A DNA stretch of 35,654 nucleotides, taken from NCBI GenBank assembly GCA_031273295.1, contig JAISSD010000064.1, positions 1 through 35,654 of the forward strand. The letters are read 5' to 3'. Position 1 is the stretch's first letter. Each line of letters opens with the position of its first letter. The notes under the pieces were generated by a model, which searched no databases, was not told where the DNA came from, and was given only the letters and a program-made list of their open reading frames with translations. Position numbers and translations under genes: made by a program. The DNA is from Prevotella sp. GTDB taxonomy: Bacteria; Bacteroidota; Bacteroidia; Bacteroidales; Dysgonomonadaceae. Below, one piece after another: positions 1 to 35,654 of this stretch.

Positions 1-409
1 ATCACTGATTTGGCACGGTATAAAAGCGCTGAACATACGGATGATGTGATAAAAAACTGGTTAAGAAACAGAAATACCATAGAATTATTGGGGATTTGGG
101 AATCTTTGCACAATCCGAATTTTAAACCCGTCGAATTCGACGGGTTTAGAATGGAAGCAGGATTGAATGGTTTTGTGAATTTGGCGTTACGGCAAAGCAG
201 TGGCGCGAGGCAAACCCCTCGCTGAAAGGCAACATCCGCGACTACGCCACCATCAACGGGCTGATTTGCCTCTCGAACATGGAAAACCTGAACGCCGTAT
301 TTATCAATGAAAACATACCGCAAAAGGAACGCCTGGTAAAGCTCAACAAAATTGCCATTCAGCAAATGACCGTATTGCACGAGGTTGAAAACAGAAAACT
401 GTTGCGGTA
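1..409 (+). pseudogene. KilA-N domain protein, degraded (5' end outside window)
   Basis: The reading frame open from base 2 or earlier encodes the KilA-N core (motifs DVIKNWLRNRNTIELLG and NPNFKP up to MEAGLNGF). It then jumps to VNLAL, so the middle of the protein is missing, and shifts frame near 190. The C-terminal part continues in another frame (VTAKQWREANPSLKGN to ENRKLLR) and stops at 407-409. In intact relatives the N-terminal DNA-binding domain and this C-terminal block are separated by more than 100 residues. I therefore infer a large internal deletion plus a small frameshift. KilA-N proteins are phage or mobile-element DNA-binding proteins of poorly known role. A near-perfect 34-base palindrome lies inside the coding part at 119-152. 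Confidence 0.75.
119..152. repeat. 34-bp palindrome inside KilA-N remnant 1
   Basis: The left arm is attttaaacccgtcgaa. The right arm is its reverse complement except for one base pair (tttagaat instead of tttaaaat). The centre is GAATTC. It encodes the segment from the F of NPNF to the M of FRME. The homologous site in the second remnant (715-748) is also palindromic with a different but symmetric sequence. Confidence 0.85.
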
Positions 410-614
410 AACTCCTTGCGTACCGGAAAAGCCCGCAAAAATCCGCATAATTCCGTTTGCTCGGAGCGTTGTTCTTTGCACGCAGACGACGCGGATTGAA
501 GGGATGAACGCAGATTATGGACGGCGAGTTTCGCATCCCCAATCGCTTCATTGGGGGTAAATGCGCCCCGTCTCCTGTCAATCCCGACAAGCGGTTGAAT
601 GAATAATTCAGGGG
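410..614. other. Spacer between the two KilA-N remnants
   Basis: About 200 bases with no convincing gene, RNA or terminator. It separates the C-terminal end of the first KilA-N remnant from the start of recognisable KilA-N homology in the second. Confidence 0.5.
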
Positions 615-892
615 AAAGACCGTACAGCCGACCCCAACGCCGTAATCGGAAACTGGTTGAGAAACAGAAATACCATAGAATTATTGGGGATTTGGGAATC
701 TTTGTACAATCCCAATTTTAAACCCCTCGAATTCGAGGGGTTTAAAATGGAGGCGGGACTGAATGCCTTTACCTTGTCCCCCTCAAAAGTGGGTAGATAC
801 CACACATGCTATCGGCGTCGTTTCAAAATCAGGTCGTTATGGCGGAACTTATGCTCACAGGAATATTGCTTTTAAGTTTGCCGGCCGGATTT
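615..892 (+). pseudogene. KilA-N domain protein remnant 2 (truncated, frameshifted)
   Basis: Homology begins at KDRTADPNAVIGNWLRN and runs through NPNFKPLEFEGFKMEAGLNAFTLSP. A frameshift follows near 780-786, after which the frame reads QKWVDTTHAIGVVSKSGRYG and YAHRNIAFKFA. Similarity ends just before the stop codon of the oppositely oriented transporter gene at 893. No start codon fits the family, and the C-terminal half is absent. About 115 bases at 648-765 are roughly 90 percent identical by eye to 50-170, so the two remnants are paralogous. Remnant 1 keeps the C-terminal block and remnant 2 keeps the middle block. Confidence 0.75.
715..748. repeat. 34-bp perfect palindrome inside KilA-N remnant 2
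   Basis: The left arm attttaaacccctcgaa is followed immediately by its exact reverse complement, with no loop and GAATTC at the centre. It sits at the same codons as the palindrome at 119-152. Compared with that copy, the G five bases left of the centre is a C and the partner C on the right is a G, so symmetry is kept while the protein changes from VEFDG to LEFEG. Confidence 0.9.
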
Positions 893-2251
893 CTATTGTT
901 CCTTGCTTTTATCCATCTTCCGAACCACTTTGCCATATATTGCGAGGGCGATGGCTGAAACCATTCCTATCCCGACAAAGACATACCAAATATAATGCGC
1001 ATTGGCCGTAGCGGCGGCATATTCTGCCTGCGAGGCAAATCCTTTGGGATCGGGACAATATCTTTCCAGAAGGAAACCCGACAAACCGAAAGCAAAGAGG
1101 TATGAAAAGAACGAATGCAGGTGGCTGAATCCCAAATAAAGCCCCTCTTCCCCTTTGGGCGACTGCAACGAGAAATATTCCAGGAAGCGTGGCGAAATAA
1201 AACACTCCGCCAGCGCCTGCATGGCAATACCGGCTATCATCATAAAGGCAACAGGATGCAAGCCCATCACGCAAGCGCTTCCTATTTGATTGCCAAACGA
1301 CATAACCAATGCGGAGAACGGGATGATCAGCATACCTATAGTCATTGACGTCAAAGCCTTGCGTTTCTTCATCAGCGAAGTGACAAAGTTGACGCACAAA
1401 AATACGACCAGCGGGTTTACATTGGCATACCATCCCGGCGAAGCTCCCTCCCCGATCATGCGAATCACGTATTTCGGCATGGTTGCGTACATCTGGCTCT
1501 GTATCATCCAGAAACCGCTGATTATAAGTATTAAAACAATCAGCCGTCCATTCCGGCAAACTTTCCATAAAGCCTTTCCTGTCTCGGCGAGGCTCTTTCC
1601 CTTGCCTTCCGTCTTCACGGATTTATAGAAAAAGAATACTGCAATCAATGCCAGAAATGTCATCGAAGCAGAGAAGAAATTGAGATACACAAGGCCTTCG
1701 TCGCCTATACTTCTGCGCAAGGGGTCCACAACCGTTTTCCCTGTAAACGCCCCGACATTTACCATCATATAGAAGATCGAATATCCGCGCGCGCGATTTT
1801 CCGATGTGGTCTCTCGCGCTACGGTTCCTGATATAACGGCTTTTATAAAAGCTCCTCCGATAACGACGAGCGCCAGTACAGGCGCGATACTCCAACGCAG
1901 ATAGCTTGTTTCAAGGCCTGTAAAGGCGGTCGTCATACCATATTCCACCAATCCGGCGCTTTCGAGCAGGGTCGGCAACAGGCCCAAACCGCCATATCCG
2001 ACGGTCAGCAAGGCGAAAGCCAGCATAATGGATGACCTGAATCCTATTTTGTCGGCGTATGCCCCTGCAAAAGTAGGCAGGAAATACAGCATGGCTGAAA
2101 ATATAGCCGATACAATACCGGCTTCGATGTCTGAAAAGCCCCAGACGTTGGATAAATAAAGGGTAATTACAATAAACACGGCATAATATGCCAGCCGCTC
2201 AAGTAATTCGACGGAATTGGCGACCCAAAAGGCTCTGGAAAATTTAATCAT
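893..2251 (-). CDS. POT/PTR-like MFS transporter (probable oligopeptide:H+ symporter family)
   Basis: A 452-residue, very hydrophobic protein with about 12 predicted membrane segments, placed in the inner membrane. The N-terminus (MIKFSRAFWVANSVELLERLAYYAVF) and the following SAIFSAMLYFLPTFAGAYADKIG block match bacterial POT/MFS transporters, in which an E-x-x-E-R motif in helix 1 is linked to proton coupling. Here the helix-1 motif reads ELLER. The frame is open upstream to 2386, but that extension is Arg-rich, crosses a GC palindrome and is unlike family N-termini, so I chose the ATG at 2251. Substrate is inferred from the family only. The stop lies against the end of KilA-N remnant 2. Confidence 0.8.
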   Translation of the reverse strand: MIKFSRAFWVANSVELLERLAYYAVFIVITLYLSNVWGFSDIEAGIVSAIFSAMLYFLPTFAGAYADKIGFRSSIMLAFALLTVGYGGLGLLPTLLESAGLVEYGMTTAFTGLETSYLRWSIAPVLALVVIGGAFIKAVISGTVARETTSENRARGYSIFYMMVNVGAFTGKTVVDPLRRSIGDEGLVYLNFFSASMTFLALIAVFFFYKSVKTEGKGKSLAETGKALWKVCRNGRLIVLILIISGFWMIQSQMYATMPKYVIRMIGEGASPGWYANVNPLVVFLCVNFVTSLMKKRKALTSMTIGMLIIPFSALVMSFGNQIGSACVMGLHPVAFMMIAGIAMQALAECFISPRFLEYFSLQSPKGEEGLYLGFSHLHSFFSYLFAFGLSGFLLERYCPDPKGFASQAEYAAATANAHYIWYVFVGIGMVSAIALAIYGKVVRKMDKSKEQ

Positions 2252-2353
2252 TGGATTCCGGAAAATTGTTAAAATAAAGCACCTGTTTAAATTTTTAAGG
2301 AATGTGATCTTGAGATATAAAACGGGCTGTTTTTCAGTCGAAAAGACGTAGAA

Positions 2354-2369
2354 ACGCGGCGCGCCGCGT
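2354..2369. repeat. 16-bp GC-rich perfect palindrome
   Basis: acgcggcgcgccgcgt is its own reverse complement. It lies about 100 bases upstream of the transporter start and inside the rejected N-terminal extension of that frame. It could be a repeated extragenic palindrome or a hairpin in the leader. There is no adjacent T-run to suggest a terminator. Confidence 0.6.
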
Positions 2370-2513
2370 CTGTGCAAACGATACAATTTCCGACAAGAGC
2401 CGTTTTAGAACCAAAGCGTTTCATTGACTAAAATTTAAACAGTTTCTAAACGAATAGCCGCAAAAATAAGAAAATAATCCTGTTTTCGAAGGCGGCAGTC
2501 TTTATGGAAGATG

Positions 2514-3668
2514 TTAATTAGGCCTTTTTAACTCTATACAGAAAACTGTACCCGCTCCCATCTCCGATGATTTCACATAGATTCTTCCCTTGTGATACGA
2601 CTCTATGATACGTTTGGCAAGAGACAGGCCTAGCCCCCAACCCCCTGCTTTTGTGGTATATCCGGGATTGAATACCGTTTTGAACCTGGATTTGGGAATT
2701 CCTTTTCCTGTGTCCCGAATCTCCAGGCTTACCGTTTTACCCCTGTCGGACAGTGTATAAATGATCCTGCCTTGTCCTCCCATTGCGTCCACTGCGTTTT
2801 TAGTCAGGTTTTCCAATACCCAGCTCAACAGGGGCTCGCTTAGGTTGATGCAGGAAGGGGCAGACGGCAGTTGAAGTTCAAAGGTCACTTTCTTTGAAAT
2901 CCTTTTTTCCAGATAGGATACCGACTGTCTTATGATTTCGTTTAGATCTTTTTGTTCCAACAAAGGCGTGGAACCGATTTTAGAAAACCGGTCGGCAATC
3001 TTCTGCAAACGATTCACATCTTTTTCCATGTCGGAAAGAATGGACTGGTCCGCGTTTTTGAGTTTCAGGTATTCCAGCCATGCCAATAATGAGGAAATCG
3101 GCGTGCCCAGCTGATGGGCGGTTTCTTTGGACAAGCCTACCCAAAGGCGGTTTTGCTCCATTCTCATCATTATAAACAAGGCGAAAAAAGCTGTTATCAT
3201 AAAAACAATCAGCACGCCCACCTGTATGCAAGGATATATTTGCAAACGCTTCAACGTGTACGAATCGTCATAATACAGCACATACTGGATGAAGTCTTCG
3301 GCCTCAATGATAATAGGCGCATGCTTTTTCTCGAAATCCTTTGCTTTCCGTTTCAAAAATTCCTGTCCGCCCGTTTCGGGCAGTTCCATATTTGTAGACG
3401 TATGGGAGCCGTCTTTCTTGTCGTATAAAATAACGGGAATGGTGGTATTGCTTTTCAGAACATGGAGAACCAGATTCATATTTGCGCCTTCCGTGTTGCC
3501 GTCCATTTCTTTAATCGCTTCGGCCCAGATCTCAACCTTGTTGCGCTCTTCTTCCGAGAGGTCTTTTACCAGATAATGAGATACGGCAAGCGAGCCGAAA
3601 GCTATTATCATGGCTATTGTCATGAAAAGGTATCGCAATAACATTCTGTTGTTCTCAAACATTTTCAT
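2514..3668 (-). CDS. Membrane sensor histidine kinase (orphan)
   Basis: A 384-residue two-component sensor kinase. A membrane segment at about residues 11-31 and another at about 147-168 flank a small extracytoplasmic region of about 110 residues. The kinase core follows: H-box KETAHQLGTPISS with H185 as likely phosphoacceptor, N-box ENLTKNAVDAMGG (287-298), G1 box DTGKGIP (319-325) and G2 box GWGLGL (343-348). No clear HAMP motif is visible. No response regulator lies next to it, so its partner is unknown. It follows maf by 87 bases on the same strand and may be read from the glsA-glsB-maf transcript. An alternative start, two codons downstream, is possible. Confidence 0.88.
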   Translation of the reverse strand: MKMFENNRMLLRYLFMTIAMIIAFGSLAVSHYLVKDLSEEERNKVEIWAEAIKEMDGNTEGANMNLVLHVLKSNTTIPVILYDKKDGSHTSTNMELPETGGQEFLKRKAKDFEKKHAPIIIEAEDFIQYVLYYDDSYTLKRLQIYPCIQVGVLIVFMITAFFALFIMMRMEQNRLWVGLSKETAHQLGTPISSLLAWLEYLKLKNADQSILSDMEKDVNRLQKIADRFSKIGSTPLLEQKDLNEIIRQSVSYLEKRISKKVTFELQLPSAPSCINLSEPLLSWVLENLTKNAVDAMGGQGRIIYTLSDRGKTVSLEIRDTGKGIPKSRFKTVFNPGYTTKAGGWGLGLSLAKRIIESYHKGRIYVKSSEMGAGTVFCIELKRPN

Positions 3669-3755
3669 GCGGTAAAGGTAATCGTTTTATTCTTAATGTA
3701 TTTCTTAATGAAAAAGATTAATAGTCCGCAAATCCGGTTAAAAAGACGCCTCCGG

Positions 3756-4334
3756 TTAAAATCCTTTTAATTCCCGATACAGCCGTTGTATGGGCAAACC
3801 CATGATATTGAAATAGGAACCCGAAATATGTTCTACCGCGATATAGCCTATCCATTCCTGCACGCCGTATGCTCCGGCTTTATCCAGTGGTTTATATTTG
3901 TTTACATAATATTCTATTTCGTCTTCTTCAAGTTTTGCAAATCTGACTTCCGACGATACGCCGAATGCTTTTTGCTTTTCTTTCGCGCTTATGCAGACCC
4001 CCGTTATCACCGTGTGCGTTTTGCCCGAGAGATTTCGGAGCATCTGTTTGGCGTCTTCGTCATCATAGGGCTTTCCGTATACTTTCCCGTCGAGCAGAAC
4101 GATTGTGTCGGCCGTGACGAGCAGGGTATTGTTTTCCAAATGATCTTTATACGCATCGGCCTTCGCCCTGGCAATGTGGATAACTATGTCTTCGCCTTGC
4201 AGATCATCGGGGTATGACTCGTCTATATCCGGCAGCGTTTTTATTTCGTAGTCGATATCCAGTCCCGACAGTAATTCTTTTCTGCGCGGAGAGTTGGAAG
4301 CCAATATGATTCTGTACGGGGATAAATCAAGCAT
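3756..4334 (-). CDS. maf: Maf-like nucleoside triphosphate pyrophosphatase
   Basis: A 192-residue protein of normal family length. Maf proteins hydrolyse dTTP/UTP or modified nucleotides to monophosphate plus pyrophosphate (house-cleaning). Diagnostic motifs are ILASNSPRRKELL near the N-terminus, VTADTIVLLDGKVYGKP with the catalytic Asp region, the SGKTHTVITGV block, and the C-terminal DKAGAYGVQEW segment with YFNIMGLP. The start codon overlaps the stop of the small upstream ORF as TAATG, suggesting coupled translation. The subfamily (YhdE-type dTTP/UTP versus YceF-type) is inferred as YhdE-like from the GAYGVQ motif. Confidence 0.92.
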   Translation of the reverse strand: MLDLSPYRIILASNSPRRKELLSGLDIDYEIKTLPDIDESYPDDLQGEDIVIHIARAKADAYKDHLENNTLLVTADTIVLLDGKVYGKPYDDEDAKQMLRNLSGKTHTVITGVCISAKEKQKAFGVSSEVRFAKLEEDEIEYYVNKYKPLDKAGAYGVQEWIGYIAVEHISGSYFNIMGLPIQRLYRELKGF

Positions 4335-4549
4335 TACAGGGAATCTTTGTAACGGTTTTTCAATTCCGGCGATTTCTTTTTTACATCCGGTCTGCAGGCA
4401 TACCCGCCAAGTCCTTTGCCTTCATCGGGAAAGGGAACTGATGAACTCTCTGTTTCAAGTGTCCGGGCAACGAATTTCAGAGCCGGTATAAAACCGTCAG
4501 TCTCTTTGAGTTCTATTGCTCCTGCGGGAGATTGTAAAAAAGCTTTCAT
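4334..4549 (-). CDS. Hypothetical 71-residue protein between glsB and maf
   Basis: Not recognised. The frame begins inside the last 53 bases of glsB and ends in a TAATG overlap with the maf start, an arrangement that favours real translation. The product begins MKAFLQSPAGAIELKETDG, has no membrane segment or signal peptide, and ends in a Lys-rich tail. It could instead be a chance frame in a 160-base gap. Confidence 0.4.
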   Translation of the reverse strand: MKAFLQSPAGAIELKETDGFIPALKFVARTLETESSSVPFPDEGKGLGGYACRPDVKKKSPELKNRYKDSL

Positions 4550-5561
4550 TTTTTTTCTTTGGTTTATCTTCGTATTTCGACCAACTCCAGTTTATCATCT
4601 GGCGCAGGCGTTTGAGGAATCGTTTCGACGGTTTATCCCTCAGGTAAGATTCTATGTGGCGCTTCTTTTTTTCTTCAAGAATTTCGTCTACATTAATAAG
4701 TATGCCTGTCTCTTCCACATTGCCAAAGGCGTCGTTTACAGCTGTGCCGAATACTTTCATCTGTGGCGAAAGGCTCATATAGGCATTTACAAGCGGCGGG
4801 ATGTTGAGTCCCAACCGGCGAACGGAAGTATTCAATATCTTGTAGTCGAACTTGAATGTGTCTTCGTCAAACAGCCGTATAAGCTTTTTCTCGTCCGTTG
4901 CTATCCGGAGCGCCTGTTTCGGCCAAACCAGCCTGTCGGAATCGGGGAAGTACTTACCCAGAAAATAGAGGATCATGTCGCGGGCCTGAGTATTGTAGGT
5001 ATCGTACATGGTCACTTTTCCAAAAAAATATTTCATGGACGGGTCAGCTACAGACAGCGCCCCCAATCCGTCCCACAGGTTATCGAGTGCAAATATGCCT
5101 TTCGATCCCGCAAGAGTGGACTGGTACTCCAGTGTGACAAACGAACGGCCCAGCTCGAAAGTATAGGGCAGGTATTCTTTTATAAATTTTTCAGAGAAAT
5201 GAAACAGATGCGACGTCGCCAAAATTGGTTCGCCGCTGTCGTCGAAACAAATATCCGGGCCGCAGATAAAACGGTATCCTCCTATTATTTCTTCTGCGTC
5301 GGGATTCCATACGATCAACTGCTTGTATGGATTATCCATTGTGTCGTACTCGTCTATGTCTGCGGCCTTGCCGGTGCCGCCTCCATAATACCGGAAAGCG
5401 ATCTCGCGCAGACGGCCTATCTCCAGCATTACATTCGGAGAATTGTGATGCGTAATTATATAGATCTCGTTATTAGCCTTGTTGGTATATCTCAGACGCT
5501 TGTCTTTCGTCAGTTCGGCTTTTAAGAAACGTTTATCTACCGGCGATATGATTGTTTCCAT
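4497..5561 (-). CDS. glsB: GlsB-like glycine N-acyltransferase (GNAT/OlsB-type)
   Basis: A 354-residue acyltransferase resembling the ornithine-lipid enzyme OlsB and its Bacteroides counterpart GlsB, which N-acylates glycine with a 3-hydroxy fatty acid from acyl-ACP. Supporting segments are the long GNAT-like N-terminal part (NVMLEIGRLREIAFRYYGGGTG, then IVWNPDAEEIIGGYRFICG), FELGRSFV, and a C-terminal region with LGLNIPPLVNAYMSLSPQMK. It starts 3 bases after the glsA stop, so the pair is co-transcribed and the order O-acyltransferase then N-acyltransferase is clear. The C-terminus after the KKK stretch is low-complexity and overlaps the small ORF downstream. A 369-residue frame open on the opposite strand here is a shadow. 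The gls assignment rests on family resemblance and pairing. Confidence 0.82.
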   Translation of the reverse strand: METIISPVDKRFLKAELTKDKRLRYTNKANNEIYIITHHNSPNVMLEIGRLREIAFRYYGGGTGKAADIDEYDTMDNPYKQLIVWNPDAEEIIGGYRFICGPDICFDDSGEPILATSHLFHFSEKFIKEYLPYTFELGRSFVTLEYQSTLAGSKGIFALDNLWDGLGALSVADPSMKYFFGKVTMYDTYNTQARDMILYFLGKYFPDSDRLVWPKQALRIATDEKKLIRLFDEDTFKFDYKILNTSVRRLGLNIPPLVNAYMSLSPQMKVFGTAVNDAFGNVEETGILINVDEILEEKKKRHIESYLRDKPSKRFLKRLRQMINWSWSKYEDKPKKKNESFFTISRRSNRTQRD

Positions 5562-5564
5562 CTA

Positions 5565-6395
5565 TTATCTGTTTGATTTTGCCAAGTTGTATGCCTTTTC
5601 TTTTACGTATTCCGCCCATTGCGCGGCATTTACGGAGTTGTCGAATGTTGAATATGGAATAGGCTCGCCAAATGTGATGGAAAAGCGCGTATTCCTGTTT
5701 TTAAACATTTCATCGGGTAAAAGGATCAGTTCCGCATTGAACTTTATTCCCAATCGCTTTCTTATATTTGCAAATCTGTAAAAGATATTTGAATTTTTCC
5801 CGTCAAAGTAGACAGGGACAATATCTCTTCCGGATTCGACAGCTTTCAGTATGAAATTCTTTTGCCACGGCAAATCGTATATTGCTCCTTTTTCCTTGCG
5901 GGAACAAAGTCCTGCGGGAAAAGTTATGATCTGGTCGTCGGAATCATAAGCCTCGTTCAACGCGACGACTGCCTGCTTCGATTGTCTCCCGTATTTATTC
6001 ACGGGAAGGAAGACCGGTTGCAGATTCCTTATAAAATAAAGGACGTCGTTTACCACATATTTTATCTTTTTGTCATACTTCCCGCCTATAACGGCAGACA
6101 GGCAAATGCCGTCAAGCCCTCCAAGAGGGTGGTTGGAAGCAAAGATGAAACGCCTGTTTTCCGGGATATTTTCAAGGCCTCTGACGTCAAGCGTCAGATT
6201 GAAATATCCGGTGACGGCTTGCATAAAATCAACCCCTTCCCTGTCCGCGTATATCCTGAGTATTTCATTTAACTCATCAATATGAATTTTGCGCTTTAGA
6301 TAGTTTATAACAACGCGAGGTATCCTGTTATAAATCTTTGGAGCCTTTTTTTTCAGGACTTTATCCAAATCCAGTATAAGCGGTTCTCGATTCAT
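5565..6395 (-). CDS. glsA: GlsA-like lysophospholipid/glycine-lipid O-acyltransferase (PlsC family)
   Basis: A 276-residue member of the PlsC/1-acylglycerol-phosphate acyltransferase superfamily. The catalytic block is ASNHPLGGLDG: the His and Asp are spaced by five residues rather than the usual four, as I recall for hemolysin-like members in Bacteroidota. The second motif is FPAGLCSRK in place of FPEG-type sequence, and VPVYFDGKNSN is a further conserved block. By analogy with Bacteroides GlsA it would add the second acyl chain to monoacyl glycine to give glycine lipids in the membrane. It is the first gene of a minus-strand run (glsA, glsB, small ORF, maf, possibly the kinase). TAATTTTG on the minus strand at 6425-6418 may be its -7 box. 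Confidence 0.83.
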   Translation of the reverse strand: MNREPLILDLDKVLKKKAPKIYNRIPRVVINYLKRKIHIDELNEILRIYADREGVDFMQAVTGYFNLTLDVRGLENIPENRRFIFASNHPLGGLDGICLSAVIGGKYDKKIKYVVNDVLYFIRNLQPVFLPVNKYGRQSKQAVVALNEAYDSDDQIITFPAGLCSRKEKGAIYDLPWQKNFILKAVESGRDIVPVYFDGKNSNIFYRFANIRKRLGIKFNAELILLPDEMFKNRNTRFSITFGEPIPYSTFDNSVNAAQWAEYVKEKAYNLAKSNR

Positions 6396-6476
6396 TTCTG
6401 AAAATTCATATAAAATACAAAATTAATTGATTTCAAGTTATTATTACTTTAAAAAATCAATAAATAATGGCAACGA

Positions 6477-6509
6477 TTGTGTTTTAATTGATTTCACCTG
6501 TTATATTTG
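6477..6509 (+). promoter_or_regulatory. Bacteroidota-type promoter of the thioredoxin gene
   Basis: TTG at 6477-6479 and TATATTTG at 6502-6509 are 22 bases apart, near the Bacteroidota -33/-7 pattern. The start codon follows 33 bases after the -7 box. Confidence 0.55.
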
Positions 6510-6542
6510 TGTTTCCATTACAAGATTTAAAACGGTAAAACA

Positions 6543-6977
6543 ATGAAAACCGGAACTTTATTCCCGTTTTTGAGCATTGCATTGTCAGGTATGTTCATTC
6601 CGGCTGGCGTTGATGTATCCGCCGAGACAAAGGATAAACCGAAAGAGAAATCGCCTGTTGTAACGTTGTCTGCGTTAAATTACGGGAGTGAAACATCAAA
6701 GGGACTTGTCCTTGTGGACTTTTGGGCCGCATGGTGCAGGCCTTGCCGCCGTCTGGCTCCCATACTGGACGAGATAGCCGTGGAATACAGGGGTTCGGTG
6801 AAGATATGCAAGGTAAATGTAGACAATTACAAAAAGTTTTCTATTGACAAGGGCGTACAGGCGCTGCCGACCATAATTGTTTACAGGGCCGGCAAAGAAG
6901 TAGACCGCGTTACGGGCCAGGCGGGGAAAGATAAACTGGTGAAAGTGATCGAATCGTATGCGGCAAAAGATGACTGA
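6543..6977 (+). CDS. Exported thioredoxin-fold protein
   Basis: A 144-residue protein with an N-terminal signal peptide (hydrophobic to about residue 26) followed by a single thioredoxin domain. The redox site is WCRPC (W64 to C68) in the context VDFWAAWCRPCRRLAP, and the cis-proline is P109 in QALPTII. It should act in the periplasm in disulfide exchange. The partner and electron source are not visible here. It stands alone on the plus strand, divergent from glsA, and its last 97 bases overlap the cvpA frame on the other strand. The R-P pair between the cysteines is less common than the G-P of cytosolic thioredoxin. Confidence 0.88.
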   Translation: MKTGTLFPFLSIALSGMFIPAGVDVSAETKDKPKEKSPVVTLSALNYGSETSKGLVLVDFWAAWCRPCRRLAPILDEIAVEYRGSVKICKVNVDNYKKFSIDKGVQALPTIIVYRAGKEVDRVTGQAGKDKLVKVIESYAAKDD

Positions 6978-7471
6978 TCAATCCAATCGAAACGGAGGTA
7001 GGGGATCACAGCCTTTGCTATTTTTGTTATAAAAGGGTAGGTATGGGAATGTTCTCGCGTGTCCTCTTTTATTATCTGCTTGTGCCGGTCAAACTCTGTT
7101 ACAAGATTCAGTACGATACTGAATACGATAATCCATTTGGCGGCACAAAACAACGCGCCTGCGAGCCTGTTCAGCATGGTCATCTTTAGCGCGTCGACAA
7201 ACGACTCAAGCAGTTTTCCCGCAAAGAACAAAACCACGAGTATGGCAATAAACGCGACAAGATAGGACAGGGGACCTATTATATGAGACGGGCCGCCGGT
7301 CAGGTTGATCAGCCGGGGAGCAATGAATCCGGACAGTTTTCCCGCGAAGACAGCTCCCAATACAATTCCGGCGAGAGCGGCGGTTTGCATCACCAATCCC
7401 GAAAAGAATCCTTTTATCAGCGTTATCAACACCAGAATTACAACCACCAGATCGAACCAATTTAATTCCAT
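6881..7471 (-). CDS. CvpA family membrane protein
   Basis: A 196-residue protein with four predicted membrane helices. The start MELNWFDLVVVILVLITLIKGFFSG and the segment AGKLLESFVDALKMTMLNRLAGALFCAAKW match the CvpA/colicin V production family, whose molecular role is unresolved. The ATG at 7471 is preferred over an upstream in-frame TTG at 7480. Family members usually end soon after the YPFITKIAKAVIPYLR block. Here the frame runs about 37 residues further and overlaps the thioredoxin gene tail to tail. The extension reads like antisense thioredoxin sequence, so an ancestral stop may have been lost. Confidence 0.85.
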   Translation of the reverse strand: MELNWFDLVVVILVLITLIKGFFSGLVMQTAALAGIVLGAVFAGKLSGFIAPRLINLTGGPSHIIGPLSYLVAFIAILVVLFFAGKLLESFVDALKMTMLNRLAGALFCAAKWIIVFSIVLNLVTEFDRHKQIIKEDTREHSHTYPFITKIAKAVIPYLRFDWIDQSSFAAYDSITFTSLSFPAWPVTRSTSLPAL

Positions 7472-7490
7472 AACTACCAACGATAAACAA

Positions 7491-7515
7491 CAAAAGTAAG
7501 AATTAATATTAATTC
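7491..7515 (-). promoter_or_regulatory. cvpA -7 box with adjacent palindrome
   Basis: On the minus strand TACTTTTG (7498-7491) fits the Bacteroidota -7 box and lies 19 bases before the cvpA ATG. Immediately upstream is a 16-base perfect palindrome, gaattaatattaattc (7500-7515), which could be an operator or chance AT symmetry. No clear -33 box is seen. Confidence 0.4.
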
Positions 7516-7555
7516 CTACTTTATTTGCCTGAACAAAATATCTTTTTACAAGCTG

Positions 7556-7708
7556 TTATTTGCTGTATTCGTCTGAAACCGAAAGTTTAGCCCTGCCTTT
7601 GGCCCTGCGGGATGCAAGCACTCTGCGCCCGTTTGCCGTAGCCATTCTCGAGCGAAAACCATGTTTGTTTTTTCTCTTTCTGTTTGATGGTTGAAAAGTT
7701 CTTTTCAT
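7556..7708 (-). CDS. rpmH: 50S ribosomal protein L34
   Basis: A 50-residue, very basic protein beginning [20 protein letters not shown] and continuing with [20 protein letters not shown], the unmistakable L34 signature. It is a structural component of the large ribosomal subunit. Its length is normal. It has its own promoter (7755-7786) and no rnpA or dnaA gene beside it, unlike the classical rpmH-rnpA arrangement. Confidence 0.97.
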
Positions 7709-7754
7709 CGCTGTATATATTTTCTGTTATTATTCTTCCCTCAGTTTCGGGTTG

Positions 7755-7786
7755 CAAAAATAGGATGTTTATTTAATATAAGCAAA
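7755..7786 (-). promoter_or_regulatory. rpmH promoter
   Basis: On the minus strand TTTG (7786-7783), a 20-base spacer and TATTTTTG (7762-7755) match the Bacteroidota -33/-7 consensus. The -7 box is 46 bases upstream of the rpmH start, and the -33 box begins just after the folA stop. Confidence 0.75.
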
Positions 7787-7790
7787 AATA

Positions 7791-8291
7791 TTAAGGTTTT
7801 ATTTTCTCGAAAACAATAAAACTGTATTCATATTTATGTTTCTCGTCCATAGTGTGATTTTCCCTCGACGTCTCCATCCATAGACGAGGGTCGATTTCAG
7901 GAAAAAAGATGTTTGCATCTTCGAACTTGTGGTAAATACGGGTCAAATATAGCCTGTCTGCCATATTGACGGCTTCTTTGTAGACGGAACCGCCTCCAAT
8001 GAAGAATATTTCCGGTTCATTATTGCACAACTTGATAGCCTCGTCGATAGACGAACACATCTCGCACTTGTCGAAGCGAAGTTCTTTGTTTCGTGTGACG
8101 ACTATATTCCTCCTGTTTGGCAGAGCGCCCTTTGGCAATGACTCAAATGTTTTCCGTCCCATAATGACGGGGCGTCCTTCCGTAATCCGTTTAAAGTATT
8201 TCAGATCGTTGGGCAGATGGCAGAGCAGGCTGTTATCCTTGCCAATCGCGTTTTTTTCGTCTACTGCCGCTATTATCGATTTCACCGTCAT
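7791..8291 (-). CDS. folA: Dihydrofolate reductase
   Basis: A 166-residue enzyme that reduces dihydrofolate to tetrahydrofolate with NADPH in the cytosol. Motifs are SIIAAVDEKNAIGKDN at the N-terminus, HLPNDLKYF with D29 as the likely proton-relay acid, GRPVIMGRKTFESLP (NADPH site), RRNIVVTR and FFIGGGSVYKEA. The position that is usually Trp before the LP motif (W22 of the E. coli enzyme) appears to be Cys24 or His25. The start lies 3 bases after the stop of the CCA-adding enzyme gene, so the two are co-transcribed. Confidence 0.95.
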   Translation of the reverse strand: MTVKSIIAAVDEKNAIGKDNSLLCHLPNDLKYFKRITEGRPVIMGRKTFESLPKGALPNRRNIVVTRNKELRFDKCEMCSSIDEAIKLCNNEPEIFFIGGGSVYKEAVNMADRLYLTRIYHKFEDANIFFPEIDPRLWMETSRENHTMDEKHKYEYSFIVFEKIKP

Positions 8292-8294
8292 ATT

Positions 8295-9737
8295 CTATTT
8301 TGGTTTTAGCCCTGTTTTCCCGGCCTTTTGTATCAGATATTCGTATGCCGCGTCGTATTCATTCGGTATCACGCCGTCCAGTATTGCATCTTTAACGGAT
8401 GATTTCAGACGTCCGATCTCTTTTCCCGGAGACAAACCGAATATTTCCATAATTTCTTCTCCTCCGATTGGAGGCTGAAAGTTACGCACATGGTCTTTCT
8501 CTTCTATTTCTTTCAGCTTTCGGCGCACTATATCAAAATTGCGCAAATACCGGCGTACTTTTTCCGGATTTTTGGATGTTATATCTGCCTGGCAGAGGGT
8601 CATCAGATCGTCTATATCGTCTCCTGCCTCGAATAACAAGCGGCGCACGGCCGAATCGGTTATATTCTCGTCTACCAGCACCTGCGGGCGCATGTGCAAT
8701 GTTACCATCTTTTGCACATACTTCATTTTTTCATTCAATGGCAGTTTCAACCGGCGGAATATTCCGGGGATCATCTTTTCGCCAATAAAATTATGGTTAT
8801 GGAAAGTCCATCCCGATTTTGTGTCGAAGCGTTTGACCGCCGGTTTCGCTATGTCGTGCAAAATGGCGGACCACCGGAGCCACAGATCGTTCGTTTTCTT
8901 CGAAATATTGTCAAGTACGGCAAGTGTATGGTAAAAATTGTCCTTGTGCCCCATACCTTCCTTTGTTTCAGCTCCTTTCAGAGCAACCAGTTCCGGAAAT
9001 ATAGCGGATAGCAAACCTGTCTGGTCGAGCTGAATAAATCCGACGGACGGCTTGGGCGACAATACAATTTTATTCAGTTCGTCAATTATACGTTCGCCTG
9101 ATATTATACCGATACGCCCTTTGTTCCGGGTTATCGCATCGAATGTTTCGGGTTCGATATCAAATCCCAGCTGGGACGAAAACCGTATGGCTCTCATCAT
9201 CCTCAGGGGATCGTCGCTAAAGGTTATATCGGGGTCAAGCGGGGTGCGGATAACAAGATTCTCCATATCCTGCAATCCGTTGAACGGGTCAAGCAACTCT
9301 CCGAACCTGCTTTTATTCAAGCAAACCGCCAAAGTATTTATCGTAAAGTCGCGACGGTTCCGGTCATCTTCCAATGTACCGTCTTCAACTACGGGTTTCC
9401 GGGAGTTCCTTTGATAAGATTCGCGACGCGCACCCACAAACTCGATCTCCGTATCCCTGTATTTAATCTGCGCCGTCCCGAAATTCTTGAACACCGACAA
9501 ACAAGCTTCTTTGCCCAGCTTCCGGGCAACAGCTTCGGCCAATTCCATGCCTTTGCCGACTGTCACAATATCTATATCCTTCGACGGGCGATGCAGAAAT
9601 ATATCGCGTACATATCCTCCAATAACATAACATTCGAGACGCATATTATCGGCGGCTAGAGAAATCGTCTCGAATATTTTATCCGAGAACTTCCCTTTTA
9701 ATTCATTTTGTATATTCAGATCGTCGAGATTTCTCAT
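8295..9737 (-). CDS. CCA-adding enzyme / poly(A) polymerase-type nucleotidyltransferase with HD domain
   Basis: A 480-residue class II tRNA nucleotidyltransferase. The catalytic head has YVIGGYVRDIFLHRPSKDID (G40-G41, D54 and D56 as metal ligands) and the RNRRDFTIN motif at 125-133. The neck region contains DPLRMMRAIRF. An HD domain follows, with GHKDNFYHTL and LHDIAKP. It would add or repair the CCA end of tRNAs. CCA versus poly(A) activity cannot be told from sequence by eye, but the HD-containing form is the usual CCA enzyme in Bacteroidota. It is first in a two-gene unit with folA. TATCTTTG on the minus strand at 9839-9832 may be its -7 box. Confidence 0.92.
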   Translation of the reverse strand: MRNLDDLNIQNELKGKFSDKIFETISLAADNMRLECYVIGGYVRDIFLHRPSKDIDIVTVGKGMELAEAVARKLGKEACLSVFKNFGTAQIKYRDTEIEFVGARRESYQRNSRKPVVEDGTLEDDRNRRDFTINTLAVCLNKSRFGELLDPFNGLQDMENLVIRTPLDPDITFSDDPLRMMRAIRFSSQLGFDIEPETFDAITRNKGRIGIISGERIIDELNKIVLSPKPSVGFIQLDQTGLLSAIFPELVALKGAETKEGMGHKDNFYHTLAVLDNISKKTNDLWLRWSAILHDIAKPAVKRFDTKSGWTFHNHNFIGEKMIPGIFRRLKLPLNEKMKYVQKMVTLHMRPQVLVDENITDSAVRRLLFEAGDDIDDLMTLCQADITSKNPEKVRRYLRNFDIVRRKLKEIEEKDHVRNFQPPIGGEEIMEIFGLSPGKEIGRLKSSVKDAILDGVIPNEYDAAYEYLIQKAGKTGLKPK

Positions 9738-9955
9738 TTCAAATTTAAAACATCGCTCTCATTGGCGAATGGAAGAATCTGTCCATAATGGCAAACCATG
9801 CAAATTTCCGATATTGAGAGACTGGAAAATACAAAGATAATAATTTCCATTCATCAACAGGGCAAACGCATCTTGATTTATCCTGCATGTTCGCCCGTTT
9901 TTTATTGTGTTTATACTGCGCCCGGATGGTTTTGTATATTGTAAAAAACGCATAC

Positions 9956-9979
9956 ACAGATGAACAGATGAACAGATGA
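9956..9979. repeat. 3 x 8-bp tandem repeat (acagatga)
   Basis: Three exact consecutive copies of acagatga in the region upstream of the CCA-adding enzyme gene. No function is evident. Confidence 0.8.
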
Positions 9980-10299
9980 ATTCCATGCGGTTTTTATTAT
10001 AATGTATCTGCGCAAAAATATGCTGCGAAAAGTATAAATAAAGACGTCCCTCCTGTTGCGCATCCCGGATTTTGTGCCGCAAGTCGAAAAGAAACCGGAG
10101 TCCTGTTTTTTGGCGGGAATCGGTAACGCATTTTCTGGAAAAAATCTATTGCTTTGTGGTATAATTATTTATTAATTAATGGGTAAACGACAGAGAATAC
10201 TGTGAATATCAACAGCATATAAATGATGCGGTTTGAAAGGAATTTTTAAATGCAAAGAGCGCAAAGAAAGCAAATAGCGCAAATAGCAAAGGGTTGCAA

Positions 10300-10326
10300 C
10301 CCCTTGTCTGCCGTCGCGACAATCTT
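10300..10326. repeat. Direct repeat, left copy, flanking fimbrillin gene 1
   Basis: The core ttgtctgccgtcgcgacaa at 10304-10322, followed by tctt, recurs at 12981-13003 as ttgtctgctgtcgtgacaa plus tctt, with two differences. Both copies are internally symmetric (ttgtc/gacaa). Confidence 0.7.
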
Positions 10327-10548
10327 GTATAGCGAATCAAGAAATATGGAGTCAATGAAGAATGAAGAATGAAAAATTACGAATCAAAGAAGGAGAAAAG
10401 AGAAAAGCAAAAAGGAATTGAAAGTTGAAAATAGTGCAAAGCGACAAAGAAATAAGTGCTGTCAAATCCGAAAGATCGGAGGGAGCAGACAGGTTTGAGT
10501 GACGTCACAGGCATAAAAACGGCCTCTCTGTTTGATTTCCGCTCGCAA

Positions 10549-10577
10549 TTCCGCTAATTGAATATAAAAAGGCGGAA
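10549..10577. promoter_or_regulatory. Inverted repeat in conserved fimbrillin leader (copy 1)
   Basis: ttccgc (10549-10554) and gcggaa (10572-10577) bracket an AT-rich loop. The same 29-base element precedes the second fimbrillin gene at 34800-34828. In both copies exactly 30 bases separate it from a TATATTTG box. It could be an operator or a transcribed hairpin. Confidence 0.6.
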
Positions 10578-10607
10578 ATCTGTAATAAAGTATCCGACCG
10601 AATACAA

Positions 10608-10615
10608 TATATTTG
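10608..10615 (+). promoter_or_regulatory. -7 box of fimbrillin gene 1
   Basis: TATATTTG fits the Bacteroidota -7 consensus and lies 41 bases before the preferred ATG. No TTTG is found at the -33 position, where both paralogues have a conserved acaaag or ataaag block instead. The promoter may depend on an activator or another sigma factor. Confidence 0.5.
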
Positions 10616-10656
10616 TTGGGTATATTTATTCAAATTCATTAACAAAATTCAAACTT

Positions 10657-12759
10657 ATGAAAAAAGCGATTCTATCAATGGTTATTGTTGTCGCCGGATT
10701 GTTGTCCGGTTGCAGCAGTGAAGAGAGCGTCTCCAGACCGGAGACAATCGGACAGACGGGTACTTTGACTTTCAGTTTTCCTGTTCCCCGCCGGAGCGTG
10801 ACTTATACTATTGCAGGTGAAACCACAGGCGAAACCGCCGTGGAAGCAACGGAAGATGAAATCAGGATTAATGACGTTACCGTTTACATGTTCCAAAATT
10901 CGGATGACGGAAAGCTGGTTGCAAGGAAAACGGCGTCTGCGGACGAAGTCGGAGCGCGCAAGGTGACATTCGATGTGAACAAATTTGCCGCCACGGGCAA
11001 CGGCAACTATATATTCTATGCCGTTGCCAACGTCAACGGGAATATTACGGACGGTTTTGTGGTTGGCAGTACTACCCTCAACGACTTCACCTCTGCCGTT
11101 GCAACCACCGGAACATCTCCGGTTTCCGGCAGCAACATGTTGATGGTCGGCTATACGGTGATAGACGCCCTGTCTGCACAAACCGATCCTGTCCAGCAGG
11201 TTAATTTGCGTCATCGTGTGGCCCGTTTCGACATAGACAACCTGACTGCCGACAGCGATCCGGCCAACAACAATCTGGTACCGGGTCAAGAAGGTTACAA
11301 CGCAAACGAAACGTTCTTTGAAATAACAAGGATCCATGTTTTGAATACCAAACCGTCGGGTTATCTCACTGCCGAAACCAACGGTCAGGCGCGCGTTCCT
11401 GTTTCCGGCAGGGTATCTTTTAAAGGCGCCAATGCGATTGATGTTTCCGGTATTCCGGGTATGAACGGAGGGGCCGTTGAAGGCGCGTTCTATCTTTGGC
11501 CGGGAGTCCTGGCTGACAGGGATCATTACCTTGAGGCGGATTCTACCGCTATCGAGATTGAAGGTGTTTACTCCGGCGACGGCAAGGCCGAGCTGTTTAC
11601 CGTTTATCTGGATACCGAAAGGCGCATCGAGGCCAACAAGAGGTACACTCTGAAAGTCCAGCGCATCAGCCAGACGGCTTTGACCTTCGAGTTAACGGCT
11701 TCCGACTGGGGAGAAGGCAATGCCGCCACTGCCATTCCGGTGGTTGGCGACGGATCTCTTGCATACGGGGATTTCAAGCTGCTTGTTGGCGGGGCAACGG
11801 AAAGCGTTCAGGTAAACGATATCGTCGACTTGTCGGACAACAAGGGAGACAGTGACAACGAGTTGAGGTTCCATACCGAGGGCGACGCCAAGGCAACGGG
11901 CGCTTTGACGGCTACACTTGATTTGACATTGGGCGCCGGTTATGCTGTAAATGACGTCACGCCCGTTCCGGAGGGCGATCCTGTGGTCACCTATTCCATC
12001 GGCAAGGTCAGACAGTATTATAAAATCATATTGCCGAAGACGACTTACCCGATTGAGGGAACACTCACGATAGAAGACGAGAGTACTCAGCAGAAAAAAG
12101 AATTTGCCGTCACTTCGCTTCCGGATTACGAAGACACGGGGTTCAAGCCTGTTCTTGTCGGGGGCAAGTATTGGGCTCCTGTCAACGTAGGGGCTAGTTC
12201 CACTACTTACAGCGAGGGTTTGGCCGGTTGCGGCTATTATTTTCAATGGGGACGCAGTTACGCAAAGTTTACTTACGATAGCACAAATAGCGGTACCGAC
12301 TTGCTGTCAGGTCCTTTATCCGCTGGGGATGCCGAAACTAACGCAGACAAGTTTATCACCAACAGTTCTGTAGCGACTTTTTATGACTGGTTATCCCCTC
12401 AAAATGACGGTTTATGGACTACTGTTGATCCGCGGGGTCCGTGTCCTGCCGGTTGGCGGGTTCCTACCGAAACGGAGTTGTTGGTACTGAAAACCAAGTA
12501 TGTCTCCACTAATTTCGACGTAGAGGGCGATAAGCGTTTGCGGATTCCGGGCGACGTTAATGGCGAGTTCTTGTATTTGCCTGCCAACGGCGGTCGCGAT
12601 ACTGCCGGTGAGTGGAACAGTCAAAGTACGGTCGGCCGCTATTGGTCGTCTAGCGTTGACGGTAACGGTGCGAGGAGGTTGTACTTCCGATCCAATTCGT
12701 CCTCTATAGACACGTACACTCGCGCGTACGGCTACTCTGTGCGTTGCCTCCAAGAATAG
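10657..12759 (+). CDS. Fimbrillin-like lipoprotein with C-terminal FISUMP domain (copy 1)
   Basis: A 700-residue surface lipoprotein. The ATG at 10657 gives a type II signal peptide (MKKAILSMVIVVAGLLSGC) with the lipidated Cys at position 19. The frame open back to 10558 lies in conserved non-coding leader. The N-terminal half has the fimbrillin/Mfa pattern (TLTFSFPVPRRSVTY, INDVTVYMFQN, KVTFDVNKFA, NYIFYAVANVNG, LRHRVARFDIDNL). The last ~200 residues are FISUMP-like (KYWAPVNVG, GCGYYFQWGR, DWLSPQNDGLW, GPCPAGWRVPTETEL, YWSSS, YGYSVRCLQE), a C-type-lectin-like fold. It is probably an adhesin or pilus-associated protein. The final 120 bases resemble a variable region (see findings). A paralogue lies inverted at 32617-34713. 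Confidence 0.82.
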   Translation: MKKAILSMVIVVAGLLSGCSSEESVSRPETIGQTGTLTFSFPVPRRSVTYTIAGETTGETAVEATEDEIRINDVTVYMFQNSDDGKLVARKTASADEVGARKVTFDVNKFAATGNGNYIFYAVANVNGNITDGFVVGSTTLNDFTSAVATTGTSPVSGSNMLMVGYTVIDALSAQTDPVQQVNLRHRVARFDIDNLTADSDPANNNLVPGQEGYNANETFFEITRIHVLNTKPSGYLTAETNGQARVPVSGRVSFKGANAIDVSGIPGMNGGAVEGAFYLWPGVLADRDHYLEADSTAIEIEGVYSGDGKAELFTVYLDTERRIEANKRYTLKVQRISQTALTFELTASDWGEGNAATAIPVVGDGSLAYGDFKLLVGGATESVQVNDIVDLSDNKGDSDNELRFHTEGDAKATGALTATLDLTLGAGYAVNDVTPVPEGDPVVTYSIGKVRQYYKIILPKTTYPIEGTLTIEDESTQQKKEFAVTSLPDYEDTGFKPVLVGGKYWAPVNVGASSTTYSEGLAGCGYYFQWGRSYAKFTYDSTNSGTDLLSGPLSAGDAETNADKFITNSSVATFYDWLSPQNDGLWTTVDPRGPCPAGWRVPTETELLVLKTKYVSTNFDVEGDKRLRIPGDVNGEFLYLPANGGRDTAGEWNSQSTVGRYWSSSVDGNGARRLYFRSNSSSIDTYTRAYGYSVRCLQE
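12637..12756 (+). other. Putative DGR-type variable region, copy 1
   Basis: Aligned codon by codon with 32620-32739 (minus strand), framework codons such as TGG-TCG-TCT, AAT-TCG-TCC, GGC-TAC-TCT and CGT-TGC-CTC-CAA are identical even at synonymous sites. Interspersed codons differ mainly at bases 1 and 2 (AGC/ACC, GAC/GCC, TAC/ACC, TCC/GGC, ACT/GAT, TAC/CGC), as expected if AAC or AAT codons of a template were mutated at adenines. It lies at the very 3' end of the gene, the usual place for such regions. Confidence 0.55.
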
Positions 12760-12768
12760 ACAACAGGA

Positions 12769-12840
12769 GAATTAAGAATTAAGAATTAAGAATTAAGAAT
12801 TAAGAATTAAGAATTAAGAATTAAAAATTAAAAATTAAAA
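12769..12840. repeat. 7-bp tandem repeat (gaattaa)n, degenerating to aaattaa
   Basis: About ten consecutive units begin 9 bases after the stop codon of fimbrillin gene 1. The last units change from gaattaa to aaattaa and run into gaagaat repeats. The array is slippage-prone. Confidence 0.9.
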
Positions 12841-12894
12841 ATGAAGAATGAAGAATGGGAATGAAAAATTAAGAATACGGATCAATTAAAATAT

Positions 12895-12935
12895 GATTGA
12901 AAGAATGCGGATTGAAAGAATGCGGATTGAAAGAA
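12895..12935. repeat. 15-bp tandem repeat, 2.7 copies
   Basis: Two full copies of gattgaaagaatgcg and an 11-base partial copy. A 61-residue open frame crossing it (12893-13078) looks like a repeat artefact rather than a gene. Confidence 0.85.
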
Positions 12936-12975
12936 TTTTTTTAACGCAAAGGGTGCAGATAACAAGGGGGCAATG

Positions 12976-13003
12976 CCCTCTTGTCTGCTGTCGTGACAAT
13001 CTT
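12976..13003. repeat. Direct repeat, right copy, flanking fimbrillin gene 1
   Basis: Matches 10300-10326 with a few differences. With the gaagaat-type repeats at 10354-10379 and 12840-12871, the fimbrillin gene is bracketed by two kinds of direct repeat, not in mirror order. Confidence 0.65.
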
Positions 13004-13823
13004 TTTTACACGGTTAATCATGGAGAAATTTTGCACCGCATATCCCTCCTTTCTTCGACTCTCGTCTTTATTGAATAGACAATATCATCCATTAAATGCA
13101 CTTTGCTTCCGTCTGCTCGCGGGTCTGTCTACTCTGTAAAATAATTGCCGTCTTCATCGTTTTTTTACGCAAAATAACAACTTTTTTTGATGCGTTTGCC
13201 CTGCATTCACCAATTAAGGTCGCAAATTAAACACAAAGGACGCAACGGGTTTCACAAAGGACACAAAGCGCATTTCTTTGTATCTTTTGTGTTTAAAAAA
13301 TGACAATTTGAATGCACCCGTCTGAAAGGTAATGCGCGCCAAATCACTGTGCCGGGATTTAATCCGGCGTTTGCTTACGCCTTGGGGAAAGTTTGCGAAT
13401 ACTGTATTTTACAAGTATGTATAGTGGTATTCTCATGCGGCAAATATCTGTAATATAAGCTAATACTGTCTATTGCCGATGTCGCCGCAACACAAAGATT
13501 TTTGATGTGGATTTGAGGGCCGTTATCGCCCTTTATGTCAAATGTTTTTGCCCGGAGGGTGGAACGTCAAAAAGATAATATTTCGATAAAAATAATTGCG
13601 TTCCCCACCCATGGGGGCTTTCGCATATTCTGTATACCTGGACAATTTGAATTGAATTGAAAATCGACGTAGTCAAAATCGACGCAGTCAAACGTTAGTT
13701 CGGCGGATCCAAATGCACCCGAACAGGTTAACCTGTGTTTTGTCTACCCGTTAACCGCTTACTGTTTAGCGAAAAAAACGCTGCATGAGTCGCCTTTTTC
13801 ATTGTTCCGGATTTGAAGTTTAA

Positions 13824-13854
13824 TTTGTTATGTGACGGAAACAGCGTAACTTTG
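13824..13854 (+). promoter_or_regulatory. mnmE promoter
   Basis: TTTG at 13824-13827, a 19-base spacer and TAACTTTG at 13847-13854 match the Bacteroidota consensus exactly. The ATG follows 25 bases downstream. Confidence 0.8.
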
Positions 13855-13879
13855 AGGAGATAAACCGAATAAACAAGAT

Positions 13880-15271
13880 ATGCAGGAAAATAATATTATT
13901 GCGGCCATATCCACTCCGGCCGGTATGGGAGGTATAGCAATTGTCCGTTTGTCCGGTGACGGGTGCATCGAACTGGCGGATTCCGTTTTCAAACCGGTCG
14001 GGAATAAAAAACTTGGCGAGCAAAAGGCAAATACGGTTCATTTCGGTTCGATAATGAAGGATAATGCCATACTGGACGAGGCGCTGGTTAGTATTTTTAA
14101 GGCGCCCCGTTCATTCACCGGCGAAGATGTAGTGGAAATATCCTGTCATGGTTCCATTTATATCCAACAGAACATCTTGCAACTGTTCATATCGAAAGGG
14201 GCGGTTTTGGCGCAACCCGGCGAATTTACCCAACGGGCATTCCTGAATGGCAGGATGGATTTGTCGCAGGCCGAATCCGTAGCGGATCTGATAGCCTCGT
14301 CTTCCGCTGCAACGCACAGACTGGCAATGAACCAGATGCGCGGGGGATTCAGCAATAAACTGGCAGAGCTGCGTGCCGAACTTCTGAATTTTGTATCGCT
14401 TGTTGAACTGGAACTTGATTTTCCGGAAGAAGATGTTGAATTTGCAAACAGGGAACGATTGAAGGAAACGGCTTGTAATATGGAGCTTCATATCGCGAAA
14501 CTGGCGGAGTCGTTTGATTTGGGTAATGCGGTAAAGCATGGCATTCCTGTTGCTATTATAGGCGAAACAAACGCAGGCAAGTCCACTCTGTTGAATCTGC
14601 TTTTGCATGAAGAGAAAGCGATTGTGTCTGATATACACGGGACTACGCGCGATGTGATAGAGGATACGGTTAACATGCATGGGTTGACATTTCGCCTGAT
14701 GGATACTGCGGGGATACGCGATACGGTTGACGAGATAGAAAGTATCGGCATGGAACGCACGTTTAAAAAGATAGAACAGGCCCATATTGTTTTATGGATA
14801 GCGGATGCGGGTGCGACTGACGAACATATCGGGGATTTGGCGGAAAAGATATTGCCCGTCATAAGGAATCAGAAATTAGTTTTGGCGTTTAACAAGTCCG
14901 ATATGATTTCCGCCGAACGAAAGAAAAATAAGGAAAGGCTGCTTAAAGAAGAAATACCGGAGCGCATCTTTATTTCCGCTAAATATGAACAGGGTATAAG
15001 CGAATTGGAAAGTCTCCTTGCGAGGGTTGCCAATATCCCCGAGATTGGGGAACATGACGTAATTGTGGCCAATGTGCGGCATTATGCGGCATTGGAGAAT
15101 GCATTGGACGCCATAAGGAGGGTAGTGGAAGGGTTGAATTTGCATTTGTCGGGAGATCTACTGTCTCGGGATATCCGCGATTGTATGCATTATCTGGGTG
15201 AGATAACAGGGCATATCTCTACTGACGAGATATTGAGGAATATTTTCGGTAAGTTTTGCATCGGAAAATGA
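13880..15271 (+). CDS. mnmE: tRNA modification GTPase MnmE
   Basis: A 463-residue protein. With MnmG it installs the 5-carboxymethylaminomethyl group on wobble uridine of certain tRNAs. The N-terminal folate-binding domain is seen in IIAAISTPAGMGGIAIVRLSG and PGEFTQRAFLNGRMDLSQAE. The inserted GTPase domain has G1 GETNAGKS (228-235), G2 GTTRD, G3 DTAG (275-278) and G4 NKSD (338-341). The invariant C-terminal FCIGK carries the catalytic Cys. Length and all motifs are normal. It appears monocistronic, with a consensus promoter directly upstream. Confidence 0.97.
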   Translation: MQENNIIAAISTPAGMGGIAIVRLSGDGCIELADSVFKPVGNKKLGEQKANTVHFGSIMKDNAILDEALVSIFKAPRSFTGEDVVEISCHGSIYIQQNILQLFISKGAVLAQPGEFTQRAFLNGRMDLSQAESVADLIASSSAATHRLAMNQMRGGFSNKLAELRAELLNFVSLVELELDFPEEDVEFANRERLKETACNMELHIAKLAESFDLGNAVKHGIPVAIIGETNAGKSTLLNLLLHEEKAIVSDIHGTTRDVIEDTVNMHGLTFRLMDTAGIRDTVDEIESIGMERTFKKIEQAHIVLWIADAGATDEHIGDLAEKILPVIRNQKLVLAFNKSDMISAERKKNKERLLKEEIPERIFISAKYEQGISELESLLARVANIPEIGEHDVIVANVRHYAALENALDAIRRVVEGLNLHLSGDLLSRDIRDCMHYLGEITGHISTDEILRNIFGKFCIGK

Positions 15272-15723
15272 AGCCCGATTTTCGAGGGGAAAACAAGAAC
15301 AGAAAAGAGGGTGAAAAAAGATAATAAAACAGCTTGTTTACAGTATTTTAAAGGATAGCAGATGTTTGTGTAATGTTTGTCCGAAAACTCCCATTCTAAA
15401 AAAAATCAATGTATAACTGGTTTATATAGAGATATTTTACAAATATTACATGATGAAATTTCATCCCGAATCTTTTGCACACATATTCGAATTATTGGGT
15501 GATTTGATTTCCGCGAGCGACCTTTGCAATGCTAACGGTTTCAAAGTACGTATTTTACATACGGTTCTAAAATTCCGACAGAAAATCATTCATCTTTGTT
15601 TACTCTTGTATGTATTTGTATAATAGATTATTATGAATTTTCGGGCAGACACTGAATACTGACATAGCCGTTCAGATCGCTGCCCAAATAGCATTGAAAA
15701 TTATATTCTTGCCTGCGCAACAA
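15272..15723. other. Intergenic region, nothing recognised
   Basis: About 450 AT-rich bases between mnmE and the small unknown gene pair, both of which end toward it. No gene, RNA or strong hairpin terminator is evident. Confidence 0.5.
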
Positions 15724-15852
15724 CTATTTTGGATTGCAAACCAATGCCTCTTTCAATGCCTCTTGAAATTTTTGATTTTCCTCGATCAAAGCAAGATTTT
15801 GATCTGCTAATTCGGCAATTCGTCGTTGCAATTCAGACGGGGCTATTTTCAT
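15724..15852 (-). CDS. Small hypothetical protein, 42 residues, coiled-coil-like
   Basis: The start codon overlaps the stop of the upstream Cys-rich gene as ATGA (15852-15849), the usual sign of translational coupling. The product begins MKIAPSELQRRIAELADQ and continues as a charged amphipathic helix with Leu/Ile heptad-like spacing. No homologue is recognised. The coupling is the main reason to call it a gene. A role as partner of the preceding protein is inference. Confidence 0.6.
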   Translation of the reverse strand: MKIAPSELQRRIAELADQNLALIEENQKFQEALKEALVCNPK

Positions 15853-16544
15853 AACTTCCTCATTTTCCGATAGGCTCCACATTCAAATTTTTCTCCTTCT
15901 TCCCGCTTGTCTGCTCTGTTCATGGAACACAGTAGATTTTCTTCCCAATCGTCTGTCAAGTAACTCTGACAAGTTAGACAATACGCCGGTATTGGAATCT
16001 TGTCGATATCTATTTTATTTCCGTCGTTATCGTAGATTCCATCATAAACAGGCGGAACATAATCATCGGGCGCTTCGCACCATGTTCCTTTGCACCATTC
16101 ATATAAGCCACATTTTTCCGGGTCGTTGTCGCAAAACTCTAATCCGGCTAAACCATTAATAACATAATACAGATTTTCAGTCCACATTCTTACCAGATAT
16201 TGATATAAAATCCTTGCCGGCAAGCCTTTTATCATCGTTATATTTAACACATAACGATGGGCGTCGAGCAATTCAATGATCGCATTGGATAGTGCAATTT
16301 GTTGAGATTCGGATAATTTTTCAGCAGGAGGAAACATGATTGACTCTATTTGAAAGAATTTTTCAAAAGAACCTTTTATCATTTCATCGCCTCGTGTTGT
16401 GTAAATCGTCGACACTTTAAATGTTTTTGCAGCTTGCAAGTCTTCAATTAATTGTACTACATATCTTTCCATTGTAGCCGAAAGTCCGTTTAATTGCTCG
16501 GGGGCTGAAACAGCGTCATAAATACAATCTTTTTTCTTTTCCAT
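15849..16544 (-). CDS. Hypothetical Cys-rich protein, possible metal-binding C-terminus
   Basis: A 231-residue protein not assigned to a named family. The first ~130 residues look alpha-helical and soluble (ATMERYVVQLIEDLQAA; LSESQQIALSNAIIELLDAH). The C-terminal ~100 residues carry about eight cysteines in a pattern such as CxxxxxxxC, CGLYEWCKGTWC, CLTCQSY, LLC and ECGAY, suggesting one or two metal sites. The ATG at 16544 is preferred. An in-frame ATG at 16580 would add 12 residues. TACTTTTG on the minus strand (16609-16602) may be its -7 box. It is divergent from the XRE regulator of the defence island and coupled to the 42-residue ORF. Confidence 0.65.
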   Translation of the reverse strand: MEKKKDCIYDAVSAPEQLNGLSATMERYVVQLIEDLQAAKTFKVSTIYTTRGDEMIKGSFEKFFQIESIMFPPAEKLSESQQIALSNAIIELLDAHRYVLNITMIKGLPARILYQYLVRMWTENLYYVINGLAGLEFCDNDPEKCGLYEWCKGTWCEAPDDYVPPVYDGIYDNDGNKIDIDKIPIPAYCLTCQSYLTDDWEENLLCSMNRADKREEGEKFECGAYRKMRKL

Positions 16545-16601
16545 ATTCCAATATACTAATATCTGTTCAATAAATATCATTGTTCAGCGCCAATGAATGT
16601 G

Positions 16602-16609
16602 CAAAAGTA
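16602..16609 (-). promoter_or_regulatory. -7 box for the Cys-rich gene
   Basis: TACTTTTG on the minus strand fits the TAnnTTTG consensus. No clear -33 box is seen upstream. Confidence 0.45.
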
Positions 16610-16677
16610 GTGAATAAATAATAAAAAGAAGAAAAAATATTTCGGTCAAAGAGTTATTTTTATAGCGTATTTTTCAC

Positions 16678-16685
16678 TATATTTG
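16678..16685 (+). promoter_or_regulatory. -7 box of the defence operon
   Basis: TATATTTG fits the Bacteroidota -7 consensus. Transcription should begin near 16692, so the ATG at 16717 is a better start for the regulator than the ATGs at 16699 and 16702. The -33 region has no TTTG, so control by the encoded regulator is possible. Confidence 0.5.
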
Positions 16686-16716
16686 TAGAATAAATGTAGT
16701 GATGATTATTATTAAT

Positions 16717-16926
16717 ATGGAACTGAATAGAATAAAAGAAGTCCTTGATGAAAGAGGTATCAAGCAGACGTGGTTGGCAGAGAAACTCGGCAAAAGTTTC
16801 AGTACGATGAATGCGTATTCCTGCAACAGGAAACAGCCGACTTTGGAAATGCTGAACAGGATTGCAGATATATTGCAAGTGAGCGTGAAAGAATTGATAG
16901 TAGACGATAAAACAACAAGAAAATGA
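16717..16926 (+). CDS. XRE-family HTH regulator (controller-like)
   Basis: A 69-residue Cro/C1-type helix-turn-helix protein: MELNRIKEVLDERGIKQTWL, AEKLGKSFSTMNAYSCNRKQ (recognition helix region), PTLEMLNRIADILQVSVKEL. It consists only of the HTH domain. The stop overlaps the methyltransferase start as ATGA (16923-16926). This arrangement resembles the C-proteins of restriction-modification systems, which time methyltransferase and nuclease expression. That role here is inferred from position. It may bind around 16640-16700 and could also affect the divergent Cys-rich gene. Confidence 0.85.
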   Translation: MELNRIKEVLDERGIKQTWLAEKLGKSFSTMNAYSCNRKQPTLEMLNRIADILQVSVKELIVDDKTTRK

Positions 16927-19900
16927 GTGATAATTTATTAGATAAAATTATTGAAGACTTTAATATTAATGATTTAAGATCATTTTTAGGTGGTAAATTA
17001 TCCGGCTTTCGTGGAGAAATAATGGATTATTCCGATTTTTTGAATGTAAATCAACGCCAATATTCCAGGGTATGCAAAATAGGCGAAACAACATTAAAAG
17101 GCAATGAACATATTATTGCCATTGTTGCAGAAACTGCCGATTCATTAACCGAACGCAGTGGCAAGAAAATGCAATACGAAATTGCCAAAACGATTTTAAA
17201 AACGGAAATAGCCGATTTGGCTTTCTTTGTTTTTTATGATGCTGATGGCAATTTCAGATTCAGTATTATCCATATTCAAAGAGAAAAAGACAAGACCCAT
17301 TATTCTTCTTTCAAACGATATACCTATTATGTTTCCAAAGATCAAACCAATAAAACGTTCCGGGAACAAATAGGAAATTCGAATTTTGATTCTGTTGATG
17401 GAATAATCAAGGCTTTCAGTGTCGAGAAACTAAATAAGGAGTTTTATGATGAATTGTCAAACTGGTATTTTTGGGCAAAAAGTAAAGTGAAATTTCCCGA
17501 TGATGTGGAAAAAAATGAAGAAATACGAAATGCTATCAACGTAATCAGACTGATAACTCGTTTAATTTTTGTTTGGTTCTTGAAGCAAAAAAAACTTATA
17601 CCGAACGAATTATTTGATTGTGAGGAAATTAAGACTATCATTAATTTTTCGGATAAAACAGAAAGTACCTATTATAAAGCCATACTCCAAAACTTGTTTT
17701 TTGCAACCTTAAACACAGAAATGACAGAAAATAAACGCAAATTTGTCAATAGACAATATGGAGTTCAGGGATTTTACAGATATGAGCGTTTCTTTTCAAA
17801 TAAAGAGCGTTTCTTGGAATTAACGCGCTGTATTCCATTCTTAAATGGAGGTCTTTTTGAAAATTTAGATAAAAATGTCGGTGAACCGAATGAATTGCGA
17901 GTGGATTGTTTTTCTAATCGTATAGATTTAGAAAACAAATTAGTTGTTCCCGATAATCTTTTTTTCGGAGAAACAGGAAATATTAATTTGAATGAAGCAT
18001 ACGGAGATAGAAATCATACAAACGTGAAAGTAAGAGGAATTATTGATATTCTGAAAAGTTATAATTTCACAGTAGAAGAAAACAATTCTATCGAAGTGGA
18101 AGTAGCCCTTGATCCCGAATTATTAGGTAAAGTTTTTGAGAATCTGCTCGCCAGCTATAATCCGGAAACCCAAACTACTGCCCGTAAACAATCCGGTTCG
18201 TTTTATACACCTCGCGAGATAGTTGATTATATGTGCGACGAGTCATTATTCATCTACCTAAAAGAAGCAACAAAAGGTACGATCTCGGATGAATACTTGA
18301 GAGGGCTTATTGCTTACAATAATGCAGAAATCCAATTAGATGACGCCGACCGCAAATTATTGATTGAGTCTATTGATAAATGCAAAATACTTGACCCGGC
18401 ATGTGGTTCTGGTGCATTTCCAATGGGTATACTTCAAAAACTGGTTTTTATGCTTCAAAAACTTGACCCGAAAAATCAACAATGGAAGATTATACAAGAA
18501 AACAGGGCAAAAGAAGAAAATAAAGAAATGATTGAACGATTGGAAAAAGATAAAGAACTTGTTACCCATATAAGTTCTTTACCAGAATTGAAGGCTCAAG
18601 CATTAAAGGAATTAGAATTAAGGCTCATGCAGATAGAATATGCTTTTACAATGAGTACCAACGAATTGGATTATGCACGTAAACTCTTTTTAATTGAAAA
18701 CTGTATTTATGGAGTTGATATTCAACCCATAGCCATTCAAATTTCGAAACTTCGTTTTTTTATTTCATTACTTGTTGAACAAGAAGTGAATAATAAATCT
18801 TCTAATAGAGGGATTGTTCCTATGCCCAATATGGAAACAAAATTTGTGGCTTCAAATACGTTAATCAAATTGAATCAACCAAAGCAGACTCTAATCAAAC
18901 CTCAGGCATTGTATCCATTGGAAGCTAAATTGCAGGAAGTGCGACATCGTCATTTTTCAGCTCGAACGCCAGATACGAAGAAAAAATACAGACAAAGAGA
19001 TGAAGAACTTAGAAAACAAATTGGCAAGGTATTGGAAGATGCCGGTTTCCCGCCGACTTCTGCAAAACAAATTGCCGGTTGGGATCCTTACAATCAAAAT
19101 ACATTCGCGAATTGGTTTGATTCGAAATGGATGTTTGGCGTTGAAAAGTTTGATATTATTATTGGAAATCCGCCTTGGGGAGCAAAATTAACTAGTTATG
19201 AAAAAGAATTATTCAAAGAAGATTACAAAGAAATTGATTCCTCTACCCCCAATTCATTCGCTTATTTTGTTGGATTGGCATTCAAAAATTACGCTACAGT
19301 GATATCATATGTCCTTCCCGATAGCATTTTGATTAAAGATTTCAAAAAAACGCGCAAACTTATAAAAGATAATTTACGTGAAATTCATTGGTATGAAAAT
19401 TCTGGATTACCTAATGATTTGAAACCATTTGTATATGTTGACCATGATGTTTGTGTGCTAATTATCTCTTCCGAAAACCAAAAAAATCTCAACTATACAT
19501 TACATAGATATAATAGAAATGAAAAGAAAATCATTGAAACAAGTTATGAGAAAAAAAAGGAATCTATCATAAAAAAGGAATTTGAGTACACATTTAATCT
19601 TTTAGTACATGATACAGATTTAGAAATATTGAATCATTTAGAGAAGTTGCAAGAAGTCGGTAATGTTATGCAATGCCATGAAGGTATTCGTACGGGTAAT
19701 AGTAGAGAAGTATTATTTTCTGATATAAATAGAAATCAATATTGCAAACCATTATATTATGGAGGTGGAGCAGGTGATGTTATTAATAATTATTACAGTA
19801 GACGTTTTGGTTGGTTTGTAGATTATCGAACTGACATTATTGACAAATCAAGAGGGCTTTATGCTTCATTACGAAATGAAAATATATTCATTTTCCCCAA

Positions 19901-20513
19901 AATTTATATAACAAGAACTGGAAATCCATTTAAGGCTTTTTACGATGATAATGCATACGCTTCCAATAATTTTTTTTCTCTCCAGCATAAAAATTACTCG
20001 GAGAACACGCCTGAATTTTTAAAGTCAATATTGCCTTTCATTATTTCCAAAGTTGCTCAATATTACATTAGAAAATTTGCGGCACCACGATTGGGAAACA
20101 CATTTGTGGAAACAAAAATTTATCATCTATTAAAATTTAAAATTCCTCATGTTTCCGAAACACAACAAGAACTTATTATCACACTCGTTGATATTATCAT
20201 ATTTCTAAAGAATAATAACAATAAAGAAATATCAACCACAGTATCCAATGAAATTATTGCAAACTATTTTGAAAAGGTTATAGATGCCTGTGTTTATGAA
20301 CTCTATTTTGAAGATGAAATAAAATCATCTAATACAGATGTACTGTCTTTATTACAAGAAGCACTATCTAAGTTAGTTGCATTACCGATTGAAGAGCAAA
20401 TCAGTCAATTATATAGCGAATTGAATGATTATAAAAATGAAATTCGTAACAGAATCATTTTGCAAGAAACTCGTAGTGAAAGTGTATCACAAATCATTAA
20501 ATCTATGCACTGA
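16923..20513 (+). CDS. Large N6-adenine-type DNA methyltransferase (Eco57I/type IIG-like), Hma-type system
   Basis: A 1196-residue protein. The SAM-binding motif I is DPACGSGAF (D491 to F499), preceded by SGSFYTPREIVDYM, the TPR-I/V block typical of type IIG and PglX-like enzymes. The catalytic motif IV is NPPWG (749-753), an NPPW-type adenine-N6 motif. A long insertion (about 520-620) separates the two. The N-terminal ~430 residues are not recognised. I see no confident PD-(D/E)xK nuclease in them, although a divergent one cannot be excluded. The C-terminal ~350 residues probably form the target-recognition part. It is followed, with a one-base TGATG overlap, by an ATPase and then a PLD-helicase, matching the helicase-methylase-ATPase (Hma) defence layout. 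Base composition is much more AT-rich than mnmE. Confidence 0.85.
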   Translation: MSDNLLDKIIEDFNINDLRSFLGGKLSGFRGEIMDYSDFLNVNQRQYSRVCKIGETTLKGNEHIIAIVAETADSLTERSGKKMQYEIAKTILKTEIADLAFFVFYDADGNFRFSIIHIQREKDKTHYSSFKRYTYYVSKDQTNKTFREQIGNSNFDSVDGIIKAFSVEKLNKEFYDELSNWYFWAKSKVKFPDDVEKNEEIRNAINVIRLITRLIFVWFLKQKKLIPNELFDCEEIKTIINFSDKTESTYYKAILQNLFFATLNTEMTENKRKFVNRQYGVQGFYRYERFFSNKERFLELTRCIPFLNGGLFENLDKNVGEPNELRVDCFSNRIDLENKLVVPDNLFFGETGNINLNEAYGDRNHTNVKVRGIIDILKSYNFTVEENNSIEVEVALDPELLGKVFENLLASYNPETQTTARKQSGSFYTPREIVDYMCDESLFIYLKEATKGTISDEYLRGLIAYNNAEIQLDDADRKLLIESIDKCKILDPACGSGAFPMGILQKLVFMLQKLDPKNQQWKIIQENRAKEENKEMIERLEKDKELVTHISSLPELKAQALKELELRLMQIEYAFTMSTNELDYARKLFLIENCIYGVDIQPIAIQISKLRFFISLLVEQEVNNKSSNRGIVPMPNMETKFVASNTLIKLNQPKQTLIKPQALYPLEAKLQEVRHRHFSARTPDTKKKYRQRDEELRKQIGKVLEDAGFPPTSAKQIAGWDPYNQNTFANWFDSKWMFGVEKFDIIIGNPPWGAKLTSYEKELFKEDYKEIDSSTPNSFAYFVGLAFKNYATVISYVLPDSILIKDFKKTRKLIKDNLREIHWYENSGLPNDLKPFVYVDHDVCVLIISSENQKNLNYTLHRYNRNEKKIIETSYEKKKESIIKKEFEYTFNLLVHDTDLEILNHLEKLQEVGNVMQCHEGIRTGNSREVLFSDINRNQYCKPLYYGGGAGDVINNYYSRRFGWFVDYRTDIIDKSRGLYASLRNENIFIFPKIYITRTGNPFKAFYDDNAYASNNFFSLQHKNYSENTPEFLKSILPFIISKVAQYYIRKFAAPRLGNTFVETKIYHLLKFKIPHVSETQQELIITLVDIIIFLKNNNNKEISTTVSNEIIANYFEKVIDACVYELYFEDEIKSSNTDVLSLLQEALSKLVALPIEEQISQLYSELNDYKNEIRNRIILQETRSESVSQIIKSMH

Positions 20514-22123
20514 TGAAAAAAATAGATAAAATAAGAATCAAAAATTTCAAAGCATTTCCTGATTTGCAGGAATTTGAATTGAAAGGGAAGAATTTGCTTG
20601 TATATGGTAACAATGGTTCAGGAAAATCTTCACTCTATTGGGCATTATATACGTTACTACAAAGCAGTGAAAAGACAGAGGAAAGAGTAAATGATTATTT
20701 TGCTGTTTATGATGAAACGAATGAACAAACTTTTCAAAGTTTGCGTAATGTTTTTTCTCAAGAAGCAGAATCTTTTGTTGAAATTGAATTGCAGGGAGAA
20801 CCATCAATTAGAATTTCACAAGGGAATATTGCCAATGTAAAAACCGCAAACGTGAAAGAAGCAAATAAAGCCAGCGACTTTATCAATTACAAACTATTAC
20901 ATAATTTCTATAATTCAACTCATAAAAGCCAATTAAATTTGTGGGAAGTGTTTAAGAGGGATATTTTTCCATATTTCTCTTATTCCGGTGTAACAACTTA
21001 TTCGGAATGTTTGGAAGATATAGAAACGAATATTCAGTACGATGCTAGGACAAGAGGATATTCCGCTTTCTTATCTAAAATAGACTCCTTTAACACAAAA
21101 GTGGAAGAATTGCTTATGCGTGTTTCTATGCAAGCGAATAAAGTTTTGAAGGATAAATTCAACATTACCGATATTATTATTAAGTTGGAATATGATACAA
21201 AACTTGTTTGGAGTGGTTCTTTCAATATTCCTTCGATAAAACTATGTGTCCAAGTGGAGAGCAACGGAATCTTTATCACAAACCACCGTCCACAATCATT
21301 TTTGGATGAATCGGCATTAACCCGTATAGCAATATCTATTCGTTTGGGTGCACTATTTACTCGTCTTGCCTCAAGCGAATGGAAAATATTGGTTTTAGAT
21401 GATATGCTTATCAGCTTGGATATGTCAAATAGGATGACTATTTCAAAGATTATTTTGGATGATGATGATTTAAAAGACTTTCAAAAAATTATACTTACTC
21501 ATGACAAAGGCTTTTTTGATATTCTCAAATCGAAAACAAATACCTCCGAATGGGAATATTTGAAATTTTCAAAGAATGAACATCAGATAGATTCAAAACC
21601 GGAAGTTAAGCTTGATAAAACAGAGTTGGAAAAAGCCAGAGAAGTTTTTGAGGCAAATGAATTTGATGCTTGTGCTAATTATTTGAGAAAAGAGACTGAA
21701 AAAATTCTACGCAAATATTTAAACAAAGATTTAACAGGTATTGAAAGTGAATTTGAATCTTTATCACAGTTAATGAATCAAGCAAAAACTCAAGTAGAAC
21801 ACCAAAGGTTATGGCACTTTCAGAACATTGTTAACAAAGAAGAATTGCCTGTAGAGAAACTATTGGAAGATTTTGAGAATGATGTAAGTTTAGATGCAAA
21901 TATTAAAGGGCGTTTATATGGATTGAAAAGGGAACTTTTAAATTTTGCAGTGACCGAAAATCAGAGAAATAATAATGCCGAAAATATTTTAAAAGAACTT
22001 GAAAGTATAAAATATAGAATATTAAATCCCGGCTCTCATGGAAATTCGATGCCCTTTTATTCACAGGAGTTAAAAGAAGCCATTGAAATTGTAGAGAAAC
22101 TTTATTTGTTATTAAACCCATAA
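20513..22123 (+). CDS. ABC/SMC-like ATPase (RecF/OLD-type head), Hma-type system
   Basis: A 536-residue protein. The N-terminus KIRIKNFKAFPDLQEFELKG followed by Walker A GNNGSGKSS (32-40) is the SMC/RecF/OLD-type nucleotide-binding head. Walker B is ILVLDDML (D296, D297), and an H-loop follows in ILTHDKGFFD. The LDEALTRIAISIRLG-like segment SFLDESALTRIAISIRLGAL near residue 260-285 fits the ABC signature region. The last ~170 residues are charged and helical (EKAREVFEANEFDACANYLRKE) with no visible Toprim nuclease, so it is an ATPase partner rather than an OLD nuclease. It lies between the methyltransferase (1-base overlap) and the helicase (4-base gap). Confidence 0.82.
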   Translation: MKKIDKIRIKNFKAFPDLQEFELKGKNLLVYGNNGSGKSSLYWALYTLLQSSEKTEERVNDYFAVYDETNEQTFQSLRNVFSQEAESFVEIELQGEPSIRISQGNIANVKTANVKEANKASDFINYKLLHNFYNSTHKSQLNLWEVFKRDIFPYFSYSGVTTYSECLEDIETNIQYDARTRGYSAFLSKIDSFNTKVEELLMRVSMQANKVLKDKFNITDIIIKLEYDTKLVWSGSFNIPSIKLCVQVESNGIFITNHRPQSFLDESALTRIAISIRLGALFTRLASSEWKILVLDDMLISLDMSNRMTISKIILDDDDLKDFQKIILTHDKGFFDILKSKTNTSEWEYLKFSKNEHQIDSKPEVKLDKTELEKAREVFEANEFDACANYLRKETEKILRKYLNKDLTGIESEFESLSQLMNQAKTQVEHQRLWHFQNIVNKEELPVEKLLEDFENDVSLDANIKGRLYGLKRELLNFAVTENQRNNNAENILKELESIKYRILNPGSHGNSMPFYSQELKEAIEIVEKLYLLLNP

Positions 22124-22127
22124 TATA

Positions 22128-25100
22128 ATGAGCAACAACTTCATAACAAACACTCAACAAAATACAACCGTAAAAAAGCGATTGGAAAAATTGATACCCG
22201 CCTGTGCCGAGTTGAAATTTTTAGTTGGATTCTTTTATTTTTCCGGTTGGCAGGAAATCTATCATTCCTTGAAAGAGAACAATAAAGCGGTGTTAAAGGT
22301 GTTGGTTGGTTTGCAGGTAGATAGTTATTTATCCGGTATCATCGAATATGGAATTAATGAAGAAAATATTATCCTAAGCCATGAAGAACAATTTGCCCGT
22401 TTTATGCAATCGCTCGGTAAAGCCATTAACAATGCGGACATGGATACCGAAGAATTTTATACTCAATTGGATTTCTTTATTCAAATGTTGCAGGAAAACA
22501 GATTGATTATCAAGAAAACGCAGCAACCCAACCATGCGAAACTGTATCTTTTTCGATTAAACGATGAATCAAAAAACTTGTTCAATTTAGCGGGAGAATT
22601 GATAACGGGAAGCAGCAATCTCACAAAAGCCGGACTACAGGGGCAGGAAGAATTTAATGTCGAAATCCGGGATTATGGTTTTGAAATTGCGGAAAAATAT
22701 TTTGACGCCCTTTGGATTTCAGCTATTCCGATTACCGAAGCGGATAACGGAAAAAACGCAATTATTGATTTTCTTCGTAATAAAAGTATCGGAACGGAAA
22801 TTACGCCCTTTGAAGCTTATACATATGTTCTGAAAACAATCGTTGATATGCAGGAACAAAATAGGTTAGGCAATAGCATTGAGGGTTTATTGGAAGAAAA
22901 CGGTTTTACAAAATATAAATATCAATTAGACGCTGTCAATCAAGCCATAAACATTTTGAACGAATACAACGGTGTAATTATTGCCGATGTTGTAGGACTT
23001 GGTAAATCTGTTATTGCTTCACTCATAGCCTCCCTGATAAACAAACGCGGACTTGTTTTATGCCCTCCAGGGTTGATGGGGAATAAAAAAGACAATACGG
23101 GATGGTGGGAATATGTCAATAAATTCAGATTATATCAATGGGACGTGGACAGTTCCGGTAATTTGGAAGCAGTTGCTGAAAGTTTAAGCAAATTTGATTA
23201 TGGCTATGAAGTTATAATCATTGATGAAGCCCATCGATTCCGTAATCAAGATACGGCGGCTTATGAGGCATTAATGAATATTTGTATTGGGAAAAAAATT
23301 ATTTTATTGACAGCCACTCCATTCAACAACTCACCATCCGATATATTTTCATTACTCAAATTATTTATCATACCCGGAGCATCCGGAATAACGCTTGAAG
23401 ATGATTTGGAAGCCAGATTTAATGGTTATAACAATGAATTTGACAATCTTTCATACATCCTGAAAAATTGGAATTCGCAAAAGTTGGATAATCGAATGAT
23501 TGCAGAAAGAAAATACAAAAAACTTTTTGATAAAAATCTGCCAATTGATTTAACATTGGTAAGGATGCGAACGCAAGAAATAGCAACTGAAATAAAAGAT
23601 ACAATAAGTCCGGTAGTTATTCGTCGCAACCGTATAGATTTAAAAACAGATTACGAATATTCAAAAGAGATTGCTCAATTATCGGACGTTAAAGACCCGG
23701 AGGAACTCTTTTATGAATTAACGCCCGAACAGTCAGAGTTCTACAATCGCGTAATCTCTCATTGTTTTTCAGTCGGCGGAATGTTTACCGGCGCTATTTA
23801 TCAACCCGCACTATATGAGCAAAAAACGAAAGATGAGGAAAAATTGACGGAAGAGGAAAACCGGACATTTATTCAACAACAGAACTTATTCGATTTTATG
23901 AGAAGATTGTTGGTGAAGCGATTTGAAAGTTCATTCGGAGCGTTCGATGAAAGCATTAAACGGTTTATTAAAGTTCATAAAATGGTTCGTTCATTTATTC
24001 AAAATTCAGGCAAATATGTATTGGACAGAAAAATCATAGAGGACATATATGATGAGAAAAGCGACTCCTATACCGATGAAGCAATTATTACTGCTTTGGA
24101 ACAATTTGAGGAAAATGCAAAATACAAAACAAAACCTAAAAACACAATTATTTACAGCATTGATAAATTTTACAATAAAGATTTATTTCTACAAAATATT
24201 GATAACGATATAAATTTGTTTGAAGGAATAAAGGCGGAAATTGACCGGCTACAACTTACTCAAAACGACCCGAAGAGAAATGTTTTAAATGCAAAATTCA
24301 ACGAAATACTGACTGAAAACAAACATCCGAAAAAGAAAATTATTGTTTTTACAGAATATGTAGATACTGTTCTTCATCTAAAAAACTATTTTGAAAAGAA
24401 AAATAATCGCATTCTTTTTTGCGACGGAACATTTAATAAGACTTTTGCAAATACATTAAATTCGGACTTTAATGCCAAAGCAGAAATCGTATCGGATGAT
24501 TATGATATATTGATAACCAGTGACAAATTATCCGAAGGATTCAATTTAAATCGGGCAGGTGCAATTATTAATTATGACATTCCGTGGAATCCAACCCGGG
24601 TTATTCAACGGGTTGGACGTATCAATCGTATGAGCGTAAAGGTTTTTGACGAACTTTTCATCTATAATATTTTCCCGACTGAGAAAGGCGCCAATATAAT
24701 TAAGAGCAGAGAAATTGCCTCACAAAAAATGTTTCTCATTCATAATGCATTGGGAGAAGATGCCAAAATATTTGATTCGGATGAAGAACCCACAGCGAGT
24801 GGTTTATTTTCTAAAATGAATCAGAATCCTGAAAATGAAGAAAATATAAGTGTCGAAACAAAAATAAGGAACACTTACTACGAAATCAAAAACAATCATC
24901 CGGAAGTTATTGAAAAGGTTCAAAACTTTCCAAATCGCACGAAAACAGCAAAACTTCACACAATTGACAATACAGTCATTGTACGCAAAAAAGGATTGGC
25001 ATTGTTTTACATTTTAGACAAACTCAATCAAGACAAACATCAAACCGTTGAGATTACATTAGAAGAATTAATTTCAAATATAGAATGTAAGATAGAGGAA

Positions 25101-25493
25101 CCCAAAGTACCCTTGGACAAATCATTTTGGGAATCGTATGAAATTATTAAAAAATACATACCTAAACATCGCAGTGGAGCCGGAAATATAAAATCATTAG
25201 AACAAAAGGCTATAACTGCATTAAAAGATTTATTGAAAAATCACAAAGAACTGCTTAATCATCAGCAAATTGAATTTGTAAATACATTAATTTACGATAT
25301 TCGAAAATATAAAACGCTTCCGGATTACACGCTTAGACGTTTGTCGCTTTCCGGGAAAAAAGATGAACATGAAACTTTGGTTGAGAATATTAAGGACATT
25401 AACGCAAGGCTTAAAAATAATTATCTTGATAAGATAAGAGAACGTATATCTATGATTAAGGATGATGTTATCATTGCCGTAAGAAATAAGTAA
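22128..25493 (+). CDS. PLD-nuclease/SNF2-type helicase fusion, Hma-type system
   Basis: A 1121-residue protein. An N-terminal phospholipase D-like domain has HAKLYLF (H136, K138) followed by ITGSSNLTKAGL (about 159-170), the single HKD-type motif of PLD nucleases. A superfamily 2 helicase follows: motif I VVGLGKS (288-294), motif II DEAH (366-369), motif III TATPFNN (395 onward), and motifs V-VI TSDKLSEGFNL ... NYDIPWNPTRVIQRVGRINR at about 795-840. The C-terminal ~250 residues are not recognised. PLD-helicase fusions occur in several antiphage systems. With the methylase and ATPase just upstream, the best fit is an Hma system. The HKD domain could be the effector nuclease (inference). Confidence 0.87.
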   Translation: MSNNFITNTQQNTTVKKRLEKLIPACAELKFLVGFFYFSGWQEIYHSLKENNKAVLKVLVGLQVDSYLSGIIEYGINEENIILSHEEQFARFMQSLGKAINNADMDTEEFYTQLDFFIQMLQENRLIIKKTQQPNHAKLYLFRLNDESKNLFNLAGELITGSSNLTKAGLQGQEEFNVEIRDYGFEIAEKYFDALWISAIPITEADNGKNAIIDFLRNKSIGTEITPFEAYTYVLKTIVDMQEQNRLGNSIEGLLEENGFTKYKYQLDAVNQAINILNEYNGVIIADVVGLGKSVIASLIASLINKRGLVLCPPGLMGNKKDNTGWWEYVNKFRLYQWDVDSSGNLEAVAESLSKFDYGYEVIIIDEAHRFRNQDTAAYEALMNICIGKKIILLTATPFNNSPSDIFSLLKLFIIPGASGITLEDDLEARFNGYNNEFDNLSYILKNWNSQKLDNRMIAERKYKKLFDKNLPIDLTLVRMRTQEIATEIKDTISPVVIRRNRIDLKTDYEYSKEIAQLSDVKDPEELFYELTPEQSEFYNRVISHCFSVGGMFTGAIYQPALYEQKTKDEEKLTEEENRTFIQQQNLFDFMRRLLVKRFESSFGAFDESIKRFIKVHKMVRSFIQNSGKYVLDRKIIEDIYDEKSDSYTDEAIITALEQFEENAKYKTKPKNTIIYSIDKFYNKDLFLQNIDNDINLFEGIKAEIDRLQLTQNDPKRNVLNAKFNEILTENKHPKKKIIVFTEYVDTVLHLKNYFEKKNNRILFCDGTFNKTFANTLNSDFNAKAEIVSDDYDILITSDKLSEGFNLNRAGAIINYDIPWNPTRVIQRVGRINRMSVKVFDELFIYNIFPTEKGANIIKSREIASQKMFLIHNALGEDAKIFDSDEEPTASGLFSKMNQNPENEENISVETKIRNTYYEIKNNHPEVIEKVQNFPNRTKTAKLHTIDNTVIVRKKGLALFYILDKLNQDKHQTVEITLEELISNIECKIEEPKVPLDKSFWESYEIIKKYIPKHRSGAGNIKSLEQKAITALKDLLKNHKELLNHQQIEFVNTLIYDIRKYKTLPDYTLRRLSLSGKKDEHETLVENIKDINARLKNNYLDKIRERISMIKDDVIIAVRNK

Positions 25494-25513
25494 GAACAAA
25501 GACAAAATGGAGT

Positions 25514-25693
25514 ATGTGGAAAGACAGTGAAACAAATATAGACCTTTTATATTTTGATTATTTAGTATATGTTACTAAAAAAATAATATTGGACGATAAA
25601 TTAACATCATCAACAATTGGCATTTATGGCGATTGGGGTAGTGGAAAATCCAGTTTGATAGATATGGTAATGAACAATTTAAAACAAAAATAA
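25514..25693 (+). pseudogene. qatA: QatA-like KAP P-loop NTPase, truncated to 59 residues
   Basis: The frame starts MWKDSETNIDLLYFDYLVYV and carries the KAP-type Walker A segment IGIYGDWGSGKSS (residues 35-47). It then stops after MVMNNLKQK. A full QatA has several hundred more residues, including Walker B. Here the stop is followed after a single base by the qatB ATG, so nearly all of the ATPase has been lost while downstream coupling is kept. There is no frameshift within the remaining codons. It may be a decayed gene, or a short peptide may still be made to allow translation into qatB. It begins 20 bases after the helicase stop. Confidence 0.75.
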
Positions 25694-25694
25694 T

Positions 25695-26582
25695 ATGGGA
25701 ACTTCAAGTATGTACGGCGGGCCTAATCGTTCTCCTTTGTTGCCTTCTGATTTTAACGATGAGGGTGGAAACACAGCCACGCCTAATCAACCGGAGAATC
25801 CGGAACAAACTTCAGATACTAATTCACCTGATGAAGGAAAAACGCCTTCACAAAAACTAAAAGAAGATAATTCTCCTTCACAAGAATTATCTGATCAACC
25901 TCAATATAATACTTGGCAGCAGGCAAAAAGTTCTATGTCAAGATATGCTTCGGGAAAATCAAGTCGAAATGGAAAAACAAGAGCGATTTCCGGTTATGTC
26001 AAAGGACATGGTGGAGCAGGCAATGCCGCCAAGTCTGCCAAATCGGCAATAAGAACAACCATCAAGATTGGGGATTTCTTTGGTGGTATATCAAAAAAAG
26101 GAATAAACCAAGTGAATGAATATAAAATTCAATTTGAAGGAAGAAAACCAAAAGAAATCTTAAATGATATTATAAATATACTTGCACCGATTCCGGATTC
26201 AAATGAAAATGCCGTAGCTCGAAAGGCGTTGATAAATACGATGTTTATTATCTATGAAAAATTTGAAGACGAAAAAAAAGACATATCATTATTGGACGTT
26301 CTTGATTCTACTATTTCGGAACTGCTTATAACAAAATACATTGAGACATACATATATGAACGGTTGATAAATGAGGTTGGCAGTAGAATTGAGAAAAAAT
26401 CTGAAAACTGTTCGGCTGCTGCAAAAATTGAAAAAGAGATACGTGAATATATAGAAACCAAAGTATCTACTACGCTGAAAGACAAGTCTTTTACAATGAT
26501 AAATTCACAAACGAATAATATCCATGTTTTGGTTGAAGGATTATATAAACAGTGCTATAAAGTTTTGGAGGATCAATTATGA
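25695..26582 (+). CDS. qatB: QatB-like antiphage protein
   Basis: A 295-residue protein with no known fold assignable by eye. The N-terminus MGTSSMYGGPNRSPLLPSD is the feature I associate with QatB proteins. A disordered Pro/Ser/Asn-rich linker (about 25-90) follows, then a Gly/Ala-rich stretch (GYVKGHGGAGNAAKSAKSA) and a helical C-terminal region. QatABCD is an established four-gene antiphage system (KAP ATPase, unknown QatB, QueC-like QatC, TatD-like QatD). The gene order and the QueC/TatD neighbours make the call. The start is one base after the truncated qatA stop, and the end overlaps qatC by 4 bases (ATGA). Confidence 0.82.
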   Translation: MGTSSMYGGPNRSPLLPSDFNDEGGNTATPNQPENPEQTSDTNSPDEGKTPSQKLKEDNSPSQELSDQPQYNTWQQAKSSMSRYASGKSSRNGKTRAISGYVKGHGGAGNAAKSAKSAIRTTIKIGDFFGGISKKGINQVNEYKIQFEGRKPKEILNDIINILAPIPDSNENAVARKALINTMFIIYEKFEDEKKDISLLDVLDSTISELLITKYIETYIYERLINEVGSRIEKKSENCSAAAKIEKEIREYIETKVSTTLKDKSFTMINSQTNNIHVLVEGLYKQCYKVLEDQL

Positions 26583-27874
26583 AAGAGATTATATGCAGAA
26601 TACACGAAGATGATAAATTCGTAAAAGAGAATGCCGATTTGACTGTTGATTTATTTTCAAAAAATCAGTATCGTTACACATTTTGGGACAAACATAAAAA
26701 ACAATTATATCAAAGCGGAGAATTTACAAGTGCAGCTATTGACCTGTTATACATCTCTTTAATGGTATATTATGCAGATAAAAAAATATCTCGGAAAATA
26801 GAAGATGATGCATGGACTCGACAAATTAAATTGTACATACCTGTCCTTGAAATAGAAAAATGGAACGAAAACAAGGACCTTCTTGAGAAAATGCTTTCAT
26901 TTTTAAGTGGTGATATTTGGAGTTTTGAATTTCGGAAAAGAGACCTCAATCAAAAAGAGGAGAGAGCTTTTAAAGGAATAAAACGCCAAAAGAAAAAATA
27001 TCAACCTAAAGCAATTTGTATGTTGTCGGGGGGATTAGATTCATTCATTGGAGCTATTGATTTGCTTGCGAAAGAAAAAGATGTTTGGTTTGTCGGTCAT
27101 TATGGTGGAGGAAAAGGAGTGATACAATATCAGAAAAATTTAATTGACAAACTGATAACCCAATACAAACTGTCTGTGGAACAATTTTTTAATTTTTTTG
27201 CCTCGCCACTTAATGGAATTGAGGATACAACAAGGACACGTTCATTTATGTTTTTTGCGCATGCTATAATCTTAGGTTCAGCAGTCAATCCGGATATTAC
27301 TTTGTATATTCCTGAAAATGGAGTAATCTCATTAAATATTCCGCTTACAAACACAAGATTAGGAAGCAGTAGCACAAGAACAACGCATCCATATTATATG
27401 AGGTTATTGCAACAGATGCTCATTAACTTGGATATAAGAGTGAATTTGTATAATCCTTATCAATTCAAAACAAAGGGAGAAATGATAAAAGAATGTAAGG
27501 ACAAACCGTTTCTCAAAACGCATATTTCGGAAACGATGTCTTGCTCTCATCCTGATGTTGGTAGGTATAAGAAAGATAGTTCCCCTTCTCATTGTGGAAA
27601 TTGTTTACCTTGCGTTATTCGCAGGGCTGCGATAGAATTTGCTTATGGAGTTGATTTATCCATTTATAGAGATAAAGATTTTAAAAATGCAAGCGCCTCG
27701 GCAAATCTTCGATCTTTCAAATTAGGAATGAGAGATTACGAGAACAGTACGATTGATACAGCTTTAACAGTACAAATATCCGGTCCAATAAATGACAATA
27801 TTGATAATTATTGTGACGTTTATAAAAAAGGAATGGTTGAATTAAAATCTTTATTGGATAAACATAATGGTTAA
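26579..27874 (+). CDS. qatC: QatC, QueC-like (7-cyano-7-deazaguanine synthase-like) enzyme
   Basis: A 431-residue protein. The PP-loop ATP pyrophosphatase motif is SGGLDS (150-155) in ICMLSGGLDSFIGAIDLL. A QueC-type zinc site is formed by C322 and by C339, C342 and C345 in SHCGNCLPCVIRRAA. QueC converts carboxydeazaguanine to the nitrile preQ0. QatC is longer at the N-terminus (about 145 extra residues) than housekeeping QueC, and no other queuosine gene is nearby, so a defence role is the better reading. All visible catalytic and metal residues are present, so this component appears intact despite the damaged qatA. It overlaps qatB by 4 bases and qatD by 8. Confidence 0.9.
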   Translation: MKEIICRIHEDDKFVKENADLTVDLFSKNQYRYTFWDKHKKQLYQSGEFTSAAIDLLYISLMVYYADKKISRKIEDDAWTRQIKLYIPVLEIEKWNENKDLLEKMLSFLSGDIWSFEFRKRDLNQKEERAFKGIKRQKKKYQPKAICMLSGGLDSFIGAIDLLAKEKDVWFVGHYGGGKGVIQYQKNLIDKLITQYKLSVEQFFNFFASPLNGIEDTTRTRSFMFFAHAIILGSAVNPDITLYIPENGVISLNIPLTNTRLGSSSTRTTHPYYMRLLQQMLINLDIRVNLYNPYQFKTKGEMIKECKDKPFLKTHISETMSCSHPDVGRYKKDSSPSHCGNCLPCVIRRAAIEFAYGVDLSIYRDKDFKNASASANLRSFKLGMRDYENSTIDTALTVQISGPINDNIDNYCDVYKKGMVELKSLLDKHNG

Positions 27875-28598
27875 TTTATATGATACACATTTTCACTTAG
27901 ACCTTCAAAAATCGAGAAATGAAGCTGTTGAAGAAATTGAACGCAACAAAATATATACAATTGCGGTTACAAACCTTCCACCTTTGTACGAGAAATTACA
28001 GAAAGAAGTTAATAGTAAATATATACGGGTCGCTTTAGGTTTTCATCCGGAACTTGCAGGACAATATCAGAAGTATATTCCCGATATGTGGCGATTACTT
28101 CCTGAGGCAAAATATATTGGTGAAGTAGGAATTGATTTGAAAACAGGAAAAGAATGTAAAAATCAGCAAATATCTTTTTTTGAAGAATTAATCAATCAAT
28201 GTCATTCACTTGGAAACAAAACACTTTCAGTCCATTCAAGAATGGCTGCTTCGGAAGTTGTATCAATTATCGGAAGTAAATTTAATGGGAAAGTGATTCT
28301 TCATTGGTATTCAGGAACAAAACAAGTTCAAATGCAAGCAATAGAAAATGGTTGTTATTTTTCAGTCAATTATGCAATGCTAAATTCCGAGTCCGGACGA
28401 AAAATAATTAGCAATATTCCTGATGAGAGAATACTAATTGAAACGGATAGCCCTTTTACTTTTGTAGATGGACAAATTTTTAAATCTTCCGATATTGAAA
28501 AAATTGTTGAAGGTGTTGCGAATTTGAGGAATATTCCGGTTCTGGATATGCAATATATTCTTTGGAATAATTTTAGTCGTTTAATATCTGCTTTGTAA
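27867..28598 (+). CDS. qatD: QatD, TatD-family metal-dependent hydrolase
   Basis: A 243-residue TatD-like nuclease. The full metal site can be traced: H8 and H10 in DTHFHLD, E86 in IGEVGID, H123 in SVHSR, H146 in LHWYSG and D194 in ETDSPF. GFHPE (59-63) is also typical. TatD enzymes are 3'-5' DNA exonucleases or endonucleases. In Qat this is the putative nuclease. Length is slightly short of housekeeping TatD (about 260). It starts 8 bases inside qatC and ends 16 bases before the RhuM-family gene. Confidence 0.9.
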   Translation: MVNLYDTHFHLDLQKSRNEAVEEIERNKIYTIAVTNLPPLYEKLQKEVNSKYIRVALGFHPELAGQYQKYIPDMWRLLPEAKYIGEVGIDLKTGKECKNQQISFFEELINQCHSLGNKTLSVHSRMAASEVVSIIGSKFNGKVILHWYSGTKQVQMQAIENGCYFSVNYAMLNSESGRKIISNIPDERILIETDSPFTFVDGQIFKSSDIEKIVEGVANLRNIPVLDMQYILWNNFSRLISAL

Positions 28599-28614
28599 AT
28601 ATAGAAACAGTAAT

Positions 28615-29988
28615 ATGAATAACATACAACCAACAGAAAGCCGTTTCATCCTCTATCAGGACGATAACGGAGTAACCAATGTCAATGTCCGCATAGAAGA
28701 CGACACCGTTTGGCTTACCCAAGCGCAAATATCGCAACTATTTGGCAAGGGGCGAACCACAATTACCGAACATATTCAACATATTTTTGACGAAAAGGAG
28801 TTGGAAGAAAGTTCAGTATGTCGGAATTTCCGACATACTGCCCCCGATGGAAAGACGTATGATACCAAGTACTATAATTTGGATATTATACTGTCTCTCG
28901 GCTACCGTGTAAAGTCCCGGCAAGCGACCCCTTTTCGCCTTTGGGCAACCGAACAATTAGCTGAATATAAATCGAATCAATCAATTGTTATACAAGAAGA
29001 TAACGACATTGTTTTTTACTCCGATCCCGATGGAAAACTACACGTGGAACTCACTTATGATGGCGATACTTTTTGGACTACACAGAGGCGAATGGGCGAG
29101 ATTTTCAATGTGGATATACGTACAATCAGCTATCATTTACAGCAAATTTTCGAGTCCGGAGAGCTAAATAAATATTCAGTTATCCGAAAAATTTGGATAA
29201 CTGCCGACGACGGGAAAAAATATGATACGATGTTTTACAACCTTGACGCCATCGTTGCCGTTGGCTATCGGGTCAATTCCACGAAAGCGACACAGTTTCG
29301 CATTTGGGCGACACAGGTATTGAGCGAATTTATCCGTAGAGGTTTTGTGATGGACGATGAACGTTTTAAAAAAGGCGACCAATGGAGCAAAGAACATTTC
29401 GATTTGGTGCTGGAACGCATTCGCGATATTCGCACCTCCGAACGAATGTTGTATCAGAAAGTGACGGATATTTATGCCACGGCTGACGACTATCAAAAGG
29501 ATTCCCCCGTTACCCGAAAGTTCTATGCCAAAGTGCAAAACAAGCTGCATTGGGCAATAACCGGTCAGACGGCGGCAGAAATTATCTATACTCACGTCGA
29601 TGCAAGCAAAATCAACATGGGACTGACTAATTGGAAATTAGCTCCGGATGGAAAGATTCTGAAATCGGATGTGGCAATTGCTAAAAACTATTTGTCGGAA
29701 GCGCATATCAAGGAGTTGAATCAGATTGTGTCGGCTTATTTGGATTTGGCTGAAAACCGCGCCAAACGAAAAATCACAACCACCATGGAAGATTGGGCTA
29801 TGTTTTTGGATAGTTTTCTTGATCTATCTTCCTATCCGATTTTGTTGGATGGCGGAAAGATCACTGCCGAAGAAGCAAAAATTAAAGCCTTTGAGGAATA
29901 CAATAAATTCCGCGTTATTCAAGACCGGAATTATGCTTCGGACTTTGACAAAGAGGTGCGGCGAATCGAAGAACAACAGAACAAATAA
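28615..29988 (+). CDS. RhuM-family protein with duplicated N-terminal module
   Basis: A 457-residue protein. RhuM proteins, named for a Salmonella pathogenicity-island gene, have an N-terminal DNA-binding-like module and a conserved C-terminal domain, and are usually about 330-340 residues. Here the N-terminal module occurs twice: TVWLTQAQISQLFGK to YYNLDIILSLGYRVKSRQ (about 31-104), then TFWTTQRRMGEIFN to FYNLDAIVAVGYRVNSTK (about 152-225). The single C-terminal domain (KFYAKVQNKLHWAITGQTAA; DASKINMGLTNW; MEDWAMFLDSFL) follows. Each module contains a 27-base palindrome at the same codons. Molecular function is unknown. It lies 16 bases after qatD on the same strand and may be part of the island operon. 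Confidence 0.85.
   Translation: MNNIQPTESRFILYQDDNGVTNVNVRIEDDTVWLTQAQISQLFGKGRTTITEHIQHIFDEKELEESSVCRNFRHTAPDGKTYDTKYYNLDIILSLGYRVKSRQATPFRLWATEQLAEYKSNQSIVIQEDNDIVFYSDPDGKLHVELTYDGDTFWTTQRRMGEIFNVDIRTISYHLQQIFESGELNKYSVIRKIWITADDGKKYDTMFYNLDAIVAVGYRVNSTKATQFRIWATQVLSEFIRRGFVMDDERFKKGDQWSKEHFDLVLERIRDIRTSERMLYQKVTDIYATADDYQKDSPVTRKFYAKVQNKLHWAITGQTAAEIIYTHVDASKINMGLTNWKLAPDGKILKSDVAIAKNYLSEAHIKELNQIVSAYLDLAENRAKRKITTTMEDWAMFLDSFLDLSSYPILLDGGKITAEEAKIKAFEEYNKFRVIQDRNYASDFDKEVRRIEEQQNK
28814..28840. repeat. 27-bp palindrome in RhuM module 1
   Basis: The left arm cagtatgtcggaa and its exact reverse complement are separated by one T. The palindrome covers codons S67 to A76 (SVCRNFRHTA) of the RhuM-family gene. 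Confidence 0.9.
29177..29203. repeat. 27-bp palindrome in RhuM module 2
   Basis: The outer 9-base arms cagttatcc/ggataactg are perfect and the symmetry continues inward (gaa/ttt) with one G-T mismatch. Codons S188 to A197 (SVIRKIWITA) correspond exactly, in position, length and codon phase, to the palindrome of module 1. The outer cagt/actg is shared and the inner bases differ. Confidence 0.85.
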
Positions 29989-30007
29989 TTGCAAAAGTAA
30001 TACAAAT

Positions 30008-30562
30008 ATGAAACAATCAATTGAAACAAATTTAGCAAAAATAGCGGCTCTCGCCGAGATTCGAGAAGACGAAAACATCCGGTTCCGGTCGTTTCTAAAA
30101 GGAAGCGATAAAGATGTGGATAAAATTGTACATCGCTTGCATCGTGAAATAGCAACTGCAATTGATTGTAAGCAATGTGCGAATTGTTGCATGGAATTGA
30201 CTCCGGAAGTTCAACCGGAAGAAATTGAGCAATTTGCCCGATTGGATGGTATTTCAATAGAGGAATATCAAAATCAGTACTGTGAAAAAGACGAATATGG
30301 CGACATTGCTTTTAAAAATAAACCGTGCCGTTATCTTGACGGAAAAGTGTGCAGTATTTATGAAATTCGACCTCATGAATGTCGAATGTATCCTTATACA
30401 CAAAAAGACGGATTTATTTTTCGTCTATTGGGAATGTTAGCCTTTTATCCGGTTTGTCCAATTGTATTCAATCTGATGGAAATATTGAAAGACGAACTTG
30501 GATTTCGCCGGAAAAAAACAATCGGATTTCCGTTCCATCGGCAGGATCTCGGGAGCAGGTAA
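30008..30562 (+). CDS. YkgJ-family cysteine-cluster protein
   Basis: A 184-residue protein with the zinc- or iron-binding cysteine cluster CKQCANCC (C54, C57, C60, C61) followed by C107, C115 and C125 in KPCRYLDGKVCSIYEIRPHECRMYP, the hallmark of the YkgJ/UPF0153 group. The biochemical role is unknown. The ATG at 30008 is chosen. The open frame extends upstream to 29726 only as a shadow of the RhuM-family gene. It starts 19 bases after that gene on the same strand, so it may ride on the same transcript. Whether it belongs to the defence island or to the resident chromosome is unclear. Confidence 0.85.
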   Translation: MKQSIETNLAKIAALAEIREDENIRFRSFLKGSDKDVDKIVHRLHREIATAIDCKQCANCCMELTPEVQPEEIEQFARLDGISIEEYQNQYCEKDEYGDIAFKNKPCRYLDGKVCSIYEIRPHECRMYPYTQKDGFIFRLLGMLAFYPVCPIVFNLMEILKDELGFRRKKTIGFPFHRQDLGSR

Positions 30563-30766
30563 TGTTTCTGTTCCCAACCGGATACTAACTTCGGGGAAGA
30601 TGCCGGGCAATTAGATTCCGAAAGTCGGGAGATCGAAACAGTGGAAACGGATGAAATGCACCCCCGACCGCGTTCCCATAAATATCTCTGCTTACCCGAA
30701 GAATCATCTGCGCTATCGCCGGATAATGCTCCTGTCCGTCATTCTATCAATACGTAAAAACTCCGG

Positions 30767-31312
30767 TTAATTATACGTATTATAAGTAATTGTTTCTTCC
30801 GCAGGCTTGCGTTTCTTTTCCCGTAATGGTTGAGCCGGATATCCGATGATAATATCAAGCGCCACCCGTCTGCTGTCGGGGATATTCAGTAGTTTTTTCA
30901 TTTTTGTTTCGGCAAACCAGCCCAAGATACAGCTTCCGAGCCCCTCGGCTTCGGCTGCAAGGCAAATATGGGCCGCGGCAATACCAATATCAAGAAACGC
31001 GAAGTGTTTATTTTTCACAATTTCTCCGATACCCGAGCTTATATTTACTTTCTCCTCCACAACAATGATATGCACAGGCGCCTGTTTTGTAAAATGGTTC
31101 AAACCCAGTAACCTCGCGGAGGTCGCATCCGCCACCTTGTTTTTCAATTCGGGTTCATCCACCACTATAAAATGCCATGGCTGGGCATTACAGGCCGAAG
31201 GCGCCAAGCGCGCAGCTTCCAGTATGCGGGCTATGATCTCGCGACCAACCGTACGTGTAGTATCATAAGCTCGTGTGCTCTGCCGTTTTTTGACCAGATT
31301 GTAGAAATCCAT
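30767..31312 (-). CDS. Nitroreductase-family flavoprotein
   Basis: A 181-residue FMN-dependent oxidoreductase. The N-terminus MDFYNLVKKRQSTRAYD, then ARLAPSACNAQPWHFIVVD, DIGIAAAHICLAAEAEGLGSCILGWF, and the C-terminal VALDIIIGYPAQP are typical of the nitroreductase superfamily (FMN and NAD(P)H binding). The ATG at 31312 fits the family. An in-frame extension to 31390 is unlike relatives. It follows the riboflavin synthase gene on the same strand after about 110 bases, and a link to flavin supply is plausible. The physiological substrate is unknown. Confidence 0.9.
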   Translation of the reverse strand: MDFYNLVKKRQSTRAYDTTRTVGREIIARILEAARLAPSACNAQPWHFIVVDEPELKNKVADATSARLLGLNHFTKQAPVHIIVVEEKVNISSGIGEIVKNKHFAFLDIGIAAAHICLAAEAEGLGSCILGWFAETKMKKLLNIPDSRRVALDIIIGYPAQPLREKKRKPAEETITYNTYN

Positions 31313-31421
31313 ATTTATCCTCCCAAACCCTGCTCCAAAGGAGGGGCTTTCATATTTATATAATCCTGTGATTTTATACCCTTTTTCCACGCCTCTCCTT
31401 TCGGGGAGACCGGGATAGGCT

Positions 31422-32021
31422 TTATAATTGTATTATACGGCTGATATACTTGCCGATAATATCAAACTCTATATTCACCACGCTGCCTGCTTTAAATTGG
31501 TGGAAGTTGGTATGCCTGTATGTGTACGGGATAATAGCCACTTCGAAAGAATTGTTTGCGGGGTTGACTACCGTCAGGCTGACTCCGTTTACTGCCACCG
31601 ATCCTTTGTCCACTGTCAGATAGCCTTTCTTTGCCATTTCACGGTCAAAGTCATATTCGAATTTGAAATACCAGCTGCCGTCAGCTTCCTTGATCCCGAC
31701 GCATTTAGCCGTCCGGTCTACATGTCCTTGTACAATATGCCCGTCGAGCCGTCCATTCATCAGCATGCTGCGTTCGAGATTCACCTTGTCTCCGACTTTC
31801 AACAAGCCAAGGTTGGACCGGTCCAAAGTTTCTTTTATCGCTGTCACCGTATATTTGTCGCCGTCCAGATCCACCACCGTGAGGCAAACGCCGTTGTGGG
31901 AAACGCTCTGGTCTATTTTCAACTCGTGAGTAAATGAACACTTCATCGTAAGGTGCAGGTTTTCCGCTTCTTTTCGCAATGACACTATGGTTGCAGCTTC
32001 TTCTATTATACCCGAGAACAT
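31422..32021 (-). CDS. ribE: Riboflavin synthase
   Basis: A 199-residue enzyme that dismutates two 6,7-dimethyl-8-ribityllumazine molecules to riboflavin plus a pyrimidinedione. It has the two lumazine-binding repeats: MFSGIIEEAATIVSLRKEA with VSHNGVCLTV, and GHIVQGHVDRTAKC with VAVNGVSLTVV. Length is normal. No other rib genes are adjacent and no FMN riboswitch is visible upstream. TACTTTTG on the minus strand (32070-32063) is a likely -7 box. Confidence 0.95.
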   Translation of the reverse strand: MFSGIIEEAATIVSLRKEAENLHLTMKCSFTHELKIDQSVSHNGVCLTVVDLDGDKYTVTAIKETLDRSNLGLLKVGDKVNLERSMLMNGRLDGHIVQGHVDRTAKCVGIKEADGSWYFKFEYDFDREMAKKGYLTVDKGSVAVNGVSLTVVNPANNSFEVAIIPYTYRHTNFHQFKAGSVVNIEFDIIGKYISRIIQL

Positions 32022-32062
32022 GATATTTGTATTTTAGTTAGTTCCATTATTTTCCAACAATA

Positions 32063-32070
32063 CAAAAGTA
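32063..32070 (-). promoter_or_regulatory. -7 box of riboflavin synthase gene
   Basis: TACTTTTG on the minus strand lies 41 bases before the start codon. No good -33 match is seen at the expected spacing. Confidence 0.45.
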
Positions 32071-32229
32071 GGAAAAAAGTAGCCAAGAATGATAATTTTT
32101 GAACTCCAAACTTAACACAGACCGGATTGTCGCGATTTTGAGATGAAAGGTTGAAGAATATCCCGGATATGTACTTGGGATTGGTTGACGGTCTGTATCA
32201 CATTTCGGATAGCCTTGTTGCTTAGTTGA

Positions 32230-32472
32230 TTAGCCAAGGGATAGAGTGTTATGATGAGTCGATTGATTCTGATAATCGGAGAACAGATATATGGTTTGAT
32301 TGATAATGTTTTTCACTAAAGTTCCGACTTCATCCCCGGCGCGTTTATAACGGGGAACCGGCAGATTGGCAAAAGCGGTACAGGCACGGATATAAATCAT
32401 TTTAATGAGGTTTTTGACTGTATTTGCTTGATTGTACCGATTGACCTCTAAAGGAAGAGAGACCGGATATTT
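32230..32472 (-). pseudogene. Possible degraded coding remnant, unknown family
   Basis: A frame without a suitable start reads through VNRYNQANTVKNLIKM, IRACTAFANLPVPRYKRAG and GTLVKNIINQTIYLFSDYQ before stopping at 32230. Protein-like sequence appears to continue in another frame (LANQLSNKAIRNVIQ). It has the character of real protein sequence with a frameshift, but I recognise no family. Confidence 0.3.
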
Positions 32473-32525
32473 TTTCTACAGATATGAAAGTTATACGGAC
32501 TAACCTTGTCTCGACTCCGGTGTAC

Positions 32526-32589
32526 AAAGTGTCGTCCTTGCGGCGCTTTCCGGTGCGACATATATAAAATCTCGCAGGGACGACACTTT
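32526..32589. repeat. Inverted repeat, 12-bp perfect arms
   Basis: aaagtgtcgtcc (32526-32537) and ggacgacacttt (32578-32589) are exact reverse complements with a 40-base loop. They lie about 28 bases past the stop codon of fimbrillin gene 2. This could be a terminator stem, the ends of a small mobile repeat, or a remnant. There is no T-run of terminator type. Confidence 0.75.
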
Positions 32590-32616
32590 CTAATCGGGTG
32601 CGCGCCGCCGGTGTTA

Positions 32617-34713
32617 CTATTTTTGGAGGCAACGGACAGAGTAGCCACGCGAACGATCGCGCGCAAGCAGACTGGACGAATTGCCATTGAAGGTCAACCT
32701 CATAACGCCAGTACCGGCAACGGTAGACGACCAGTAACTGCCGTCCACACCTCTATCAATCCACGAACCGTCACTATTACGGTAGCCGGCGGCAGGCAGA
32801 TAGAGGGCGCCGCCAACACCGGTGACTGATACACAGTTATTGGAGACAGGGCTAAGCTTGTTTTTCAGGACTAACAACTCTGCTTCAGTTGGAATTTTCC
32901 AGCCATTGGGACATGGGCCTTGAGCCTTCTCGCCCGACCACAAAGCGTTATCCTGAGGACTTAACCAGTCATTGGGCGCTTCACTGGTGATAATAAATTT
33001 ATTTTCGTACTCCTCAACAGGAGTCTCTGCGGTAACAGGGCCCTCGTAAGTATCCCCCACGCTGTTGTAAGTAAACGGAACATTGCGTCCCCACTGGAAA
33101 ATATAACCGCATCCGGCAAGTGCGCCTTCTTCGTATGTGATAGAAGTCGCTCCAACATTCACGGGAGCCCAATATCTGTTCTCGACGCCTGAACCATAGT
33201 CGCCCTCGACAAGAACAGGCTCGTAATCCGTATTTTCGTATTTCGGAACGGAGGTGACGGCCAGTTCCTTGTAAAGCTCTGTTTTCTCGTCTTTTATCGT
33301 GAGGGTACCCTCAATCGGGTAAGTCGTCTTTGGTAAAATGATTTTATAGTACTGTCTGACCTTGCCGATAGAATAGGTAACAACCGGCTCGCCGTCCGGA
33401 ACGGGAGAGATGACATTTGAAGCATAACCCGTTCCTAAAGTCATGGCAAGTTTAGCCGTCAAAGCGCTGGTACCATTGCTTTCACCCTCGGTATAAAATC
33501 TTAGCTCATTGTCGCCAGTATTGGCCGACAGGTCGACGGTATTGTTTTCTACCGGTGTGCTGTCTACTGCTCCGCCGGCAAGAAGCTCGACGCCGCCATA
33601 TATAAATGATCCGTCAGTAGCCGGTTTGGCTATAACTTCGTCCCCGTCACCCCAACCGGAGGGAATCAGGCTGAACGTCAAGGTCGTCTGGTTGATACGC
33701 TGAACTTTCAAGGTGTAACGCTTGTTAGCATCGATATATTTTTCGGATTCCAGAAGGACTGTGAGTACTTTAGGATTGTTGTCGCCGGAATAAATCCCCT
33801 CAACTTCAATGGCCGTGGAACCCTCGTCCTTGTAGTGATTCTTGTCGGCCAGTTTTCCAGGCCAAAGGTAGAATGCGCCCTCGACAGGGACTTCGTTGAT
33901 ACCGGATATAATGGAAACATCGATCGCTTTGTCGCCTTTCAAAGATGCCTTGTCGGTCAAATCCGGACGGGTATCCGTGTTGTCTTCGGCAGTGAGGTAA
34001 CCGGACGATTGGGTATTGATCACGTGGATTTTTGTTATCTCAAAGAATGTTTCATCCGGATTGTAATCATCGTGACCCGGTTCCAGGTTGTCATTGTTCG
34101 GATCATCATCGGCAGCAAGGTTGTCGATGTCGAAACGGGCTACGCGGTGACGCAGGTGAATTGTCTGGACAGGATCGGTTTGCGTGGACAGGTTGTCTAT
34201 CGCTACATATCCTGCCATCAGCATGTGGCTGCCTTGAATCGGTTCGGCGCCGGTATCGGTTGTAACGGCAGTCGTAAAGTCGTCGAGAGTGGTACTGCCC
34301 ACAACGAAGTTATCGGTGAAATTGCCGCTGGCGTTGGCAACGGCGTAAAACAGATAATTGTCAGAGCCGGTGGCAAAGTCGTTTACATCGAAAGTAACCG
34401 AGCGGGCGCTGGCCTCGTCCGCAGACGCTGTTTTCCTTGCCACCAGCGTTTCCTCGTCCGGAACGCCCGAATTCTTGAACATGTAGACTGTTACGTCGTT
34501 AATTTCGATTTCGCCGGCTATTGCAGGAACGGCGGATTCCGGTTCGGTTGCATCGCCAATCGCATAAGTAATACTCTGACGGGGAGCGGGAAAACTGAAA
34601 GTCAAAGTCCCTGTCTGACCAACTGTCTCCGGTCTGGAGACGCTCTCTTCACTGCTGCAACCGGAAAACAACCCGGAAGCAACAAGGATTACTGAAAGAA
34701 TAGATTTTTTCAT
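32617..34713 (-). CDS. Fimbrillin-like lipoprotein with C-terminal FISUMP domain (copy 2)
   Basis: A 698-residue paralogue of the protein at 10657-12759 in the opposite orientation. The lipoprotein signal is MKKSILSVILVASGLFSGC with Cys19. The next ~15 residues (SSEESVSRPETVGQTGTLTF) are almost identical in the two. The fimbrillin-like half has INDVTVYMFKN, SVTFDVNDFA, NYLFYAVANASG, HLRHRVARFDIDNL and AFYLWPGKLADKNHY. A shared VTYSIGKVRQYYKIILPK block precedes the FISUMP domain (RYWAPVNVG, GCGYIFQWGR, DWLSPQDNALW, GPCPNGWKIPTEAEL, YWSSTV, GYSVRCLQK). The start at 34713 replaces an upstream in-frame start at 34764 that lies in leader DNA conserved between the copies. It is a likely outer-surface adhesin. 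Confidence 0.82.
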   Translation of the reverse strand: MKKSILSVILVASGLFSGCSSEESVSRPETVGQTGTLTFSFPAPRQSITYAIGDATEPESAVPAIAGEIEINDVTVYMFKNSGVPDEETLVARKTASADEASARSVTFDVNDFATGSDNYLFYAVANASGNFTDNFVVGSTTLDDFTTAVTTDTGAEPIQGSHMLMAGYVAIDNLSTQTDPVQTIHLRHRVARFDIDNLAADDDPNNDNLEPGHDDYNPDETFFEITKIHVINTQSSGYLTAEDNTDTRPDLTDKASLKGDKAIDVSIISGINEVPVEGAFYLWPGKLADKNHYKDEGSTAIEVEGIYSGDNNPKVLTVLLESEKYIDANKRYTLKVQRINQTTLTFSLIPSGWGDGDEVIAKPATDGSFIYGGVELLAGGAVDSTPVENNTVDLSANTGDNELRFYTEGESNGTSALTAKLAMTLGTGYASNVISPVPDGEPVVTYSIGKVRQYYKIILPKTTYPIEGTLTIKDEKTELYKELAVTSVPKYENTDYEPVLVEGDYGSGVENRYWAPVNVGATSITYEEGALAGCGYIFQWGRNVPFTYNSVGDTYEGPVTAETPVEEYENKFIITSEAPNDWLSPQDNALWSGEKAQGPCPNGWKIPTEAELLVLKNKLSPVSNNCVSVTGVGGALYLPAAGYRNSDGSWIDRGVDGSYWSSTVAGTGVMRLTFNGNSSSLLARDRSRGYSVRCLQK
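32620..32739 (-). other. Putative DGR-type variable region, copy 2
   Basis: This is the counterpart of 12637-12756. Framework codons are shared even at synonymous sites, while about 18 interspersed codons differ, mostly at bases 1 and 2. Just upstream in the same domain the copies differ at many synonymous sites, so the terminal segment behaves differently from the rest of the gene. Confidence 0.55.
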
Positions 34714-34761
34714 AAATTTGAATTTTGTTAATGAATTCGAACAAAAGAATATATTGTCCAA

Positions 34762-34769
34762 CAAATATA
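34762..34769 (-). promoter_or_regulatory. -7 box of fimbrillin gene 2
   Basis: TATATTTG on the minus strand, in the same leader context as the box at 10608-10615, is 30 bases from the conserved inverted repeat and 48 bases from the ATG. Confidence 0.5.
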
Positions 34770-34799
34770 TTTAATCCGTGCGGATACTTTGTTGCATAT

Positions 34800-34828
34800 T
34801 TCCGCCTTTTTATATTCAATTGGCGGAA
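34800..34828. promoter_or_regulatory. Inverted repeat in conserved fimbrillin leader (copy 2)
   Basis: ttccgcc (34800-34806) and ggcggaa (34822-34828) form a 7-base-arm inverted repeat, one pair longer than the copy at 10549-10577. The shared leader also conserves the loop (ttgaatataaaaa on the minus strand) and the aaagtatccg segment. Confidence 0.6.
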
Positions 34829-35234
34829 TTTGGAATAAAAATCAAAATTTGTAGTAAATGTGGCGAGCCATGTCTCTGCAAATCCCGCGTTTTTGCCCAT
34901 AGAGCATCCATATCAATAGAAAAAAATATGTCCTGCACAAAACCAAACCTCGTAGAGGTTTCACCGTGTTTGTCTGTGAATCCTCTACGGGGAAATAATA
35001 GTATCTACACATCTTTTTCCACGATTTTAGGAGGAGTTTGCCAATAGCATCTTCCATTTGTTGATTTTTGTCAGGCCATATTCTCATTGCGTTGCAAATT
35101 GCAAACCGTTGCCGTGCCCGTTGATACCATCGGCAACCGCTTCAAAATCGACAATCCGCTTGTCAATATCTTGCCCGGCAAACCGGCGCAAGACATAGCC
35201 GTCAGGTCAGGGCTGAAAGCCTTTCATATCCCGG

Positions 35235-35253
35235 CCCGGCATAACATGCCGGG
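35235..35253. repeat. 8-bp stem, 3-base loop hairpin
   Basis: cccggcat, aac, atgccggg. Strong but not followed by a T-run, so it is not a typical intrinsic terminator. Confidence 0.7.
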
Positions 35254-35429
35254 TGAAATGAACATGCCTGGCAATTACGTCCTTTTCAGGACAGTATAAT
35301 CCATACCAACAAATGGTTTTCGTCAAAATCAACATCGTATTTTCTTAAAAATCGAAAAAACCGGGATTCGGGTTTGTACCGTTTCCGATTCTTCTATTTT
35401 CATTTAAATGATCTCTTAATTGCGTGGAC

Positions 35430-35498
35430 GCATCCCTACAGGATAGGAGGATAGAGATCATGTTCAGTTCTACCGAGCGATGCATCCCTATGGGATAG
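35430..35498. repeat. Pair of short dispersed palindromic repeats
   Basis: gcatccctacaggatag (35430-35446) and gcatccctatgggatag (35482-35498) differ at two adjacent bases. Each contains an atccc/gggat-like hairpin. They resemble extragenic repeat units. Confidence 0.6.
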
Positions 35499-35550
35499 AA
35501 CACCGCAAGACTCAATCTTCCCGGAATATATTGTTATATACTGAACTCGG

Positions 35551-35580
35551 TTGATGCATGAGAAATATTTTGTACCTTTG
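35551..35580 (+). promoter_or_regulatory. Bacteroidota-type promoter of the last gene
   Basis: TTG at 35551-35553, a 19-base spacer and TACCTTTG at 35573-35580 fit the consensus, and the ATG follows 16 bases later. Confidence 0.7.
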
Positions 35581-35596
35581 CCTCAAAAAAGAAGAC

Positions 35597-35654
35597 ATGA
35601 TACATTTGAATATCAGGGAGGAAGACAGGGATGCCATTGCGAAAGGCAGATATA
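35597..35654 (+). CDS. Unknown protein, 5' end only
   Basis: An ATG behind a consensus promoter opens a frame MIHLNIREEDRDAIAKGRY that runs off the window. Nineteen residues are too few to assign a family. Confidence 0.55.
   Translation, partial: MIHLNIREEDRDAIAKGRY

Follow-up and report, generated by a model that had tools for sequence, protein, structure and literature searches.

Two FISUMP lipoprotein genes of a Prevotella sp. genome with DGR-type variable regions, probable targets served in trans

Genes and domains of the window

The window, i.e. the whole stretch of DNA analysed here, is contig C168 (35,654 bases) of the draft genome of Prevotella sp., which comprises 4,168,051 bases on 312 contigs (completeness 98.26%, contamination 2.48%). 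Two genes coding for FISUMP lipoproteins are encoded in it: copy 1 on the forward strand (10657..12759), with a lipobox LLSGC recognised by eye and a likeness to type V pilus tip adhesins according to family models, and copy 2 on the reverse strand (32617..34713), with a lipobox LFSGC, also recognised by eye. Each starts with an Mfa1/FimD-type fimbrillin-like region matched by NCBIfam and Pfam models. In copy 1 (10657..11391, forward strand), this region matches the FimD tip adhesin model NF052322 (E=5.2e-13) and the Mfa1 model NF038041 (E=1e-10), both below the curated cut-offs, and P_gingi_FimA at 26.6 bits, above the cut-off of 21.4. In copy 2 (33928..34713, reverse strand), NF038041 and NF052322 match at E=1.7e-13 each, again below the curated cut-offs, Mfa2 matches at 27.9 bits (above its cut-off of 21.2) and P_gingi_FimA at 20 bits (below its cut-off of 21.4). 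At the C-terminal end lies a Fib_succ_major (FISUMP, PF09603) domain, at 12373..12750 on the forward strand in copy 1 (E=7.7e-7; 30 bits, below the cut-off of 33.9) and at 32626..32997 on the reverse strand in copy 2 (E=2.9e-8; 34.6 bits, above the same cut-off). An initial annotation of this DNA had named FISUMP/C-type-lectin-like folds on Bacteroidota surface proteins as known targets of diversity-generating retroelements (DGRs), and the family models do find FISUMP combined with a fimbrillin-like architecture.

Both proteins probably serve as subunits of type V pili, of the tip-adhesin-like kind, and bear a C-terminal FISUMP domain; by analogy with known systems, they would be located on a pilus and would bind a ligand. 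According to the list of open reading frames (ORFs) of the window, read by eye, no pilus genes lie alongside either gene, and both are apparently solitary. A sequence search of the PDB with the variable domain of the window genes gave no match. As the initial annotation had stated, neither a reverse transcriptase (RT) nor a template repeat was found in the window: the RT search of the genome (19 of 19 candidates scored) gave no match there, and a DNA search with the template described below (40 of 63 first-look candidates scored) matched there, among the candidates scored, only the variable regions of the two genes.

Comparison of the two copies

The variable region of copy 1 (VR1) spans 12580..12759 on the forward strand and that of copy 2 (VR2) spans 32617..32796 on the reverse strand. 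The initial annotation had set the bounds at 12637-12756 in copy 1, which corresponds to the 3' two thirds of VR1; homology with the template starts earlier, at about 12580 in copy 1 and about 32796 in copy 2. Over the narrower stretch (12637-12756 versus 32739-32620), about 18 differing codons had been announced and 17 of 40 codons indeed differ in amino acid. The accompanying description, with changes mostly at bases 1 and 2 and base 3 kept, holds in part: 10 of these 17 codons retain base 3, and the differences are distributed 12/12/7 over bases 1/2/3. The near-identity of the framework at synonymous sites was overstated, since 5 of 23 same-amino-acid codons differ across the 40 codons. Freer synonymous change upstream is confirmed in direction, weakly: 6 of 30 same-amino-acid codons differ in the whole segment versus 34 of 74 upstream (Fisher p=0.015). 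Furthermore, 19 of 28 amino-acid-differing codons of the whole segment retain base 3, versus 26 of 64 upstream (p=0.023), and 2 of 98 upstream windows of 40 codons keep base 3 as often.

The contrast between segment and upstream part is therefore real in direction; two sequences alone are weak evidence, insufficient to carry a claim of DGR origin. At this level (p about 0.02), the data leave room for an explanation without a DGR, in which paralogous surface proteins have been diversified by positive selection and by gene conversion between copies. The large size of the paralogous surface family, described below, speaks for it as well, and adaptive divergence of binding faces is common.

The FISUMP family and its codon footprint

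When the genome was queried at the protein level with the FISUMP domain, at least 76 matches were obtained (150 of 162 candidates scored). Among these, the matches having the C-terminal segment, grouped by C-terminal sequence, form a family of 48 members that includes both window genes; the further FISUMP genes with the same 3' end that the initial annotation had proposed to search for are thus present. A codon alignment was built from 43 genes, leaving out those on C263, C129, C216, C3 and C180, and a column was counted as a footprint when its entropy exceeded 1.3 bits at each of bases 1 and 2 and stayed below 1.0 at base 3. Such columns make up 12 of the 58 tested in the C-terminal segment versus 1 of 139 upstream, the lone upstream one being located four codons ahead of the segment. 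Across the whole family, same-amino-acid codons differ in 24892 of 68340 comparisons upstream versus 7312 of 24529 in the segment, and this contrast in synonymous sites was set aside as main evidence because it is too modest. The mutation spectrum, i.e. the mix of A, G, T and C at variable columns, was not decisive either, showing no sharp separation from variable upstream columns.

A template repeat beside a reverse transcriptase on contig C41

A repeat of the family's C-terminal segment, TR1, is present on contig C41 (locus L068) at about 673-855, in an open frame of 81 codons only, and reads PAAGNRNYSNGSWNNRGTNGNYWSSTASGTNARNFNFNSGSSGMGTNNRGNGFSVRCLQE. It is followed by an ORF of 297 amino acids, which has no family match in Pfam, NCBIfam or PHROGs, and then by an RT of 409 amino acids (2549-3778), TR1 being located 1.7 kb upstream of the RT. 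A template of the kind for which the initial annotation had proposed to search the genome, with A at the variable sites and near an RT, is accordingly found here at the level of the family.

The footprint columns coincide with the Asn codons of TR1: they occupy 11 of its 14 Asn (AAY) columns versus 1 of 46 others (p=1.2e-8). Adenine mutagenesis of AAC/AAT codons, put forward from the two copies, consequently stands at the level of the family, where 11 of the 12 footprint columns fall on template Asn codons. Column entropy over the 48 VRs is on average 1.46 bits at A of TR1 versus 0.72-0.85 at C, G or T (p=1.2e-10). The third base points the same way, with a pyrimidine (C/T) in 540 of 602 codons over all 14 TR1 Asn columns versus 423 of 670 over 16 upstream columns of equal variability; one of the 14, column 231, is without third-base constraint. 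Mismatch to TR1 is A-biased in 43 of the 48 family VRs at p<0.05 and in 15 of 48 after Bonferroni correction, and five of the 48 have no A bias at p<0.05. Three family VRs are close to TR1, those of C291:2544 (19 of 44 A sites and 13 of 142 others differing), C131 (17/44 and 13/142) and C247 (15/44 and 17/145). Selection does not predict that hypervariable codons should match the AAC/AAT codons of an extragenic repeat lying beside a DGR-type RT.

Framework clustering of the VRs yields a single tight group, consisting of TR1 and the VRs of C291, C131 and C247 at 8-11%; outside this group, a family VR is 13-33% divergent over framework sites even from its closest neighbour. As only TR1 and three VRs cluster tightly, clustering was abandoned as a means of inferring missing templates. 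In the search for a second template of the window's family, a DNA search with TR1 (40 of 63 first-look candidates scored) combined with a template-like pattern yielded TR1 only among the matches listed. Three other candidates were rejected: C112 and C300, which by eye are gene-less remnants, and C261, which is a member of another VR group.

Reverse transcriptases of the genome

Absence of a DGR-type RT from the genome had been named beforehand as grounds for giving up the DGR reading. Such RTs are present: four complete genes are encoded on C41, C152, C154 and C68, five C-terminal parts of genes cut at contig ends are located on C104, C108, C310, C84 and C38, and remnants occur on C258, C227, C97 and C51. 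The five cut RTs share 89-97% DNA identity among themselves and 78-82% with the RT of C41. Cuts at contig ends would be expected from the collapse of near-identical repeats in a short-read assembly; because these copies are cut, their upstream stretches are absent from the assembly. Short gene-less variable cassettes adjoin the RTs on C154 and C152.

The best PDB match of the RT profile is 8ub7 ('Reverse transcriptase', E=2.9e-44), which we take to be the RT of the Bordetella phage DGR. The motifs IGNLTSQ and YVDD are invariant in 10 of 10 aligned RTs, four from the Prevotella sp. genome and six from relatives, (I/V/L)GxxxSQ being given as the DGR RT motif in PMC3521204. As a positive control, a TR/VR pair is found at 9 of 11 loci of related RTs, C68 included, the two repeats differing over 60 bases at 9-17 A sites and at no more than one other site. 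When the scan is repeated by template base at these 11 loci, pairs are obtained for A (either strand) at 9, for G at 2 and for C at 0; the G pairs occur at L143 and L146 only, both of which also have an A pair, and a G pair is what an A-to-G pair would look like if scanned from its variable side. Under a slightly looser rule, an A pair is present at 15 of 30 named RT loci, in a scan that covered 30 of 80 RT loci, with those longer than 9 kb cut to at most 7 kb.

Targeting in trans by the template of contig C68

Between the template on C68 and the adjoining gene, 13 of 41 A sites and 0 of 142 other sites are changed. Genes on C225, C115, C224 and C137 differ from the same template at 15, 13, 17 and 15 of the 41 A sites and at 1, 1, 1 and 2 of the 142 others, respectively, so that non-A identity over the five targets, on five contigs, amounts to 98.6-100%. 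Five targets on five contigs thus depart from one template almost exclusively at its A's, which is as clear a sign as sequences can give of targeting in trans, with one template writing several distant genes. Positive selection, for its part, gives no reason for such a pattern across five contigs.

Relation of the window copies to TR1

VR1 differs from TR1 at 21 of 44 A sites and 36 of 142 non-A sites (p=0.005), VR2 at 21 of 44 A sites and 36 of 139 non-A sites (p=0.006); neither comparison passes Bonferroni correction over the 48 VRs. Non-A identity is thus about 74%. A fresh product would be expected to show almost no non-A differences, and the window copies are far above this. The initial annotation had derived both copies from one common template; this part of its reading finds no support in the sole assembled template of the family, which differs from both at 36 non-A sites each. 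In the absence of an assembled template close to the window copies, either their own template lies in an assembly gap or the copies are older products.

The second option amounts to regarding the window copies as relict VRs, written by a DGR in the past, having since lost the template or target signal and now subject to ordinary mutation; it departs from the DGR reading on present activity only. Their identity to the sole assembled family template, compared with the 98.6-100% of fresh products, and the fact that a template was not found in the window argue for such a state. Against it, five sister-type RTs (78-82% DNA identity to the RT of C41) are cut at contig ends with their upstream parts missing, so a matching template may exist, and the variable codons of both copies have largely retained their third-base constraint, with a pyrimidine at base 3 in 12 and 13, respectively, of the 14 TR1 Asn columns. 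We regard a relict state as a possibility of some weight, on the doubtful side. A sister template missing from the assembly, upstream of the RTs cut at contig ends, may instead have served the window copies.

Genome-wide repertoire of variable regions and templates

The survey covered 249 fetched stretches of the genome, and its counts are lower bounds. The variable-segment profile matched at E<=2.4e-10 in 150 of 150 scored places out of 256 first-look candidates, i.e. in at least 150. In the stretches examined, 165 distinct segments at E<=1e-6 were obtained, of which 154 are variable-region-like and 11 template-like, the division being a cut at 13 AAY codons (13 or more for a template). One of the 154 is a piece of a C154 template and two stop-containing C154 templates were added by hand, giving a final count of 153 VRs and 13 templates. 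Some of the 11 template-like segments may be variable regions or decayed copies, given that the one on C289 lies within an open frame 261 codons long and that several are incomplete. The open frames holding the 153 VRs, whose lengths are lower bounds as the stretches are cut, have at least 300 codons in 85 cases, 150-299 in 40 and fewer in 28.

Such a large count could in principle be an artefact of assembly or binning, produced by strain mixtures or chimeric contigs rather than by the repertoire of a single cell. The 312 contigs, the many gene copies at contig ends and the contamination of 2.48% are in line with this, as are a few near-duplicate segments (16 pairs sharing an exact 40-mer, templates included). 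The flanks tell otherwise: clustered at 90% identity, they form 151 clusters downstream of 153 segments with a usable flank and 135 upstream of 148 (counted before the C154 piece was dropped), so nearly all VR-like segments are distinct loci and not variants of a few. Given, in addition, the completeness of 98.26%, we consider an artefact very unlikely to account for the count.

With respect to the best assembled template, 82 of 152 comparable VRs keep at least 80% of non-A sites, 46 at least 85%, 14 at least 90% and 6 at least 95%. In the pooled comparison, the mismatch rate amounts to 0.495 at template A versus 0.194 at C, 0.194 at G and 0.180 at T. A Bonferroni-significant excess of mismatch is found at A in 74 of 152 VRs when the best template is chosen by non-A identity, a choice that favours A bias, and in 62 of 152 when total identity decides the choice; none of the 152 has such an excess at C, G or T. 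Selection does not predict an excess confined to template A either, and diversification by positive selection and gene conversion alone is in our view extremely improbable.

Nine of the 13 templates are located on contigs where no RT was found, one such contig being 58.7 kb long. On C261, C49 and C121, where no RT was found, a frame carrying a matching VR precedes the template at a distance of 0.3-1.5 kb; mismatches between the two concern 32 of 56 A sites and 15 of 121 others on C261, 21/56 and 17/129 on C49, and 28/55 and 13/104 on C121. In the same local test, no matching VR was found within 1.8 kb upstream of the template of C203; C95 and C167 fall outside the test, their contigs ending about 145 bases upstream of the template. 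Several stand-alone templates have common leader and trailer sequences. We lean towards a pooled, genome-wide DGR system, in which some 150 or more dispersed VRs and templates mostly apart from the RTs would be served in trans by several RTs acting on all of them, and in which the gene-less cassettes of C154 and C152 could be a reservoir feeding the full-length adhesin genes by recombination.

Distribution in relatives

Among 101 genomes (the source and 100 relatives), the variable-segment profile at E<=1e-10 gave at least 62 matches in the source genome (62 of 62 scored), followed by 29, 20 and 11 in the next three genomes, and none in 67. The close FISUMP family at E<=1e-22 is present in one other of the 101 genomes of the same taxonomic family, G064, as a single copy with 51% identity. 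Three of its neighbours score above cut-off, namely a DUF3868 protein, an Mfa2 anchor and a clostripain-family protease, and a FimA-like ORF falls slightly short of it. This stretch also encodes a phage-type integrase and a relaxase. An RT search of G064, run with no control in that genome, gave no match. Genome and viral contig collections scanned with the FISUMP domain yielded no relative, near relatives being possibly excluded from these collections.

Proposed mechanism

Taken together, the variable regions of both window genes are most likely of DGR origin, to which we give a probability of roughly 0.88, and the genes would be targets served in trans. This reading draws on the RTs, the templates, the A-specific mismatches, the targets of one template on several contigs and the family footprint on template Asn codons, all of them read from sequence, and retrohoming itself would be the process behind them. 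An error-prone RT would copy the template-repeat RNA, misreading its adenines, and the cDNA would replace the last ~180 bp (last 60 codons) of the gene. Template Asn codons AAC/AAT would thereby become NNC/NNT, never stops, and the putative ligand-contact residues of the C-terminal FISUMP domain would be drawn anew. As neither RT nor template was found in the window, the window genes would be remote targets served in trans, two of about 150 such gene ends written by several RT/template sets. The observation made in the initial annotation is thus partly confirmed and its DGR reading supported, the tests that could have overturned it having turned out in its favour at the level of the family.

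Comparison with known systems

The DGR of Bordetella phage BPP-1 is one compact cassette with the accessory Avd, A-specific rewriting and a C-terminal target. The present system is similar in RT type, A-specific rewriting and C-terminal target, and differs in that the 297-aa ORF beside the RT of C41 matched no family. In the human gut, a DGR target with Fib_succ_major and Mfa2 domains was described by Ye 2014 (PMC4159848); the window genes share with it the domain pair, a lipoprotein signal, a C-terminal VR and substitutions at template adenines. As presented in that source, the target is one metagenome protein, whereas here 48 related genes are present in one genome, and neither a template nor an RT was found near those of the window. 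For Bacteroides, type V tip pilins diversified by DGRs were described by Macadangdang et al. 2024, as cited in PMC12632263.

Several systems with many targets have also been described. Thiohalocapsa PB-PSB1 has nine loci with 15 targets in 7.95 Mb, proposed as sensors of conflict systems (PMC10907252); as here, there are several RT/template classes per genome, and some off-locus targets are best explained in trans. It differs, in the account given there, from the ~150 VR segments in 4.17 Mb found here and from the fimbrillin-like lipoproteins of the window's family. In cyanobacteria, 121 apparently DGR-diversified genes were listed over 21 genomes (PMC7517822); paralogous C-terminal lectin-like domains are scattered through the genome as remote targets in both cases, the cyanobacterial targets being described as signalling-type proteins, unlike the fimbrillin-like lipoproteins of the window's family. 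In the 'highly repetitive' DGRs of Yan et al. 2019, a single template is said to be able to have 'a dozen or even hundreds' of VR copies (PMC6642488). The example detailed there is a Pseudomonas with 91 TR-VR pairs, termed atypical, with few A-to-N changes and with 21 merged VRs inside one giant adhesin gene, and two further genomes are named. Many variable repeats are common to these elements and to the present genome; in contrast to the Pseudomonas example, rewriting here is A-specific and the genes are dispersed.

DGR-diversified tip pilins are already known; the novelty lies in the scale and in templates that stand away from any RT. The literature searched, with most subscription papers lying outside it, contained no report of a genome with more than 100 A-specific DGR-type VRs in dispersed paralogous genes, nor of many templates without a nearby RT. 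The VR segments with A-specific mismatch in one 4.2-Mb genome are about ten times as numerous as the 15 targets reported for Thiohalocapsa PB-PSB1 (PMC10907252), the most closely studied genome with many DGR targets among the sources consulted. RT-centred DGR surveys were reported by Roux et al. 2021 to miss remote targets (PMC8144416), and the present findings, in agreement with that report, suggest that such surveys miss targets. They open the questions of mutual recognition between RT, template RNA and target in trans, of how so many hypermutable genes are kept functional in one cell, and of pooled adhesin repertoires in some Bacteroidota. If the pooled system proposed above is correct, it would represent an organisation resembling an antigen repertoire rather than a single retroelement cassette.

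DGR-related sequences in the rest of the genome

Template-like repeats, counted as such when they contain at least 13 AAY (AAC/AAT, Asn) codons, stand alone on contigs C261, C49, C121, C95, C167, C203, C160, C57 and C289, with no reverse transcriptase (RT) found on the same contig, and several of them have flanking sequence in common. On contigs C97, C227 and C258, the final ~60 codons of a DGR RT are linked to a common ~105-base leader; this unit is a shared repeat with an RT remnant inside.

Short cassettes devoid of genes are arrayed around the DGR RTs of contigs C154 (L069 1408-1620, 4796-4990, 8720-8930 and 9140-9253) and C152 (L070 13128-13310, 13546-13731 and 15310-15426). They consist of a conserved leader, a variable segment and a conserved trailer, and are possibly a reservoir or decayed targets.

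Surroundings of the FISUMP lipoprotein genes

Intergenic AT-rich repeats of the type AATTAAGAATTAAGAATGAAG adjoin one FISUMP gene of the window (12775-12880) and the template at locus L068 (100-240, 880-1160 and 2300-2480). The window also carries a defence island (16923-28598) encoding a type IIG-like restriction-methylase, an AAA ATPase, a PLD/SNF2-type helicase and homologues of QatB, QatC and QatD, and a 457-aa protein (28615-29988) strongly matching the PADLOC candidate family PDC-S05.

In the relative G064, the single homologue of the window family lies among the genes of a type V pilus-like operon. The surrounding part of contig C31 also carries an integrase and a relaxase (L145 413-1807, 4581-12543 and 16799-18067 for these features) and may be a mobile source from which the family came.
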